Positions 1 through 64,000 of a DNA stretch of 64,000 nt are shown here, piece after piece. The notes under the pieces were generated by a model that ran no database searches, was not told the DNA's origin, and saw only the letters and a program-made list of their open reading frames with translations. Within the stretch, counting starts at the first letter, position 1, and every line of letters starts with the position of its first letter. Origin of the DNA: Fodinibius halophilus (GTDB lineage: Bacteria > Bacteroidota > Rhodothermia > Balneolales > Balneolaceae); assembly GCF_011059105.1 (NCBI RefSeq), contig NZ_JAALLS010000001.1, positions 313,399-377,398 on the forward strand, read 5' to 3'. A program made the position numbers and the translations under genes.

Positions 1-124
1 GACCACATAATTACTGAAGAGCGGATTATTAGTCGAGATTAATTTGCTATATTATTGTAACAAAGTATTACTTTTGACGTAATACATATTGTTCGCAAAA
101 ACTTATGGGCACGGGAGTAATATT

Positions 125-826
125 ATGGCACAAAGAACAAAACAGTCTACACATCATAACCTCGATTCATTGATGGATTTTGAAGACCATGAACTTCAAA
201 ATACCATGCAAGAGTTTTTAGAGGAAGAGAAAAAAGCGAATACCAATATCTGGAACTTTGCTACAATTGCAGGTATTGCCATGTTTTTTGTAGGGGTCAT
301 GTTCATTCTAAACATGCTTATCGGTATAGGACCAGATCTTGGTGGACTTATGGAAGCATTACCTTTAATTGGAGGGGCCTTGGTAACACTGGTAGGATTT
401 GGCTTTCTGGTTGGCGATCGCAAAAAAGAAAAGCAGGCCAAGAAAAAGAAAAAACGTACTTCCAAAAAGTATGATTTTGATTACGATTTTGGGAGCAGTA
501 CCGAAGAAGAGGACTTTACGTTGAATAATGATTTGGGCTCCGGCCAAAAGACTAAAAGTAAATCAAGCTCTTCTGCCAATACTTTTGATTTCGATTCCTA
601 TGCCTTTAGTGAGTCAAAAAAGCTATACAAATCCCGGACAGATAAAAAACTCTCGGGTGTTTGTGGGGGATTAGCAAAATACTTTGGTATCAGTTCTACC
701 GTTATTCGTCTATTATTTATTATAACACTCTTTGCAGCGGGCGGAGCATCCTTTTTTGTATACGTGGCCTTGGCTTTGGCTCTGGATAAGGAGCCGCCTG
801 AAATGATGGATGACTTCAAGTTCTAA
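125..826 (+). CDS. PspC-domain membrane protein
   Basis: The protein has 233 residues when started at the ATG at 125, which follows a GGGAG ribosome-binding site at 113-117; an in-frame TTG at 89 gives a less likely longer form. Two hydrophobic segments (about residues 44-66 and 75-97) are followed by a lysine-rich linker (about 98-115) and a low-complexity acidic/serine stretch. The C-terminal part (about 168-224) matches the PspC family: a basic lead-in, SGVCGGLAKYFGI, then a hydrophobic helix. PspC proteins act in envelope-stress sensing with PspA or as stand-alone membrane proteins; no pspA or pspB is adjacent, so the role here is open. The gene is followed by its own terminator. Confidence 0.85.
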   Translation: MAQRTKQSTHHNLDSLMDFEDHELQNTMQEFLEEEKKANTNIWNFATIAGIAMFFVGVMFILNMLIGIGPDLGGLMEALPLIGGALVTLVGFGFLVGDRKKEKQAKKKKKRTSKKYDFDYDFGSSTEEEDFTLNNDLGSGQKTKSKSSSSANTFDFDSYAFSESKKLYKSRTDKKLSGVCGGLAKYFGISSTVIRLLFIITLFAAGGASFFVYVALALALDKEPPEMMDDFKF

Positions 827-865
827 ATGTTATTTATTAAATGAACGATATTTTAAAGATGAATT

Positions 866-899
866 GCCCTCGTTGAATCAACAGACGGGGGCTTTTTTT
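866..899 (+). terminator. Intrinsic terminator after the PspC-domain gene
   Basis: An 8-bp GC-rich stem (866-873 with 885-892, one G-T pair) is followed by a run of seven T. It lies 40 bases after the PspC-domain stop codon. Confidence 0.85.
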
Positions 900-995
900 A
901 TTAAGTTTGATGAGTAGAATTAATATAGTAATTCATTGAGACGCAGATGATTGTTATATTCAGACCGTTAACTGAGCTTAAAATAATAGAATAAA

Positions 996-1595
996 GTGTT
1001 TATAACGTTTGAAGGGATTGATGGAAGTGGTAAGTCAACACAAATTCAAAAACTACGACAACATCTGGAGCAGAAGGGGATTCAGGTAAAGGTTTTTCGA
1101 GATCCGGGTGGACCGGTTGTTTCAGAGAAGGTGCGAGAGCTTTTGCTAAGTCCAAACTATGAGATAGATCCGGTTACCGAATTATTACTTTTTTCGGCCG
1201 CCCGTTCTCAATTAATGGCAGAAAAGGTATTACCAAGTTTAGAAGAGGGGGCAGTAGTAATATTGGACCGATTTTATGATTCTACCGTTGCCTATCAAGG
1301 GTATGGTCGGCAATCGGTACCTTTGCCGGAGATTCATAAGATGAACAGCATTGCCAGCCATAAGTGTGAACCCGACCTTACTATTTATATGAAATTATCT
1401 CTTGAAGCGGCTAAAAAGAGGATGTCACAAAAACGAGATCGTATGGAACAGGCAGGAGACTTTTTTTATACCCACGTCATCCGGGGGTTTGATAAACTGG
1501 CAGAGCAAGAAGAACGTATATTTACCCTGGATGCTACGTTACCTGCCGAGAGGGTGCATGAGCAGATCTGGGCGATCGTAGACAATTCTTTTTAA
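996..1595 (+). CDS. tmk: Thymidylate kinase
   Basis: dTMP kinase phosphorylates dTMP to dTDP with ATP in the cytoplasm, the last dedicated step toward dTTP. The 199-residue product is of family length. The P-loop EGIDGSGKST is at residues 6-15, the thymidine-binding RDPGGP lies at 35-40 (usual form REPGGT) and the DRFYDS motif at 91-96. A lysine/arginine-rich lid segment (KKRMSQKRDRM) follows. The start is GTG at 996, because the second residues FITFEGIDG match the family N-terminus. It stands alone between a terminator and a 294-bp gap. Confidence 0.95.
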   Translation: MFITFEGIDGSGKSTQIQKLRQHLEQKGIQVKVFRDPGGPVVSEKVRELLLSPNYEIDPVTELLLFSAARSQLMAEKVLPSLEEGAVVILDRFYDSTVAYQGYGRQSVPLPEIHKMNSIASHKCEPDLTIYMKLSLEAAKKRMSQKRDRMEQAGDFFYTHVIRGFDKLAEQEERIFTLDATLPAERVHEQIWAIVDNSF

Positions 1596-1889
1596 GGATT
1601 ATTGATTCCAAACATCCCCCTGTAACAGAAAAAGTTCTCTAATCGTTTGATGGTTATGCTCTGAATGGAGGATTAAAATAGTCTTATTTTGTTTAAATCG
1701 CCTATAAATCGGCCTTTAATTTATACTAAGGCAGAAATTGAAGCTCAAATCGAGAGCAAAATTAATTGCTGCTTAGCGAAATAATGATTAATTTTATTGC
1801 ATTGTGGGTAAAACCTAATTGGAAACTGAAAAATCTCCTTTTTCATCGTTTCAACTACTAATTTTAACCAACTCTGAAGTATATAAATT

Positions 1890-2393
1890 ATGGCGCACGA
1901 AAGAATTGATGTTGATCTGCCCCTAGCCAAAGTCTATGAATACTTAAGTGATCCAACCTATTTCCCTCACTTCTTTGAGCGAATTGAGCGAGTTAATAAG
2001 ATAAACTCCCAGACATTTGAGTACTCAACTACCCTTGGTGGGAAAGCATTTGAGTGGACAACAAACGTCATTGATGATTTGCGTAATACACGTTTTGCGT
2101 GGATTACTATCAATGGCAATTTGAATCAGACTGGTACAATTCGATTTACTCCGCTCGATAACGGAGAACGTACCCGGGTTGATTTCAGCCTTGATTACCG
2201 TACATTCTACGGTGAGCCAGAGGAAGAATTAGCTAATTTTATCCAGGGTCTTTCTGCACAGATGAAGAAGGATCTGCAGCGTTTTAAGGAAGAAGCCGAA
2301 GATGGCACTTTCAAACAAAATGCGGATGATACCCTTGCTGCAATTGAAAAGGCAGATGAGGAAGCAGAAGCTGAAGAGGAAGCTGCTGCATAA
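1890..2393 (+). CDS. SRPBCC (START-like) domain protein
   Basis: A 167-residue soluble protein. The N-terminus (IDVDLPLAKVYEYLSDPTYF) and the alternating beta-strands that follow resemble the SRPBCC/polyketide-cyclase-like helix-grip fold, which binds hydrophobic ligands. The last 20 residues are almost only Glu, Ala and Asp. The ATG at 1890 has no strong ribosome-binding site. A terminator follows directly, so this is a single-gene unit. The ligand cannot be told from the sequence. Confidence 0.75.
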   Translation: MAHERIDVDLPLAKVYEYLSDPTYFPHFFERIERVNKINSQTFEYSTTLGGKAFEWTTNVIDDLRNTRFAWITINGNLNQTGTIRFTPLDNGERTRVDFSLDYRTFYGEPEEELANFIQGLSAQMKKDLQRFKEEAEDGTFKQNADDTLAAIEKADEEAEAEEEAAA

Positions 2394-2416
2394 TAAAGTC
2401 TCTCATTGATTTTAAG

Positions 2417-2446
2417 AATGCGCACTTAATGGTGCGCATTTTTTTT
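2417..2446 (+). terminator. Intrinsic terminator after the SRPBCC gene
   Basis: A perfect 9-bp stem (2417-2425 with 2432-2440) with a six-base loop is followed by a T run. Confidence 0.9.
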
Positions 2447-2463
2447 GTTTATACTTTTCAAGA

Positions 2464-3324
2464 ATGAGTTTATCTACCTTTAGAAAGAGCCAAAAAGCAA
2501 AAAATCCTCATTACCTACTCTTTGGTCACCCTATAGAGCACAGTTGGTCGCCGCTAATGCATAATTTAGCATTTGATCACTACGATATTGGGGCACAGTA
2601 TTATACAGTTGATCTTTTAAATAGTGAGCTTAACAGCTTGGCTTCCTATCTCAATAATGATTTTTTTAAGGGCGCTAATATTACGGTTCCTTACAAACAG
2701 GTTATTATAGATTACCTGGATTACATTGATCGTTCTGCCAAGCATATTGGAGCGGTTAATACTATAGTGAGGGAGGGATATCAGTTGGTAGGATATAATA
2801 CCGATTATGCTGGTTTTGTCGCTCCTCTGAAAGATTATGGTTGGGAGCTTGAAGGTGGGAGAGCTATCGTTTTTGGCACCGGAGGTGCCTCACGGGCTAT
2901 AGTGGCAGGATTAGTTGATATTGGGATTGAAGAGATTTTCCTGGTTTCCAGAAATCCTGCTCGTAATACTTCGTTTCCGGAGCATGAACAGGTAGAAGTT
3001 GTCTCATATCACCAGTGGACTTCATTAGCAGAGGAGGCCGCACTTATTGTTAATGCCACGCCTTTGGGGATGCATCCCAATGTGGACCAATCTCCGGTTC
3101 GGGAAACAGAAAAAACGGTTTTGTCGGATTGCATTTGTTACGATATTGTGTATAATCCATTACAAACAACATTCTTAAAACAGGCTAATTCAGTTGGCGC
3201 AAAAACGATCAATGGGCTAGAGATGTTAATCCAACAGGGAAGTCGTTCTTTTGAATTGTGGACGGGCCATTCATTCCCTGTGAATAAGGTAAGAGACAAG
3301 TTACATGAACAAATTACAAACTGA
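2464..3324 (+). CDS. aroE: Shikimate dehydrogenase
   Basis: NADP-dependent reduction of 3-dehydroshikimate to shikimate in the chorismate pathway, which feeds the tryptophan genes further along the window. The 286-residue length is normal. Substrate-binding serines are in HSWS (27 and 29), the catalytic lysine is in NITVPYK (Lys78) and the aspartate of NTD is Asp114. The nucleotide-binding loop GTGGAS starts at 138. The 3' end overlaps the next gene by 20 bp, which suggests translational coupling with pgeF. Confidence 0.95.
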   Translation: MSLSTFRKSQKAKNPHYLLFGHPIEHSWSPLMHNLAFDHYDIGAQYYTVDLLNSELNSLASYLNNDFFKGANITVPYKQVIIDYLDYIDRSAKHIGAVNTIVREGYQLVGYNTDYAGFVAPLKDYGWELEGGRAIVFGTGGASRAIVAGLVDIGIEEIFLVSRNPARNTSFPEHEQVEVVSYHQWTSLAEEAALIVNATPLGMHPNVDQSPVRETEKTVLSDCICYDIVYNPLQTTFLKQANSVGAKTINGLEMLIQQGSRSFELWTGHSFPVNKVRDKLHEQITN

Positions 3325-4066
3325 CTTTTCTGTTATTCGTCCCCGGAATCTGAAAAACGAGGAGGGAATACGAGCTTGGTTTACGCTCAAAAACGAAGAA
3401 TATGGTACACAAAATAATATTCCCGGATTAAATCTTGGTTTCAATACCCAAGAACAAAAGGATGTTATTGTACAGAACAGGCTAAATCTGTTATCTGCTT
3501 TAGAAGTAAATACTGATTGGGTGGCATTTGCCGATCAGGTGCATGGCAATAGAGTACGGATAGTCATTCAAGGAGGAACCTATCCGAATACTGATGGTTT
3601 AATTACTTCTGTACCGGGACTAACTCTTGCTATTCAGGTGGCTGATTGTGCTGCTGTATTGTTGTGGGATGCTGATTCACAAACTGTTGGAGCACTGCAT
3701 GCCGGTTGGCGTGGAGCTGCCGGAGATATCGTACCCAGAGGTATTGAAGATATGGTTGATCAGGGAGCGGATCCCCAAAATATTAAAGCTTTTGTAAGTC
3801 CCTGTATCTGCCTTGAAAATTTTGAAGTTGGCATAGAAGTGGCCGAACGGTTTCCGGATAAGTTTGTAGATTATGAGCGCTTTGAGAAACCCCATGTTAA
3901 TTTGCCGGCATTTTTGCGGTATCAGCTGGAAGAAAGTGGAATTCCCGGAAATCATATTGAAGTGCCAGAAGAGTGTACTGTTGAGAATGAAGATCGTTTT
4001 TACTCTTACCGAAGAGAAGGGCAGAAGAGTGGACGGATGATGGCTCTTATCCAAATAGCTGAATAA
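3305..4066 (+). CDS. pgeF: Peptidoglycan editing factor PgeF (YfiH/DUF152 family)
   Basis: A 253-residue member of the YfiH/'laccase-domain' family. In E. coli the family has been assigned to clearing L-Ser-containing muropeptides; older databases call it polyphenol oxidase. The metal-site residues of the family are visible: His80 (QVHGNRV), Cys115 (ADCAAVL) and His132 (LHAGWRG). The FYSYRREG motif lies near the C-terminus. The ATG at 3305 lies inside the 3' end of aroE. Confidence 0.9.
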   Translation: MNKLQTDFSVIRPRNLKNEEGIRAWFTLKNEEYGTQNNIPGLNLGFNTQEQKDVIVQNRLNLLSALEVNTDWVAFADQVHGNRVRIVIQGGTYPNTDGLITSVPGLTLAIQVADCAAVLLWDADSQTVGALHAGWRGAAGDIVPRGIEDMVDQGADPQNIKAFVSPCICLENFEVGIEVAERFPDKFVDYERFEKPHVNLPAFLRYQLEESGIPGNHIEVPEECTVENEDRFYSYRREGQKSGRMMALIQIAE

Positions 4067-4093
4067 TAAGAATCCCAAACAGTTTTTAAGCTA

Positions 4094-4993
4094 TTGCGAG
4101 TTTCCTATTCCCCGGGATACTATGCTCCCATTCCTGATGAGCATATTTTCCCCATGAAAAAGTTTACCGGTTTGTATCGCTATGTATTAGAGCAAAACCT
4201 AATAGACAGTAGTGATATTATTGAACCTTCACTGGTTGATATGGCGAATCTTACAACGGTACATTCTCATCGCTACTCCAGCGGTATTATGAATGGCGGG
4301 TTGGAGAAAAAAGAGTTGCGAAAATTGGGATTACCATGGTCAAAGAGACTGGCTCATCGATCACGACTGGCGGTGCAAGGAACCATTAATGCTTCTTTGA
4401 TGGCACTGCAAGATGGAATTGCCGGTAACCTGGCCGGGGGCACTCATCATGCGATGCCTGATTATGGCGAAGGCTTTTGTGTTTTTAATGATGTGGCCGT
4501 AGCTATTAAAGTGTTGCGCCAATCGATGTGGGCAAAGAAAATATTGGTCATTGATTGTGACGTACACCAGGGCAATGGGACCGCCGAAATATTTAAAGAT
4601 AATGAAGAGGTGTTTACGTTTTCGCTGCATGGGGCTAAGAACTACCCGTTTAAAAAACCGCCCTCTACCTTAGATATTGGGTTACCGGATGAAACGAAGG
4701 ATGATGTATACTTGTCTACTTTAGGAGATGCTTTGGATGACATATTTGACCAGTTTTCTCCGGATTTGGTGTACTATCTGGGAGGCATAGATCCACTGGA
4801 GTCCGACCATTTCGGGCGGCTTTCCCTAACGTTAAATGGGTTGGGAAATCGGGATCGTATTGTCATAAAAAAAGTAAGAGCAGAAGATGTTCCGCTGGTG
4901 TTATTATTATCCGGTGGGTACGCCCCAACTTTGCAAGAAACCGTACAAGCCCATGCATTGATGTATGAAACGGCTTTAGAACTGGCTCCATAG
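4094..4993 (+). CDS. Histone-deacetylase-family (AcuC/HDAC-like) amidohydrolase
   Basis: Zn-dependent deacetylase of the class that includes acetoin-utilisation AcuC and acetylpolyamine amidohydrolase. In this 299-residue protein the active-site His pair is at 118-119 (GTHHAM), metal ligands are Asp156 and His158 (DCDVHQGNG) and Asp233 (GGIDPLESD), and the catalytic Tyr is Tyr276 (SGGYAP). The TTG start at 4094 is chosen because RVSYSPGYYAP aligns with the usual N-terminus; the first ATG would remove that strand. The substrate is unknown. A terminator overlaps its stop codon. Confidence 0.85.
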   Translation: MRVSYSPGYYAPIPDEHIFPMKKFTGLYRYVLEQNLIDSSDIIEPSLVDMANLTTVHSHRYSSGIMNGGLEKKELRKLGLPWSKRLAHRSRLAVQGTINASLMALQDGIAGNLAGGTHHAMPDYGEGFCVFNDVAVAIKVLRQSMWAKKILVIDCDVHQGNGTAEIFKDNEEVFTFSLHGAKNYPFKKPPSTLDIGLPDETKDDVYLSTLGDALDDIFDQFSPDLVYYLGGIDPLESDHFGRLSLTLNGLGNRDRIVIKKVRAEDVPLVLLLSGGYAPTLQETVQAHALMYETALELAP

Positions 4994-5027
4994 CGATTTT
5001 GAATAGAGAATCGAGGAGCTTTTTTTA
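4985..5027 (+). terminator. Intrinsic terminator after the deacetylase gene
   Basis: Two stacked stem parts (4985-4989 with 5015-5019 and 4994-4998 with 5009-5013), separated by a small internal loop, are followed by seven T. The stem includes the stop codon of the upstream gene. Confidence 0.7.
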
Positions 5028-5103
5028 AGATGTAATCATATTCTGACTTCTACCTGTTTTTCTCTATCTTCATAGCTCTTTTGAAAAGAAATAAGTAAAT
5101 CGT

Positions 5104-6252
5104 TTGAAACCTAAAAATATTGTCATACTGGGTTCCACGGGGTCAATAGGCGAACAAGCCTTAGAAGTGATTAGTGAACACCCTTTCCAATTTAATGTAT
5201 TGGCACTGAGCTGCAATAGCAGTTGGAAAAAGCTAGCAGAGCAGGCTAATAAATATAAGCCTGATTATGTGCTGCTTGGTGATGAGCAGTATATCGATTT
5301 GCTGAAAGAGCAATTGAATGATGACGATATTGAGATCTTAGTTGGAAAAGAAGATCTTCTGCACTTATCCCAACTCAATGAAGCCGATATTATCCTTAAT
5401 AGTCTAGTGGGATACGCCGGTTTTGAACCTACTGTTAAAGCACTAAAGGCTGGAAAAAAAGTGGCGCTTGCCAATAAAGAGTCCCTTGTGGTAGGTGGAG
5501 GGCTTATCAATGAACTTATTGCTGAGAATAGAGACCGTCTTATTCCGGTTGATTCTGAACACAGTGCCATGTTACAGTGTTTAGTAGGGGAGCCACTTGA
5601 GAAGATCGAGAAGCTTATTATAACGGCAAGTGGTGGGCCATTTCGCACATGGACCAAAAAACAGATGCAGAACATAACGGTTAGCGATGCTTTGGATCAT
5701 CCCAATTGGTCGATGGGATCTAAAATTACCATTGATTCTGCAACCATGATGAACAAAGGGTTGGAAATTATAGAAGCACACTGGATGTTTGATATGCCGC
5801 TTTCGAAGATTGAGGCTGTGGTTCATCCGCAAAGTGTTATTCACTCGGTAGTGACCTTTACTGATGGCTCAAGCAAGGCCCAATTAGGACCACCGACGAT
5901 GAAGGTACCTATTTTATATGCTTTCACCTATCCTGACAGACTCGAACTTGAAGCCCCGAAGTTGGACTGGGGTAAAGCTTTTGACTTAACATTTGAACCT
6001 GTAGATTATGATCGTTTCCCCTGTTTAAAATTAGCAATTGATGCAGTTAAGGAGGGCGGTTTGGCTCCAGCTATTTTAAATGCGGCAAATGAAGTCGCTG
6101 TACAACGATTTTTGAACGAAGAAATTACCTATATTGATATACCCAAAGTGATAGATCATTGCCTGGAGTCACTAAATAATTCTGGAACTATTACGTTAGA
6201 ATCACTGAAAAATATTGATCAACAGGCCAGGGATCTGGCATTAACTTTTTAA
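5104..6252 (+). CDS. dxr: 1-deoxy-D-xylulose 5-phosphate reductoisomerase
   Basis: NADPH-dependent conversion of DXP to 2-C-methyl-D-erythritol 4-phosphate in the MEP isoprenoid pathway. The dinucleotide loop GSTGSIG is at residues 10-16. The metal/substrate motif DSEHSA lies near residue 150 and NKGLEIIEAHW further on. It has 382 residues, normal length. The start is TTG at 5104, immediately before the KPKNIVILGSTGSIG strand. It heads a dxr-rseP-psd-pssA run with short gaps. Confidence 0.95.
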   Translation: MKPKNIVILGSTGSIGEQALEVISEHPFQFNVLALSCNSSWKKLAEQANKYKPDYVLLGDEQYIDLLKEQLNDDDIEILVGKEDLLHLSQLNEADIILNSLVGYAGFEPTVKALKAGKKVALANKESLVVGGGLINELIAENRDRLIPVDSEHSAMLQCLVGEPLEKIEKLIITASGGPFRTWTKKQMQNITVSDALDHPNWSMGSKITIDSATMMNKGLEIIEAHWMFDMPLSKIEAVVHPQSVIHSVVTFTDGSSKAQLGPPTMKVPILYAFTYPDRLELEAPKLDWGKAFDLTFEPVDYDRFPCLKLAIDAVKEGGLAPAILNAANEVAVQRFLNEEITYIDIPKVIDHCLESLNNSGTITLESLKNIDQQARDLALTF

Positions 6253-6270
6253 TTAGTACTACCTCGCTAC

Positions 6271-7608
6271 ATGGAATGGATTTTAAGTTTACTATCAACA
6301 CTCGGAATATTTGCTGCTGCTCTACTTATCCTGGTTTTCTTTCATGAGTTAGGGCACTTTTTAGCTGCGAAACTTTTTGGGATGCGTGTAGAACGCTTCT
6401 CCTTGGGCTTTCCTCCTCGCATATTTGGTTTTAAAAAAGGAGAAACCGACTACTGTATTGGAGCAACACCACTTGGCGGTTATGTGAAAATATCCGGTAT
6501 GATTGATGAGACTATGGACGATGATTACCTGGATGAAGAGCCTAAGCCCTGGGAGTACCGGAGTAAGCCTGTTTGGCAGCGTATTATTGTGATCACTGCC
6601 GGGGTGATCTTCAATATGATTTTGGCTGTATTAATTTTTGGTGGGTTAGCATTTAGTACCGGTGAAGAAAAGGTAGAACTAGACAGCGTAGATAGTATTT
6701 ACGTGGCCCAAAATTCTTTGGCAGCCCAAGTTGGATTCCAAACGGGAGATAAGCTTATTGGGGTTAATGGGGAAGAAGTACCCTATTTTTCCGATCTGTT
6801 TACACCGAATAAGATGATGGCTTCTTCGTTAAACTATACGGTTAAAAGAGGCAATGAGACAGTTACCGTTGCGGTACCTGATAGCTTACTTAATGACATT
6901 GGTAAACGGGGATTTATTGGCTTGCCGAATGCACTTCCCAGCAAGATTCGATCGGTGTTAGATGGGAGTCCGGCCGATAAGGTCGGATTAAAAGAGGGGG
7001 ATTTTATTACAGCTGTTAATGGTGATAAAATTACGCACTGGCTACAACTTGTCGAGAAAATTTCAACTTCTGAAGATTCTCTAAACCTAATGGTGAAACG
7101 ATCCTCAGGTGAGACTACTTCAGTAACGGTGATGCCTAATGAAAATAATAAACTAGGTATTTATGCTCCTACTAAAGAAGCATTTCATGTAGAACGATTT
7201 AGTTATGGTCCATTACAAGCTTTAAATGTAGGTATCACTAAAACGAATGAGACAGTTTCAGGAATTTTTGGTGGTTTCAGTAAAATGTTTTCCGGAGATA
7301 TCTCTGTACGAGATAATCTTGGTGGTCCGGTAGCTATTGCCAATGTAACCAAGCAAGCTACAGATGCCGGAGGCGCTGTTGGCTTTTGGAATATTACGGC
7401 TTTCTTGAGCGTAACACTCGCCATTATGAATATCTTACCTATCCCTGTCCTCGACGGTGGGCATTTGATGTTTTTGATTTATGAAGGCATCACGCGCCGC
7501 GAGCCGTCACCCAAAGTTCGGATGGCCCTGCAACAGATTGGCTTTTTGCTTATTATAGCACTCTTTATTTTTGTGACTTTCAATGATATTCTCAGACAAT
7601 TCGGCTAA
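6271..7608 (+). CDS. rseP: RIP metalloprotease RseP (site-2 protease)
   Basis: Intramembrane zinc protease that cleaves anti-sigma factors or other membrane proteins during envelope stress. The HELGH zinc site is at residues 25-29 in the first membrane helix. Two PDZ-like regions occupy about residues 130-300, and the third zinc-ligand motif NILPIPVLDGGHL lies near 390, followed by the last helix. It has 445 residues. The dxr-rseP order is common in bacteria. Its substrate here is unknown. Confidence 0.93.
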   Translation: MEWILSLLSTLGIFAAALLILVFFHELGHFLAAKLFGMRVERFSLGFPPRIFGFKKGETDYCIGATPLGGYVKISGMIDETMDDDYLDEEPKPWEYRSKPVWQRIIVITAGVIFNMILAVLIFGGLAFSTGEEKVELDSVDSIYVAQNSLAAQVGFQTGDKLIGVNGEEVPYFSDLFTPNKMMASSLNYTVKRGNETVTVAVPDSLLNDIGKRGFIGLPNALPSKIRSVLDGSPADKVGLKEGDFITAVNGDKITHWLQLVEKISTSEDSLNLMVKRSSGETTSVTVMPNENNKLGIYAPTKEAFHVERFSYGPLQALNVGITKTNETVSGIFGGFSKMFSGDISVRDNLGGPVAIANVTKQATDAGGAVGFWNITAFLSVTLAIMNILPIPVLDGGHLMFLIYEGITRREPSPKVRMALQQIGFLLIIALFIFVTFNDILRQFG

Positions 7609-7620
7609 CCTAACATATTT

Positions 7621-8274
7621 ATGTTTGCACGCGACGGATACACGACTATATTCGTAACTATTATATTTGCAGTTATCGTGAGCGGTATTGCTCGCTACAT
7701 GGAGCCCCATTGGACAGCCTACATTCTCTATACTGCCATGGCACTGCTCGTGGCTTTTATTCTATTTTTCTTCCGGGATCCGGACAGGGAGATTACCAAA
7801 GGGGACAACCTGGTGATTTCACCGGCGGATGGGAATGTCGTGCAAATTAAGGAGGTTCAGGAAGACAGATATATTGAAGGAGCTGCCAGACAGATTAGTA
7901 TTTTTCTTTCTCCGCTTGATGTTCATGTTAACAGGGTGCCGGTTAAAGGTAAACTTGAATACCTGGAATATGAACCGGGAATTTTCTTAGTAGCTTATGA
8001 CCATCGGGCTTCGGAACTGAACGAGCGAGCAGATTTTGGGGTAAAACATGCTTCCGGCACAAAAGTATTTTTCAGGCAAATTACCGGCTTTCTAGCACGA
8101 CGAATCGTCTATCATATCCAGGAAGGGGATGATCTGGAAGCCGGAGAACGTTTTGGAATGATGAAGTTTGGCTCCAGAATGGATATACTTGTTCCGGCTG
8201 AGGTTGAAGTAAATGTATCGGAAGGAGAAAAAGCCGTAGCCGGTCAAACAATTTTAGCTACCATTAACGCATAA
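7621..8274 (+). CDS. psd: Phosphatidylserine decarboxylase proenzyme (short, archaeal-type)
   Basis: Decarboxylates phosphatidylserine to phosphatidylethanolamine. The 217-residue proenzyme has two N-terminal hydrophobic segments (about 8-25 and 33-51), the SPADG motif at 67-71, VHVNRVP at 101-107 and the self-cleavage site FGSRMD. Ser185 would become the pyruvoyl group. It lies one base upstream of pssA, so substrate supply and use are coupled. Confidence 0.92.
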   Translation: MFARDGYTTIFVTIIFAVIVSGIARYMEPHWTAYILYTAMALLVAFILFFFRDPDREITKGDNLVISPADGNVVQIKEVQEDRYIEGAARQISIFLSPLDVHVNRVPVKGKLEYLEYEPGIFLVAYDHRASELNERADFGVKHASGTKVFFRQITGFLARRIVYHIQEGDDLEAGERFGMMKFGSRMDILVPAEVEVNVSEGEKAVAGQTILATINA

Positions 8275-8275
8275 G

Positions 8276-9115
8276 ATGAAATATCCTATACAGAAGTGGA
8301 AGCGTTTTCGCCGTCGTAGAAAGCGTAAAAAAAATGGGGGACAACGCCCCAAGAAACAGATACCGCGCACTGTTATCCCCAGTTTTTTTACCCTAATGAA
8401 CCTTTTTTGTGGATTTTTAGCAATAATTAGTATTGCTGAAGGCAGACTTTTCTTTGGGGCTTGGCTCATTGTGTTTGCCGGCCTCTTTGATGCGCTGGAT
8501 GGCTTTATGGCCCGTCTTTCAAATGCTACCTCCCAATTTGGTATCGAACTCGATTCCATCAGCGATGTGGTCTCTTTTGGGGTAGCTCCCGGCTTCTTAC
8601 TCTACGCTTTTGGCTTGGCTGAGATGCCGTTTGTGGGTATTATTTTGAGTGCTCTGCCACCACTCTGTGGGGCTGTTCGCCTGGCACGTTACAATGTAGA
8701 TGTGCACGATTCTCTTGATGAAAAGAAGGGGCGTGATGATTTCTTCAAGGGATTACCCATACCCGGACAGGCGATTATGATTGCTGCCTTTTACCTTACC
8801 TTTTATAATCAAATTGAAATATTTGAGGGATTGGAGTACGGCTTAAATACCGTAGTGGTACCATTAATTGTGTTGCTTTCCTTTTTGATGGTCAGCACCA
8901 TTCCATTTGACAAAATCCCAAGCTTCGATAAAAAATCGATAAAAAAACACAAGGTGAAGCTCTCGCTGTTTATTTTCTATGGAGTGCTTATTTTGTTGTT
9001 TCAGGAAGTTGGATTGATGATCGTCTTTTCTGCTTTTATTGGCAAAGGAATTGTCTTGGGAGGTTATTTCTTCTGGAAAGAGGCTTTTGGGGATGAAGAT
9101 CGAATCGAAGGGTAA
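8276..9115 (+). CDS. pssA: CDP-diacylglycerol-serine O-phosphatidyltransferase
   Basis: Makes phosphatidylserine from CDP-diacylglycerol and serine, directly feeding psd. The CDP-alcohol phosphatidyltransferase signature D-x2-DG-x2-AR-x8-G-x3-D-x3-D is complete at residues 72-97. A strongly basic N-terminal tail (about 1-31) precedes several membrane helices. It has 279 residues. The gene ends 15 bases before the first BIME repeat. Confidence 0.93.
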   Translation: MKYPIQKWKRFRRRRKRKKNGGQRPKKQIPRTVIPSFFTLMNLFCGFLAIISIAEGRLFFGAWLIVFAGLFDALDGFMARLSNATSQFGIELDSISDVVSFGVAPGFLLYAFGLAEMPFVGIILSALPPLCGAVRLARYNVDVHDSLDEKKGRDDFFKGLPIPGQAIMIAAFYLTFYNQIEIFEGLEYGLNTVVVPLIVLLSFLMVSTIPFDKIPSFDKKSIKKHKVKLSLFIFYGVLILLFQEVGLMIVFSAFIGKGIVLGGYFFWKEAFGDEDRIEG

Positions 9116-9130
9116 GCACGATCAATACAA

Positions 9131-9210
9131 GAACTGTTTCCGCAGCAGAGCGACGGAAACAGTACTTGGACAGCAATCCACTCCTTCCGGTGCTCTGCTC
9201 CGGAAGGAGT
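9131..9210 (+). repeat. BIME/REP double hairpin, copy A
   Basis: Hairpin 1 pairs 9133-9142 with 9154-9163 (10 bp, loop 9143-9153). Hairpin 2 pairs 9180-9190 with 9200-9210 (11 bp perfect, loop 9191-9199). The two loops hold complementary octamers (9144-9151 and 9192-9199), so hairpin 2 reads as an inverted copy of hairpin 1: a head-to-head REP pair. Copies B and C flank the RAYT gene at 11403. This copy sits exactly between pssA and the gene remnant that follows. Confidence 0.9.
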
Positions 9211-9610
9211 TAGGGCACATCAAGCCAAGTACGACCTAGATCTTACCTACCCAAGCCTAACCATCGATGGCGTACCCGGATCAACCGCTACCCAGAAGGT
9301 CAATATCGACGGCCAGAACGGCTTCAACGGTGATGTGGATCTCTATGTAAAGAATATTCCAAATAGCCTAAAGGATGATGAGGGCAACAGCAAGATCTCC
9401 TTCCGTTTTGCTGATAACCCGATCAGTGGTGATGAAAGCACCGACCTAATCATGGAGGTGCTGCAACCGATTGATGAAAGCCTTTCGCCAACCATTACCG
9501 TACGCTCCGAGGCTCCATCCGGCAGTGTTGACACCGGCCCTAAGAACCAAGAGGAGACCTTCCAGCTCAACACCGACGCCTTCTCTCCGCGTACGATTGA
9601 GGAGTTCTAA
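9211..9610 (+). pseudogene. 3' remnant of a secreted Ig-like-domain protein
   Basis: The frame is open up to the TAA at 9608-9610, but the only start-like codon is an internal GTG at 9335. Read from about 9211 it gives a single Ig-like module: SLTIDG, then NGFNGDVDLYVKNIP, ISFRF, STDLIMEVL and ITVRSEA. That pattern is typical of the NGFxGxVxL...P...STL repeats of surface proteins. It has no signal peptide or N-terminal part, and begins directly at the end of hairpin 2 of BIME copy A. Its base composition is more GC-rich than pssA. I call it a truncated remnant; it could instead be a short gene starting at GTG 9335. Confidence 0.7.
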
Positions 9611-9632
9611 AAGAGTTTAGTATATAAAAAAA

Positions 9633-9671
9633 GAAACCCGAAAGCCTATGGTAGGCCTTCGGGTTTTTTTG
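9633..9671. terminator. Bidirectional terminator between convergent genes
   Basis: A stem of about 12 bp with one mismatch (5' arm about 9634-9646, 3' arm about 9653-9664) is flanked by A runs on the left and T runs on the right. It can therefore end transcripts from both sides. Confidence 0.8.
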
Positions 9672-9735
9672 TTTGAGATTATGAGTCCACCACCCTTTAG
9701 TAGCACTAACCCTTTCTAATCCGGCTTTTTATGTA

Positions 9736-11193
9736 TTAATTTGACGACTCGACTTCCTCTGGTTCATAGAACCAAACAGTGGTTAGCTCGCGTGTTTCAT
9801 CTGGTAGATAGAACACAACGTCATCTCCTCCGTCACCAGGAGCTTCGCCACGGACCTTGCTGGCATGCACTGCGCGTATGCTGCAGTTAGTTCCAGTGGC
9901 GAAGAAGTCTTTGGTGATACCGGTAATGGCTGGATTATGCCAGCCGTCAACATCAGGGTCATCAGAAATGATGTTCGTCATATTGATGTTGTCACGATTG
10001 TTTTCATCCGGGCCGCAGGCAAACTTAAATGCAAAGGCTTCATTGCTTTGATCTGCCTCTAATTTATGCTCAACATAAATCTCAACAGAAAGTGCCTTTT
10101 TGATTGAATTAGGGTAATCCGGAGCACCAATAAATACCTCACGATTACCCTCCTTACTTGAGACATACCCTTTGCTAGAAGGGGTGGCGTAGCCTGTTCT
10201 TCTTAAGCCCTCTACTAGCTCCACGTCATCCTCTGGATCGTAGTTTCCGCCGCTGTCTACACAGCCGCTGTCTTCTCGGTCGATGTCACTATCGCCATCA
10301 TTATCGATTCCGTCTGAGCAGGCGGGTACGTGTTTAAGTTTGAGAGTTATGTCTTGATTGTTTGCAGCACTTACTTCTGCGTTACCGCGAGATAGCATTT
10401 TTGTACTTAGGTCTTCGCGAAGATTATAAATACCATCACCGCTGACAATGACTGTTTTATTAGACATTGGGTAATTCAGCCTGTAATCAGGTATTTCTTC
10501 AGAGTAGATAAGACTGTCAGTGACAGTTGAGTCACCAACCTCTAAATGAAAGCCGATCTGCTCACGCTCTTCCTGAGATACAATCTTACCGTCAGCATCA
10601 TAGATCTCAGGTGTAATTGTATACGTCACGGTCTTGCGAGCACTTTGGAGACTCAACTCCCGACTCTCATCAAGAGTAACCGTCTTACACGACTCCTCGT
10701 AGTACTCGGCTCGCCCGCAGATATCTACCTCAGCTTCTTGGTAGGGAAGCGTAATACTTCCTTCCGGTTGACTTTTCGCTAAGGTATCCGCAATAAAAAG
10801 CTCAGCCGAAGAGATCAACACGTCCTTCTTATCAGCAATCCGGTAGTTTAGTGTTACCTCATCCGGATTCTCCTCCGTCAGCACAATCTCTACACTGCCG
10901 TTGGTTAAAAAGGAGACCGGCTTCGTTTCGGAGTGGTAGCCGTCCTGCTCAGCGCGAACCGAAAGCTTCGTGCCTTTCTCTCGTTTGAGTGACTTCTCAC
11001 CGACACCAAGCTTTTCGTCGGTATCAGCGTTGTACAGGGTGGCATTATCCAGGGTACTGCTGCCATCAGTTGGGGTTATCGTTTTTTCTATCATTTCAGT
11101 ATCGTCATCATCCGGCCCGTTGGGGCTCTTGCAGGTTGACAGCGTACCCCACAATAGGCCTGTAACAAGTGTCCATAATAAAATTCGATGCAT
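9736..11193 (-). CDS. Lipoprotein with DNDGD-type calcium motif, function unknown
   Basis: 485 residues with a lipoprotein signal peptide ending in GTLSTC (Cys21), so it is probably anchored in the envelope. The N-terminal half is a series of short beta-rich segments in which phrases such as TLNYRIADK and VTYTITPE resemble carboxypeptidase-regulatory/PEGA-like folds. Near residue 310 the sequence CSDGIDNDGDSDID resembles the DGIDNDGDG cysteine motif seen in myxobacterial and other surface proteins, possibly Ca-binding. I recognise no enzyme domain. It lies in the accessory patch between the gene remnant and the RAYT gene. Confidence 0.75.
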   Translation of the reverse strand: MHRILLWTLVTGLLWGTLSTCKSPNGPDDDDTEMIEKTITPTDGSSTLDNATLYNADTDEKLGVGEKSLKREKGTKLSVRAEQDGYHSETKPVSFLTNGSVEIVLTEENPDEVTLNYRIADKKDVLISSAELFIADTLAKSQPEGSITLPYQEAEVDICGRAEYYEESCKTVTLDESRELSLQSARKTVTYTITPEIYDADGKIVSQEEREQIGFHLEVGDSTVTDSLIYSEEIPDYRLNYPMSNKTVIVSGDGIYNLREDLSTKMLSRGNAEVSAANNQDITLKLKHVPACSDGIDNDGDSDIDREDSGCVDSGGNYDPEDDVELVEGLRRTGYATPSSKGYVSSKEGNREVFIGAPDYPNSIKKALSVEIYVEHKLEADQSNEAFAFKFACGPDENNRDNINMTNIISDDPDVDGWHNPAITGITKDFFATGTNCSIRAVHASKVRGEAPGDGGDDVVFYLPDETRELTTVWFYEPEEVESSN

Positions 11194-11276
11194 AGGTTGT
11201 TGATTAAATAAGATGAATAAGTCAATAATTCAGCAAGCTAAAGATGTGAGCAGGCAACTGCAAGTCGGGCAGGGGC

Positions 11277-11358
11277 GTACTGTTTCCGCAGCAGAGCGAC
11301 GGAAACAGTACTTGGTCGTTACTCGCAACCTCCTCCTTTCGGTGCTCTGCTCCGGAAG
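11277..11358 (+). repeat. BIME/REP double hairpin, copy B (upstream of RAYT)
   Basis: Hairpin 1 is a perfect 12-bp stem (11277-11288 with 11300-11311) with the same 11-base loop as copies A and C. Hairpin 2 pairs 11336-11342 with 11352-11358 (7 bp, one G-T). The loops are complementary as in copy A. It ends 44 bases before the transposase ATG. Confidence 0.9.
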
Positions 11359-11402
11359 AAAATTGTAAGGTTTATCCCTTTGAATGGTCTTACTCATAAA
11401 AA

Positions 11403-11939
11403 ATGGCACGGACTTCTTATAAGGTTTATGAAACCCAATACCCATACTTTATAACAATCAGTATCGTTGATTGGTTGCCTGTCTTTTCTATTACTGATGC
11501 TGCGGAAATAATTTTGGAAAGCTTAGCCTTTCACCAAAACAAAAGAGGGTTAACGCTATATGCATATGTTATTATGGAAAATCATATGCATCTGATAGCA
11601 CAGTCAGATCAGTTGCAAAAGAATATTCGAACTTTTAAATCATATACCGCCCGACGAATTATCGATTTTCTGAAAAAGGAAGGGCACGGTTTTTATCTAT
11701 CGAAGTTGAAAGAAAATAAGCTTTCCCATCACAGAGACTGTGAGTACCAATTTTGGCAGGAGGGATATCATCCTAAGCAAATTATGGATGATGCTATGAT
11801 GCAGCAGAAAATGGAGTATATACACTATAATCCGGTCAAAAGAGGATATGTTACAAAACCGGAATATTGGCGATATTCTTCAGCACAGAATTATGTATTG
11901 TCAGAAGGCTTGATCTCTATTACAAAAATTAGAGAGTAG
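11403..11939 (+). CDS. REP-associated tyrosine transposase (RAYT, Y1/HUH family)
   Basis: A 178-residue single-strand DNA nuclease of the IS200/IS605-like Y1 superfamily. The HUH motif is ENHMHLI (His61, His63) and the candidate catalytic tyrosine is Tyr81 in KSYTARRI. The C-terminal signature YIHYNPVKRGYV...WRYSSA is typical of RAYTs. RAYTs cleave and probably mobilise REP hairpins rather than their own gene. The gene is bracketed by BIME copies B and C in the same orientation, and copy A is 2.1 kb away. The frame is intact, so it may be active. Confidence 0.92.
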   Translation: MARTSYKVYETQYPYFITISIVDWLPVFSITDAAEIILESLAFHQNKRGLTLYAYVIMENHMHLIAQSDQLQKNIRTFKSYTARRIIDFLKKEGHGFYLSKLKENKLSHHRDCEYQFWQEGYHPKQIMDDAMMQQKMEYIHYNPVKRGYVTKPEYWRYSSAQNYVLSEGLISITKIRE

Positions 11940-11945
11940 TTGCCC

Positions 11946-12027
11946 GTTCTGTTTCCGCAGCAGAGCGACGGAAACAGAACTTGGCCATTCCTTTCGACAT
12001 ACTCCTTCCGGTGCTCCGCTCCGGAAG
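11946..12027 (+). repeat. BIME/REP double hairpin, copy C (downstream of RAYT)
   Basis: Hairpin 1 is a perfect 12-bp stem (11946-11957 with 11969-11980). Relative to copy B one stem base pair is changed on both arms, a compensatory change that supports folding. Hairpin 2 pairs 12005-12011 with 12021-12027. It starts six bases after the RAYT stop codon. Confidence 0.9.
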
Positions 12028-12056
12028 AAAAGGGGGCAGAGAATAGGCCATAGGGT

Positions 12057-13046
12057 CTAAAACTGATAACTGACTCCTAATGAATGCACTGTTCCGAAAC
12101 CTGTTTCAAACGGGATAAGAGCATAATTAGCAACGATAGAGCCAACTTTTACACCGGCCCCGGCCGTCCAGTGGCGTACGGTATCACCGGTTTTATATCC
12201 TGAATGCAACAAAATAGTTTCTGCTATATCGAACTCTACTGCAATATTGGTGTAGGGCTCTCGCTCTGCCTCGCCCTGTGAGGAGGTGTTCGTCGTTTTA
12301 ACAGGAACAACCCAGTTATTTTTCAAACTGACAGTAATTGGCAGGTTTTTGTTTTCCGGGGCAGTGAAGGTTAACAGTTCGGCATTAAAACCTGCTTGAA
12401 GGTTAGTGGGCAGAGAGGTCGATTGGTTGATAAGTTCGTCCATCTTTCCCAGGTTAAGCAGGCTCATTCCAAGCTGAAGGCGCTTATCCCAAAGTTGTGT
12501 TGCCGCTCCAAAGTTTGTTGTATAACCGGAGGCATTATGAATGTAATACTCCTCACGCAGATACTGTAGAGATCCTCCAATGGCAATAGGCCCCAGCTGA
12601 TAGGCATAGCCGGCACTTAGCGAAAGCAGGCTTATGGCAAAAGATCCTTCCGGTGGACCCGCTTTAGTTCGCAATACAATGTCATCATCTTGTGCCCCGA
12701 TAAAGCCGAAAGCAAACCCCCGGTTTCCTTTTTTAAAATTTATGGCAGCATGGGTGTGATTTAGATCTCCAATCCACAGTGTATAGGCTGCGTTAAGAGA
12801 AGAACTGTTTTCCAGGGCGAGATTCGCCGGATTGGTATACAGATTTGAAGCCCCAAGCTGCTCGGCAGTAACAGCTCCATTTAATGATAATGCCCGTGCA
12901 CTTGGCCCGATAGTCAACAGGTCAAGCCCTGTATTTTGGGCAGATGAATGGATAGGAGACAGCAATATTAGGATTCCTGTTATTGCAGTTAATAACATAC
13001 CCCGGGTGTTGTTTAGAAGGGCACTATAAGTTGATGATCTATTCAT
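12057..13046 (-). CDS. PorV/PorQ-family outer-membrane beta-barrel protein
   Basis: 329 residues with a signal peptide (hydrophobic stretch about 17-35, ending SSAQ). The mature start TGLDLLTIGPSARALSLNGA, followed by ASNLYTNPANLAL, is the hallmark N-terminus of the PorV/PorQ family. Members are FadL-like barrels of the type IX secretion machinery or its relatives. It is last in a minus-strand run with another PorV/PorQ-like gene and a secreted protein carrying a C-terminal sorting-type domain, consistent with a secretion function. Which Por protein it matches cannot be settled here. Confidence 0.8.
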   Translation of the reverse strand: MNRSSTYSALLNNTRGMLLTAITGILILLSPIHSSAQNTGLDLLTIGPSARALSLNGAVTAEQLGASNLYTNPANLALENSSSLNAAYTLWIGDLNHTHAAINFKKGNRGFAFGFIGAQDDDIVLRTKAGPPEGSFAISLLSLSAGYAYQLGPIAIGGSLQYLREEYYIHNASGYTTNFGAATQLWDKRLQLGMSLLNLGKMDELINQSTSLPTNLQAGFNAELLTFTAPENKNLPITVSLKNNWVVPVKTTNTSSQGEAEREPYTNIAVEFDIAETILLHSGYKTGDTVRHWTAGAGVKVGSIVANYALIPFETGFGTVHSLGVSYQF

Positions 13047-13078
13047 TTTTGAAATTCCGTAATTCAGAAAACTACTCC

Positions 13079-14056
13079 TTATAAATTCAATTGTATACCA
13101 AAGGTATGCATATAAGAAATATTATTGGATTCTTGTAAAAAAGCATAATCGATAGTGGGAGTCATAAAATCAAAAGGCAGATATATTGAAAAACCTGCAC
13201 TCCCATGGTTTGATGTTTTTAACGAGGATAAATTCTCAATTTGCCAGCCGCCCCGTATGGTAATATACTGGTGCAAGTGATAAGTGCTGCCAAGGCGTAG
13301 AAAAGTTGTGGACTCCTTTTCGTAGAATTCTTGTCCGCTATCGAAACTGACGAGTAGCTTGGTAATGGGCTGATAGGAAACTCCAACACGAAGCTGAGTT
13401 GGAAATGGATCGGAATGGGATGAACCGTTATCTCCCCAAAGCGGTGTTGAATCCCAGTTGTAAGAAGCCAGCAGGTCTTTGACGGTGCCTCCCAATTGCA
13501 GCTGATCCGATAGGATATAAAGAAAGCCCAGATCAAGCCCTACAGTGGTAGCATTATCCAGCTCATTATGTAGATCAGAAAGATAGTATTTAACACCGAT
13601 GCCCACCGATATTTTTTTGCTAATAGAGATACCGGCGGCCGCTGCAAACTGGTATTCATGGGTTGAGAGCATATTGGTGTGATATCCATCTGAAGTTCGC
13701 CCATCAATATTGTTTACATTTGCATTTATTACAGAGATGGAGGCTCCAGCGCTTGGGGGGAGTTGGAAGGTACTGCTTAGGGTATGGAGACTTCGATCAA
13801 AACTCATAGCCGCTGTCGACAGGTCTACCTGGTTGCCCTGTTTGGCGTGAGCTACCAAGGCAGGGTTATAATAGCCGTAGATGCCTTCCTGGGTTACAGC
13901 GGTAAGGGCATTTCCCATGGCCATACCCCGGGGGCCAAATCCTAACCGGCTAAAAGCCCCGGCACGGCCGGCATGTTGTGCCTGCAGGGCAAAGGCTCCC
14001 AGTGTTATAATAAAAAAAGTGAGTACTGTTTTTGTTGATATGTATTTCATCATCAT
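13079..14056 (-). CDS. PorV/PorQ-like outer-membrane protein
   Basis: 325 residues with a signal peptide ending near ALQAQ (about residue 26). The mature N-terminus (AGAFSRLGFGPRGMAMGNAL, then GIYGYYNPAL) follows the same plan as the neighbouring PorV/PorQ protein. The rest is amphipathic strands ending in FGIQLNL, a typical barrel end. It overlaps no neighbour but is only 3 bases from the secreted protein upstream and 32 from the next gene, so one operon is likely. Confidence 0.78.
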   Translation of the reverse strand: MMMKYISTKTVLTFFIITLGAFALQAQHAGRAGAFSRLGFGPRGMAMGNALTAVTQEGIYGYYNPALVAHAKQGNQVDLSTAAMSFDRSLHTLSSTFQLPPSAGASISVINANVNNIDGRTSDGYHTNMLSTHEYQFAAAAGISISKKISVGIGVKYYLSDLHNELDNATTVGLDLGFLYILSDQLQLGGTVKDLLASYNWDSTPLWGDNGSSHSDPFPTQLRVGVSYQPITKLLVSFDSGQEFYEKESTTFLRLGSTYHLHQYITIRGGWQIENLSSLKTSNHGSAGFSIYLPFDFMTPTIDYAFLQESNNISYMHTFGIQLNL

Positions 14057-14059
14057 AAC

Positions 14060-15613
14060 TTAGTCAATCAATAAGATCTTTCCCCTGATGGTATTTCCCG
14101 GAGTATCAATTTGATAGAAAACAGCCCCGTTTGCTACTTGCTTATCCGTTGTTGAAGTACCATCCCAAACGGCCTCGTAGGTTCCGGGAGAATAGGTTCC
14201 TGAATCCAGCTTTTTAATGAGGTTCATTCCAAAATCAAATAGACGAATCGTAACTTTCCCGGCTTTCTTTACTTTATATTTGATTCGCACCAGCTGATGC
14301 CGGCGTGGAGAAAAGGGATTCGGATAAGCGTAAGCATCAACGGAAGGAGCCTCTTGGCGGTACCTGTTTTTGCCACTAAGCGGAAAGTTTACCCGCGTTA
14401 TTTGCCAGCTCGTACCATCGTTCGGGGTGGAGGCAATGCCGTCGCTGGTTCCGACCCATAGTCGTTTGGTTGTTGTGGCGAGGCTGTAATATACAGCTGA
14501 TTTTTTAATAAAGGTATTGGGCGATTGTATCTGCGGCACTTTTTGCCAGTTGGCGCCATTGTCACTGCTTCTGAACAAGCCGTTGTCACCTGCTGCATAA
14601 ATTGTGCCGTTAAAAAATCCGATATCGTTAATGCGTTCTCCCTCCAGGTAATGATCAAAGGTTTGGCCGGTATCACTGGTTCGCACAATGCCATAAGTCT
14701 CCTTGTCACTGAGTCCGCCGGGCCAGTTGGTCATCCATATATCCCCGGTGGTGGGGTGCTGTTTTATGGTGATGATCCAGTTGCCCAGCAAGCCGTCATC
14801 AGATTCGTCAACCTGTAGATGATGCCACCGAATACTGTCTGCGGGCGCAGTTAAAGCGTTATTTGAGATATTGATTCCACCGGCCGTACCGCACCAAACC
14901 GTGCCCGCCTTATCAATAAGTACTGCAAAGCCCAATAGATTTTGATCAAATCGCGGATCGTACCGGTTGGCTCCATTGCCATTAAAGGTATATTCACTTG
15001 TGGGCTTTAGGGTGTCGGTCTGTTGTGGTGGTAAAATGATGCGGTTCCAGGTCTTCCCGAAATTTTGACTACGGACCAGCCCCAAGGCCCAGTTGGCAGA
15101 AAAAATGGTTTCTTTCCTCAATGCAATCTCAAAAGGGGGAGACTGCTGTTGGGCAGTAACCGGTAATTTGGAATACGTAGTACCACCATAGACGAAAGTG
15201 CTGTCATCTTTTTCATCATTGGGGTTATCAATAAATTGCCATTGATCTCCGCCATCAGTGGAATAGTGGTATCCAAGTCCTGCCTGTACATCACCGTCGG
15301 CAGTAGCAGCAGTATAGCCCAATCCGGCCCAAATAGTATCTTGTGCTAACGCCAGGGAATAAACACTACCCCGACCAGCTACTACAGAATCCGCATTTTG
15401 GGGATAATACCATTGGGCATTGTTGGCAATATTCCGGTTTAATCCCGGACCTATCCACAAGGTATCCCCAAATGCTTCCATGTTTGATACCGAATTACTT
15501 TCTATGGATTTAACCGGGGAAGAGACCGGGCCTACAATTTGAGTGTAGCCGGATATTGAAATACCAACAAGCAGAATTAGGAAGCAGAGAAAAAAACGTG
15601 ATGACTGCAGCAT
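14060..15613 (-). CDS. Secreted BNR-repeat protein with FlgD-like C-terminal sorting domain
   Basis: 517 residues with a signal peptide (hydrophobic 6-21, ending GYTQ). The middle has beta-propeller/sialidase-like repeats: STDGGDQWQF, SQNFGKTWNRI, SDNGANWQKV and PNDGTSWQITR. The last 90 residues (AYPNPFSP..., VTIRLFDFGMNLIKKL, AVWDGT, GAVFYQI, GKILLI) form a FlgD-like Ig domain. In this group of bacteria it commonly serves as the type IX secretion sorting signal. It is the first gene of the minus-strand run with two PorV/PorQ-like genes, which may be its export partners. Confidence 0.82.
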   Translation of the reverse strand: MLQSSRFFLCFLILLVGISISGYTQIVGPVSSPVKSIESNSVSNMEAFGDTLWIGPGLNRNIANNAQWYYPQNADSVVAGRGSVYSLALAQDTIWAGLGYTAATADGDVQAGLGYHYSTDGGDQWQFIDNPNDEKDDSTFVYGGTTYSKLPVTAQQQSPPFEIALRKETIFSANWALGLVRSQNFGKTWNRIILPPQQTDTLKPTSEYTFNGNGANRYDPRFDQNLLGFAVLIDKAGTVWCGTAGGINISNNALTAPADSIRWHHLQVDESDDGLLGNWIITIKQHPTTGDIWMTNWPGGLSDKETYGIVRTSDTGQTFDHYLEGERINDIGFFNGTIYAAGDNGLFRSSDNGANWQKVPQIQSPNTFIKKSAVYYSLATTTKRLWVGTSDGIASTPNDGTSWQITRVNFPLSGKNRYRQEAPSVDAYAYPNPFSPRRHQLVRIKYKVKKAGKVTIRLFDFGMNLIKKLDSGTYSPGTYEAVWDGTSTTDKQVANGAVFYQIDTPGNTIRGKILLID

Positions 15614-15668
15614 GAAAAACAGGTTTATTTTTGGATCCTAATATAGCTTTTATTTAGCGTAAATAAAG

Positions 15669-15697
15669 TTGTTGATTTTAGTGCAGGCGGCTATTAT
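15669..15697 (+). promoter_or_regulatory. Candidate promoter of the trp leader
   Basis: TTGTTG at 15669-15674, a 17-base spacer and TATTAT at 15692-15697 form a sigma-70-like promoter. It would start RNA only a few bases before the leader-peptide ATG at 15710. A similar TTATATTCAG string lies at 954-963 ahead of tmk. Inference from spacing only. Confidence 0.5.
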
Positions 15698-15709
15698 ATT
15701 CAGAGCGTT

Positions 15710-15787
15710 ATGAAAAAATCAGCTCATAAAAATATTAATTGGTGGTGGCTCGTGAAACAACATACACGGGCAGTGGCATTTTTATGA
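15710..15787 (+). CDS. trpL: trp operon leader peptide
   Basis: A 25-codon ORF beginning MKKSAHKNIN, followed by three consecutive tryptophan codons (15740-15748) and ending AVAFL with TGA at 15785-15787. Tryptophan is rare, so WWW in a short ORF just before trpE is strong evidence for ribosome-mediated attenuation. The Trp codons overlap the start of the 1:2 pairing arm (15748-15754). No clear Shine-Dalgarno is present, which is usual in this window. Confidence 0.9.
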   Translation: MKKSAHKNINWWWLVKQHTRAVAFL

Positions 15788-15848
15788 GCTAGATTCACAT
15801 AAGCATTTTTTAGCGAACCCACTGCAGGAAACTGGAGTGGGTTTTTTT
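15748..15848 (+). promoter_or_regulatory. Tryptophan attenuator (1:2, 2:3 antiterminator, 3:4 terminator)
   Basis: Three mutually exclusive pairings are visible. The pause hairpin pairs 15748-15754 with 15765-15771 (7 bp). The antiterminator pairs 15770-15776 with 15819-15825 (7 bp). The terminator pairs 15816-15823 with 15836-15843 and extends past one G-G mismatch to a GAAA loop, then a T run to 15848. Ribosome stalling at the three Trp codons would free the antiterminator, so the trp genes are read when charged tRNA-Trp is scarce. Confidence 0.88.
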
Positions 15849-15914
15849 ATTTTTGAACTATTTATTGATCTCAATCCGAAACTATTTTGGATATAATTAG
15901 CAGAGTTGTCAGAT

Positions 15915-17378
15915 ATGAATATTGAAGAGTTTAAAGATTTAGCAGAAGACTATACGGCCATACCGGTTTACCGTCGGCTAATGGCCGATGTATTAACACC
16001 GGTTTCTCTGTTTCTTTCGCTTCGCGAAAATGGGGAGTATCCTTTTTTACTGGAATCGGTAGAGGGGGGAGAGCAGGTAGCACGGTACTCATTTTTAGGT
16101 CGAGATCCGTACCAGGTGCTGAAGTATGACGGACAGCAGGTGGTGCTTGAGAAAGATGATACTACGAACCGTTTGGAGCAGCCGTACTTTGAGGCTCTGA
16201 AGGAACTTACTACCTGCCACAGTGAACCCGATATGCCCGAACTGCCTCGTTTGTCGGGTGGGGCCGTAGGTTTTTCTTCTTATGATACGGTGCGCGAGAT
16301 CGAGCAGCTGCCAGATCATCCCCAAGACGATACCGATGTACCGGAAGCTATATGGGCTTTTTATGATGAGGTGTTTGCCTTTGACCACGTTAAGCAGCAA
16401 GTCATCATTATTAAAACAGTTTTTGTGGAAGATGAACAGGATACAGCAGAGAAGTACCGACAGGCCCAACAACGACTTGATGAACTGGAGGAGTTAGTCT
16501 ACCAACCGGGGCAGACAACCGATTCATTTTCTATAAATCCGGATGAGTTGCGAAGCAATGTTAGTCAGCCCGAATTTGAGCAGATGGTCAAAAAGGCTAA
16601 GGAGTATATCTATGAAGGGGATATTTTCCAGGTAGTGCTGTCGCAGCGGTTTGAAACTGATTTTGCCGGAGATCGCTTTATGTTATATCGCGCCCTGCGG
16701 ATGGTAAATCCTTCTCCCTATTTGTTCTTTTTAGATTTTGATGATTTTGCACTGGTGGGATCTTCACCGGAAGTGTTGGTGCGGGTGCAGGATGATACGG
16801 CCCAGTTGCTTCCTATTGCGGGTACGCGGCCCCGCGGGAAAACTCCGGAAGAAGATTTAGCGCTGGAAGAAGATTTAAAGAATGATCCCAAAGAGATTGC
16901 CGAGCATGTGATGTTGGTAGACCTGGGACGTAATGATCTGTCGCGGGTATGTAAACCGGCTACGGTAAAGCCGGTCCGTGAGCAGGTAATAGAGCGTTAT
17001 TCGCACGTAATGCATATCGTCTCAGATGTGAAAGGCGAGTTGGCAGATGACCAGACCTCGGTGGATGCATTGATGCGATGTTTTCCGGCGGGCACGGTTA
17101 GCGGTGCTCCCAAAATTCGTGCTATGGAAATTATTGATGAACTGGAGCCGACTAAAAGAGGACCGTATGCGGGGGCGGTAGGTTATTTTGATTTTTCGGG
17201 CAATATGGATACCTGTATTGTTATTCGCACGATGATGGTTACCGATTCAAAGGTATATATACAGGCCGGGGCCGGAATCGTAGCTGACAGTGATCCCGAA
17301 AAAGAATATGTAGAAACGAAAAATAAGGCCGGCGCTTTGGTAGAAGCATTAAGCGTGGCTTTATCGATAACCAATTAA
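15915..17378 (+). CDS. trpE: Anthranilate synthase component I
   Basis: Chorismate plus ammonia to anthranilate, the committed step of tryptophan synthesis. About 488 residues. The LLES element of the allosteric tryptophan site (FLLESVEGG) lies near residue 45, and the chorismate-binding C-terminal part carries PSPYLFFL, PIAGTRPRG, DLGRNDLSRV and FPAGTVSGAPK. I start at ATG 15915; an in-frame TTG at 15906 adds three residues. It is the first structural gene after the attenuator and works with trpG. Confidence 0.95.
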   Translation: MNIEEFKDLAEDYTAIPVYRRLMADVLTPVSLFLSLRENGEYPFLLESVEGGEQVARYSFLGRDPYQVLKYDGQQVVLEKDDTTNRLEQPYFEALKELTTCHSEPDMPELPRLSGGAVGFSSYDTVREIEQLPDHPQDDTDVPEAIWAFYDEVFAFDHVKQQVIIIKTVFVEDEQDTAEKYRQAQQRLDELEELVYQPGQTTDSFSINPDELRSNVSQPEFEQMVKKAKEYIYEGDIFQVVLSQRFETDFAGDRFMLYRALRMVNPSPYLFFLDFDDFALVGSSPEVLVRVQDDTAQLLPIAGTRPRGKTPEEDLALEEDLKNDPKEIAEHVMLVDLGRNDLSRVCKPATVKPVREQVIERYSHVMHIVSDVKGELADDQTSVDALMRCFPAGTVSGAPKIRAMEIIDELEPTKRGPYAGAVGYFDFSGNMDTCIVIRTMMVTDSKVYIQAGAGIVADSDPEKEYVETKNKAGALVEALSVALSITN

Positions 17379-17454
17379 AATATACAATGCGGAAGGAGTG
17401 CTTGAACTTGTGTTAGCCATCACCTTCTGCTTCAAACAAAAGTAATTAAAATAG

Positions 17455-17479
17455 ATCCTGAAACAAGTTCAGGATGACA
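17455..17479. repeat. Short dispersed palindrome (ATCCTGAA...TTCAGGAT type)
   Basis: An 8-bp perfect inverted repeat (17455-17462 with 17468-17475), loop ACAAG, then GACA. The same unit occurs at 37257-37284 in the opposite orientation and, interrupted, at 37312-37350. It sits in the trpE-trpS gap. It lacks a T run, so it is not a good terminator. Confidence 0.7.
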
Positions 17480-17518
17480 AGAAAGTTTATAAAGATTAAC
17501 AAATAAAAGTACGTACTA

Positions 17519-18508
17519 ATGAAAACAATATTATCTGGTATACAATCCTCGGGGAAACTGCATCTTGGCAATTATTTTGGTGCCTTGCGCCAGCATATTC
17601 AGATGCAGGAAGAAGGGGATGCCTTTTATTTTATTGCAAATTACCACTCCTTGACTTCTATTAATGACGGAGAAGAGATCTACAAAAATACGATTGATGT
17701 AGCTCTTGATTACCTGGCACTGGGTTTGGATCCTGATAAGGCAACTTTTTTTGCCCAGAGTGACGTGCCCCAACATGCTGAATTGGCCTGGATTCTGGGT
17801 ACGTTCTGCCCGGTTAGTCTGATGGAAAAGGGGGTTGCGTACAAAGATAAGGTAGCCCAGGGTCTGAATCCCAATATCGGCTTGTTCACCTACCCGATTT
17901 TGCAGGCCGCGGATATACTGATGTACAACGCAGATCTGGTTCCGGTAGGCAAAGATCAGAAGCAGAATATTGAGATCTGCCGTGATCTGGCCGGAAAGTT
18001 CAACCATAATTATGGCGAGGAATATTTAAAGCTTCCTGAGCCCCATATCCTGGAATCCGTAGCCGTAGTGCCTGGGCTCGACGGACAAAAGATGAGTAAG
18101 TCATATGGAAATACCATCGGAATTTTTGATGAAGGAAAGGAGCTTAAAAAGAAGGTGATGTCTATAGAAACAGACTCAACACCGTTGGATGAGCCTAAAG
18201 ATCCGGAAAGCTGTAATGTGTTTGCACTGATCAAGCTCTTTGCCGATGAGGAGAAACAGAACGAGATTGCCGAAAAGTATCGTGCAGGCGGCTATGGTTA
18301 CGGACATGCTAAAAATGAGCTTTTGGGAATGATTGAAGAGTACTTTGCCGAAGCGCGTGCCAGGCGTAAGGAGCTGGCTGAAGATCTTGATACCGTTCGG
18401 GATATCCTCAAAGAAGGAGGTAAAAAAGCTCGTACACGGGCTGAGAAGGTGATGGAACCGGTACGTGAGGCAACGGGGCTGTTTAAAACCTATGACTACC
18501 GCAGTTAA
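17519..18508 (+). CDS. trpS: Tryptophanyl-tRNA synthetase
   Basis: Charges tRNA-Trp. 329 residues, normal for the bacterial enzyme. The class I HIGH-type motif is KLHLGN (about 13-18) and the KMSKS motif is GQKMSKSYGN near residue 193. Its position between trpE and trpG is notable: if it shares the leader transcript, low tRNA-Trp charging would raise both tryptophan synthesis and the synthetase. A 140-bp gap with a small palindrome separates it from trpE. Confidence 0.95.
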   Translation: MKTILSGIQSSGKLHLGNYFGALRQHIQMQEEGDAFYFIANYHSLTSINDGEEIYKNTIDVALDYLALGLDPDKATFFAQSDVPQHAELAWILGTFCPVSLMEKGVAYKDKVAQGLNPNIGLFTYPILQAADILMYNADLVPVGKDQKQNIEICRDLAGKFNHNYGEEYLKLPEPHILESVAVVPGLDGQKMSKSYGNTIGIFDEGKELKKKVMSIETDSTPLDEPKDPESCNVFALIKLFADEEKQNEIAEKYRAGGYGYGHAKNELLGMIEEYFAEARARRKELAEDLDTVRDILKEGGKKARTRAEKVMEPVREATGLFKTYDYRS

Positions 18509-18526
18509 TCGATTGACAATTTTACT

Positions 18527-19108
18527 ATGATCTTAATTATAGATAACTACGATTCTTTTACTTATAACTTGGTGCATATTGTGGCCCAGCATACTGAGGA
18601 TTACAAAGTGATCCGTAATGATGCCCTTAGCATGGAGGAGATTAAGGAGCTGGATCCCGATAAGGTGCTTATATCACCCGGTCCGGGGCGTCCGGCCGAT
18701 GCGGGAGTAACCAAGCCGGTGATTGAGGAGCTGGGCGCAGATACGCCTATTTTGGGTGTCTGCCTGGGACACCAGGCAATAGGGGAGGTGTTTGGCGGTA
18801 AAGTTATCCATGCCCCGGAACTGATGCATGGCAAGACGTCACCTATACATCATGACGGGGATTCGATCTTCGAGGATATTCCGAATCATTTTACCGCAAC
18901 ACGATATCACTCTTTGGTGCTTGATCCGGAACAGATCCCCGATGTGCTCGAGGTTACAGCCCGCAGTGATGACGAGGTAATTATGGGGCTTCGCCATAAA
19001 GAATATCCGATTGAGGGGATACAGTTCCATCCCGAAAGTATATTGACTACAGAAGGCCCGAATATCATCAGAAATTGGCTGGAATTACGAACAGTACATA
19101 GCAAATAG
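18527..19108 (+). CDS. trpG: Anthranilate synthase component II (glutamine amidotransferase)
   Basis: Provides ammonia from glutamine to TrpE. 193 residues. The class I amidotransferase triad is Cys79 (LGVCLGHQ), His168 and Glu170 (QFHPES). The NYDSFTYNL start is typical. The gene is 18 bp after trpS. It might also serve folate synthesis as PabA; the trp context makes TrpG the first choice. Confidence 0.93.
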   Translation: MILIIDNYDSFTYNLVHIVAQHTEDYKVIRNDALSMEEIKELDPDKVLISPGPGRPADAGVTKPVIEELGADTPILGVCLGHQAIGEVFGGKVIHAPELMHGKTSPIHHDGDSIFEDIPNHFTATRYHSLVLDPEQIPDVLEVTARSDDEVIMGLRHKEYPIEGIQFHPESILTTEGPNIIRNWLELRTVHSK

Positions 19109-19150
19109 TTCCTGGATGTTAATTTTAGATAAAAACTATAAATACAAGCG

Positions 19151-20197
19151 ATGCAAAAAGTTAAAGAATTTAGTTCATTGTTAGATGAGATTGTTCACGG
19201 CCAAGATCTTAGTGGGAGTGAAGCTCAGCAAGCGTTACGTCAAATAGTGAATGGTGAGATCGCAGATGAGCAGATCGCCGCTTTTTTGACGGCTATGCGA
19301 GCCAAGGGTGAAACAACCCAGGAACTTACTTCTTTTGTTAAAGTAATGCGCGAGGAGGCTATCAAGCCCGATGTCAAAACAGAAGGTGCTGTAGACTTAT
19401 GCGGCACCGGCGGTGACAATTCCGGAACATTCAATATTTCTACGGCTTCTATGTTTGTTGTAGCTGGAGCAGGAGTCCCGGTTTTAAAGCATGGGAACAG
19501 AAGTGTTTCCAGCAAGAGTGGAAGTGCGGATGTGTTGGAGGCATTGGGCGGCGTTGTGATGCTTAAAAAGGAACAGGTGGAGCAGGTTTTTGAAGAGACC
19601 GGCCTGGTTTTCATGTTTGCTCCTTTTTTCCATCCGGCGATGAAGCATGTTATGCCGGCACGACGGGCGATGGGAATACGAACTTTTTTCAATATCCTGG
19701 GGCCGCTTTTAAATCCTGCCGGTGTCAGCCGACAGATGATAGGGGCCTATAGCAAAGGTGTGGCTCGGCAGATAGCTCATATATTGGCAAACCTGCAAAC
19801 AGACTTTGCATATACTGTTAATGCCCATGACGGACTTGATGAGGTGAGTTTGAGTGCACAATCAGAAATATTTGAACTTACCGGCAATATGGTCAACGAT
19901 GCAACTACCTTTGATCCGCGGTCACTGGATTTTGAATGGACCGATCTCTCAGAGCTACAGGGAGGGGATGCAGAGTATAATGCCAATATCATTCGCTCTA
20001 TTATGAAGAATGAGGCAACTAAAGCACAAGAGGATGTGATACTGCTCAATGCCACCTTCGGCATACATGCCTCGGGGAAGGCAGATCATCTGTCAGAAGC
20101 AAAAGCCCTGGCTGAGGAGAGCCTGCGATCAGGGAAGGCGCTGAAGGCACTGAATAATTTTGTAGAAGTAACAACGGAAGTCGCAAACCAATCGTAA
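19151..20197 (+). CDS. trpD: Anthranilate phosphoribosyltransferase
   Basis: Transfers phosphoribosyl from PRPP to anthranilate. 348 residues. The PRPP/pyrophosphate loop CGTGGDN is at 84-90, followed by FNISTASMFV and the KHGNRSVSSKSGSADVLE segment. An all-helical N-terminal domain precedes it. It ends two bases before trpC. Confidence 0.95.
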   Translation: MQKVKEFSSLLDEIVHGQDLSGSEAQQALRQIVNGEIADEQIAAFLTAMRAKGETTQELTSFVKVMREEAIKPDVKTEGAVDLCGTGGDNSGTFNISTASMFVVAGAGVPVLKHGNRSVSSKSGSADVLEALGGVVMLKKEQVEQVFEETGLVFMFAPFFHPAMKHVMPARRAMGIRTFFNILGPLLNPAGVSRQMIGAYSKGVARQIAHILANLQTDFAYTVNAHDGLDEVSLSAQSEIFELTGNMVNDATTFDPRSLDFEWTDLSELQGGDAEYNANIIRSIMKNEATKAQEDVILLNATFGIHASGKADHLSEAKALAEESLRSGKALKALNNFVEVTTEVANQS

Positions 20198-20199
20198 CT

Positions 20200-21012
20200 A
20201 TGCCTAATATTCTGGAAGAAATTGTTGAACAAACGGTTATTGATCTCAGAAAGCGTAAACAGGAGCGCAGCTTTAGTGACCTGGGTGACCTTGAGCTTTT
20301 TGAAAGGGAATCCCGTGATTTCGGTGAGGCCTTACAGCTGGAGAATGATGTGGCAGTAATTGCTGAAATTAAAAAAGCATCTCCCTCGAAAGGGTTGATC
20401 CGGGAGGACTTTGATCCCCAGCGTATAGCGGCGCAGTACCAGGAAGGCGGGGCGTCTGCAATATCTGTTTTGACTGATGAACCCGCTTTTAAGGGGAGTC
20501 TCAAATATTTAGAAACTGCTTCGAAAGAAGTCTCTATTCCTTTGTTACGCAAGGATTTTATAGTAGAACCATACCAAGTAAAAGAGGCGAAAGCCTTTGG
20601 CGCTGATGCAGTATTACTTATCGCTACAATCACTGACGGACATCAGCTGCAGGAGTTGTTACATGCTGCCAAGGAGTTTGAATTGCAAGCATTGGTAGAA
20701 TGTTATTCGGAAGAGGATTTTGAATATGTTAACTTTGAGCATGTCGATATTCTGGGTGTCAACAACCGTGATTTACGCACTTTTGATGTTGACCTTCATC
20801 GCGGCGTAGAGCTGTTGCATAAAGCTCCTGAAGACACAGTGTTGGTATCAGAAAGTGGATTAAGCAGCGCTACCGATTTACAGTTTCTATTGGAGCGCAA
20901 TATTGACGCTGCTCTTATAGGCGAATATTTTATGCGTCAGGAGAATCCCGGGGAGGCCGTTTCGGCAATGAAATCAGAATTACAGAATCTAATAACTACA
21001 GAAACGAAATAG
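20200..21012 (+). CDS. trpC: Indole-3-glycerol phosphate synthase
   Basis: Closes the pyrrole ring of indole from CdRP. 270 residues, a TIM barrel. Catalytic lysine and glutamate motifs are visible in AEIKKASPSKG, LLRKDFIVEPYQ, GVNNRDLRTF and SESGLSS. It is a stand-alone protein, not fused to TrpF. The stop codon touches the trpF ATG. Confidence 0.95.
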   Translation: MPNILEEIVEQTVIDLRKRKQERSFSDLGDLELFERESRDFGEALQLENDVAVIAEIKKASPSKGLIREDFDPQRIAAQYQEGGASAISVLTDEPAFKGSLKYLETASKEVSIPLLRKDFIVEPYQVKEAKAFGADAVLLIATITDGHQLQELLHAAKEFELQALVECYSEEDFEYVNFEHVDILGVNNRDLRTFDVDLHRGVELLHKAPEDTVLVSESGLSSATDLQFLLERNIDAALIGEYFMRQENPGEAVSAMKSELQNLITTETK

Positions 21013-21687
21013 ATGTTTGCAGATCCCGAAGAACGAACCAAAGTTAAAATTTGTGGAATTACGTCATTAGAAGATGCCCGTTTTGTATCCGGGGCATTGG
21101 CACACTACATGGGCTTTATCTTTTATGAAGAAAGTCCACGCAGTATTAGCCCGGCCGAAGCAGGAGCAATGATAAACTGGCTGCACGGCCCAAAGTGTGT
21201 GGGCGTTTTTGTAAACCAGCCGCTGGATGATGTGAATATGATCGGTCGACAAACTGGAATCGATTATGTTCAGTTGCACGGTAACGAAAATCCGGAATAT
21301 TGTTCTATGGTTGATAAGTCGGTGATTAAGGCAATTCATGTTGAGGAAAATGATACGGCAGCAGATCTTAATGAACGAATTAGTCCATATTTAGACTACG
21401 TGGAGCATCTTCTTTTTGATACTAAAATTGATGGAAAGTGGGGCGGTACGGGTCAGGCGTTTGATTGGTCGGTACTGGATGAGGTTTCGAAGGGCGTGCC
21501 GTACTTTTTGGCGGGCGGTTTAAATACAGAAAACATTCGAGAGGCCTGCAGGCAGGTTCAACCGTATGCGGTAGATGTGTCCAGTGGGTTGGAGGCCGAG
21601 CCGGGAGTGAAGGATTTTGATAAGGTAGAGGCCTTTATGGAAGAGATGCGTGATATCTGGGATAAGCAGGAGATGGGGGAGTTGTGA
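21013..21687 (+). CDS. trpF: Phosphoribosylanthranilate isomerase
   Basis: Amadori isomerisation of PRA to CdRP. 224 residues. The catalytic Cys is in KVKICGITS (about residues 11-19) and the general-acid Asp in LLFDTKIDG. The phosphate-binding LAGGL and VDVSSGLE motifs follow. The ATG directly follows the trpC stop with no gap, which suggests coupled translation. A 144-bp degenerate repeat separates it from trpB. Confidence 0.94.
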   Translation: MFADPEERTKVKICGITSLEDARFVSGALAHYMGFIFYEESPRSISPAEAGAMINWLHGPKCVGVFVNQPLDDVNMIGRQTGIDYVQLHGNENPEYCSMVDKSVIKAIHVEENDTAADLNERISPYLDYVEHLLFDTKIDGKWGGTGQAFDWSVLDEVSKGVPYFLAGGLNTENIREACRQVQPYAVDVSSGLEAEPGVKDFDKVEAFMEEMRDIWDKQEMGEL

Positions 21688-21688
21688 T

Positions 21689-21806
21689 GTTGAGTAGTGA
21701 GATTATGAGATTCTGAGTATTGAGATGTGAGACTGTGAGTATTGAGATTTGAGATTATGAGATCTGGGTAGTGAGATTGTGAGACTTTTAGATATGAGTT
21801 TTGAAT
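21689..21806. repeat. Degenerate tandem repeat between trpF and trpB
   Basis: Imperfect head-to-tail units built from TGAGAT, TGTGAG and TGAGTATTGAGAT fill most of the 144-bp trpF-trpB gap. It is a purine-rich low-complexity stretch of the slippage type; I see no stable hairpin or coding potential in it. Confidence 0.65.
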
Positions 21807-21831
21807 TTGTATTAACACTTAACAAATAGCT

Positions 21832-23019
21832 ATGACGTACGATTTACCAACAAAAGAAGGTTATTTTGGCAATTTTGGCGGGAAGTTTGTCCCTGAAATC
21901 CTGATACCGGTTCTCGAAGAGCTGGAGGAGGCGTATAACGAAGCTTGGCAAGATGATGAGTTCCAGGCAGAGTACCGTCATTTGTTGAACGAATATGTAG
22001 GGCGTCCTACAAAGTTGACTTATACCAATCGGCTTACTGACCATTACGGGAAGGCAAAGATCTACCTGAAGCGTGAGGATCTCTGCCATACCGGGGCACA
22101 CAAAATTAATAATGCCATTGGCCAGATCTTATTAGCCCGACGAATGGGCAAGGATCGTATTATTGCCGAGACCGGGGCAGGGCAGCATGGTGTGGCTACG
22201 GCTACCGCTTGTGCAAAGTTTGGGGTCGATTGTATTGTCTACATGGGAGCTGAGGATATGGAACGCCAGAAACTGAATGTGGAACGCATGCGCCTGTTGG
22301 GCACGGAGGTACGATCTGTTACCAGCGGCTCGCAAACCTTAAAAGATGCGACCAATGAGGCAATTCGTGACTGGGTGACCAATGTAGAAGATACATTTTA
22401 CATTATTGGGTCTGTAGTTGGTCCGCATCCTTATCCCAAGATGGTGCGTAATTTTCATAAAGTGATCGGGGATGAGATTCGAGATCAGCTGAAAGAAGCC
22501 GAAGGGCGCGAAGTTCCGGATCACCTATTGGCCTGTGTAGGCGGTGGATCTAACGCAATAGGGGCCTTTTATCCTTTTATTGAAGATGAGGAGGTTAAGA
22601 TGTATGGTCTTGAAGCGGCAGGGTTGGGCGCCGATACCGATGAGACTGCTGCTACGCTCACAATCGGTACGCCGGGGGTCTTGCACGGTTCTATGAGTTA
22701 CTTGCTGCATGATGCTGACGGACAGATACAGTTGGCGCATTCCATCAGTGCCGGTCTTGATTACCCGGGCATCGGTCCTGAACATTCATATCTGCACGAA
22801 ACGAAGCGGGTGCAATATCATTCAATAACGGATGAACAGGCTATGGAAGGGGTAAAGTTACTATCAGAAACGGAAGGCATTATCCCCGCACTGGAGACCG
22901 CCCACGCCATAGCGTACCTGGATGAGCTTATGCCAAATACGGAAAAAGATGAGATTGTGGTACTGAACTGTTCCGGGCGCGGCGATAAAGATATGACCAC
23001 TATTTCCAATAATCTTTAA
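21832..23019 (+). CDS. trpB: Tryptophan synthase beta subunit
   Basis: PLP enzyme joining indole and serine. 395 residues. The PLP lysine is Lys91 in [11 protein letters not shown]. The PLP phosphate-binding loop is [10 protein letters not shown], and the [19 protein letters not shown] region is typical of TrpB1. It forms the alpha2-beta2 complex with TrpA, encoded 67 bp downstream. Confidence 0.96.
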
Positions 23020-23086
23020 CATCAGATTTTTTCGGAGCTGAGATAATGTTGAAATCTCAGCCAAACTAAAAAGTATTTCAGATAAA

Positions 23087-23899
23087 ATGATTACTACTGA
23101 AAACAGAGTTACGCAACTATTTGAACAGCATGATGATTCATCTAAAATTATGAGTCTCTTTCTCACGGCCGGCTATCCGGATCTACAGGCTTGCGTGGAT
23201 CTCATCCTCGGATTTGATGAAAACGGAGTTGACATGGTAGAGCTGGGGATGCCCTTTAGTGATCCCCTTGCTGATGGACCTACCATCCAATATTCCAGCA
23301 ATGTGGCTATTGAGCAGGGAATTACCATGAAGAAAATCCTGGATATTGTTGAGCAGGTTCGCAAACAATCGGAAATTCCCATCATCTTAATGGGGTATAT
23401 TAACCCGGTACTGCGATATGGAGCCGAAGATTTTTGTCGTGATGCAGCTGAGGCAGGCGTGGATGGGTTGATCATCCCCGATATCCCCATAGAAGAATCG
23501 GGAATTTTAACAGAGGAAGCCCAGAGATATCAGTTGCCGATTATTTATCTGGTAGCTCCCAATACTTCTGATGAACGCATGCAAAAGATTGATCAGCAAT
23601 CGCAGGGGTTTGTGTACTGTGTTTCTGTTACGGGCGTTACCGGGGCCCGGGAGGGTGATGAGGTAGCACAATCGGTACAGCGCTTTATTGATCGGGTAAA
23701 AGCGAATATCACGAATAATCCCAAGATGGTGGGCTTCGGTATTAAATCCCATGAAGATGCACAGCGCATTGCCGCAGATATGGATGGCTTTATTGTTGGA
23801 AGTGCACTTATCGATACCATCAGAGAACATTACCCGGAAGAAGGATGGAAAGAGCAGGTATTTGCATTTGTTAGAAGCTTAAAGTATGGTACGGAGTAA
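23087..23899 (+). CDS. trpA: Tryptophan synthase alpha subunit
   Basis: Splits indole-3-glycerol phosphate to indole and glyceraldehyde 3-phosphate. 270 residues. Catalytic Glu52 is in VELGMPFSDP and Asp63 in DPLADGP. The GTGA-like phosphate-site segment is VTGVTGARE. It is the last trp gene, but the spacing to the next gene is only 11 bp, so transcription probably continues toward the bio genes. Confidence 0.95.
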   Translation: MITTENRVTQLFEQHDDSSKIMSLFLTAGYPDLQACVDLILGFDENGVDMVELGMPFSDPLADGPTIQYSSNVAIEQGITMKKILDIVEQVRKQSEIPIILMGYINPVLRYGAEDFCRDAAEAGVDGLIIPDIPIEESGILTEEAQRYQLPIIYLVAPNTSDERMQKIDQQSQGFVYCVSVTGVTGAREGDEVAQSVQRFIDRVKANITNNPKMVGFGIKSHEDAQRIAADMDGFIVGSALIDTIREHYPEEGWKEQVFAFVRSLKYGTE

Positions 23900-23910
23900 T
23901 TATTAAATAA

Positions 23911-25044
23911 ATGAAATTATCTATGAAGGAGATAGGCAAAGTAGCATCAATATTATTGTTAACGGTTATTTGGATTGGGTGCGAAGGCGACTACCGGCAA
24001 AAGGCAAGCGGCAGCTTTGGACAGGTTATTGTGGTTATGGATTCAGCTGATTTTGAAAGCAATACAGCAGAAGCCCTGCGTCAAACATTTGGCGGGTGGA
24101 CCCAGACGATTCCCGGCAAACCACCCCGTTTTGATTTGTCGTTTCGTGATTTTGATAGTAATGAGCAATTGGACCGATTAAAGAAGTTTCGCAATATCAT
24201 TATAGCTGCTCCCATTGATGACAGTACCAATGTATCAGAATTTATGCGAGCTTTGCTAAGTGATGATGTTGAACGAAAAGTGCGAGATGGCGAAGCCTTT
24301 GCTTTTCCGTTAAAAGATCAGTGGTACCGAGACCAATGGCTGTTGCTTCTTTCGGCCCCCAGCGATACGGCTCTGGCTACACAGATTAAAAATTCCCAGA
24401 AGACGCTCGTCGATAATCTTATAGATAAAGAGCTCAATCGGTGGACTGCGGAGATCTATGAACGGGGGGAGCAGTTCGCGCTGGAAGACAGTCTGTGGCA
24501 GAATCACGGATGGAAGATTCGTGTACAGCATGATTGGATAAAGAGCATTGATACCACCTATACGGATAATGGAGATCAAGCTAATTTCTTAACGATGAGG
24601 CGGCCGTTGCCCAATAACGATCGCTGGTTCTGGGCGTGGTGGAAAAAAGTGGATAATATCAATCACGTAGATGATAGCTGGATAAATACAAAACGAGATT
24701 CTTTGAATAAGAAATGGTTTGAGGGCTCTAGTAACAGAAGAGACTCATATGTGACAACGGCATATAAGCGTCCCCACGAAACAGAAACCTTTCGTATGAA
24801 CGGCAACTTTGTGTATGAAACACGGGGTGTTTGGAGGATGACCGAAGATGCTATGGCCGGTCCTTTTGTGAATTTTACGGTCTATGACAAAGAAACGAGT
24901 CGCCTTTTTATGCTGGAGTTTGCCCAGTTTGCTCCCAAATACGATAAGCGCAAGTTTGTACGACAATTTCGAGCAATGCTGCGTACATTTGAAAGCGATT
25001 CAACTTGGCAGGCTAATTCCCAAAAATCGATGGCAACGAATTAA
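23911..25044 (+). CDS. DUF4837-family lipoprotein
   Basis: 377 residues with a lipobox ending WIGC (Cys24). Sequence patterns such as SGSFGQVIVVMDS, FRNIIIAAPID, RRPLPNNDRWFW and the long aromatic-rich C-terminal half match DUF4837, a Bacteroidota-type family without known function. It sits between trpA (11 bp) and bioF (3 bp) and appears to be part of the same transcript, although nothing suggests a role in either pathway. Confidence 0.8.
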   Translation: MKLSMKEIGKVASILLLTVIWIGCEGDYRQKASGSFGQVIVVMDSADFESNTAEALRQTFGGWTQTIPGKPPRFDLSFRDFDSNEQLDRLKKFRNIIIAAPIDDSTNVSEFMRALLSDDVERKVRDGEAFAFPLKDQWYRDQWLLLLSAPSDTALATQIKNSQKTLVDNLIDKELNRWTAEIYERGEQFALEDSLWQNHGWKIRVQHDWIKSIDTTYTDNGDQANFLTMRRPLPNNDRWFWAWWKKVDNINHVDDSWINTKRDSLNKKWFEGSSNRRDSYVTTAYKRPHETETFRMNGNFVYETRGVWRMTEDAMAGPFVNFTVYDKETSRLFMLEFAQFAPKYDKRKFVRQFRAMLRTFESDSTWQANSQKSMATN

Positions 25045-25047
25045 CAG

Positions 25048-26217
25048 GTGTCTTCAACTGACAAGTATAATTTTATTCACAAAGCCCTTGCTAAACGAAA
25101 AAAGCAGCACCAGTTTCGTGAGTTAACAAGTTTTGCCCCATCAGATGCAGTGACTATATCTGATGGGGAGCAAGAATTCATTAATTTCAGCGGTAATGAT
25201 TATTTGGGGCTTTCCAAGCATCCCGAAGTAATAGAACGAGCAAAAAAATATGCTGATGAATATGGAGCGGGGGCTACTGCTTCTCGCCTCATAAATGGGA
25301 CGTATGATATTCATGCGAAGCTCGAAAAAAAGCTTGGGCATACGTTTGGCTGGGAATCTTCATTGTTGTTTAACAGTGGATTCCAGGCGAATAGCACAAT
25401 TATCAGCACCTTAACAAACCGACATTCTCTTATCCTGGCGGATAAGTTGAGTCACCGGAGTTTGCTGCAGGGGGCACTTGCAAGCAGAGCTTCTTTTCGT
25501 CGTTTTAAGCATAACTCTGTTTCTGATTTGGCTGACCAGCTTAAGGAGGCTGCTAAAGAAGATTTTTCTCGAATTATTGTTATCACCGAATCGCTGTTTA
25601 GTATGGACGGCGATAGCGCTGACCTGGAAAAAACAGCAGAGCTGTGTAAAGAGTACGGGGCACTTCTTTTCGTAGATGATGCCCATGCTGTTGGCGTGTG
25701 GGGTGAGCAGGGACTGGGATTAACACATAATATCGATGGTATTGATATGGTGCTTGCTACCTGTGGTAAAGCCTTTGGTGCTTTTGGGGCTTTTGTTTTG
25801 TGCACTAAAGAAATGAGGGATTATCTACTGAATTTTTGTCCCGGTTTTATTTATACTACGGCGCTGCCACCGGCGGTTGTTGGAGCTATTGATGCTGCAT
25901 TAGGACTGATTCCCGATATGGAGTCAGAACGCACAAGACTACGCCGACACATAGAAAAAATGAAAGCAGGTATAACGGAGGCCGGCTTTAGTACCGGTAC
26001 TGCAGACTCGCAAATTATACCCATAATGGTAGGGGCAGAGGAGCAAGCGTTAGCTTTAGCAAAATACCTTAAGAGCAATGGATTTTTAGCAACGGCCATT
26101 CGTCCGCCTACGGTACCAGCCGGAAGTGCGCGAATAAGAATTACGCTCTCTTCGCAACATAAAGAAGAACACATAGAACTTTTTTTAACAGCATTAAATC
26201 GATGGACTAATGGCTGA
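25048..26217 (+). CDS. bioF: 8-amino-7-oxononanoate synthase
   Basis: PLP-dependent condensation of pimeloyl-ACP (or CoA) with alanine, the first step of biotin ring assembly. 389 residues. The Schiff-base lysine is Lys241 in ATCGKAFGAFG. SGNDYLGLS, TASRLINGT and FVDDAHAVG are typical of the alpha-oxoamine synthase family. It starts at GTG 25048, three bases after the previous stop, and overlaps the next gene by 8 bp. Confidence 0.9.
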   Translation: MSSTDKYNFIHKALAKRKKQHQFRELTSFAPSDAVTISDGEQEFINFSGNDYLGLSKHPEVIERAKKYADEYGAGATASRLINGTYDIHAKLEKKLGHTFGWESSLLFNSGFQANSTIISTLTNRHSLILADKLSHRSLLQGALASRASFRRFKHNSVSDLADQLKEAAKEDFSRIIVITESLFSMDGDSADLEKTAELCKEYGALLFVDDAHAVGVWGEQGLGLTHNIDGIDMVLATCGKAFGAFGAFVLCTKEMRDYLLNFCPGFIYTTALPPAVVGAIDAALGLIPDMESERTRLRRHIEKMKAGITEAGFSTGTADSQIIPIMVGAEEQALALAKYLKSNGFLATAIRPPTVPAGSARIRITLSSQHKEEHIELFLTALNRWTNG

Positions 26218-26899
26218 TTGCCAATTTATTGCACTTCATGGATGGGGTTTTGATCGTCATATTTGGGACCACTGGGAAACAGAACTTTCCAAATATGGTA
26301 ACTTCCAGACCTACGACCGGGGGTATTTTGATAATCCCCAAGAAATAAAAGTTGATAACAGTGGAGGACCGGTCGTTTTGATCTCTCACTCTTTCGGTTT
26401 GCACTGGATCACCAAGAACCTTCTGGAAGCGGCCGATTTATTAATTATTACCGGAGGATTTCTGTATTTTCATCCCTATGCTGCCCAATACAAGCGTCGG
26501 TCTCGACTTATTGTGCAGGAAATGGTTAATGAGCTCGAAATAAATCCCGAAAAAGTACTGCAGCGATTTTATGATAACTGTTTCTCACCTTTAGAGGCCG
26601 AAGAAATAGCTTATGAGGAGCTAAACCTGCAATTGTTACTTGAGGATCTACAGCGCCTGCAGGATTCCAGGCTCGATGCGGAGATACTGAAAAAGGTAGG
26701 GAAAGTTTGTATCCTCCATGGGTCGCAAGATCAAATAGTACCGTATAAAAAAGGCAGGCAAATATACAACCAGCTTCAGCAGTATGCCCAGTATTTTGAA
26801 CTTAAAAATGCCGGGCATGCATTGCCAAAGACCCATCACCGGCAGTGTCTGGAGTTTGTTACCCCCGAAATTCAACAGGTTATAAAGGAAAAGGTATAG
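26210..26899 (+). CDS. bioH: BioH-like alpha/beta hydrolase (probable pimeloyl-ACP methyl ester esterase)
   Basis: 229 residues. The nucleophile elbow is SHSFG with Ser61; the candidate acid is Asp174 (HGSQDQIVP) and the base His203 (NAGHALP). Placement between bioF and bioC strongly suggests it releases pimeloyl-ACP from its methyl ester at the end of the BioC-BioH route. Sequence features alone show only an alpha/beta hydrolase; other esterases (BioG, BioV) replace BioH in different lineages, so the symbol is provisional. Confidence 0.75.
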   Translation: MADCQFIALHGWGFDRHIWDHWETELSKYGNFQTYDRGYFDNPQEIKVDNSGGPVVLISHSFGLHWITKNLLEAADLLIITGGFLYFHPYAAQYKRRSRLIVQEMVNELEINPEKVLQRFYDNCFSPLEAEEIAYEELNLQLLLEDLQRLQDSRLDAEILKKVGKVCILHGSQDQIVPYKKGRQIYNQLQQYAQYFELKNAGHALPKTHHRQCLEFVTPEIQQVIKEKV

Positions 26900-26912
26900 T
26901 TTTACAATTCCG

Positions 26913-27722
26913 ATGAATCAACAAGCAGTAAACGATAAAGATTTAAAAGAGAAGATTGCTGTAAATTTTGGATCTGCAGCCCCCGAATACCATAAGCAGG
27001 CTACGCTTCAAAAAGAGGCCGCTGAACGGCTTATCGCCTCACTTAAGCCTTGGAGAGATATTCTGCCGAAAGGACCCATTATTGAATTGGGATGTGGTAC
27101 AGGTTTTGTGACTAAGGGGTTGGCGACGTTATATCCCAACAGAGAAATAGTGGCTACTGATCTTTCACCACGGATGGTGGAATATTGCCAAGAGCAGCTC
27201 AGCGATTTTGATAATCTTACATTTGCTGTTCGGGATGCGGAGAATGTCCCCGAAGGAGAGCCGGAGTATGCCTTAACGATCAGCGGGTTTACCGCACAGT
27301 GGTTTAAGGATCCCGCTCAGACATTAGGCAAGTGGTTAGAGGCTATCAAGCCCGGCGGATTGCTTTTAACCTCTTTCCCCGGCAATGAAAGTTTTCCCGA
27401 GTGGAAGCAGAAGTGTGAGGAGTTAGGTCTGCCTTATACCGGCAACGAACTGCCCGATATAGAAGAACTGGTTGTGAAGATGTCGCTGGGCCCTGCACAG
27501 ATCGATTACTATGAGGACACGGTTACCCAGACGTTCGAAAGTGCAGAGCAGTTTTTTCGGGAGTTCAAATATATCGGGGCGTCCACACAAAAGAAGGGCC
27601 GGGCGTTGACTCCCAAAGAGCTATCGTTACTTATTGACCACTGGAATGAGTCTGCCGATGGAGATATTACCGTTAGTTATCACTTGGTATTCTTGGCTGT
27701 TAAAAGAGATTATGATTCTTAA
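26913..27722 (+). CDS. bioC: Malonyl-ACP O-methyltransferase
   Basis: SAM-dependent methylation of malonyl-ACP that starts pimelate synthesis. 269 residues. SAM motif I is IIELGCGTG at 57-65, preceded by the FGSAAPEYHKQA segment common in BioC. The gene is 13 bp after the BioH-like gene. It could be another class I methyltransferase, but the context supports BioC. Confidence 0.88.
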   Translation: MNQQAVNDKDLKEKIAVNFGSAAPEYHKQATLQKEAAERLIASLKPWRDILPKGPIIELGCGTGFVTKGLATLYPNREIVATDLSPRMVEYCQEQLSDFDNLTFAVRDAENVPEGEPEYALTISGFTAQWFKDPAQTLGKWLEAIKPGGLLLTSFPGNESFPEWKQKCEELGLPYTGNELPDIEELVVKMSLGPAQIDYYEDTVTQTFESAEQFFREFKYIGASTQKKGRALTPKELSLLIDHWNESADGDITVSYHLVFLAVKRDYDS

Positions 27723-27796
27723 TTGTTAGGTTGCTTTTGTCTGTTTTATAAATAGTTATAAGATATATCTAGAATAATTGTAGGTTGAGATTAAAT

Positions 27797-28429
27797 ATGT
27801 ATAAAAACGAATGGCCGTCAGAAATATTTGTGTCGGGCACTGATACTGAAATTGGCAAAACGGTGGTTTCGGCCATCTTGACGAAAGGCCTCGAGGCTAG
27901 TTACTGGAAACCGATACAAGCCGGTCTTGAAGAAGAAACCGATACCCAATTTGTACAACGAACTACGGACTTTTCTGACGAGTATATCATCCCCGAACGA
28001 TATCGGTTAGAGACCCCGATGTCGCCGCACGGAGCTGCAGAAATTGATGATGTATATATTGAGATGTCTGATTTTGAGATGCCGGAGTATGAGACCGATC
28101 ACTTGATCGTAGAAGGAGCCGGGGGATTATTGGTACCCTTTAATGATGATAAGATGATTATCGATCTTATTGAAAGATTGGGCATACCGGTACTGTTGAC
28201 AGCTAGAAGTACGCTTGGCACGTTAAATCATACGTTCCTGTCGCTCGAAGCTCTTCGCAGTCGCGATATCCCCATATTGGGGGTGGTGTTGAACGGCCCG
28301 CAGCATCAGAGTAACCGGGAAGCGATTCAGCACTACGGTGATATTAATATTATTGCAGAAATTGATACTCTGGAATCCCTAAATGCCGACACTTTAAAGA
28401 AAACCTTTGACGAGCAATTTTGTTTATAA
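27797..28429 (+). CDS. bioD: Dethiobiotin synthetase
   Basis: ATP-dependent carboxylation of DAPA to dethiobiotin. The 210-residue form starts at ATG 27797; TTG 27785 would add four residues. The P-loop GTDTEIGKT is at 14-22, and KPIQAGLEE and VEGAGGLLVP follow. A 74-bp gap separates it from bioC. Confidence 0.92.
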   Translation: MYKNEWPSEIFVSGTDTEIGKTVVSAILTKGLEASYWKPIQAGLEEETDTQFVQRTTDFSDEYIIPERYRLETPMSPHGAAEIDDVYIEMSDFEMPEYETDHLIVEGAGGLLVPFNDDKMIIDLIERLGIPVLLTARSTLGTLNHTFLSLEALRSRDIPILGVVLNGPQHQSNREAIQHYGDINIIAEIDTLESLNADTLKKTFDEQFCL

Positions 28430-28471
28430 CGCATTTCCTTTTTAAAATTAAAGACAAAATCTGACAGCACT

Positions 28472-29755
28472 GTGCCTGATTTTCATCCTAATATTTGGTA
28501 TCCATTTACGATTTTAAAAGAAGCTCCAACTCCCGTCAAAATTGAAAGCGGGGATGGGCTTTGGCTTGAGCTCGAAGATGGCCGCCGTATTATGGATTGT
28601 ATCTCCAGCTGGTGGGTTAATATTCATGGGCATGCTCATCCGAAAATGGCAAAAGCTATTGCCGATCAGGCGAAAAAGCTGGAGCAGGTAATATTTGCCA
28701 ATTTTACTCATGATCCTGCTGAGAAGCTCGCTGAACAGGTAACTGAGCAATTACCGGGAACGTTAAACAGGGTGTTCTTTTCAGATGACGGTTCAACGGC
28801 TGTAGAAGTGGCTATGAAAATGGCCTATCAGTACTGGCGAAACAAGGGCGAAGAGCGGAAAAAGTTTATCTGCTTCGAAGGGGCCTATCACGGAGATACG
28901 TTTGGAGCGATGTCGGCCGGGGAGCGTTCCGTATTTACCGAAGTTTTTGAAGATTTGCTCTTCGATGTAGAGTTTTTACCCTATCCCGATACCTGGATGG
29001 GCGATGACACCGTGGCGGAGCGTGAAGATAAGATTATTCGTCAGCTCGAAGAGATGTTGGATGAGAATCTGGAAACCTACGCCGGAATTATGATTGAGCC
29101 CCTTATCCAGGGTGCCGGCGGTATGCGCATGTGTCGCGAAGACTTTTTGCAGAAACTGCACTGGGTAAATCGCCAATTTGATACGCTGCTTATTTTTGAT
29201 GAAGTGATGACCGGTTTTGGTCGCACCGGCGATTGGTTTGCCTGCAGAAGGGCACAGGTAGAGCCTGACTTAATAGCTGTTGCCAAGGGATTAACCGGCG
29301 GATTTTTGCCCTTGTCTTTGACAATCGCTTCTGATGCTATTTTTGAGGCTTTCAACAGTTCGGATCCCATTAAAACGTTTTGGCACGGACACAGCTATAC
29401 CGCAAATCCTATTGGCTGTGCAGCAGGTTTGGCCTCGATGGAGCTCATGCATGAAAATGAGCCTGTATTCAGCGAAATGGAACAATGGCACCGAGAGGAA
29501 CTCGACAAATTTCGTGACCATCCCAAGCTAAAAAAACATCGTGTTACCGGTACTATTGCCGCTATGGAGATTGATAATGAGGATGCTGATGGTTATCTCA
29601 ATCCTGCTGCCAATAGAATTAAGAAGAAGTGCGTGGATAAAGGGTTGCTGATACGTCCCCTGGGTAATGTTGTGTACCTGATGCCCCCATACTGTACCAC
29701 CAGAGACCAGCTGTCTACCATGTACAACGGTATTTTGGAACTGCACGAAGAGTAA
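28472..29755 (+). CDS. bioA: Adenosylmethionine-8-amino-7-oxononanoate aminotransferase
   Basis: Transfers an amino group from SAM to KAPA, giving DAPA. 427 residues. The PLP lysine is Lys272 (VAKGLTGG) and the PLP aspartate is in IFDEVMTGFGRTG. The N-terminal WYPFTILKEAP and the SSWWVNIHGHAHP tryptophan pair are BioA-specific. The start is GTG 28472. It is the last gene of the long plus-strand run; no bioB follows. Confidence 0.94.
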   Translation: MPDFHPNIWYPFTILKEAPTPVKIESGDGLWLELEDGRRIMDCISSWWVNIHGHAHPKMAKAIADQAKKLEQVIFANFTHDPAEKLAEQVTEQLPGTLNRVFFSDDGSTAVEVAMKMAYQYWRNKGEERKKFICFEGAYHGDTFGAMSAGERSVFTEVFEDLLFDVEFLPYPDTWMGDDTVAEREDKIIRQLEEMLDENLETYAGIMIEPLIQGAGGMRMCREDFLQKLHWVNRQFDTLLIFDEVMTGFGRTGDWFACRRAQVEPDLIAVAKGLTGGFLPLSLTIASDAIFEAFNSSDPIKTFWHGHSYTANPIGCAAGLASMELMHENEPVFSEMEQWHREELDKFRDHPKLKKHRVTGTIAAMEIDNEDADGYLNPAANRIKKKCVDKGLLIRPLGNVVYLMPPYCTTRDQLSTMYNGILELHEE

Positions 29756-29787
29756 TTGATTGTATTAGTAATAGGGAAAGCAATGAT

Positions 29788-30147
29788 TTAAATTTCCATA
29801 TCCGGCCTGTCGTGTTCCTTGGGCGGAAGCTTACCGGTGTATGAAATACTTTCTTCAATAAATTTTGTCAACGCTTTGGAGTGGCTATAGATCTTTTTGT
29901 CTACCGATACAAAATCGTTGAAATCATCATTATCAGGTAGGTATGGTTCAATGCCGGGTTTGCTGGTGATGGTTTTTGCCAACGATTCTCCAATGCGGGC
30001 TACCAGCAGATCTTCATAAATACCAAGGCACATATTGCCGTTGATTAAATATCCTACTCCGCCAAGTTTTTTCTTCTTTTCCAGTTCCTCATTATCAATA
30101 AGGTGATGGTCGAGAAGATCTTCTAAACGTTGGTTATAGTCAGACAC
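29788..30147 (-). CDS. TfoX/Sxy N-terminal-domain protein
   Basis: A 119-residue protein whose core KKLGGVGYLINGNMCLGIYE followed by LLVARIG resembles the TfoX N-terminal domain. Small stand-alone members of this family are common and uncharacterised; a link to competence is not supported here. It is convergent with bioA. Confidence 0.65.
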   Translation of the reverse strand: MSDYNQRLEDLLDHHLIDNEELEKKKKLGGVGYLINGNMCLGIYEDLLVARIGESLAKTITSKPGIEPYLPDNDDFNDFVSVDKKIYSHSKALTKFIEESISYTGKLPPKEHDRPDMEI

Positions 30148-30271
30148 GGTGCCATCGATTTATTATGGAATTGCAGTGCTTAATATTCCATCTTTTCGCA
30201 GATATTACAATTTAAATTTTTTAAGATTAAGGAGGTACTATCAATAGGTATTAAATAGATAATAAAGGTTT

Positions 30272-30724
30272 TCAATTGAGTAGCTTTTCGATCTCTGCAA
30301 GTGCATTTTTGTGCGATAATTCCTGTTTTATTTGAGTAGTTTTTTGATGGATATCCAACGGGACAGCGGCATTTTTGTCGAGTTGAGCCTTTTTATAGAG
30401 CATATAAGCCTGTTGGTACGCTTTTTTCGATTTACTGAACTGTTGATCCTTTAACATTTCAGCTTCTTCAACAAGCAGATCAGCCACGGCCAATGCCAGT
30501 TCGGCCTGATAGGCATCATTTTGAATAAAAAGGTTCGCTGTTTCTTCCAACTCGAGCTCATGAAACTGCTTCGGATGTTCTTTGGTAAGCCGTTCAAGTG
30601 CATTATTAATTTCTTGTATGGCCTCCTGTTTTTTGTTTTTACTTTTCTTGAATATGATCTCCTGTAGTAATTGGGTCAGGTACTGTACCTGTCTCATTAT
30701 AAAATCTTGTTCAAATAGAGTCAT
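30272..30724 (-). CDS. DUF6483-like helical protein
   Basis: 150 residues, predicted entirely helical. The start DFIMRQVQYLTQLLQEIIF resembles DUF6483 proteins, and the remainder has TPR-like helical hairpins. It has no signal peptide, so it is cytoplasmic. It is alone on the minus strand and its function is unknown. Confidence 0.6.
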   Translation of the reverse strand: MTLFEQDFIMRQVQYLTQLLQEIIFKKSKNKKQEAIQEINNALERLTKEHPKQFHELELEETANLFIQNDAYQAELALAVADLLVEEAEMLKDQQFSKSKKAYQQAYMLYKKAQLDKNAAVPLDIHQKTTQIKQELSHKNALAEIEKLLN

Positions 30725-30893
30725 TACATCTAAGGGTTATTGCTAGTACAGCTGTTATCTGAATGGATAAGTTTAAGGTATTATCTATAGAGTTGCTTTT
30801 TCAAGCATACCATTTGTGATTACTGCTTGTGGTTACATTATACATCTATTAGTATTCGGCTGACCGTTGTAATATTTGAACTCATAATAAAAA

Positions 30894-31781
30894 ATGCGAG
30901 ACAAGTTATCTGATATTCTTTCTCAGCCGTATCCTTCCATCGATCGTCAATATTTGTGGCCTTTGATTATCAGTATCAGTGGGGGAATTATCCTTTTTCT
31001 CGCAGTATTCAAGCCGTTCGGATTACAATATATTATCAAAGATCTGGGATATGTTATGGTATTGGGTTATGGGGCAGCAACATTCCTTACCCTGACCTTT
31101 TTTCTTAAGGTCATCCCCAATATACCTTTTTTCTCATCTTATTTTACTGATGATCGTTGGAAAGTTTGGAAACATATCGTCTGGGAACTGGTTCTTATTG
31201 CTTTTATCGGTATCTTTAATCTGCTGTATACAGCCATATTAGTTGGGGATTATAGCCTTCAGTTGCGGGATTGGCTCTTTTTTGAACTATATACTCTTGC
31301 CATAGCTGTAATACCTGTGGGATTTATCACCTTGTGGAGGTATAACCAGCTGTTGAAAAGCCATTTGCGTTCAGCAACCGATATCGATAGTAAAACGAAT
31401 GTACAGGAGGCTTCACAGGAACCTCAATCTGTAACGATTTCATTCCAGGGACAAAACAAGGGAGAAGTGCTTACTGTAAAAGGTGAGGCTCTCCGTTATA
31501 TCTGTTCAGAGGGGAATTATGTTCGAGTAGTATACTATAAGCGGGGCACCCTTGAAAATGAACTGCTCAGAAGTACATTAAAAAATATCGAGCAGCAGCT
31601 AAAAAGTGAGAAATATCTTATTCGATGTCACCGATCTTATATTGTTAATGTAATTCATATTAGCCACGCCGATGGCAATGCCCAGGGATTGCAATTGCAG
31701 CTATATGATTGCAACGAATATGTTCCGGTCTCACGCACTTATATCGAAACAATTCGCGATGCCATAGATCAACAGTTCTAA
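30894..31781 (+). CDS. LytTR-type transcriptional regulator with N-terminal membrane domain
   Basis: 295 residues. The first 150 residues hold four hydrophobic segments (about 20-42, 55-75, 95-120 and 125-147). A short linker leads to a LytTR DNA-binding domain (about 195-290) with GEALRYICSEGNYVRVVY, TLKNIEQQL, LIRCHRSYIVN and VPVSRTYIETI. There is no receiver domain, so it is a one-component membrane regulator. It stands ahead of the TPR/ABC/outer-membrane cluster and may regulate it, although a 225-bp gap intervenes. Confidence 0.88.
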   Translation: MRDKLSDILSQPYPSIDRQYLWPLIISISGGIILFLAVFKPFGLQYIIKDLGYVMVLGYGAATFLTLTFFLKVIPNIPFFSSYFTDDRWKVWKHIVWELVLIAFIGIFNLLYTAILVGDYSLQLRDWLFFELYTLAIAVIPVGFITLWRYNQLLKSHLRSATDIDSKTNVQEASQEPQSVTISFQGQNKGEVLTVKGEALRYICSEGNYVRVVYYKRGTLENELLRSTLKNIEQQLKSEKYLIRCHRSYIVNVIHISHADGNAQGLQLQLYDCNEYVPVSRTYIETIRDAIDQQF

Positions 31782-32006
31782 ATGGGGCAGCATTAATAAC
31801 AGCTTTGCCTTTTAGCTTGTTATTGATCACAAACCCTTGATATTCGTCACAGAGCAGTCGATAGAGGGAGCGAGAATAGATAAGTTGGTCACAGAACCCA
31901 GCCGCTGCTGCAGGCTTATTGAATAGAATGCATAAGCCGCACGACCAGCACCGGCGTTTCTTTTTCACGTTCCTGCTTAATCTTAATTCGAATAATTTAA
32001 AAGGTT

Positions 32007-32717
32007 ATGATGATTCGACGAATATTCCGACCAACGATTTTAGTTCCTGTACTTTTCTTCTTTTTGGGAAGTATTGCAACAGCACAATCTACCACTTTTG
32101 ATAAACAGCAGTTCAATACGACTAAAGATTCGTTAAAAGAGGTGTTAAAAAATAAGCCGAGTGATACGAAAGCAAGGTTCACCTTGGGAAAAATGTATTA
32201 TTCATCAGCAGTTTCCAGTGGTAAAGAGCAGTATATGCGAAAAGCAGAAGAGCACTTTCGGAAAATACTATCACAAAATAAGACCCATGCACTGACAATG
32301 GCCTATTTGGGTAGTTTAATCACCCTAAAGGGTAAATATGCTCGAAAACGGTGGGATAAAATGGATCTTGTAAAGGAGGGCTGTGCACTAATGGATAAAG
32401 CGGTCGATCTGCAGCCTCAAAATATCAAGGTGCGTATGATTCGCGCATTTAATAATGTGGAGTTGCCGGGCTTCTTCAATCGGCTTATGTATGCCATTGC
32501 CGACCTTGAGTTTCTGCGACAGGATAGGGTCTTAAAGCATCTGAATGAGAATTTGAAGGCAGAAGTCTGGTTTACATCGGGCATAGCTTTTGAAAAAAGC
32601 AGTAAACCGGACAGAGCTAAAGAGATGTATCAACACACACTGAGCTTAGATATCTTTCCCCAAAATGCTTACCGGATAAAAGCCAAAAACAGATTGGCGA
32701 AACTGAATAAAAATTAA
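32007..32717 (+). CDS. Periplasmic TPR-like protein
   Basis: 236 residues with a signal peptide (hydrophobic about 9-24, ending IATAQS). Helical repeats of TPR type follow, for example KARFTLGKMYYSSAV, HALTMAYLGSLITLKG and WFTSGIAFEKSSKPDRAKEMY. It starts the cluster with an ABC ATPase, permease, LolA-like protein and outer-membrane protein at gaps of 17-35 bp, so it probably serves the same export process. Confidence 0.75.
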   Translation: MMIRRIFRPTILVPVLFFFLGSIATAQSTTFDKQQFNTTKDSLKEVLKNKPSDTKARFTLGKMYYSSAVSSGKEQYMRKAEEHFRKILSQNKTHALTMAYLGSLITLKGKYARKRWDKMDLVKEGCALMDKAVDLQPQNIKVRMIRAFNNVELPGFFNRLMYAIADLEFLRQDRVLKHLNENLKAEVWFTSGIAFEKSSKPDRAKEMYQHTLSLDIFPQNAYRIKAKNRLAKLNKN

Positions 32718-32734
32718 ATCATCACTGCCCAGGT

Positions 32735-33418
32735 ATGTCGCTTATTAGAATAAATCATCTTTGTAAAACCTACCGTATGGGCGAGGTAGAAGTTTCGGCC
32801 CTGCAGAATATTGCTATGAAGATAACGGCAGGAGAGAAATTGGCTCTCTATGGGGCATCGGGCAGTGGAAAAACAACGCTGCTCAATATCATTGGCTGTA
32901 TCGATGCTCCAACATCAGGAGAAGTACGGTACCGCGATACAGTGCTTGACTATTCAGCTCGCAGGCAGTTGAGTCAGTTTCGATTGCAACAGATTGGGTT
33001 TGTTTTTCAATCTTATAATCTGATGCCGGTACTTTCTGCCTATGAAAATATCGAATACCCCCTGTTATTGACCGATAAGTCGAAATCTGAACGCGCCCGA
33101 TTGGTCGACTATATGCTCAAGAGTATCGCATTGGATAAGTTCAAAAATCACAAGCCAAAGCAGCTGTCGGGCGGGCAGCGACAACGCGTAGCTATTGGTC
33201 GGGCCCTGGTCAATAAACCAACCCTGGTTATTGCCGATGAACCCACAGCTAACCTTGATGTTGTTACCTCGAAACAGATTTTGAACCTGATATCGGATCT
33301 TAATCGTACAGAAAAAAATACGGTTATTATCGCCACGCATGATCCGCTCGTACGCGACTATGTAGACCGATCTGTAATGATAAGAGATGGAAAGATTCGA
33401 GAGGTTGAAGATGTTTAA
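32735..33418 (+). CDS. ABC transporter ATP-binding protein (LolD/MacB type)
   Basis: 227 residues, the ATPase of a type VII (MacB/LolCDE-like) ABC system. Walker A GASGSGKT is at 40-47, the signature LSGGQ at 144-148, Walker B ends with Asp168-Glu169 (LVIADEP) and the switch His is in ATHDP. The 3' end overlaps the permease gene by 8 bp. Confidence 0.92.
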   Translation: MSLIRINHLCKTYRMGEVEVSALQNIAMKITAGEKLALYGASGSGKTTLLNIIGCIDAPTSGEVRYRDTVLDYSARRQLSQFRLQQIGFVFQSYNLMPVLSAYENIEYPLLLTDKSKSERARLVDYMLKSIALDKFKNHKPKQLSGGQRQRVAIGRALVNKPTLVIADEPTANLDVVTSKQILNLISDLNRTEKNTVIIATHDPLVRDYVDRSVMIRDGKIREVEDV

Positions 33419-34637
33419 GTTTTTTCGATTGGCCGTAAAAAATGTATTCCGGAATAAATGGCGAACTGCATTTACGATTTCGACGGTTAGTATTGGATTT
33501 GTTGCTATTATCGTTGCTGCCGGCTACATGGATTATGTATTTGAAGGACTCAGGGAATCGTTTATAAGGGGTGGTACCGGTCATATTCAGGTTTTCAATA
33601 ATCGCTATATGGATAACGAAGAAGAGTACCTGCTTGAATACGGAATTACCGATTATCAACCGCTGGTGAAGCGGATTAATGATCATAGTAACGTGCGTTT
33701 TGTGATGAAACGCATAGCCTTTCAAGGGTTGATCTCTAATGGGGAGCAAACCAAAGTGTTTCTTGGAAAAGGGATAGAACCCCGGAAAGAAAGCAGGTTG
33801 TCTACATTTTTTGTTCGTATGGAAGAGGGCTATTTCCCCGGTATCTTTAAAGAACAAGAAGGCGAGATGCAGGGAGCGATAGGTCAAGGGCTGGCAGAAA
33901 GCTTGAATGCCAAAGTTGGTGATTACCTGACGTTACTTTCTACCACACCGGATGGAATACAGAATGCTATTGATATCAAGTTGACGGGAGTGTTTACAAC
34001 CGGTATCCCGGAATATGATAATCGTCAGGTGATGGTAAATATATCAACGGCTCAGCTGCTTTTACATACTGATAAAATATCCAACCTGGTTGTGGTACTT
34101 GAAGAGACCACTCAAACAGATCAGTCGATTGGTAGTCTGCAGCAACAAAATGCGGGGTTCTCTTTTGTACCGTGGTATGATTTAACCCCTTATTACAAAA
34201 GTGTGGTGGCGCTGTATAAAAGAGGGTTTGGGGTGTTGGGAGTAATTATGGTGTTTGTAGTTCTTTTGGCCAGCTCCAATACAATGACGATGTCTGTATT
34301 TGAACGAACCAAAGAGATTGGTACAAACCTTTCAATAGGTACGCCACGATATCGTATATGGCTTAACCACATTTATGAGGGATTCCTGATCGGCCTGCTG
34401 GCTTCACTTATTGGAACCCTGCTGAGTTACATGGTAATATACCTGGTAAATGGCTTAGATATAACTATGCCTCCGCCGCCGGGTAGAACAATGGCTTATC
34501 CGCTATCTATAACAGCCGTTCATTCTACTATTGCCATAGTTTCCTTTATTACTGTTGCAGTGTGTATGCTTGCTAGTGTATGGCCGGCCTACAGGGCATC
34601 GAATTTGAGCATTGTTGATGCTCTGGGATATAGATAG
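33411..34637 (+). CDS. ABC transporter permease (FtsX/MacB family)
   Basis: 408 residues from the ATG at 33411, which overlaps the ATPase stop. The plan is one N-terminal helix (about 17-40), a large periplasmic domain and three C-terminal helices (about residues 275-400) with the FERTKEIGTNLSIGTPR coupling segment and a GxxxAxxWPAYRAS end. With the ATPase it would extract or push lipoproteins or other envelope substrates, not drive bulk import. It is the only permease, so it may act as a homodimer like MacB or LolF. Confidence 0.9.
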   Translation: MFKFFRLAVKNVFRNKWRTAFTISTVSIGFVAIIVAAGYMDYVFEGLRESFIRGGTGHIQVFNNRYMDNEEEYLLEYGITDYQPLVKRINDHSNVRFVMKRIAFQGLISNGEQTKVFLGKGIEPRKESRLSTFFVRMEEGYFPGIFKEQEGEMQGAIGQGLAESLNAKVGDYLTLLSTTPDGIQNAIDIKLTGVFTTGIPEYDNRQVMVNISTAQLLLHTDKISNLVVVLEETTQTDQSIGSLQQQNAGFSFVPWYDLTPYYKSVVALYKRGFGVLGVIMVFVVLLASSNTMTMSVFERTKEIGTNLSIGTPRYRIWLNHIYEGFLIGLLASLIGTLLSYMVIYLVNGLDITMPPPPGRTMAYPLSITAVHSTIAIVSFITVAVCMLASVWPAYRASNLSIVDALGYR

Positions 34638-34669
34638 TCAATAAAAATGAATATAAAGCCGCGAAGAAT

Positions 34670-35401
34670 ATGTTAGCAACAATCTGTGCAACGATATTGT
34701 TACTGTCGCCCACGGGGGTATCGCCTGATTCAGTTAAGATAAGTCCGGTACAAATCCTTAAAAAAGCAGATGCTCGCCGTACTATAAAGGGGGCAAAGAA
34801 AGTGGATGTTACCATTGAGGTTTACACCGAAAACAGCCTCAGTAATAGTGACAACTATGAGGTGTTGGCCAAAGGTGATGATAAGACCCTTATCAAATCG
34901 TATAGCAATGATGAGCTACAGCGGCTTATTTTATCTGTACAAAATAATATGTGGGTTTATTATCCCAATACACGTAAGCCGTTACGCATTAGTCCATTGC
35001 AACGGATGATGGGGCAGGTATCGAATGCTGATATTACGAGAATTAATTTCTCCAGTGACTATATGCCCGAACTTTTAAAGACAGAGACGGTTAATGGTGA
35101 GGAGTGTTATGTATTACAGTTGAAATTACAGGAAGATGCTAAGCATACTTACCCCAAAATACGTTATTGGGTTGCCAAAGATGATTTTAAGCCAATTAAA
35201 GCGGAATTCTGCCTGGTTTCCGGGAAGATACTGAAAAGTGCTTATTACGAGGAGTATCGGGAGGGAATCTTATATAAAACTCGTATTGAAAGTGCATTGC
35301 GTAACGATCAGTATTCGTTGATTTACTACAATAAGATAGTAAGCAAGGAGATCCCGGATATTTATTTCAACAAAAACTATATTCGGCGATTAATTGAATG
35401 A
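34670..35401 (+). CDS. LolA-like outer-membrane lipoprotein-sorting protein
   Basis: 243 residues with a short signal peptide (about 1-18). The sequence MWVYYPNTRKPLRISPLQRM followed later by NGEECYVLQL and YWVAKDDFKPIKAEF matches the LolA-like 'outer membrane lipoprotein-sorting protein' family (PF17131 type), a half-barrel that carries lipidated substrates across the periplasm. Its 3' end overlaps the next gene by 4 bp. Together with the ABC pair and the barrel it forms a complete envelope-crossing set. Confidence 0.8.
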   Translation: MLATICATILLLSPTGVSPDSVKISPVQILKKADARRTIKGAKKVDVTIEVYTENSLSNSDNYEVLAKGDDKTLIKSYSNDELQRLILSVQNNMWVYYPNTRKPLRISPLQRMMGQVSNADITRINFSSDYMPELLKTETVNGEECYVLQLKLQEDAKHTYPKIRYWVAKDDFKPIKAEFCLVSGKILKSAYYEEYREGILYKTRIESALRNDQYSLIYYNKIVSKEIPDIYFNKNYIRRLIE

Positions 35402-36693
35402 ACTACTTTACTCCAATGTCTGCGGTTACCGTAAAAGTGGCATTGATATATGTATTGGGATTTGGTTCGTGCTTTTCAACAGCGGGTGCACAATCGCTGC
35501 TATCGCCTATATTGGATGACCTAGAGGTTACGTTGTATAGCGATTTACAGCTCAGGGAACTGAATGATCGAACGCCCTTTAACAAGGGTAATACAGTATT
35601 TGATCTGTCTAAAAGTACACAGTTCGCAAACTTGAATGCGTATTATAAGTTGAACAACCTTGTAGCCGATATAAATGTGGTTGAATACGGAAGTGGTTTT
35701 GAGTTACAAAATCCTGAGATTCAAATGCGGCAGCTTTACAAGTATTTTTTGATCGACTACAAGTTCAATATCGGTTTTGGTAAAAAGATGTTTTACTGGG
35801 GGAGTGGGTATTTCCGCAATCCCGCTGCTTTTGTGAACTTTAAACGCGACCCCACGAATCCTGCTGATCGGCTAAAAGAATATACCGGCAAACCGTTTAT
35901 TCATATCGGCTATTTTTTCCCGGAAAGCAATATTGACCTGGTATACATCCCGGAAATAACGTTAAACTTGAAGCAGTTTGAATATACTGCTACAGAGTTG
36001 GTCTTTCGGTATTATCGTTTTTTTAAGGATCTAGATCTTTCCCTTCTATTGAAATACAACAATAAGAAGCACAATGCTGCAGGGGGGAGTATGGCTTATA
36101 CCTTACAGGATGACTTGGTACTTCATTTTGAAGGAGCTCTGCAACACGGGTATAAAAAGCAGATACATCATTCTATCGTATCTGGTGAGTCCGACACGGT
36201 ATATCAATCTTACCCCTATGATCGGGTACAAAGTGAGCATCTTATTCCCAAGCTACTGGCCGGTTTTAACTTTACCACTCAGAGTGGTTTTAATATCATC
36301 GGGGAATATTACTATAACGGTTTAGGATTATCTTATAGCGATTGGAATGATCTGTTAACCCATTTGGAGTATTTGAATTCGTCAAAGAGTGACAGATTTG
36401 GGAAAGGAGCGGTAACAAATAACATCAAATGGAGTGCGCTCTCACTCAATGATAGGAAACATTACCTACTCCTTCGTTTTCAACGGTCTTTTTCAGCTAT
36501 TGATGCTAATCTCGTGACTCTTTCTAATATTGTGGATGCCAGCACCTTTTTACGTTTGCAGGCTGGAACAAAAATAGTGGGACCGCTGAGAGGAGAGGTG
36601 CAGATTGAGCGGTTTGCGGGCGCTCCCAAAACGGACTTTGGGTCCATTTTTTACAAATGGAACGCCCACTTGACACTAACGTTCAAACTGTAG
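35398..36693 (+). CDS. Outer-membrane beta-barrel protein of the ABC/LolA-like cluster
   Basis: 431 residues with a signal peptide ending near TAGAQS (about residue 32). The rest alternates amphipathic strands, for example FNIGFGKKMFYWGSGYF, LVFRYYRFF and FNIIGEYYYNG, and ends with WNAHLTLTFKL, a C-terminal hydrophobic strand expected for a barrel. I do not recognise a named family. It is translationally coupled to the LolA-like gene and is the last gene of the cluster. Confidence 0.75.
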   Translation: MNYFTPMSAVTVKVALIYVLGFGSCFSTAGAQSLLSPILDDLEVTLYSDLQLRELNDRTPFNKGNTVFDLSKSTQFANLNAYYKLNNLVADINVVEYGSGFELQNPEIQMRQLYKYFLIDYKFNIGFGKKMFYWGSGYFRNPAAFVNFKRDPTNPADRLKEYTGKPFIHIGYFFPESNIDLVYIPEITLNLKQFEYTATELVFRYYRFFKDLDLSLLLKYNNKKHNAAGGSMAYTLQDDLVLHFEGALQHGYKKQIHHSIVSGESDTVYQSYPYDRVQSEHLIPKLLAGFNFTTQSGFNIIGEYYYNGLGLSYSDWNDLLTHLEYLNSSKSDRFGKGAVTNNIKWSALSLNDRKHYLLLRFQRSFSAIDANLVTLSNIVDASTFLRLQAGTKIVGPLRGEVQIERFAGAPKTDFGSIFYKWNAHLTLTFKL

Positions 36694-36744
36694 GCATACT
36701 GGGATTAAGCTATGTCCCTCACAACTATAATGCTGATCTTGCTT

Positions 36745-36819
36745 CGGGATCTCGTAAAGGCCGGTAACGTTGATATGAGATGGTGGCAGATCAACGCTGA
36801 CTACCATCGCGAGATCCCG
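36745..36819. repeat. Nested inverted repeat (about 75 bp)
   Basis: Outer arms CGGGATCTCG/CGAGATCCCG (36745-36754, 36810-36819) are perfect. Inner arms CGTTGAT/ATCAACG (36769-36775, 36790-36796) are also perfect. It has the shape of a small non-coding mobile repeat; no flanking duplication is obvious. Confidence 0.65.
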
Positions 36820-37256
36820 GCTCGGGGTCCGGGATGAGAATCAGGAGGTAAAATAGAATAACGGTTTATCGTCACTGGTGGTTTCAGTTTTGCAGGCTGC
36901 TCCACACCAAAACCCCGCCCCGTAAGTCACTCCGAGAAGCTTGTGACGAGGAGTATCAAACCAAACTATAAGCACAGCTCCTACTAAGACTTAAATGCAA
37001 TAGAATCAATTGAGACTCCTCGCTGCACTCGGAGTTACAACTGGGAAACAGATGATAATGACAATTACTCGTCCCCGGGAGCTTTGCTCCTAAAAATAAA
37101 CTCACCATTAACCATTTCAGCTAGTTCGCTTCAATCCCACATACCACAGCCTCAAAATCTACCCTCTCTATACGCATTAAAGCGGTATTATTTAGGACGA
37201 CTATCCAACCGTTAAAGGGTTACCTATCCAGGGTTTTACAAAATCATCTCAACAAT

Positions 37257-37350
37257 GTCATTCTGAACTTGTTTCAGAATCTCATTTGCAATTATTAGTG
37301 ATTACCCCAAAATCCTGAAACAAGTTTAAGACTAAATATTCAGGATGACA
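37257..37350. repeat. Two opposed copies of the TCCTGAAACAAG palindrome
   Basis: 37257-37284 carries TTCTGAA...TTCAGAA (stem 37261-37267 with 37273-37279) in reverse orientation relative to the copy at 17455. 37312-37350 carries the forward version with about 12 extra bases inside the loop, then GGATGACA. The family therefore has at least three copies in the window. Confidence 0.65.
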
Positions 37351-37438
37351 TGCAGAGTTTTGCTCAGCCCTCCTATATTTACTATTTCCTATTCACAACA
37401 CCTATACAGAATAGTTACTAGTTTTACCCGGTATTTTT

Positions 37439-37930
37439 TTAAGTCAGGTTTTGCGTTTTAGCTCGCGACTCTTCAGCCATTGCCGCGTGATATTCCTGCA
37501 ATCTGCTAGCAAGCTCGGTATCGTGGCTACCCAACATGCGAATTGCCAACAGACCGGCATTCTTAGCTTTGCCAATTGCTACAGTAGCTACGGGTACGCC
37601 TCCGGGCATTTGTACAATAGAGTAGAGGCTGTCGAGCCCGCTAAGGGTGCTCGTTTTAACGGGTACACCAATAACGGGCAATGTGGTATGGGCAGCCGTC
37701 ATTCCCGGAAGATGAGCTGCACCGCCGGCTCCGGCGATAATTACTTTAATACCTTTTTCGCGGGCTTCTTTGCCGTATTCTGCCATATCATCCGGTGTGC
37801 GGTGTGCTGATATAACTTTCTTTTCATAAGGCACCTCAAATTCATCTAGTATATCGCAGGCAGCTTTCATGGTAGGCCAGTCGCTGTCACTGCCCATGAT
37901 TACGCCGACAAGTGGTGTTTCTTTACTCAT
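37439..37930 (-). CDS. purE: N5-carboxyaminoimidazole ribonucleotide mutase
   Basis: Second half of the PurK/PurE two-step carboxylation in purine synthesis. 163 residues, class I PurE. GSDSD is at 13-17 and the catalytic histidine in SAHR (41-44). [12 protein letters not shown] and the GKAKNAG segment are also present. It lies 87 bp downstream of purK on the same strand. Confidence 0.96.
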
Positions 37931-37982
37931 AATGGTTATTAGTTAATTGAGAATTTGGTAGCTAAGATAATAATCTATTTTT

Positions 37983-38017
37983 CAGTAGTCAGTAGTCAGT
38001 AGTCAGTAGTCAGTAGT
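37983..38017. repeat. Five perfect tandem copies of CAGTAGT
   Basis: A 7-bp unit repeated five times without interruption, ending exactly at the purK stop codon in the purK-purE gap. It is of the slippage-prone microsatellite kind. Confidence 0.9.
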
Positions 38018-39178
38018 TTAAATCCGAATCCCTTTTGTTACTTTTTGGGCTTTAGCATAGATCTGTTCCATATCATCACCCAACAGGGTATAGTGCGACA
38101 TCTTGCGACCCACTTTGCTATCCAGCTTGCCATAGACATGCAGATGTCCATCGGAAGCGGCCAGCGCTTCAAGGGCATGGTCTACTTGGGCATCACGGCG
38201 ATCGGTACCCAACAAGTTAATCATGGCTACAGCCGGTTTGCGCAATTTTGTAGAACCAAGGGGCAGTCCCATAACGGCGCGCACGTGGTTTTCAAACTGA
38301 GAAGTTACGCACCCTTCAATGGTATAGTGGCCCGAGTTATGGGGACGTGGAGCTGATTCATTGAGTAGCAGTTCGCCATCAGGAGTTAAGAAAAACTCAT
38401 AAGCAAAAATGCCTTTTCCATCAATTGCTTCGGTAGCTTGTAGCGCCAGCTCTTGCGCTTTTTCCTGAACAGTTTTATCCACCGGCGCAGGAGATTTTAC
38501 TGCCACACAGATATGATCTTCCTGAACGGTCTCGCAGCAGGGATATACTACATGTCCCGTTTCGTTACGAGCAACCTGTACGGCCAGTTCGTGAGTAAAG
38601 TCCACAAAGGCTTCGGCTACAATATCCCGATCGCTGTTGCCACCCAGGTTTTCAAAAGCCACAATGGCTTCATTAATATCTCGAACGGTCTCATTGCCAT
38701 AGCCGTCATATCCGCCTTTGGATGACTTTAACAGGTAGGGCCAGCCATGTTCGTCTCCAAATTTCTTGAGGTGATCCTCATCTTTAATAAGCGCATAAGG
38801 CGTGACAGGGATACCCGCATCTTCAAAGGTCTGTTTTTCAATCAGCTTGTTTTCGATAAGGGCAAAACTGTCTGGAGCTGGGAAGATAGGCGTTCCGCTA
38901 TCTTCTTGTGCTTGTTTGAGGATCTCAGAATTGATGAACTCATTTTCGAGGGTGAGTACATCACAGCTTTCGGCGAAGGCGGTTAAGTCATCCACAGAAT
39001 CAAAAGATCCGGTCTGTGAATGAGGGGTCATAAACTGTACAGGTTCGTTTTCATCCCGATCAGAAAATACCCCAATTTGAATGCCGTATCGAAATGCTTG
39101 TAATCCGGACATCCGTGCCAGCTGGCCAGCACCGAGGAAGCCCAGGCGAAAGGTTGCAGATAAAGGATTTGTATTCAT
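38018..39178 (-). CDS. purK: N5-carboxyaminoimidazole ribonucleotide synthase
   Basis: ATP-grasp enzyme carboxylating AIR to N5-CAIR. 386 residues. The N-terminal FLGAGQLARM nucleotide/substrate loop is followed by LLKSSKGGYDGYGN of the ATP-grasp lid and the metal-site segment LLNESAPRPHNSGHYTIEG. It is the upstream gene of the purK-purE pair. Confidence 0.95.
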   Translation of the reverse strand: MNTNPLSATFRLGFLGAGQLARMSGLQAFRYGIQIGVFSDRDENEPVQFMTPHSQTGSFDSVDDLTAFAESCDVLTLENEFINSEILKQAQEDSGTPIFPAPDSFALIENKLIEKQTFEDAGIPVTPYALIKDEDHLKKFGDEHGWPYLLKSSKGGYDGYGNETVRDINEAIVAFENLGGNSDRDIVAEAFVDFTHELAVQVARNETGHVVYPCCETVQEDHICVAVKSPAPVDKTVQEKAQELALQATEAIDGKGIFAYEFFLTPDGELLLNESAPRPHNSGHYTIEGCVTSQFENHVRAVMGLPLGSTKLRKPAVAMINLLGTDRRDAQVDHALEALAASDGHLHVYGKLDSKVGRKMSHYTLLGDDMEQIYAKAQKVTKGIRI

Positions 39179-39341
39179 TACCCAGTCGTTATTTAATGCT
39201 TAAAATTTAGAAAGAACATAAGAATTATTCGGCTGGGAATTAAGAGCTTAGTTTTATTTTGAAGATTCTTAATTTTGGTTAAAGAATCGTATTTTATGGT
39301 TTGAAATAAAAGCCACCTTATTTGAAAACAGTAGTTTATAC

Positions 39342-40424
39342 ATGGATATAAAAGCAAAATTAGAGCAGGTCCGAGAACGTTTTGATGAAGTTACCGCAGC
39401 AATGAGTGATCCTGCTGTATATGATGACCCTGACCGCTATACTGAGCTTACGAAAGAACACAGCGATTTAAAAGAATTGGTAGAGCTATATGAGGATTGG
39501 AAGGATACCAAGAATCAGATTAAGGGCAACAAAGAACTTATTGAAGAAGGCGATGATGCTGAAATCACTGAGATGGCTCGTATGGAAAATGAAGAACTGG
39601 AGCCACAACTCGAACAGCTGGAAGAGGATATTAAATTTAAGCTCATCCCCAAAGATCCGGATGACTCGAAAAATGTTATTGTGGAACTGCGTGCCGGTAC
39701 CGGCGGCGATGAAGCTGCTATTTTTGCAGGCGATCTCTTTGATATGTATCGTCGATATGCTGATAAAATGGGTTGGAAATTAAACCTTTTAGGTTTGAGC
39801 GAATCAACGAAAGGCGGATATAAAGAACTGACTTTTGGCCTGGAAGGGGAGGAAGTCTATGGAAAGATGAAGTACGAAAGCGGTGTTCACCGCGTACAGC
39901 GCGTTCCGGAAACGGAAACTCAGGGTAGGGTACATACTTCCGCTGCAACGGTAGCGGTACTGCCAGAAGCCGAAGAAGTCGATATTGACGTAAAAAAAGC
40001 TGATCTGCGCATTGATACCTTCCGTGCCAGTGGGGCCGGGGGACAGCACGTGAATAAAACGGATTCTGCGATTCGTATTACCCACGAACCTACGGGGGTA
40101 GTCGTGGAATGTCAGCAGGAACGATCGCAGCATAAAAACAAGAACAAGGCGATGAAGATGTTGCGGTCCAAACTGTATGAACAGGAAGTTGAAAGACGGC
40201 GTAAAGAACGTGATGAGGAACGTAAGAGCCAGATATCAACAGGAGATAGAAGTGCTAAAATCCGGACCTATAACTTTCCCCAAAGCAGGGTAACGGATCA
40301 TCGAATTAATTTAACGCTATATAACCTCGAAGATATTATGAAGGGAGATATTGAAGAGGTGATTGAAGCCCTGCGCGTCCAAGATAATCTCGATAAGTTG
40401 AACGCCGTAATGGAAGAAGGGTAG
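39342..40424 (+). CDS. prfA: Peptide chain release factor 1
   Basis: Recognises UAA and UAG stop codons and releases the peptide on the ribosome. 360 residues. The GGQ motif is at 233-235 (GAGGQHVNKTDSAIR). The codon-recognition tripeptide of the PxT class reads PET at 189-191 (E. coli has PAT), which fits RF1 rather than the SPF of RF2. Confidence 0.95.
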   Translation: MDIKAKLEQVRERFDEVTAAMSDPAVYDDPDRYTELTKEHSDLKELVELYEDWKDTKNQIKGNKELIEEGDDAEITEMARMENEELEPQLEQLEEDIKFKLIPKDPDDSKNVIVELRAGTGGDEAAIFAGDLFDMYRRYADKMGWKLNLLGLSESTKGGYKELTFGLEGEEVYGKMKYESGVHRVQRVPETETQGRVHTSAATVAVLPEAEEVDIDVKKADLRIDTFRASGAGGQHVNKTDSAIRITHEPTGVVVECQQERSQHKNKNKAMKMLRSKLYEQEVERRRKERDEERKSQISTGDRSAKIRTYNFPQSRVTDHRINLTLYNLEDIMKGDIEEVIEALRVQDNLDKLNAVMEEG

Positions 40425-40430
40425 GGAATA

Positions 40431-40479
40431 GATAGTTAGTTACTGGGAGCACATAGTCTCCCAATAACTAATACCTATC
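40431..40479. terminator. Probable bidirectional terminator between prfA and pckA
   Basis: A 14-bp stem with one mismatch (40436-40449 with 40458-40471), flanked by further pairing of GATAG and CTATC, lies between convergent genes. There is no strong T run, so termination strength is uncertain. Confidence 0.6.
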
Positions 40480-40486
40480 TGTGAAT

Positions 40487-42091
40487 TTATGCTGTTACTT
40501 TAGGACCTGCCTTAATCAACTCTTTGCTTGCTTCATTTTCGAACTGTTCAAAGTTCTCAGCAAACATTTTTGCCAGCTGATCGGCTTTTTCGTCATAAGC
40601 AGTTTTATCATCCCATGTGTTGCGGGGGATAAGTACTTCATCAGGTACCCCTTCAACATGCTGTGGAATGGCCAATCCAAATACAGGATCTATCTTAAAC
40701 TCAACGTCCTCAATATTTCCGTTCAATGCTTCGCTGAGCATTTGACGGGTGTGTGGAAGTTCCATGCGATGACCCACGCCGTGTGGTCCGCCGGTCCATC
40801 CGGTATTAAGCAACCAGACCGAAGAGTTGTGCTTTCGTATTTTCTTCGCTAGCAACTCTGCGTATACCGTTGGGTGCAATGGCATGAAGGGGGCTCCAAA
40901 GCAGGCAGAGAATGTTGCTTGTGGTTCGGTTACGCCACGCTCAGTACCCGCTACCTTGGCAGTATATCCACTGATAAAGTGGTACATCGCTTGCTCGGGA
41001 GTGAGCTTGGATATCGGAGGCAGCACGCCAAACGCATCACAGGTTAAAAATATTACGTTGCTTGGATGGTTGCCCGTACCGCTTTCATTTGCATTGGGAA
41101 TGTAGTGAATAGGGTATGAGCAGCGAGTGTTTTGTGTATAGCTGGTGTCATCAAAATTGGGCGAACGGTTTTCGTCAAGAACTACATTCTCGAGGATGGT
41201 TCCCGGCATCTTGGTGGTAGCATAGATGAGGGGTTCCCCTTCTTTGGATAAATTGATCGTTTTAGCATAGCAACCGCCTTCAATATTGAAAACACCGTCT
41301 TCACTCCAGCCGTGTTCGTCATCACCAATAAGGATGCGATCTTGATCAGAAGAAAGTGTTGTTTTACCGGTACCCGAAAGACCGAAGAATACGGCGGTGT
41401 CTCCATCTTCGCTCATGTTGGCAGAACAGTGCATAGCCATAACATCTTTCTTGGGCAGCATATAGTTCATAACCGAGAAGATACCTTTCTTCACTTCTCC
41501 GGAATAAAGCGTACCACCAATGAGGATGATTTTTTTATCAAAGTTGACAAAAATAAACGTTTCGGTCTTGGTGCCGTCAACTTCAGGGTCAGCCTTGAAG
41601 TTAGGAGCTGCCAATACAGTAAACTCAGGCTCATGATTTTCAAGTTCTTCTGCAGAAGGTCGCACAAACATATTATGTGCAAATAAACCGTGATAAGCCG
41701 CTTCACTTACGACCCGAACATTAAGTTGGTATTTTTCATCAGCACCGGCAAAGCAGTCTTTTACATAAAGCTTTTTATCTTGCAGGTAGTCGGTAACTTT
41801 TTCAAAAAGATTATCAAATACCTCTTCTTCAGTAGGCTGATTGATCTCTCCCCAATCAATATCATCGTGGATGGAGGGTTGATCTACAATGTACTTATCT
41901 TTGGGAGATCGGCCGGTATATTCTCCCGTTAATATGCGTATGGCATAATCTTCAGTTAATGTAGCCTCCCCGTTTTTAATCGCTTCTTCATAAAGCTCGG
42001 GTGGAGTCAGATTCCACAGTGTATTACTGTTGTCTTCTAACTTCAAATAGTCAAGTCCCACAGAACTTTGCGGGTGTGTTTGATTACTCAT
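40487..42091 (-). CDS. pckA: Phosphoenolpyruvate carboxykinase (ATP)
   Basis: Oxaloacetate plus ATP to PEP and CO2, the entry to gluconeogenesis. 534 residues, the ATP-type enzyme. The substrate-site GRSPKDK is at about 60-66, the kinase-1a loop GLSGTGKTT at 237-245, and Lys residues lie in GEVKKGIF near 201. The 5' end faces a 699-bp non-coding region, so control elements are expected there. Confidence 0.96.
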   Translation of the reverse strand: MSNQTHPQSSVGLDYLKLEDNSNTLWNLTPPELYEEAIKNGEATLTEDYAIRILTGEYTGRSPKDKYIVDQPSIHDDIDWGEINQPTEEEVFDNLFEKVTDYLQDKKLYVKDCFAGADEKYQLNVRVVSEAAYHGLFAHNMFVRPSAEELENHEPEFTVLAAPNFKADPEVDGTKTETFIFVNFDKKIILIGGTLYSGEVKKGIFSVMNYMLPKKDVMAMHCSANMSEDGDTAVFFGLSGTGKTTLSSDQDRILIGDDEHGWSEDGVFNIEGGCYAKTINLSKEGEPLIYATTKMPGTILENVVLDENRSPNFDDTSYTQNTRCSYPIHYIPNANESGTGNHPSNVIFLTCDAFGVLPPISKLTPEQAMYHFISGYTAKVAGTERGVTEPQATFSACFGAPFMPLHPTVYAELLAKKIRKHNSSVWLLNTGWTGGPHGVGHRMELPHTRQMLSEALNGNIEDVEFKIDPVFGLAIPQHVEGVPDEVLIPRNTWDDKTAYDEKADQLAKMFAENFEQFENEASKELIKAGPKVTA

Positions 42092-42326
42092 CTGATAAGT
42101 GATTTTGGGATTTCTTTAAGTTGTAATTATCGGCTTATTAGTAATGGAGATGTTTCGTTCAGGTACTGCTAAATAGAGGAGTTAGTATAAGGATTTTTAC
42201 AATGAATATGGGAAGGAAAACAGAATGCAAAAAATTTGATGAGATGCGTCTTGTTACCCTATATAAATTAGGTGTTATTGTACTATTACATTAAATAAAA
42301 GCGGATTTATATAGAAGATGCACTAT

Positions 42327-42347
42327 TTAATAAAAGGGTTTTATTAA
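42327..42347. promoter_or_regulatory. Perfect AT-rich dyad, operator-like
   Basis: TTAATAAAA (42327-42335), GGG, then TTTTATTAA (42339-42347): a perfect 9-bp inverted repeat located about 235 bp upstream of the pckA start. It could be a protein-binding site; no regulator is known. Confidence 0.45.
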
Positions 42348-42555
42348 TGATATGAGCTTCTAGAGGCATGATTTTATTCTATGTTCTGTTCACGGATTAG
42401 ATTTATATATTATTTTGCAGAAAATGCATTATATGCAAAAATGATGAAAAAATATTTCATATACATCGTTCTATTGGGCAAAAAAAGCTGTTTAAACTCT
42501 TTAAAACGAGGGTAAGGATTTTACTTATAATGAGCTATATAATTTGTATCAGATT

Positions 42556-42623
42556 AAGGTGTTGTTTGGGTTTCATTGTCCATCATACCAAACAGCTATA
42601 AATTGCCTAACAGCACCTTTTTT
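42556..42623 (+). terminator. Terminator-like fold without an upstream plus-strand gene
   Basis: An outer stem (42556-42566 with 42609-42619, 11 bp, one G-T) is followed by a T run to 42623. An overlapping alternative inner stem pairs 42563-42569 with 42588-42594. No plus-strand gene ends nearby; the reverse strand lacks a T run. It may end a small RNA or act as a leader attenuator of the gene at 42791. Confidence 0.6.
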
Positions 42624-42790
42624 ACTAGTTGGTTTTTTGGCAATGACTTTTGGGGTACTTCGAATTTGTTTGTTTAGTAGTAGGTAATAATTACGATACC
42701 TAATTAAGTAGTTTTACGGTTGATTTTATCAACAATTTCATGAAAGTTGCTATTCTTCAATTAATTAAAATAAATAGAGAGGATTGAGAT

Positions 42791-44218
42791 ATGTATAAAA
42801 GAGGGACTACTATAGGTATACTGTTGCTGATCTTAGTATCATGTGGAACAGAGCAGTCTGAAAAAGAACAATCACAGCTCCTAACTGCCAATGAATTTAA
42901 GGCTGTTCCGATGCCCGACAAATTGATAACCGGAAATCCATTTCCAACGGATTCTACGACTATTAATAAATGGGTGGCATCGTCATCGGAGGTTAATAAC
43001 CTGGAAACAAATGGTAATATTATTGGTCATGGCTGGGGTATATGGCAGGCTCTTACCGAGTATACCGACCAAGAGAATAATGGTCAAAAGTTACGTCGTT
43101 TCGAAACGTGGTTTACCCCTGATGATATTATTGCGGCATATAAAAACAGGGAAAAAAATGAGCAGGTTAAACTTCATCACGTTAAACGTAATAGAGGGGA
43201 CTTAAAGACGCCCAACCAGTTTCATGCGAGTATGAAGGCACTGCCCGACCCCGGTGATGCCGGTGTAATCGGTTTTGTGAAGTATGATCCAACTGCTGCT
43301 GAACATATCTATGAAAATGATTTGTTCTATAAGAGTACGCTCAAAAAAATGGTGAAGAAGGATCAGATTGCCAATATCCCGGACTTCCCAAATAGCGGAG
43401 TGTCATTAAAACCGGTTTTTAAAACACTTACAGATCCTAATGACAAAGGTCTGTATTCTGTACCGGTTTGGCCCGGAGAGGAAGGAGATCCGGAACGGAA
43501 ATTTCCTTCTAGCGATTGGGACCACAGCGTGTTCGTTACAATTGATGGTGAAACAGAAACTTCCCAAAATATTTACTCGATAAACGATTTTATCCATTTT
43601 CAACTGGATTCTGCCCAAGCGCAGTCAAGAGATGTTAAACCGGGGACTTATGCAGTTTTGGCGGGTATGCATGTGACTACTCGTGAGATTACCCGCTGGA
43701 CATGGCAGACCTTTTGGTGGTCAGAGAGCCCCAATAATCCATATAGTCCTAGTTCTGGTACCATTGCAGGATACCGGCCATCCAAAAAATTAGATCGTGG
43801 GGCAAACCATTATGCGATGGCTGTTGCGTATAATATGGTTCAGCCTGCACAGCCCGAGCGGGGTGGTTCTGGGGCCGATGCAACATCGCTGTATGCTTAC
43901 AACCCATACCTTGAGGCAGGCTTTGGAGATTCAACGTTTATAAAAGGGAATGAAGCAGTTAGGAAATATTATCCCAAATCTTACCAGAAAGTGGGAGAAA
44001 AGATGAACCTTTACGGTATGCAAACAAACTGCATGAGCTGCCATGGGCAGGCTCGGTTTGACCCGCAATCAGTGGGGACGCACTTTTACCTTACCGATCA
44101 GTATTTTTCAATGGATGCCCCATATTTTAAGAATAAGGTAAAAGTCGATTTCACCTGGAGTATCATCGGGAATTTGATAGATGATAATGGAGAGCGTATA
44201 AAGGTTAACGAAAAATAA
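42791..44218 (+). CDS. Lipoprotein with one c-type haem motif
   Basis: 475 residues with a lipobox ending LVSC (Cys18). A single CxxCH haem-attachment motif, CMSCH, is at 414-418, preceded by YGMQTNCMSCHGQ. The long region between has no domain I recognise, but the pattern of conserved aromatic residues (GHGWGIWQ, WTWQTFWW) suggests a catalytic or binding domain. It probably sits in the outer membrane facing the periplasm as an electron-transfer or peroxidase-like protein. It stands alone after the long non-coding region. Confidence 0.7.
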   Translation: MYKRGTTIGILLLILVSCGTEQSEKEQSQLLTANEFKAVPMPDKLITGNPFPTDSTTINKWVASSSEVNNLETNGNIIGHGWGIWQALTEYTDQENNGQKLRRFETWFTPDDIIAAYKNREKNEQVKLHHVKRNRGDLKTPNQFHASMKALPDPGDAGVIGFVKYDPTAAEHIYENDLFYKSTLKKMVKKDQIANIPDFPNSGVSLKPVFKTLTDPNDKGLYSVPVWPGEEGDPERKFPSSDWDHSVFVTIDGETETSQNIYSINDFIHFQLDSAQAQSRDVKPGTYAVLAGMHVTTREITRWTWQTFWWSESPNNPYSPSSGTIAGYRPSKKLDRGANHYAMAVAYNMVQPAQPERGGSGADATSLYAYNPYLEAGFGDSTFIKGNEAVRKYYPKSYQKVGEKMNLYGMQTNCMSCHGQARFDPQSVGTHFYLTDQYFSMDAPYFKNKVKVDFTWSIIGNLIDDNGERIKVNEK

Positions 44219-44234
44219 CGATCTTATAATTGGT

Positions 44235-44270
44235 GGAAAAAGGGGATAGGCATTCCCTTTTTCCAATTTA
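44235..44270. terminator. Bidirectional terminator between convergent genes
   Basis: A 12-bp stem (44235-44246 with 44253-44264, one G-T) with a six-base loop, containing A and T runs in the arms, separates the haem lipoprotein gene from kinase A. Confidence 0.75.
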
Positions 44271-44289
44271 TTCAAAGCTTTTTAGGTGA

Positions 44290-46746
44290 TTATGTACCAA
44301 GCAGCAGTTTATTTTTGTATTTAACTGCTTGTTGTGGCTTGCCCATTGCTGAGTATAATTGACCCAACGTCTTTAATGCTTCTTTTGTGCGCCAGTCTTT
44401 TAGGCCGAACCTGTTTTTAAAGGTTTGAAAGGCATTAAGTAATGGTTGCTCAGCCTCAGTAAGTCGGCCCTGAAGCATCCAGGATACGGCAAGCACCCCT
44501 TTAGCTGCCCGTACCCGCCAGTGGTTTTCGGGAAAGGAATTAGATAGTACTGGGATAGCTTTGGTTAACAATTCCTGGGCCTGTTTTGGTTTGCCAAGCT
44601 TCAATAGAACTTGCCCTAATCGTACCTGGGATGCTGCTATGTGGGGATGTTCGGGAGGGAGGGTTTGTTTTCGAATCTTCAAGGCTTTTCTGTGCAGAGA
44701 ATCAGCTGAAAGTAAATCTCCTTTAGCATAAAGAGCAGAAGCAAGTAACGACAGGGTATTGGCAGTGGCGGGGTGTCCCTCAGGTGTTAATTGGTACCTG
44801 AATTCCAGTGTCTTGTTATAATAGGTAATTGCAGAGTCTAACTTTCCCTGATCTTTAAATACTGTTGCCAGATTATGATGCATAGTAGCTAAACTGGTAG
44901 TATCAATAAAATCCAGGTCAGCCAGTTGAATTGATCGTTTATACAGCTGTTGGGCTTTGTCCAGCTTTCCCCACTCCTGCATCAGAAGTCCCCAATCATT
45001 GTAAACAGGAGACAGCCTTGGGGTCTCAGGCCCAAAATTATCAATAAAAAGGTCATGCATATGTTGTAGCAAGGAATCAGATTCTGAAAATCTTCCCTGC
45101 CACATCTTAGAGGCAGCTAACTGCTGTAAAATGTTTCCTTTTAGCTGTATATCTTCCTCTGGAAGCTGAGTAGATATTTTTAAACCATCCGTTAAAATAG
45201 CTTCTGCTTTGGGGTACAGCGCCAGATTTTCATATATCAATCCCATTGTAAGCAGTAGGTCAGCCTGTATGGCCGGATATCCTTGTAGCTCTGTTTGTAC
45301 CTTTTTTGCCCCGTTATCCAACACCTCTTGTAATGTTAGATTGGGATTAGAATTGTCTATAAAGGGATCTGAGCTTTGGAGAATATTTACCAGGAAATTT
45401 TTTACTTGGTTCGCCTTCTGTGCTTCCAGTTGTGCTTGGTTGCGCTCTTGTGAAATCTGGATGGTATGATAGCTGATTAAGCCAATCAATATGATTAAAA
45501 AGGCCGCTGCGGTATTAATGGCAATTTTATTTCGTTTTAAGAATTTCGTTGCCACATAGCGAAAATGTCCGGCACGTGCTGTAATCGGTTGATCGTTACT
45601 AAAGCGACGCAAGTCTTCAATAAAGAGCTCAATGGAATTATACCGGTCAGCAGCATTTTTGCGCAGGCTTTTACATACAATAGCATCCAGATCTCCGGAG
45701 ATCAGCTTAAAAAGATTATGAGGTGAACAGCCTCGTTTTGCTGCGATTTTTGATTGGGTATTGGTATCTAAAGCACGAAAATGAGAAGAAGGTTTAGGAG
45801 CAGTTTTTTGAGTAATTCGTTTTTTTAGCGCGCCCCGATTTTTCGTTTCACCAGGTTCAAAAGGGTGAATACCGATCAGCAGTTTATATAAAACTATGCC
45901 CAGGGCATAATTGTCTGCCGCGGTGGTAATTGTTTCGTGATTTATCTGCTCCGGGGCAGCATAGGCCAGAGTAAGCATTCGTGCACCGGCCCGGGTCTGA
46001 TGGATATTCTCTATTTCGGAGTCGGAATCAAGCAGTTTTGCGATACCAAAATCCAAAATTTTCACCTCACCTTCCGGGGTGATGAGAATATTGGCAGGTT
46101 TTAAATCGCGGTGGATAACCAGGTTATTATGTGCATACTGCACAGCTTCACAAACTTTGCGGAACAGGCTAAGACGTTCATCAATAGAGAGGGTATGTTC
46201 ATCGCAATACTCATTAATAGGCTGGCCATCAATATATTCCATCACAAGGTATGGAAGCCCCTCATTGGTAACACCTCCATCATAAAGCCGCCCGATATGG
46301 GGGTGATGGAGACTGGCCAGGATATTTTGTTCCTGTTTAAAACGAGCAATATTGGAGGGGGTATCCATGCCACGCCGAATGATTTTAATAGCCACTTTAT
46401 GTTGGAAAGCTCCATCAGAGCGTTCGGCCAGATAAACCGATCCCATTCCGCCATGTTCGATTAATTCTGTGATGGAGTAGGCCCCAAGTTGTTTCCCAAC
46501 AAGAGAAGAGGTATGCTCATCAGGTAAATCCTCAATGATATTGGGAATAAGAATATCTTTTTCGACACTACCGGTTTCCAAGAATCCTTCCGAGGACTCA
46601 ATGGATTCCAACAGTTCGGTAATCCATGATTTGAGCTGCTTGTTATCGCCACATTGTTGTTCAATAAAGGGTTGGCGTTCGTTTTCTGATTTAGTTAACG
46701 CTTTATCAAGGATCTCTTCGACCCTATCCCAATTTGCATGGTCCAT
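44290..46746 (-). CDS. Ser/Thr protein kinase with TPR sensor region (kinase A)
   Basis: 818 residues in four parts. An N-terminal acidic helical region (1-80) is of the kind found in PknB-like kinases next to ECF sigma factors. The kinase domain (about 90-385) has glycine loop HGGMGSVYLA, VAIK Lys121, HRDLKPAN at 212-219, DFG at 232-234 and AAPEQ. A single membrane helix (408-427) follows. The periplasmic part (about 435-818) has TPR units such as ATMHHNLATVFKDQGKLDSA. All catalytic residues are present. The adjacent ECF sigma gene is its likely partner; 165 bp separate them. Confidence 0.9.
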   Translation of the reverse strand: MDHANWDRVEEILDKALTKSENERQPFIEQQCGDNKQLKSWITELLESIESSEGFLETGSVEKDILIPNIIEDLPDEHTSSLVGKQLGAYSITELIEHGGMGSVYLAERSDGAFQHKVAIKIIRRGMDTPSNIARFKQEQNILASLHHPHIGRLYDGGVTNEGLPYLVMEYIDGQPINEYCDEHTLSIDERLSLFRKVCEAVQYAHNNLVIHRDLKPANILITPEGEVKILDFGIAKLLDSDSEIENIHQTRAGARMLTLAYAAPEQINHETITTAADNYALGIVLYKLLIGIHPFEPGETKNRGALKKRITQKTAPKPSSHFRALDTNTQSKIAAKRGCSPHNLFKLISGDLDAIVCKSLRKNAADRYNSIELFIEDLRRFSNDQPITARAGHFRYVATKFLKRNKIAINTAAAFLIILIGLISYHTIQISQERNQAQLEAQKANQVKNFLVNILQSSDPFIDNSNPNLTLQEVLDNGAKKVQTELQGYPAIQADLLLTMGLIYENLALYPKAEAILTDGLKISTQLPEEDIQLKGNILQQLAASKMWQGRFSESDSLLQHMHDLFIDNFGPETPRLSPVYNDWGLLMQEWGKLDKAQQLYKRSIQLADLDFIDTTSLATMHHNLATVFKDQGKLDSAITYYNKTLEFRYQLTPEGHPATANTLSLLASALYAKGDLLSADSLHRKALKIRKQTLPPEHPHIAASQVRLGQVLLKLGKPKQAQELLTKAIPVLSNSFPENHWRVRAAKGVLAVSWMLQGRLTEAEQPLLNAFQTFKNRFGLKDWRTKEALKTLGQLYSAMGKPQQAVKYKNKLLLGT

Positions 46747-46781
46747 ATTTTAAACTCCCCTAAATGGTATTTCTAATAAAC

Positions 46782-46858
46782 TGTAGATAATTTTAGATAC
46801 TACAAACTTTAGTAAAGGAACAAAAAGTATTATTTAAATAAAAGTTAGAAGGGGGGAT
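46782..46858 (-). promoter_or_regulatory. Shared upstream motif pair before kinase A
   Basis: On the minus strand, AATCCCCC (46852-46860) lies upstream of ATTATCTACA (46782-46791), which is about 36 bp before the kinase A ATG. The same two strings in the same order precede the orphan ECF gene at 50690 (51335-51342 and 51281-51290). Candidate binding or promoter elements of one regulon. Confidence 0.45.
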
Positions 46859-46911
46859 TGCTTTTTGAGTAGTAGGTTAAAGTTGCTATGCCCTGAAAGG
46901 AAGGCGCTCGA

Positions 46912-47469
46912 TTATTTTAGTTCTTTATACAACCATCCCCGGGCCTTAGCCCAATCTCTCTTTACAGTGCTCACAGAAATATCCAACACATCTGCTGTTG
47001 CTTCAATGGTCATATCCCCAAAGAAACGAAGTTCTACAATATCTGCCATCCGCTGGCTGAGTTGGGCCAGTTCATCAAGCTTTCTATCAATTTCTAAAAG
47101 GGTCTCAGCACTGGTATCTTTATTTATTATTCCATCAATATATGTGAGATCGTATTGTTCTCCTCCTCGTTTATCAGCCTTCTTTTTGCGGGCATGATCA
47201 ATTAAAATCTGTCGCATACAGCGCGATGAAATGGCAAAGAAATGGTTGCGATCGGTGACTTTTATACTTCCTTGCTGAACCATTTTAAGATAGGCTTCAT
47301 GAACCAATGCTGTTTTAGAATAGGTTACCTCAGAATATTCCTTCTTTAACCGAGCGTGGGCAAGTTGTTTAAGCTGGTTATACACTAAAGGGAATAAGGT
47401 GTCGTAAGCCTCTTCTGAACCTTCCTTAATATGTACCAGTAGTTGCGTTATTTCCGCCTGAGACTTCAT
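46912..47469 (-). CDS. ECF sigma factor, TIGR02999-like (sigma A)
   Basis: 186 residues from the ATG at 47469 (longer in-frame starts upstream would run into the divergent promoter region). Sigma region 2 spans about 8-90 with LVHEAYLKM and FFAISSRCMRQILIDHARKKKADKRGG; region 4 (about 130-185) has VELRFFGDMTIEATADVLDISVSTVKRDWAKARGWLYKEL. This ECF type usually lies beside Ser/Thr kinases and lacks a classical anti-sigma gene; none is present here. It is divergent from a large lipoprotein gene, its probable target. Confidence 0.9.
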   Translation of the reverse strand: MKSQAEITQLLVHIKEGSEEAYDTLFPLVYNQLKQLAHARLKKEYSEVTYSKTALVHEAYLKMVQQGSIKVTDRNHFFAISSRCMRQILIDHARKKKADKRGGEQYDLTYIDGIINKDTSAETLLEIDRKLDELAQLSQRMADIVELRFFGDMTIEATADVLDISVSTVKRDWAKARGWLYKELK

Positions 47470-47653
47470 GTATGGGGAACAGGTAATAGATTCCAAAAAA
47501 TGTGTAGAGATATATTTGCGAGAATATAATAAATACTTTGAACCAATTGTACTGGCTACCCCGCATATGCAAGCAGTAGTACCCAAGGCTCTTCAAGAGT
47601 AGATAAGAATATATGTCTTGGATCTTAATCTCAATAAATAAAAAAATAAATTT

Positions 47654-49672
47654 ATGAAATATTTTGTTACTGTTATAGCGGTTATTACTTCTGTTTTTTT
47701 AATACAGGGGTGTAGCAGTAGTCCTTCGGGCTCAGGAAAATCGAGTAATCCCCCTACCTTAGATGCGGTAATAGATTATTCGCCCACGACTCCTGAAACC
47801 AACGCTGAAGTTACAATGGATGCCGGCAATTCTAAAGACGATCAAAATATCGGCTATGATATTCAATGGTCGCTTACGACTAAACCGGCAAACAGTACTG
47901 TTACATTTAGTAATACCACCCAATCAAAGATGAAGTTTACCCCTGATGTTGCAGGTGATTATGAAGTCAAACTGGAAATTGAAAATAGTTCAGAAGGTGT
48001 GACTGATGATGCTACAAAAGTTTTATCGGTTATATCATCCGAATCAACAGTAGAACTTGAAGGCGATATTAATACTGATAGTACTTTGACAGATATTTTT
48101 ACAGATCCCTCGGTTCCCGACTATCTGGTAGTAGGTGATCTTGATGTACATGCCAAACTAACTGTTGATCCCGGAGTTGTAATACATTTTGAGGAAAACT
48201 TGGGATTGAAAGTAGCTACTGATGGTATATTATCGGCAGTTGGTACCAGCGGTAATGGGATCATTTTCACCGGTGCAAGCCAATCCACAAACGGATTTTG
48301 GAAAGGCATAAATATCCATTCAAATACCGTGGAAAATGCTATTAAGTATGCTGAAATAAGCTATGGAGGCAGTAAGTCTGCGGGTACTTATTTTGAGGCT
48401 GCAAACCTGACGATTGACCAGGCAAAGGTTCAGCTTGCCAATACCAAAATATCAAACAGTGGAATGTTTGGAATCCAAACACGACGCAGTGGTTCCGAAT
48501 TCGCTATGGAAAATATGGAGTTCAGTAGTAATGATGATGAACATGCCTATGTCCATATTAGCCAGCTGGGTTATTTCGACAGCGGGAGTTCTTTTGACGG
48601 CGGATATGTAGAAGCTTTTGGCGGCTCAACGAAAGCTAATATGGATATTTCGGTGTTAAACGGAGCCAAATATAGTATTCTTGATCATGTAGGATTTGAT
48701 CACGTTGTAACCATTGATGCAGGTACTGAAATAGAGTTTATTGCTGATGCCGGTATTAAAGTAGGTAATAACGGTGTTATCAAAGCAGTAGGAGAAGCAA
48801 ATAATAAAATTGTGTTTACGGGTACTGTGAAAACTCCGGGAGCTTGGCGCGGTATCTTTGTAGGTTCGCCCTCTGTAGAGAACATCTTCAAACATGTTGA
48901 AATTAGTTACGGAGGAAGTACGAATATGGCTACCTATTTTGGTAAGACCAATATGGTGATTGACCGAGCACAGGTAGAGCTGGATAATGTCTCTATAACC
49001 GGAAGTGCCGGCTATGGCATTCAAACCCGACGAAATGGATCTGCCTTTACTGTAAGTAATGCTTCATTTGATAATAACCAAGACTCTCATATGCTCATTC
49101 ACCCAACGCAGGTTGACTTTGTTGACAACCAAACCAACTTTAATGGTGGCGATGTGGAAGTATATGGAGGAGATACAGAGGCCACAGGCAGTGAAACCTG
49201 GAGTAATCTTAACAACGGTACGTACTATTTTTCAAGTTCGGTAAGTATTGAAAAAGATGTGACGATCGAAGCCGGAACGCTTTTTGAAATGGGGACTGAT
49301 GTTAGGCTATTGGTATCCGGTGGTAACGATCAGGGAGTTATAAAAGCGATTGGGACCAGTAGTAATCCTATTACATTTACCGGTCGTTCAAAAGCAAAAG
49401 GGGCCTGGAGAGGGATCTTAATATCCTCTGGTTCTGTTGACAATGAAATGGATCATGTGTTAATAGAATATGGTGGAAGCAGTGATTTAGCAACGTATAT
49501 GCCGGCAGGTAACTTAGGTATATATAATAAGGCTTATCTGACTATATCGAATGCAGATATCGAAAACAGTGACAATTATGGCATCATGCTAAGAGAATCA
49601 CGAAGTGCAACCATGGGTGGGTCCAATATTTCATATTCTAATAATACTAATGATGATTTTTATGATTATTAG
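47654..49672 (+). CDS. Beta-helix lipoprotein with triplicated module (module A)
   Basis: 672 residues with a lipobox ending IQGC (Cys20). A PKD/Ig-like domain (about 35-130) contains DVAGDYEVKLEI. The remainder holds three copies of a parallel beta-helix unit of about 160-170 residues: each has a VDPGVVIHFEE-like strand, a 'GTSGNGIIFTG' element, WKGI/WRGI and EISYGGS, then YGIQTRR or YGIM. The last copy is shortened. It is probably displayed on the outer membrane. It diverges from ECF sigma A. Confidence 0.85.
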   Translation: MKYFVTVIAVITSVFLIQGCSSSPSGSGKSSNPPTLDAVIDYSPTTPETNAEVTMDAGNSKDDQNIGYDIQWSLTTKPANSTVTFSNTTQSKMKFTPDVAGDYEVKLEIENSSEGVTDDATKVLSVISSESTVELEGDINTDSTLTDIFTDPSVPDYLVVGDLDVHAKLTVDPGVVIHFEENLGLKVATDGILSAVGTSGNGIIFTGASQSTNGFWKGINIHSNTVENAIKYAEISYGGSKSAGTYFEAANLTIDQAKVQLANTKISNSGMFGIQTRRSGSEFAMENMEFSSNDDEHAYVHISQLGYFDSGSSFDGGYVEAFGGSTKANMDISVLNGAKYSILDHVGFDHVVTIDAGTEIEFIADAGIKVGNNGVIKAVGEANNKIVFTGTVKTPGAWRGIFVGSPSVENIFKHVEISYGGSTNMATYFGKTNMVIDRAQVELDNVSITGSAGYGIQTRRNGSAFTVSNASFDNNQDSHMLIHPTQVDFVDNQTNFNGGDVEVYGGDTEATGSETWSNLNNGTYYFSSSVSIEKDVTIEAGTLFEMGTDVRLLVSGGNDQGVIKAIGTSSNPITFTGRSKAKGAWRGILISSGSVDNEMDHVLIEYGGSSDLATYMPAGNLGIYNKAYLTISNADIENSDNYGIMLRESRSATMGGSNISYSNNTNDDFYDY

Positions 49673-49702
49673 TATTAGGCTCTAATTGATTTAAAGTGTT
49701 TG

Positions 49703-49734
49703 AGGACTGTCGTTTATTCGGCAGTCCTTTTTTT
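49703..49734 (+). terminator. Intrinsic terminator after the module A lipoprotein
   Basis: A 10-bp stem (49703-49712 with 49719-49728, one G-T), loop TTTATT, and a T run. Confidence 0.9.
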
Positions 49735-49808
49735 ATTGAGAGACTTATTATCAGCTTGTTACAGTATTTGTATATTCAGCGTCACTTATGATTTAAAATT
49801 TGGTGATT

Positions 49809-50681
49809 ATGATTAAAAAAAATGTGGAGCTCGCCCTTATCCAGTCTGCTTGTTCTGCTGATATAACGGAAAATATTGATAAGGCTACAAACAAAATTGA
49901 AGATGCTGCAAGAAAAGGCGCACAAATAATTATACTGCAGGAGTTATTTCAAACTCCCTATTTTTGTCAAACGATAAATGAAGAATTTTTTGACTGGGCA
50001 CAACCCATACCGGGTCCGCTGACTGATAAATTAACAACATTGGCCCGAGATCTGGAAGTGGTAATCGTAGCTCCATTTTTTGAACAAAGGGCAGCTGGTA
50101 TTTATCACAATTCATTGGTTGTTATTGATGCCGATGGCACGCTTATGGGCAGGTATCGAAAACAACATATTCCCGATGATCCATGCTTCCATGAAAAGTT
50201 CTATTTTACACCCGGTGATGATGGTTATAAAGTATTTAATACGCGTTTTGCTAAAATTGGTACTCTTATTTGTTGGGACCAATGGTATCCTGAAGCCGCA
50301 CGGATTACAGCCCTAAAAGGAGCAGAGTTATTAGTGTATCCCACAGCAATTGGAACGTTACCGCACGAAAAGGGTAAAGAAAAGAAAGAGTTTTTAGATG
50401 CTTGGCAAACGATCCAAAAAAGTCATGCCATTGCCAACAGTTGTTTTGTAGCAGCTGTTAACAGAACAGGGCAGGAAGGAAAAATAAGTTTTTGGGGGCA
50501 CTCTTTTGTCTCAGGACCATTCGGTAAAATACTAGCAGAAGCAGGCGATGATGATGAGGTATTAATTGTCGACATTGATTTATCACAAATTGAAAGTCAA
50601 CGAAGGATTTGGCCGTTTTATCGGGATCGTCGAATCGACACTTACCAACCTATAGTGAAACGATATATTGAAAATGAATAA
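49809..50681 (+). CDS. aguB: N-carbamoylputrescine amidase
   Basis: Carbon-nitrogen hydrolase of the nitrilase superfamily converting N-carbamoylputrescine to putrescine, CO2 and ammonia. About 290 residues from ATG 49809. The Glu-Lys-Cys triad is Glu45 (LQELFQTPYF), Lys118 (YRKQHIPDDP) and Cys155 (LICWDQWYPEAAR). The ELFQTPYFCQ and HIPDDPCFHEKFYF strings are typical of AguB. Agmatine deiminase lies 950 bp away on the same strand, with an opposite-strand sigma gene between. Confidence 0.93.
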   Translation: MIKKNVELALIQSACSADITENIDKATNKIEDAARKGAQIIILQELFQTPYFCQTINEEFFDWAQPIPGPLTDKLTTLARDLEVVIVAPFFEQRAAGIYHNSLVVIDADGTLMGRYRKQHIPDDPCFHEKFYFTPGDDGYKVFNTRFAKIGTLICWDQWYPEAARITALKGAELLVYPTAIGTLPHEKGKEKKEFLDAWQTIQKSHAIANSCFVAAVNRTGQEGKISFWGHSFVSGPFGKILAEAGDDDEVLIVDIDLSQIESQRRIWPFYRDRRIDTYQPIVKRYIENE

Positions 50682-50689
50682 CTATAATG

Positions 50690-51262
50690 TTAGTTGCTTA
50701 ACTTATTATATAGCCAATTTTTAGCCCTCTTCCAGTCTCGTTTGACCGTTCTTTCAGATAGCTTGAGCACATTTGCAATGCTTTGCATAGTCATGTTGTT
50801 AAAAAATCGCATTATTACGACTTCTGAAAGGCGGTTGTCGTACTTTTCGAGTTCGTCAATCTTTTTATCAATAAAAGCAGATCGTTTTTGGGGTTCCTCT
50901 GTTGGAATAAGTTCTTCATGAAATGGTACTCTCATGTTATTGCCGCCCCGTTTATCTGCGTGTTGTTTTCGAGCGTAATCTATCAATATTTGACGCATAC
51001 AGTTCGAAGCAATAGCCAAAAAGTGATTACAGTTTTGACATTTTAGCCCCTTCTGCTTCAACATTTTGAGATATACCTCGTGTACCAAGTCGGTATTGGT
51101 AATTCCAAGATGGATGTTTCTTTCGGGCTTAAGCTGCGAATAAGCCCGTTTTTTAAGCTCCTCGTAGAGAAGCGGAAATAGTTCATTATAGGTTTTTTGA
51201 GAACTATCAGGAAGATTATCAATCAGATGAGATATTTTTGCATGTTCTTCATCTAAAGCCAT
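50690..51262 (-). CDS. ECF sigma factor, TIGR02999-like, no adjacent kinase (sigma B)
   Basis: 190 residues with the same plan as sigma A and C: LVHEVYLKM and FLAIASNCMRQILIDYARKQHADKRGG in region 2, and VVIMRFFNNMTMQSIANVLKLSERTVKRDWKRAKNWLYNKL in region 4. Unlike the other two it has no neighbouring kinase or lipoprotein. It lies convergent with aguB (8 bp apart) and divergent from the aguA leader. Its control by kinase A or B in trans is a possibility suggested by a shared upstream motif. Confidence 0.88.
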   Translation of the reverse strand: MALDEEHAKISHLIDNLPDSSQKTYNELFPLLYEELKKRAYSQLKPERNIHLGITNTDLVHEVYLKMLKQKGLKCQNCNHFLAIASNCMRQILIDYARKQHADKRGGNNMRVPFHEELIPTEEPQKRSAFIDKKIDELEKYDNRLSEVVIMRFFNNMTMQSIANVLKLSERTVKRDWKRAKNWLYNKLSN

Positions 51263-51280
51263 ACCCTAACCCCTTTTTAT

Positions 51281-51342
51281 TGTAGATAATATTACTATAA
51301 AAAAGCATTTCTAGATATAAACTAAAATAAAATAGGGGGATT
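51281..51342 (-). promoter_or_regulatory. Shared upstream motif pair before sigma B
   Basis: ATTATCTACA (51281-51290, 18 bp before the sigma B ATG) and AATCCCCC (51335-51342) occur on the minus strand in the same order as in front of kinase A. The spacing differs (about 44 versus 60 bases), so they may be separate sites. Confidence 0.45.
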
Positions 51343-51350
51343 TGTCACTT

Positions 51351-51378
51351 TTGTTAAAAATATTACGCAATATATATG
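51351..51378 (+). promoter_or_regulatory. Candidate promoter for the aguA leader RNA
   Basis: TTGTTA at 51351-51356 and TATATG at 51373-51378 with a 16-base spacer, 40-50 bases upstream of the folded RNA. Assigned by pattern only. Confidence 0.4.
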
Positions 51379-51409
51379 TGAGGGGTACTTATAAAAGGTT
51401 ACCAAAAAG

Positions 51410-51555
51410 GAGAGGCGCTTAGTACAGCATCATGGGAGTGATGCTAAAATATAGCGCTGCACAGTGCAGCGCTCGAGGGTCAAAGAGAGGCGTCAGCAAT
51501 GACGTATATTAAGGTTAAGGGCAGTGGGGTTGGTACCCACTGTCCTTTTATTTTA
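51410..51555 (+). ncRNA. Structured RNA ending in an intrinsic terminator, upstream of aguA
   Basis: Four successive hairpins: 51424-51443 (7-bp stem, loop TGGGAG), 51454-51474 (perfect 9-bp stem AGCGCTGCA, 3-base loop), a short CGTCA/TGACG stem near 51492-51505, and a terminator (10-bp stem with one G-T, arms about 51523-51532 and 51540-51549, then TTTTATTTT). AGAGGCG is present twice, just before the first and third hairpins. It ends about 80 bp before the aguA start. Either a cis-acting riboswitch/attenuator of aguA or a free small RNA; I do not recognise a known class. Confidence 0.65.
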
Positions 51556-51632
51556 GCGCAGATATTTTATATTAGAAGAGATAGAAAAAAATAAGGGCGA
51601 AAATAAAACGGCATTCATTATAAGATCGATTT

Positions 51633-52700
51633 ATGCTTACCAATATACCTGCAGATTTGGATTTTAGTCTTCTTCCCGAATGGTATCCTCATTCAGCTAC
51701 ACAGTTACATTGGCCCTCCAATAGGCAAACCTGGCCCGGTAAGCGGTTAAAAAAAGTGGAGCATATCTATCTCGATATTATTGAGGTATTGCATAACTAC
51801 GAAGCAATTCATCTTTTCGTTGAAAATAAGAAGGTACACAAAGATGTTCTTTTTCTGTTAGAGGAAAGAGGCATTGATCTTAATCAAATCGTATTCCATA
51901 TACAGGCTATAAATGATGTGTGGGCACGAGATTGTGGTCCTTTATTTGTTTGCCGCGAAGACAATGGAGATATCGATTATGCTATTGTTGATTGGGAGTA
52001 TAATAGCTGGGGAGAAAAATATCCTCCATACGATGCTGATAATAAATTGCCGGATTATATAGCTTTTAAATATGGAATAACACGGTTCAATCCGGATATG
52101 GTGTTAGAGGGAGGGGCCATAGAAACCAATGGCGATGGGGTTTTGCTAACAACAGAATCAGTATTATTGAATCCCAACAGAAATCCCCAAATGACAAAAG
52201 GCGAAATTGAGAAACGGTTAAAGGATTATTTGGGGATACGAAAAGTGATATGGTTAAAAGGAGGACTGGCAGGGGATGATACCGATGGCCACGTAGATGA
52301 TGTTGCACGGTTTTTAAATGAAAATACTATTTTAGCGATGCGCGCTGATTCTGCAGATGATATAAATCACCAGGTCTTAGATGAGAATCTAAAAATATTG
52401 CACAAAGCAACAGGACGCCTGGGCTATTCTTTTGCTATCGAAACATTACCAATGCCACAAACGCGTATAGAGGGGGCCACGGTTGATGGATCCACTCATG
52501 TGCCCGCAAGTTATACAAATTTCTATATTGCTAACGGAGTAGTATTAGTTCCGTTGTATGATAAACGTTATGACAGGGAGGCAATGAGGCTCTTCAGGCA
52601 GTACTTCCCTGATCGTGATATTGTAGGTATTCCATGTGCTGATCTTGTATGGGGGCAGGGGGCAATTCATTGTATAACTCAACCATGGTATGGTTTATGA
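51633..52700 (+). CDS. aguA: Agmatine deiminase
   Basis: Hydrolyses agmatine to N-carbamoylputrescine, the substrate of AguB. 355 residues of the peptidyl-arginine-deiminase family. Motifs: NDVWARDCGPLFV, LEGGAIETNGDGVLLTTE, the catalytic acid/His segment DDTDGHVDDVARF and the nucleophile Cys347 in GAIHCITQP. It has the structured RNA as its leader and lies in the same orientation as aguB. Confidence 0.95.
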   Translation: MLTNIPADLDFSLLPEWYPHSATQLHWPSNRQTWPGKRLKKVEHIYLDIIEVLHNYEAIHLFVENKKVHKDVLFLLEERGIDLNQIVFHIQAINDVWARDCGPLFVCREDNGDIDYAIVDWEYNSWGEKYPPYDADNKLPDYIAFKYGITRFNPDMVLEGGAIETNGDGVLLTTESVLLNPNRNPQMTKGEIEKRLKDYLGIRKVIWLKGGLAGDDTDGHVDDVARFLNENTILAMRADSADDINHQVLDENLKILHKATGRLGYSFAIETLPMPQTRIEGATVDGSTHVPASYTNFYIANGVVLVPLYDKRYDREAMRLFRQYFPDRDIVGIPCADLVWGQGAIHCITQPWYGL

Positions 52701-52748
52701 TTTAAGCTGATAGTAATACTTTTTTAATCAGGCTAAGGCTCGGAAAGT

Positions 52749-55484
52749 TCAAGAAGACACTTTTTCCTTAACTTTCTCAATATATTTTAATGCTTCTTGT
52801 ACACGAGTGTTCTCTTCGTCAAAGTTTTTCCTGAAGACCGAAATAGCCTTGGAAAAGTAGTCCTCAGCTAACGAATATCTGTTCTGATAGTATTTTAGGG
52901 TACCGATATTCATATAGAATTCTCCAATACGGTAATGATCTTCTGGAAAATGATTTTCATAGATAGGTTGGGCCTTTATAAAAATGGAGTCAGCCTTATT
53001 ATACTGTTTAGCTTCTAATAAGATTGCTCCCAACTTATTTAAGTCTAACCCTACTTCGGGGTGCTCTTTTCCAAACCGTTTTTCATCAATGGAAATTACT
53101 TGTTCTAAGAGGCGTTGTGCTTTAGTATACTCGCCAAGGTCTTTAAGTACATCACCTAAGTTGTACATTGGAATTGCCAGATCAGGGTTGGTATTGTCTA
53201 CCTTCTTACGGTAAATAGAGAGTGACTTTTGATAGTTTATTTTAGCTTTACGCAGATTTCCCTGTGCTTTTTGAATAATTGCGAAATTATTTATGCTCTT
53301 GGCATATATGACACTCGAATCACCATAGATTGTATTTGTTAGCTCAATATCTTTCAGTGCATACTTTTCGGCCTTCTCCCAATTACCTAACACACGGTAA
53401 TTTCTGGCTAACAGTGCATAGTTTGCACTTAGATCTGAGCTATTGGAACCCTTTAACTGAGTAAACTCGTTCATCGATTGAAGAAGGTAGGTCTCAGCTT
53501 TTTTGTGCTTACTGGTACGATGATATAACAGGCCCATCCTGTATTTTGTGCGTGCTATTTCTGGATGAGAATGTTCGTAGTATTCTTCAAAATAGGAGAG
53601 GGCTTTTTTAAAGTTAGCCTCAGCAAGGTCGTATTTACCCAAAAATAGTTGAGTTTCTCCTAAGTTAGCCAGCGTAATGTAGTATGAGATATTCTGTGTT
53701 TTATTATAGATCTTCCGAAGACTATCTGACTTTAAAAAAAGTTTTTCAGCTTGTTTGTAGTGAGATTGCAGAAACTGATTACTTGCATATATAGAAAAGT
53801 ACCCTGCTAACTCGAGTGATCTATTACCGTTCAATTGTTTCTGTATATCAATGGCCTTACGGATATGTTTTTCAGCAAGATCATATTTATGGACTTCATG
53901 GTAATAGTTGCAAAGATGCGAATGAATTGTAGCAGTTTGCGAAGATATTTTTCCATAATATGCCAGGCTTTTCGCTAGTGCTTTTGTTAAGGCCTCCTCA
54001 GAAGTCTCAAATTCATCAATGTTCGATAGGGCATCACCGATGGCAGAAAGCATATCAATATAAATCTCCGATTCCCCTTGCAGCTCCCGTTCCGTACGGT
54101 GATACCCTGCAAGTAATAAGTCTTTTACTTTCGCATCCTTACCCGAATAACTTTTCATATCGGGGTTACCGGTATTAAACATCTGAAGCATAAAACTTTT
54201 TACCTGTTCAGCCCGTTTTGCTTGAAACTGAGCCTGATTGCGTTCTTGGGCTAACCGCCAGGTATAAAAGCCGGAAATACTAAATAGGAGTATTAGAACC
54301 CCTGCGGCAATAGCAATTCTTTGTTTATTTCGTTTAAAAAACTTTTGGCTGCGATAGCGCAAAGACCCTTCTCTTGCCGTAACCGGAATCCCGTTTTGGT
54401 AATTCTTCAGATCATCCAGAAATTCATTCGCCATACGGTAGCGATGCTCATATTCCTTGCGTATAGCTTTTAAGGCAATGGCATCCAGGTCTCCCCGGAG
54501 CTTTTTTTGAGTCTTGGTATCATCAACTTTGCTACTGGGTTTGTCGGCCTCCTGTTTTATGATAGTCTGTTCTATTTCGTATCTCGAAAGCTGATCAAAG
54601 TCAAAGGGATGAGTTCCCGCCAATAGCTGATAAAACATAATCCCCAGAGCATAAAGGTCGGTAGCGGTAGTACTATTTTCTTGCCGCACTTGCTCCGGGG
54701 CTGCATACCGGGGCGTTAGCAAACGAGAGCCGGTGATGGTGAGAGTGTCCTCCCGTTCATCTTCAAGCAGTTTAGATATACCAAAATCGAGAATTTTAAC
54801 CTTTCCTTCATCATCTATGAGGATATTGCCCGGTTTTAAATCTCGGTGGATTATTAAATTCTCATGGGCATATCGAACAGCTTTCAATACCTGTTTAAAC
54901 AGTGTGATCTTGGCATCAATATCCAATGAATACTTTTTGCAATATTGATCAATGGGAAGACCATCCACGTATTCCATAATGATATAGGGAAAGCCATCTT
55001 GGGTAATACCACCATCAAAAAGTTGGGCAATGCCCGGATGGTTCAGGTTAGCCAATATCTGTTGTTCTCTCTTAAATCGCCGGATATTCGATTTTGTAGC
55101 TCTACCATGGCGAATTATTTTAATGGCCACTTTATGGTCAAACTCTTCATCAGCTCGTTCGGCCATATATACCGTTCCCATTCCACCTTCTCCCAAGATC
55201 TCTTTAATAACATAGGGACCAACTTGTTGGCCAACTAAAGATTCAGCGGTTGTGATATGTTCTATTTCATCACTTACTTCTTCATAAAACTCTTTTTTAT
55301 AATCGGTGGGATTATCTAGCCACCCTTCCGATTCAAAAATAGACTCCAGAAGTTGGGTAACTTCTGATTTAAGCTCTTCGTTGTTGCTGCACTTCTGTTC
55401 AATAAAAGTAGGGCGATGTTCTTCAGGAAGATCCAATGCTTCGTCTACAATGGTCTCTACCTTTTGCCAGTCGAATTCACTCAT
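52749..55484 (-). CDS. Ser/Thr protein kinase with TPR sensor region (kinase B)
   Basis: 911 residues. The design equals kinase A: an N-terminal helical region (1-80), the kinase domain (about 90-375) with GEGGMGTVYMA, Lys122, HRDLKPGN at 213-220 and DFG at 233-235, a membrane helix at 388-407 and a long TPR array (about 415-905), for example ATIHSHLCNYYHEVHKYDLAEKH. All key residues are intact. It lies 80 bp downstream of sigma C on the same strand. Confidence 0.9.
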   Translation of the reverse strand: MSEFDWQKVETIVDEALDLPEEHRPTFIEQKCSNNEELKSEVTQLLESIFESEGWLDNPTDYKKEFYEEVSDEIEHITTAESLVGQQVGPYVIKEILGEGGMGTVYMAERADEEFDHKVAIKIIRHGRATKSNIRRFKREQQILANLNHPGIAQLFDGGITQDGFPYIIMEYVDGLPIDQYCKKYSLDIDAKITLFKQVLKAVRYAHENLIIHRDLKPGNILIDDEGKVKILDFGISKLLEDEREDTLTITGSRLLTPRYAAPEQVRQENSTTATDLYALGIMFYQLLAGTHPFDFDQLSRYEIEQTIIKQEADKPSSKVDDTKTQKKLRGDLDAIALKAIRKEYEHRYRMANEFLDDLKNYQNGIPVTAREGSLRYRSQKFFKRNKQRIAIAAGVLILLFSISGFYTWRLAQERNQAQFQAKRAEQVKSFMLQMFNTGNPDMKSYSGKDAKVKDLLLAGYHRTERELQGESEIYIDMLSAIGDALSNIDEFETSEEALTKALAKSLAYYGKISSQTATIHSHLCNYYHEVHKYDLAEKHIRKAIDIQKQLNGNRSLELAGYFSIYASNQFLQSHYKQAEKLFLKSDSLRKIYNKTQNISYYITLANLGETQLFLGKYDLAEANFKKALSYFEEYYEHSHPEIARTKYRMGLLYHRTSKHKKAETYLLQSMNEFTQLKGSNSSDLSANYALLARNYRVLGNWEKAEKYALKDIELTNTIYGDSSVIYAKSINNFAIIQKAQGNLRKAKINYQKSLSIYRKKVDNTNPDLAIPMYNLGDVLKDLGEYTKAQRLLEQVISIDEKRFGKEHPEVGLDLNKLGAILLEAKQYNKADSIFIKAQPIYENHFPEDHYRIGEFYMNIGTLKYYQNRYSLAEDYFSKAISVFRKNFDEENTRVQEALKYIEKVKEKVSS

Positions 55485-55564
55485 GTTAGGTGCATGTCAT
55501 ATTAATTATTACCTATTGTCCTTCACCCTCATTATACGCAAAAGATTGTATAGGGTAGGTCAAA

Positions 55565-56143
55565 TCACTCTACTTCAAAACGAGCTTTCAGCTCTTTGTA
55601 AAGCCAGCCTCGTGCCTTCATCCAATCTCGTTTTACAGTACTTTCAGAAACTTCCAATGCATTTGCCGTCTCTTGAATAGTCATTTCCCCAAAAAATCGC
55701 ATTTCAACAACCTTGCTTAACCTGCTGTTGAGTTTTTCCAACCTGTTCAAGGCCGCATCAATATCCAAGAGTTCCTGTGTTTTTTGATTCTGAGCCTTAA
55801 AAAGTTCGTCAATGTAGGTGAGGTCTTTCTTTTGGCCCCCGCGTTTTTTAGCCGTCTTTTTGCGTGCGTAATCGATTAATATTTGGCGCATACATCGCGA
55901 GGCGATGGCTAAAAAATGGCCTCGGTCATTAAAATTAATTTTCGACTGATCAATCATTTTTAAATAGGCCTCGTGCACCAGTTCAGTCTTTGAAAGAGTA
56001 TGGTCCGGAGATTGACGCCGCATATGTGAATAGGCTAGCTTTCTAAGCTCTTCATATATAAGAGGGTAAAGTTTTTCATAGACTTCATCTTGACCGTCTT
56101 TTAACTGACAAAGGAGTTGAGTGACTTCTGATCGCGATTCCAT
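55565..56143 (-). CDS. ECF sigma factor, TIGR02999-like (sigma C)
   Basis: 192 residues. Region 2 has LVHEAYLKMIDQ and FLAIASRCMRQILIDYARKKTAKKRGG; region 4 has VEMRFFGEMTIQETANALEVSESTVKRDWMKARGWLYKEL. It is first in an operon with kinase B and is divergent from a second beta-helix lipoprotein 111 bp away. It is close in sequence to sigma A, so the two modules probably arose by duplication. Confidence 0.9.
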   Translation of the reverse strand: MESRSEVTQLLCQLKDGQDEVYEKLYPLIYEELRKLAYSHMRRQSPDHTLSKTELVHEAYLKMIDQSKINFNDRGHFLAIASRCMRQILIDYARKKTAKKRGGQKKDLTYIDELFKAQNQKTQELLDIDAALNRLEKLNSRLSKVVEMRFFGEMTIQETANALEVSESTVKRDWMKARGWLYKELKARFEVE

Positions 56144-56254
56144 AGATGATTGTACCTGAATGACCTGATTTATAATCTCTTGTCGTATGTAATAGTGAAA
56201 GACGATGTATAATGTTCCGACAATTAAAGATTCCTAATATCAAATTACTAAAAC

Positions 56255-57985
56255 ATGTATAACAAAGCTACAATATTCGGAGTTATCATTTCATTACTAA
56301 TACTTATCGGTTGCTCAGGTAATAGTACCGGACCCGATAACAATGGTGGCAATAATAATGGAGGTGGTAATACATCTTCTGCTACAGCTGATGCGGGAAC
56401 TAATGCTGATGAAGTTGTGGGTTTTGAAATAACGGCAGATGGCTCCGGCTCATCAGGCAGTGGTACAATAAATTACGCTTGGAGTTTTGTCAGTCAGCCT
56501 GCTAACAGTAGTTCAATGCTATCAGATGCATCTGCAGAAAAACCAAGTTTTATGCCTGATTTGCCTGGAGAGTATAGTCTAGAACTGGAGGTAAGCTCCG
56601 ACGGAGAAACAGATACGGATACTGTTACGTACTCGGCTATAGCCAAACGAATTTTTGTTGATGCCAATAGTGGTAGTGATGGAGATACCGACGGCTATAT
56701 GGAGGCGACTCCATTGAAAACGGTATCGGCAGCGTTATCCCGCATTAGTAATAATGACAGCGACCCATTTTTGGCCATAGATACCATGCGTGTTGCAAAA
56801 GGGACCTATGATAAAGATAACGGAGAAAGTTATCCCCTTGTCTTTACTGGTGACTTAATTGTAAAGGGAGACCAAAATGCCGATCGAAATAATATTCATC
56901 TTCTCAGTCCCGATGTTGATAGAGATCCTGCCCTGAAAGTAGGAGAGGGGGTAACGCTGCGACATCTGCACATTGAGAATGGCTATACTGGGGGCACTTT
57001 TAATGGTGATCCTGATGCAGTATATGTTTATAGCGGTAGTGATATGGATACATCAACTGTTGTATTAGAAGATGTTAAGATATCAATGAACGCTCGAGAG
57101 GGGGTTGCTGTGTCGACGGGATCAAATATAACCGTTGCTATTCGGGGTTATGATGGCGCCCGCAGTTTAATTAATGGGAATAATATTGGCCGGGCTTACG
57201 TGAATCGATTTAATGTCTCGAATATAACGCTCAATATTGACGATACTGATATTTTAAATACCGGAGATGTCGGGGCAATTGAGGTGGATGATGCTCATAA
57301 TATTGCTATCAATGTCACTAATTCGAAATTTAAGCCCGGGGTTGGTCATGTAAATCCCTATGCCTTCGATTTGGAAGACGATGTGGATCTTACGCTCAAA
57401 AATTCAACTATTACCAGCAGCACAGGAACAGCATCTGGTGCTCGTTTTAAATATGGAATAGTAATGGATAATGATCAGCCTAATACTAATCTAGAGATTC
57501 TTAATTCGACTATTCAGTTTACGCAGTGGTCGGCGGTTTTAATGCGCGCTTCTGTTGTAAAAATCACTGATAGTATTATTGAAGGAGTGCTTACACACGA
57601 GTCTAGTGTAAATTTAGCATATGATGCTATCAGGCAGCTCGATGGTACGCTGATAGTGCGTGGAACTACATTCAAGGATATCAATACCAGTGCGATAGAC
57701 GTTGGCGGACCTAATGCACCCAATGACAACAACTTTTCTGTAGATTTGGGTACAGACGGGGATCCGGGCAACAATGTATTTCAGAATGTGCAGGGTTGGG
57801 ATGTACAAGTCTCGCGCAGTGATGAAGTACAGTCCGAAATACCAGCCATTGGAAATACATGGTCTAATGGTGCAGCGCCCAGATGTGATCAGGATCTTAA
57901 TGATTATGACGTTGCTGAGATATGGGTCAATGACCAAGGAGGAAGTCTGCGCTGGGGAGCCGGAAGTTCAGAAGTTTGTAATTAA
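56255..57985 (+). CDS. DUF1565/beta-helix lipoprotein (module C)
   Basis: 576 residues with a lipobox ending LIGC (Cys20) and a Gly/Asn-rich tether. A PKD/Ig-like domain (about 40-130, ending in PGEYSLELEV) precedes IFVDANSGSDGDTDGYMEATPLKTVSAAL, the characteristic entry of DUF1565. Right-handed beta-helix turns follow to about residue 520. It has the same architecture as the module A lipoprotein but little sequence identity in the helix. It diverges from sigma C. Confidence 0.85.
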   Translation: MYNKATIFGVIISLLILIGCSGNSTGPDNNGGNNNGGGNTSSATADAGTNADEVVGFEITADGSGSSGSGTINYAWSFVSQPANSSSMLSDASAEKPSFMPDLPGEYSLELEVSSDGETDTDTVTYSAIAKRIFVDANSGSDGDTDGYMEATPLKTVSAALSRISNNDSDPFLAIDTMRVAKGTYDKDNGESYPLVFTGDLIVKGDQNADRNNIHLLSPDVDRDPALKVGEGVTLRHLHIENGYTGGTFNGDPDAVYVYSGSDMDTSTVVLEDVKISMNAREGVAVSTGSNITVAIRGYDGARSLINGNNIGRAYVNRFNVSNITLNIDDTDILNTGDVGAIEVDDAHNIAINVTNSKFKPGVGHVNPYAFDLEDDVDLTLKNSTITSSTGTASGARFKYGIVMDNDQPNTNLEILNSTIQFTQWSAVLMRASVVKITDSIIEGVLTHESSVNLAYDAIRQLDGTLIVRGTTFKDINTSAIDVGGPNAPNDNNFSVDLGTDGDPGNNVFQNVQGWDVQVSRSDEVQSEIPAIGNTWSNGAAPRCDQDLNDYDVAEIWVNDQGGSLRWGAGSSEVCN

Positions 57986-58082
57986 AAAGAGAATTAAATA
58001 GCTGAACTGCCTTTGCATCTGCAGACTATTCTTTAAAAGAATGGAAGTTAGAAAATAGTTAGCATAGGTGACCAGATCCCAA

Positions 58083-58125
58083 TAAAAAGAGGGCGGCACC
58101 AATATTCCAGGTGGCCGCCCTTGGG
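58083..58125 (-). terminator. Intrinsic terminator of the ahpC-ahpD unit
   Basis: A strong GC-rich stem of the GGGCGGC.ACC/GGTGGCCGCCC type (about 58091-58121) followed on the minus strand by CTCTTTTTATT. The T run on that strand and the lack of one on the plus strand assign it to the ahpD end. Confidence 0.85.
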
Positions 58126-58145
58126 GATTGTAATAGGGATATTGG

Positions 58146-58739
58146 TTAGTACACAATCTTATCGAGACTGGTAATAACAGATGCTAGTCGAATAGCATCG
58201 AAGATACGTTCTTCGTTGCTGTCGAGCTTAAGGAGTGATTGTTCATGCGATTGGACGCACAATTCACATCCATTTGCAGCCGAAACAGCAAGGCTAATGA
58301 GCTCAAAAAACTCTTTTTCAAGCTTCGGTTTAGCCATGATATTCATTTTGATGCCGGCCGATTGATTATTGTACTCTTCTTTGTCAACGAAATGGCGGAA
58401 CCGGTAGAGTACGTTATTGGCTGCCAGTAATGATGCACAAGCTACGGCATCGCCAATTTCTTCTTCCGTGGCTTCAAGCTCTCCGGACAGTGATCGGAAG
58501 TACTTTTTTAACGGTTCATTCTTTTCGTTAACAGCAATAGCGAGTGCAATCAGTGCCGTTTCTTTCTCGCTTAAATGATCTGATTGTAACGTCTTTTTCA
58601 GGTTGACCCTGAGATCTTTGATGTAGCGAGAATCTCCATCAACAAGAGCATCCAGGGAGGATGAAGAATATTCTTCATCTAATCCCAGGTCTTCAACCAG
58701 GTCATCTTTAACATCTTTTGTATCTGCTATTCCAAACAT
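58146..58739 (-). CDS. ahpD: AhpD-like carboxymuconolactone-decarboxylase-family protein
   Basis: 197 residues. The active-site motif NGCELCVQSHEQ carries Cys158, Cys161 and His165, as in alkylhydroperoxidase AhpD, which in mycobacteria reduces AhpC. A helical N-terminal half (RVNLKKTLQ, ALIALAIAVNEKN, ACASLLAANN) matches the two-repeat CMD fold. It is 18 bp downstream of ahpC, so it probably recycles that peroxiredoxin. Confidence 0.88.
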   Translation of the reverse strand: MFGIADTKDVKDDLVEDLGLDEEYSSSSLDALVDGDSRYIKDLRVNLKKTLQSDHLSEKETALIALAIAVNEKNEPLKKYFRSLSGELEATEEEIGDAVACASLLAANNVLYRFRHFVDKEEYNNQSAGIKMNIMAKPKLEKEFFELISLAVSAANGCELCVQSHEQSLLKLDSNEERIFDAIRLASVITSLDKIVY

Positions 58740-58757
58740 AAGTCTCGATAGTTTTAT

Positions 58758-59303
58758 TTATGCAGTAAGAGTTTCTTCGCCCTTCTCCCAGTTGCAGGGG
58801 CAAAGTTCATCAGTTTGAAGAGCATCAAGAACTCGGATAACCTCATCAACATTACGGCCTACATTTAGATCATTTACGCTAACCCAACGGATAATTCCAT
58901 CCGGATCGATAATGAAGGTAGCACGGTAAGCTACTTTTTCGTTAGGTTCCAAAATGCCGAGTTCTTCAGCAAGAGATTTAGAGGTGTCGGCCAACATCGG
59001 GTACTTCAGGTCACGCAGGTCTTCATGGTCATTTCTCCAGGCAAGGTGTACAAATTCGGAGTCGGTAGAAGCACCAATAAGTGTACAGTCTCGGTCACGA
59101 AATTCATCAAAGCTGTCGTTGAATGCAGCAATTTCGGTAGGGCAGACGAACGTAAAGTCTTTCGGCCACCAGAACATGGTAGTCCATTGATCGACGTCGT
59201 TATCTAAGATATCATCGGCGATTTCAGTAAATTCTTCTCCTTCTTCTAAGGAGATACAGGCTGTTTTTTTGAATTCTGGAAATTTTTGACCTACTGTGAT
59301 CAT
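58758..59303 (-). CDS. ahpC: Peroxiredoxin AhpC (2-Cys)
   Basis: Reduces hydroperoxides. 181 residues. The peroxidatic cysteine is Cys54 in FTFVCPTEI. C-terminal Cys168 and Cys170 (DELCPCNW) are candidate resolving residues, a pattern known from AhpC proteins that use AhpD. It is the first gene of the pair. Confidence 0.92.
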   Translation of the reverse strand: MITVGQKFPEFKKTACISLEEGEEFTEIADDILDNDVDQWTTMFWWPKDFTFVCPTEIAAFNDSFDEFRDRDCTLIGASTDSEFVHLAWRNDHEDLRDLKYPMLADTSKSLAEELGILEPNEKVAYRATFIIDPDGIIRWVSVNDLNVGRNVDEVIRVLDALQTDELCPCNWEKGEETLTA

Positions 59304-59480
59304 TAGTTCTATAATCTTTTTTAGTTACAATTTGTTTGGAGGAGTTTTGAATCGAAAAGAAGGTAGGAGTGTTGTAAGGAAGTCTAAAATCGAGTTTATC
59401 TATTAGGGGTAATAGAGAAGGTTTATTAGGATCTGTTTTTAATTTTACAGAAGGGATATGTACTCCCAAATGTGTTTGTA

Positions 59481-59607
59481 AATTGATAATTTTGTGCAAC
59501 AAATGAGTAACAAGTCATTTCGAGCCGCTATAAGGCGGTGATAAATATCATCCGCCTAGCTGGCACTCGCTGAACCCTAATATCGAGTTAGGCTTCAAAG
59601 AATCAAT
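59481..59607. repeat. 127-bp dispersed repeat, copy 1
   Basis: It differs from the copy at 60290 at only 9 of 127 positions. It contains a near-perfect palindrome, AGGCGGTGAT (59533-59542) with ATCA-T-CCGCCT (59547-59557), and the start TCATTTCGAGCCGC that recurs at 59853. Confidence 0.85.
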
Positions 59608-60289
59608 AGAAGAAATATTATCCTGAACCACGTACTGAGCTCGGCGAAGTATCTCTTTCAGGATCTCAATGAGTAGGGATCGTAGGATCTACTCGTAGGA
59701 TCTAAAAGACAAGCTCCTGCTTACAGTAGAGTACCTACGGAAACTGAAGGAGGCGCAACAGGATGATCACTTTGTCTATTTCACTTATAGCGGGAGCATC
59801 CCGCTCGTGCTATGCTGAAGTTAATAATTACAAGCAGAATATAGCCCACAGGTCATTTCGAGCCGCCGCAAGGTGGCGAGAAATCTCATCCGTTTTATGG
59901 GAACAGGTGCATCATCGAGAGGCTTGGTTTCTTTTGTTCCGTTGTTTTGTTCAACGACGTTATCAACGTAGTAGAGCTAACGCAGTTATGTATGTTCATT
60001 TTTTCAGTCAAGAAAAAACGAACCAAAAAATTGATCGGCTTAGAATTCTGAAATCGGCTTCAAACATTCGGCGGGAGTATTTCAATGGTCCTTTTGGGCA
60101 GGGAGTTCGCTTCTGTGATGTCACCGGTACTACTATGCCAAGGTGAAACCTGCCGAAGCCCATTGGCGTAGGTATGGCTTTGTAGCACAGGTATGAAATA
60201 CTCCTGATCGCCTGCTGTTCTCCGCACAGAATTCGTTATGCCGGAATTTTTGCATCCTGTTTACCCGAAGCCCATTCGTTTATCCGGGG

Positions 60290-60416
60290 AACTGATAATT
60301 TCGAGCAGCAAATGAGTCACAAGTCATTTCGAACCGCCGTAAGGCGGTGATAAATATCATCCGCCTAGCTGGCACTCGCTGAACCCCAATATCGAGTTAG
60401 GCTTCAAAGAATCAAT
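60290..60416. repeat. 127-bp dispersed repeat, copy 2
   Basis: Same orientation as copy 1, 809 bp downstream, with the palindrome arms at 60342-60351 and 60356-60366. Homologous recombination between the copies could remove the segment between them. Confidence 0.85.
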
Positions 60417-60534
60417 GTCATTTTTCAGTGCCTTGTTTTCGGTTCAGTAGGGCATAGCGGGGTCATGTTACAGATAATGTCTAGGTTAATGTAGGCTATC
60501 AAATAGGTATCTCTTGATTTAACTGCGAAACGAT

Positions 60535-61083
60535 TTACAGATTAAAATAGGTCGCTTGTTCGCGAGGTATTTGTACCTCTGGATTCTCCTTTTTAACAAA
60601 CCGCATAATATCTGCAATATCATCAACTTTAAGGGCAATAGAATCTGAATCAACCTCAATTAATTTCCGATAGTCAGGGGAATCGGCAGTTCGGTATAAC
60701 AAGTGATAAGAAGTTGAAAAGTCGAAAAGGGCTTCCGATGGTTTGCGTGGATTGCCAGGCGTAAACTTCAATGATGTTATGTCATCAACAGGTATTTTTA
60801 ATGTATCTATATAGTGTTGGCCCTTTTTGATTTCTATTTGCAGGATGCGATCCTCGAAATAGAGTACAAACTTGTATAGTGGTTCAGAAAGTACAAAGAT
60901 ACCTCTGAAGCTGATCAAAAAAAGAACAAGAGCAGTCAGTTGTTCGGGATTAAACATATTCCACTCGATAAAGATGAAAGACCCTGCCAGCAGGTAGGTA
61001 CCGGCGGAGGTACACACGAAGATTACCAATCCCCAAAAAAGATGGCGACTTTCTTCAAGTATGTGTAATTCTTTGTACATCAC
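60535..61083 (-). CDS. Membrane protein with PH-like soluble part, unknown
   Basis: 182 residues. Two hydrophobic segments (about 14-38 and 48-68) are followed by a beta-rich region (LYKFVLYFEDRILQIEIKKG, LKIPVDDITSLKFTPG, YHLLYRTA) reminiscent of bacterial PH domains. No signal peptide cleavage site is evident. It is alone on the minus strand between the repeat island and gatB. Function unknown; conservation cannot be judged here. Confidence 0.7.
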   Translation of the reverse strand: MMYKELHILEESRHLFWGLVIFVCTSAGTYLLAGSFIFIEWNMFNPEQLTALVLFLISFRGIFVLSEPLYKFVLYFEDRILQIEIKKGQHYIDTLKIPVDDITSLKFTPGNPRKPSEALFDFSTSYHLLYRTADSPDYRKLIEVDSDSIALKVDDIADIMRFVKKENPEVQIPREQATYFNL

Positions 61084-61223
61084 TTATCGTAGTTTGTAAC
61101 AATGATACCGCAGATATATGATACTCAAAAGTATTTCTTTAAATTTTAGGATAATCATTAATAAAAGTCCCAGACGTTTAATATCTTTCGCCATCAAAAT
61201 TAACTGATAACAAATAGTTGAAC

Positions 61224-62672
61224 ATGAGCAGCTCGGTTCACGATAAATATGAAGCAGTCATTGGGCTTGAAGTTCACGCCCAGCTCCTAACAGAAAGTAA
61301 AGCTTTTGCACCGGTATCCACAGAGTTCGGAGGATCACCCAACACCCAGGTAACCCCATTATGCTTGGGACATCCGGGAACACTTCCTGTGCTAAACGAA
61401 AATCTGGTGCGCTATATTATTAAAATGGGCTTGGCAACCAACTGTGATATTGCTCGCAAATCTATTTTTGCCCGTAAAAACTATTTTTACCCGGACCTGC
61501 CCAAGGGCTATCAGATCTCGCAATATGAGACTCCGATCTGCCATGACGGGCATATCGGTATTACTACAAATGGGGAAGATAAAGAGATCGGCATTACTCG
61601 TATCCATATGGAGGAAGATGCCGGTAAGTCTATTCATGATCAAGATCCGTATCATACGCTCATTGACTTGAATCGTGCAGGGGTGCCACTTATTGAGATT
61701 GTATCTGAGCCGGATATCCGAACTCCTGCCGAAGCGTATGAATATTTAAAGCGAATTAAGCAGATTGTGCAATACTTAGAGATCTGCGACGGAAATATGG
61801 AAGAGGGTAGTTTGCGCTGCGATGCCAACGTTTCGGTTCGTCCGGTAGGACGAGAAAAATTTGGTACTCGTACTGAGCTCAAAAACATGAACTCTTTCCG
61901 GAATGTGGAGCGTGCCATTCAGTACGAAATTGATCGCCAGATAGCTCTCATCGAAGAGGGCGGAAAGGTTGTGCAGCAGACATTGCTTTGGGATGCCAAT
62001 AAGATGGAAACCCGAACCATGCGTAGCAAAGAAGAAGCGCATGACTATCGTTATTTCCCTGAACCTGATATTCCTCCTGTTGTTGTTACCGACGAAATGC
62101 TCGGTGAGATCAAAGAAGAGCTTCCGGAAATGCCTGATGTGCGAAAGCAGCGGTTTCAGGATGAGTTTGATATGAGCATTGATGATGCTCAAACGCTTAC
62201 CGAAGATCGGTATCTCGCAGATTTTTATGAGACGGTACTCTCTTATGCTGAATATCCTAAAGCCGTAGCTAACCTGATTCTCTCGGAGGTACTGCGAGTA
62301 CTCAACGAGCGTAGTATTGGAATTAATGATTTTCCTATTTCCGCAGAACGCCTGGCAGGACTTATTGAACTTCGGGAAGGCGACAAGATAAATTCTTCGG
62401 CTATGACCGAGATTTTTGATGCTATGCTCGAGGAAGAAAAAGAGGCCGAAGCACTTGCAAAAGAGATGAACTTAGTACAAGTTTCTGATAGCAGTTTTAT
62501 AGAACCGATTATTGATGATGTTCTTGAGAAACACCCAGACGAGGTAGCACGATATAAGGATGGTAAGAAAGGACTTATCGGTTTTTTCATCGGTCAGGTG
62601 ATGCAACGATCACAGGGAAAAGCGAACCCCAATATGGTTCGTGAAATAATTAGTGATCGATTGAGTGATTAA
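61224..62672 (+). CDS. gatB: Aspartyl/glutamyl-tRNA amidotransferase subunit B
   Basis: Kinase/transamidase subunit of GatCAB, which converts Glu-tRNA-Gln (and Asp-tRNA-Asn) to the amide. About 483 residues from ATG 61224; TTG 61218 would add two residues. IGLEVHAQL, the KNYFYPDLPKGYQISQYE loop, DLNRAGVPLIEIVSEPD and the helical tail (YqeY-like) ending GQVMQRSQGKANPNMVREII are all present. The cysteines that bind zinc in many GatB proteins are replaced near residue 30 (FAPVSTEFGG). gatA and gatC are not in the window. Confidence 0.95.
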   Translation: MSSSVHDKYEAVIGLEVHAQLLTESKAFAPVSTEFGGSPNTQVTPLCLGHPGTLPVLNENLVRYIIKMGLATNCDIARKSIFARKNYFYPDLPKGYQISQYETPICHDGHIGITTNGEDKEIGITRIHMEEDAGKSIHDQDPYHTLIDLNRAGVPLIEIVSEPDIRTPAEAYEYLKRIKQIVQYLEICDGNMEEGSLRCDANVSVRPVGREKFGTRTELKNMNSFRNVERAIQYEIDRQIALIEEGGKVVQQTLLWDANKMETRTMRSKEEAHDYRYFPEPDIPPVVVTDEMLGEIKEELPEMPDVRKQRFQDEFDMSIDDAQTLTEDRYLADFYETVLSYAEYPKAVANLILSEVLRVLNERSIGINDFPISAERLAGLIELREGDKINSSAMTEIFDAMLEEEKEAEALAKEMNLVQVSDSSFIEPIIDDVLEKHPDEVARYKDGKKGLIGFFIGQVMQRSQGKANPNMVREIISDRLSD

Positions 62673-62720
62673 AATGCGGGATACAGGTTAAATTCTATTC
62701 TACTTTACTTTTATAATAAT

Positions 62721-64000
62721 ATGATAGCATATACAAAACGGCTTTTGGGACTAGCCTTTTTAGGGCTAATGGCTTTGGCATGTTCAAGTGAATCTGGGAT
62801 AAAAAAAGCTCACATTTCAGCAAACTTTTCTGTTGCTGATTCGATACAGGAGTCGGATGATTACTCAGGGATTGGCGTAGCTGTCGTAAAAAAGGATTCG
62901 GTGAATGCTAATGCTGATACCCTATTTTATGCCACTACTGATTCTAGCGGTAAATTTTCAGGTGATGTTACCTTTGAAAAGAAACGAAGATATCCTACCA
63001 TAATTAGTCGCCATGATACCAATTTAGGTAGGGTAGGTATCATACTTGCTGATGGAGACTCAATACGTATTAGTGGGACCCTTCCCACCTTGGAAGAATC
63101 ATTCTCTATTTCTTCTCCTGAACATGATGCCATGAAATCGTATGAGCGGTTAAATAAAAACTTCAGCAGAATCCAAAAATATGCACAAGCCGGGCTGTTA
63201 AAAGGGGATAGTCTCAGGCAGGAATATTTGAAATTTAGTGATATATACTGGGATCTTTATGCCGATAAAAAAGGCACTTTTGCATCAGAGTTAGCAGGTC
63301 GCAGAGCTATACAGTTATTACAGGGTATAGATAACCAAAAAATGATGGCACGCCTGCGGGCCGTGCAAAGCCAGGATAGGTTTAGCGATGTAGGGGCAAC
63401 AATTGGTAAAAACTATATTGCAAAGACAAGAGGGCTGGACCCGGCACTTAGTTACCTGGATACCTTGAATGACATTACAGAAAATAAAAACAAATTGATG
63501 CATATTAATATGGAACGCATCAAACTCCTTTATGACAGTGCCCGCGTTGATGTCGCTAAAAAAGAATTAGAGGCATTTAAAGAGCAGTTTTCTAAAGATT
63601 TACGCCCTCAGGACTGGATTGAATCTATGAATTACGATTTGAACTACTTATCCCCAGGAGATACCATACCCCAATTTACATTTATGGATAATGGGCAGAA
63701 AATAAGTAGAAAATCATTAGTGGGGACTCCATATATTCTGGAGATTACCGATTTGTCTAATAAACTGTATCAAAGCCAATTCGATCGAACGGTAGCCATC
63801 CACAGTATTTACAAGAATTTTGGTCTGCAGGTGGTAACATTGCCACTCAACCAAAGTCAGGTTACAGTAAATGCATTTTTTGAAGAACGAGTTAAACCAT
63901 GGCCGGTGGCTGATGCACAGTCTTTTGACCGTCAAAAATTATTAGAAAAATTCAATATTCGGTTAGTTCCTACTCGCTTTTTGATTGATCGTAAAGGGAA
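62721..64000 (+). CDS. Thioredoxin-fold lipoprotein, runs off the window edge
   Basis: Partial: 426 codons are open from ATG 62721 to the end with no stop. A lipobox ends LALAC (Cys21). After a Ser-rich region and a helical middle part, about residue 315 onward resembles a TlpA/AhpC-like thioredoxin domain (GDTIPQFTF, SLVGTPYILEITDLSNKLYQ, NIRLVPTRFLIDRKG). At the position of the usual WCxxC the sequence is TDLSNKLYQ, with no cysteines, so it is probably not a thiol oxidoreductase. It resembles lipoproteins of Bacteroidota with degenerate thioredoxin folds. Confidence 0.75.
   Translation, partial: MIAYTKRLLGLAFLGLMALACSSESGIKKAHISANFSVADSIQESDDYSGIGVAVVKKDSVNANADTLFYATTDSSGKFSGDVTFEKKRRYPTIISRHDTNLGRVGIILADGDSIRISGTLPTLEESFSISSPEHDAMKSYERLNKNFSRIQKYAQAGLLKGDSLRQEYLKFSDIYWDLYADKKGTFASELAGRRAIQLLQGIDNQKMMARLRAVQSQDRFSDVGATIGKNYIAKTRGLDPALSYLDTLNDITENKNKLMHINMERIKLLYDSARVDVAKKELEAFKEQFSKDLRPQDWIESMNYDLNYLSPGDTIPQFTFMDNGQKISRKSLVGTPYILEITDLSNKLYQSQFDRTVAIHSIYKNFGLQVVTLPLNQSQVTVNAFFEERVKPWPVADAQSFDRQKLLEKFNIRLVPTRFLIDRKG

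Follow-up and report, generated by a model that had tools for sequence, protein, structure and literature searches.

The window, a 64-kb stretch of the Fodinibius halophilus genome, contains two modules in which a σ factor gene lies beside genes for a membrane kinase and a large lipoprotein, with a third σ factor gene between them:

44290..46746, minus strand: kinase 1, 818 aa; N-terminal 60-aa helical domain (N-domain), Hanks Ser/Thr kinase, one transmembrane (TM) segment, C-terminal TPR domain
46912..47469, minus strand: sigma 1, TIGR02999/ECF43-like; region 2.2 motif SKTA, Thr at the ECF43 phosphosite
47654..49672, plus strand: lipoprotein 1, 672 aa; lipobox Cys20, PKD domain, parallel β-helix
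50690..51262, minus strand: sigma 2, without a kinase; motif TNTD, Thr retained
51633..52700, plus strand: agmatine deiminase
52749..55484, minus strand: kinase 2, 911 aa; N-domain, Hanks kinase, TM segment, TPR domain
55565..56143, minus strand: sigma 3, TIGR02999/ECF43-like; motif SKTE (compare QATE of EcfK)
56255..57985, plus strand: lipoprotein 2, 576 aa; lipobox Cys20, PKD domain, DUF1565-type β-helix

The repeated σ factor-kinase-lipoprotein cassette of the original prediction was recovered in both modules, with all parts at or near the places given there. The lipoproteins were identified with rules instead of a trained predictor; the N-terminal ∼135 amino acids of lipoprotein 2 are homologous to lipoprotein 1. 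For sigma 1, the ATG at 47469 is the likely start, and a TTG-started form of 224 aa is too long. All three σ factors score above the cut-offs of NCBIfam TIGR02999 and Pfam PF07638, including sigma 2, which had been described as a third factor of the same type between the modules. Sigma 1 and sigma 3 each adjoin a Hanks-type Ser/Thr kinase gene, and sigma 2 adjoins neither a kinase nor a lipoprotein gene. As also predicted, no anti-σ factor gene lies near any of the three. Both kinases carry intact VAIK, HRDLKPxN, DFG and APE motifs (PF00069 and TPR_12 matched) and a single TM segment near residues 390-425 (TM windows 388-414), followed by the C-terminal TPRs.

This arrangement resembles that of the ECF43 group. 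Two papers (PMC8999054, PMC13147305) place EcfP-PknT of Vibrio parahaemolyticus and EcfK-PknS of Xanthomonas citri in this group, and describe phosphorylation of a Thr residue of EcfP and EcfK within the phosphosite motifs QTTA, STTA or QATE. As in these systems, a TIGR02999-type σ factor is encoded beside a membrane Hanks kinase and no anti-σ factor, and Thr replaces an acidic residue of the DAED motif in region 2.2. The kinases share the PknS/PknT-type architecture of an N-terminal extension (helical and ∼80 aa in PknS/PknT), a complete Hanks kinase, one TM segment and C-terminal TPRs, which are periplasmic in PknS/PknT. By sequence, the best PDB match of kinase 2 is PknS (9EED); the alignment spans residues 5-361 and takes in the N-terminal extension. 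ECF groups 59, 61, 62, 217 and 283, predicted to be kinase-linked, likewise adjoin Ser/Thr kinases but are reported in PMC8999054 to have a DAED-like acidic motif, whereas the σ factors studied here carry the ECF43-type Thr motif. Canonical anti-σ-controlled ECF σ factors, including those of FecI/FecR-type surface signaling, share with the present loci an ECF σ factor, envelope genes and adjacent two-box promoters, but here the nearby anti-σ factor gene and the acidic DxxD of region 2.2 are missing and a kinase is found instead. Judged by family profiles, Thr motif and kinase adjacency, the σ factors of the window are ECF43-like.

The genome encodes nine TIGR02999/ECF43-like σ factors, all nine of which have Thr at the phosphosite; it is absent from the other ECF σ factors of this genome with a readable region. 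The conserved phospho-acceptor supports the original view that these proteins fit activation by phosphorylation, and by homology to EcfP and EcfK, from which activation as such is taken, the kinases probably switch on their partner σ factors. Because sigma 2 and sigma 3, like EcfK, keep one acidic residue directly after the Thr, they may be partly active when unphosphorylated. It is even conceivable, though we regard it as unlikely, that the already acidic SKTE and TNTD motifs make phosphorylation dispensable for σ factor activity, and that the kinase tunes other targets such as an N-domain microprotein (see below) or envelope enzymes. The persistence of kinase-less σ factors (sigma 2, C67 of the same genome, L112 and L117) would agree with this, as would the acidic residue itself. 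However, EcfK with its equivalent QATE is still controlled by PknS, the pairing of σ factor and kinase genes is conserved, and the Thr is retained in nearly all of 62 related σ factors.

Within the genus Fodinibius, the divergent partners of these σ factor genes are lipoprotein genes in 19 of 26 cases, compared with 9 of 118 gene sides of other divergent pairs at the same loci (Fisher p=1.1e-11, with orthologous loci not independent). The divergent lipoprotein gene of the original prediction therefore holds for the window and for these 19 partners, but it is not obligatory: other loci of the genus carry tandem arrays of 2-7 lipoprotein genes converging on the kinase gene. Collagen-like, IPT/TIG and PKD/β-helix types occur across the cassettes, and the lipoproteins turn over at orthologous σ factor loci; by gene content, the surface lipoprotein set is large and changeable. 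The complete three-σ cluster is also present in a second Fodinibius species (L047). A lipoprotein gene with every σ factor-kinase pair was rejected, as loci of Gracilimonas, Rhodohalobacter and Balneola have none. Absence from most such loci, named beforehand as evidence against the cassette, was observed in the sister genera but not within Fodinibius, where, by our count, lipoprotein genes are neighbors at about 27 of 36 loci. Since the same σ factor adjoins agmatine deiminase in the sister genera, with lipoproteins absent, the lipoprotein link seems largely an elaboration of Fodinibius and not a fixed part of the σ factor-kinase pair.

Comparison of the DNA upstream of the lipoprotein genes revealed an ECF-type two-box promoter motif, TTTG[T/A][C/G]C[C/T]-N13/14-TTACG[C/T]AT. 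With one locus left out at a time, it was found upstream of 46 of 65 cassette lipoprotein genes, as against 2 of 390 shuffled sequences and 9 of 407 other genes, several of which encode secreted proteins or lipoproteins; related loci are not independent in these counts. The spacer is 14 bp long in 45 of the 46 matched promoters. About 30% of the cassette lipoproteins have no clear match (for example C24 of the same genome and most of the L064 array), and no convincing motif was found upstream of the σ factor genes in a search for autoregulation. Four matches are present in the window:

47537..47567, plus strand: candidate promoter of lipoprotein 1, TTTGAACCA-N13-CCCCGCATA; 86 nt before the ATG; a weaker match (9.8 bits left-one-out), conserved in the close relative G010
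51340..51371, plus strand: putative σ-type promoter facing agmatine deiminase, ATTTGTCAC-N14-TTACGCAAT; conserved in G010 and G009
55533..55565, minus strand: putative σ-type promoter of kinase 2, ATTTGACCT-N15-TTGCGTATA; in the sigma 3-kinase 2 gap, 48 nt upstream of the start codon of kinase 2; conserved in G010
56158..56189, plus strand: putative σ-type promoter of lipoprotein 2, GAATGACCT-N14-TGTCGTATG; 65 nt before the ATG, conserved in G010

Of the 19 strong matches outside the σ factor loci that have a gene start downstream, 16 lie before a gene for a signal-peptide protein or lipoprotein. The F. halophilus genome contains 19 matches, compared with 5 for the reversed pattern, and those in non-coding DNA lie almost all before lipoprotein genes or the N-domain microprotein gene. 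A loose class II pattern showed no raw excess over the reversed control in 16 genomes; only its higher-scoring matches are informative. Apparently gene-less matches (L066, L033, L046, L062) were considered as small-RNA genes and rejected, as consistent terminators are absent; another seemingly gene-less match, at L050, precedes a microprotein gene.

The –35 and –10 boxes covary (p=6.6e-11), and promoter subtypes are distributed according to σ factor clade (two-by-two counts 21, 3 and 0, 18; p=7.5e-9). At the level of DNA, this correspondence speaks largely against the cross-talk suggested for the three σ factors, but a few arrays hold one promoter of the other subtype.

Sigma 2 is fast-evolving and sister to the kinase-linked σ factor of locus L073. 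The promoter motif on its agmatine deiminase side is followed by a further feature:

51372..51555, plus strand: highly structured RNA segment with a hairpin resembling an intrinsic terminator at its end; a leader/attenuator or a small RNA

This segment has no Rfam match at E<=1, and a genus-wide DNA search found it only in G010; a diverged version is present in L073. Sigma 2 probably serves agmatine deiminase and/or the structured RNA and not a lipoprotein, with agmatine deiminase as its probable target or read-through target.

The 60-aa N-domain of the kinases is also encoded alone, as microproteins, in 10 of 12 Fodinibius genomes. All of these microprotein genes are preceded by the same promoter motif, their pN/pS is 0.19-0.51, and beside some kinase-less σ factors they occupy the place of the kinase. 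The N-domain matches no Pfam family, and its AlphaFold model consists of three helices; a fold search for likeness to anti-σ factors gave no informative PDB match, which does not exclude an anti-σ role. The microprotein is a candidate feedback regulator. We tentatively suggest, as an idea with somewhat less than even chances, that the PknS-type N-terminal domain is a portable module for σ factor docking or control, and that free copies made from the σ factor's own promoter act as anti-σ or competitor microproteins closing a negative feedback in ECF43 signaling. The same motif ahead of kinase 2 points to a putative positive feedback in module 2.

The shared motif, the lipoprotein-rich matches outside the loci and the promoter subtype that follows the σ factor clade make the lipoproteins most likely the output of σ factor-kinase signaling; of the two roles originally offered for them, surface output or sensed ligand, the common σ-type promoter upstream favors the former. 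If they were the ligands, an outer-membrane lipoprotein would bind the periplasmic TPR domain and control the kinase, adjacency would reflect co-inheritance of sensor and ligand, and the promoter would provide feedback only. Several observations would suit this. Among kinase 2 orthologues, the TPR half diverges fast, with hardly any invariant columns, in contrast to the strongly conserved kinase half, and lipoproteins turn over at orthologous loci; the two together are compatible with co-diversification. The kinase gene of module 2 also carries the motif. But a single kinase may have 2-7 unrelated lipoproteins in its array, and many targets lie away from any kinase gene; both points fit an output regulon better than a one-to-one pairing of sensor and ligand, and we consider this reading improbable. 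Passive accumulation of lipoprotein genes at an insertion hotspot or by array expansion, under housekeeping or other ECF σ factors that own the motif, would account for σ factors kept without lipoproteins in sister genera and for lipoprotein genes lacking the motif, but is very unlikely given the agreement of promoter subtype with the adjacent σ factor clade, the motif before kinase 2, agmatine deiminase and the kinase-derived microproteins, and the lack of any excess of the class I pattern in genomes of other genera without these σ factors. The motif could possibly also be read by another regulator that shares the distribution of this σ factor class.

Retaining the lipoproteins as output, we propose with good confidence that each cassette works as a phospho-relay reaching the cell surface, running from kinase to σ factor to lipoprotein promoters with feedback through kinase and microprotein. 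The membrane kinase would sense an envelope signal through its periplasmic TPR domain and phosphorylate its partner ECF43-type σ factor at the conserved Thr of region 2.2, and the phosphate would provide the charge required for RNA polymerase binding. The activated σ factor would then recognize two boxes (approximately TTTGWSCY and TTWCGYAT) a fixed distance apart, in front of adjacent and scattered surface lipoprotein genes and of some further genes for secreted proteins. The kinase gene of module 2 would be driven by this promoter as well, giving a positive feedback; in most of the genus, the promoter would drive the microprotein copy of the kinase N-domain, probably a feedback competitor acting on σ factor or kinase.

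In the literature surveyed, only two kinase-activated ECF43 systems have characterized outputs, and a search of open-access publications found none that deals with these lipoprotein loci. Unlike the EcfP and EcfK systems, with polymyxin resistance and T6SS as outputs, the present loci are predicted to act on a family of surface lipoproteins with a defined promoter, and many paralogous cassettes per genome are combined with kinase promoter feedback and stand-alone N-domain microproteins. For a genus in which as many as nine paralogous cassettes occur, the analysis predicts a promoter, a regulon of fast-changing surface lipoproteins and a feedback architecture built from kinase promoter and microprotein. 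If the proposal is true, ECF43 signaling would be a general means of switching cell-surface composition, and a function would be assigned to the conserved N-terminal domain of the kinases, which is invisible in the sole solved structure.

The repeated σ-kinase-lipoprotein cassette described in the original prediction is real and recurrent, both in the window and in a comparison of 57 loci from the organism's own genome (Fodinibius assembly G000, 4.19 Mb, 91 contigs) and 26 relatives, including F. roseus, F. sediminis and F. salsisoli. Its three ECF σ genes, two TPR receptor kinases and two divergent lipoproteins are present where they had been placed:

44290-46746, minus strand, kinase 1
46912-47469, minus strand, σ1
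47654-49672, plus strand, lipoprotein 1
50690-51262, minus strand, σ2, lacking a kinase
52749-55484, minus strand, kinase 2
55565-56143, minus strand, σ3
56255-57985, plus strand, lipoprotein 2

Gene and signal-peptide calls throughout are rule-based. Each of these σ factors matches the TIGR02999 profile, and both kinases show intact catalytic motifs, a single TM segment and C-terminal TPRs. The lipoproteins, with the lipobox cysteine at residue 20 in each, have in common an N-terminal region of 135 residues (34% identity), followed by dissimilar C-terminal parts that are both beta-helical. The AlphaFold model of lipoprotein 1 (mean pLDDT 80.5) has a PKD domain and, after it, a long array made up entirely of beta structure; PL6 lyases and antigen 43 are among the weak PDB matches of that array. 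The interval from pckA to kinase 1 contains a 475-aa lipoprotein (42791-44218) that matches no Pfam or NCBIfam family and carries, close to the C terminus, a haem-type CxxCH motif.

The own genome encodes nine strong PF07638 σ factors, spread over seven contigs, and a tree of 62 σ factors resolved a σ3 ("pck") clade, an xerC clade and a uvrA clade. Within Fodinibius, the divergent upstream gene encodes a lipoprotein in 19 of 26 cases, compared with 9 of 118 gene sides in the other divergent pairs at those loci (Fisher p=1.1e-11; independence does not hold between orthologous loci, and the genus-wide counts pool related loci). Instead of a divergent partner, xerC-adjacent σ-kinase pairs have tandem lipoprotein arrays converging on the kinase, with seven members on own contig C78. 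By family, the cassette lipoproteins are unrelated: 29 are collagen-like, 21 are of the IPT/TIG and TTGxLEV types, 9 are PKD/beta-helix proteins, and the rest are of other kinds. Orthologous σ factors of the σ3 clade face differing lipoproteins from species to species. No lipoprotein adjoins the orthologous σ factor in the sister genera examined (Gracilimonas, Rhodohalobacter, Balneola), where it often still has prfA-pckA or agmatine deiminase for neighbours; the link to lipoproteins is therefore mainly a Fodinibius elaboration. Four σ3-clade loci (L052, L056, L066, L069) carry two tandem TPR kinases rather than one. On own contig C45 (L080), an xerC-clade σ-kinase pair is inserted beside ribosomal protein genes (S6/L9), and neither a lipoprotein neighbour nor the promoter motif was found at this locus.

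That motif is a predicted two-box, ECF-type promoter element. The pattern TTGTC-N17-TACG stands upstream of 14 genes from 9 loci among 65 cassette lipoproteins and of 0 of 407 other genes. A model obtained by expectation-maximisation, (A)TTTG[T/A][C/G]C[C/T]-N13/14-TTACG[C/T]AT, scored >12 bits in 46 of the 65 with the gene's own locus left out of training, versus 2 of 390 dinucleotide shuffles. One spacer length accounts for 45 of these 46 matches, and the distance from the end of the -10 box to the ATG is mostly 36-90 nt. A score above 12 bits was also reached by nine of 407 background genes; most of the seven listed encode secreted proteins, agmatine deiminase or lipoproteins that the rule had overlooked. 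When the own genome was scanned for the exact pattern, 19 matches were obtained, versus 5 for the reversed pattern. Outside coding frames, the matches lie upstream of a conserved membrane protein, an N-domain microprotein (see below) or lipoproteins, some of them unlinked (contigs C8 and C34). Among 20 strong-match regions away from σ loci, taken from eight genomes and outside the training set, 16 of the 19 matches with a following gene start precede a signal-peptide or lipoprotein gene. A conserved membrane protein of ~340 aa (MDLDFKKA...) has the motif upstream in three Fodinibius genomes (L097 = G000:C23:220066, L133, L137).

Copies in the window, with their conservation in related genomes G009 and G010, are:

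47537-47567, weaker match, lipoprotein 1
51340-51371, match faced by σ2, kept in G010 and G009
55533-55565, kinase 2, in the σ3-kinase 2 gap, kept in G010
56158-56189, lipoprotein 2, kept in G010

Kinase promoters resembling that of kinase 2 occur at L049, L054, L056, L065 and L069. The match faced by σ2 is followed by a 185-nt stretch (51372-51555) and then agmatine deiminase. This stretch folds much better than shuffled sequences (z=-6.2) and closes with a hairpin resembling a terminator; no Rfam family matches it. A diverged version is present at L073, whose σ factor, with its kinase persisting, is the sister of the fast-evolving σ2 in the tree. In Balneola EAC52 (L112), the motif and then a terminator also precede agmatine deiminase, with a sequence different from that in the window.

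Cross-talk among the three related σ factors had been raised as a possibility; the promoter subtypes do not point to general cross-talk. Of the 24 classifiable promoters at xerC loci, 21 are of the TGTCC/CGCA type, and all 18 at σ3-clade loci are of the TGASC type (Fisher p=7.5e-9). Variants of the -35 box covary with those of the -10 box (27,0;4,21; p=6.6e-11). At uvrA loci, the adjacent collagen-like lipoprotein has a TGTCG/CGCA promoter. Because subtype tracks σ clade, the DNA suggests mostly separate channels. A few cross-wires are suggested by three xerC arrays, in each of which one lipoprotein carries the other subtype, in species that also own a σ3-clade σ factor. At the uvrA locus on own contig C12 (L077), the divergent lipoprotein has a uvrA-subtype promoter, and two collagen-like lipoproteins beyond the kinase (4358-6389) have promoters of the σ3 and xerC subtypes; this one locus could possibly be wired to three σ factors.

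In the characterised ECF43 σ factors EcfP and EcfK, according to two reports (PMC8999054, PMC13147305), other residues take the place of the acids in region 2.2, and the adjacent kinase phosphorylates a threonine. All nine TIGR02999-class σ factors of the own genome have threonine at this position, which in σ1, σ2 and σ3 reads SKTA (T53), TNTD (T57) and SKTE (T53), with residues numbered by our own count; the genome's other ECF σ factors, where the region is readable, lack it. By analogy, the adjacent kinases would phosphorylate these σ factors. The top PDB match of kinase 2 by sequence is PknS (9EED), the partner of EcfK, in an alignment that starts at residue 5 and therefore covers the N-terminal extension. 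Orthologues of kinase 2 are strongly conserved in their kinase half but not in their TPR half, as would be expected of sensors of differing inputs.

N-terminal to the kinase domain, ~60 residues make up a conserved domain, absent from Pfam, with invariant W6 and nearly invariant C32. For PknS, an N-terminal extension with predicted helices was reported that is not visible in the crystal, and no function was given; here the domain is predicted to fold as three helices. Free-standing copies lie immediately after kinase-less σ factors (own contig C67, Balneola EAC52, Gracilimonas mengyeensis) and also form 60-63-aa genes, most often closing the xerC lipoprotein array, in 10 of the 12 Fodinibius genomes. 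Stand-alone copies include:

L050, 2336-2521, minus strand
L081, 6921-7181
L103, 8690-8872, plus strand
L112, 9639-9818
L117, 9651-9857
L147, L148, L149, L150, L152 and L153

In F. sediminis (G001), the microprotein adjoins xerC, where other species have the σ-kinase pair. All ten Fodinibius microprotein genes and the C67 copy have the motif 31-64 nt upstream (spacer 14, 14.0-23.6 bits), and the model's training set included no microprotein gene. The microproteins are under purifying selection (pN/pS 0.19-0.51). A fold search of the domain gave no link to anti-σ factors. We infer that the domain contacts either the kinase or the σ factor, with its free form possibly acting as a feedback competitor.

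Taken together, the cassette is most likely a variant of ECF43 kinase-σ signalling whose output would be a changeable regulon of surface lipoproteins. The predicted promoter and the microproteins are new and directly testable.
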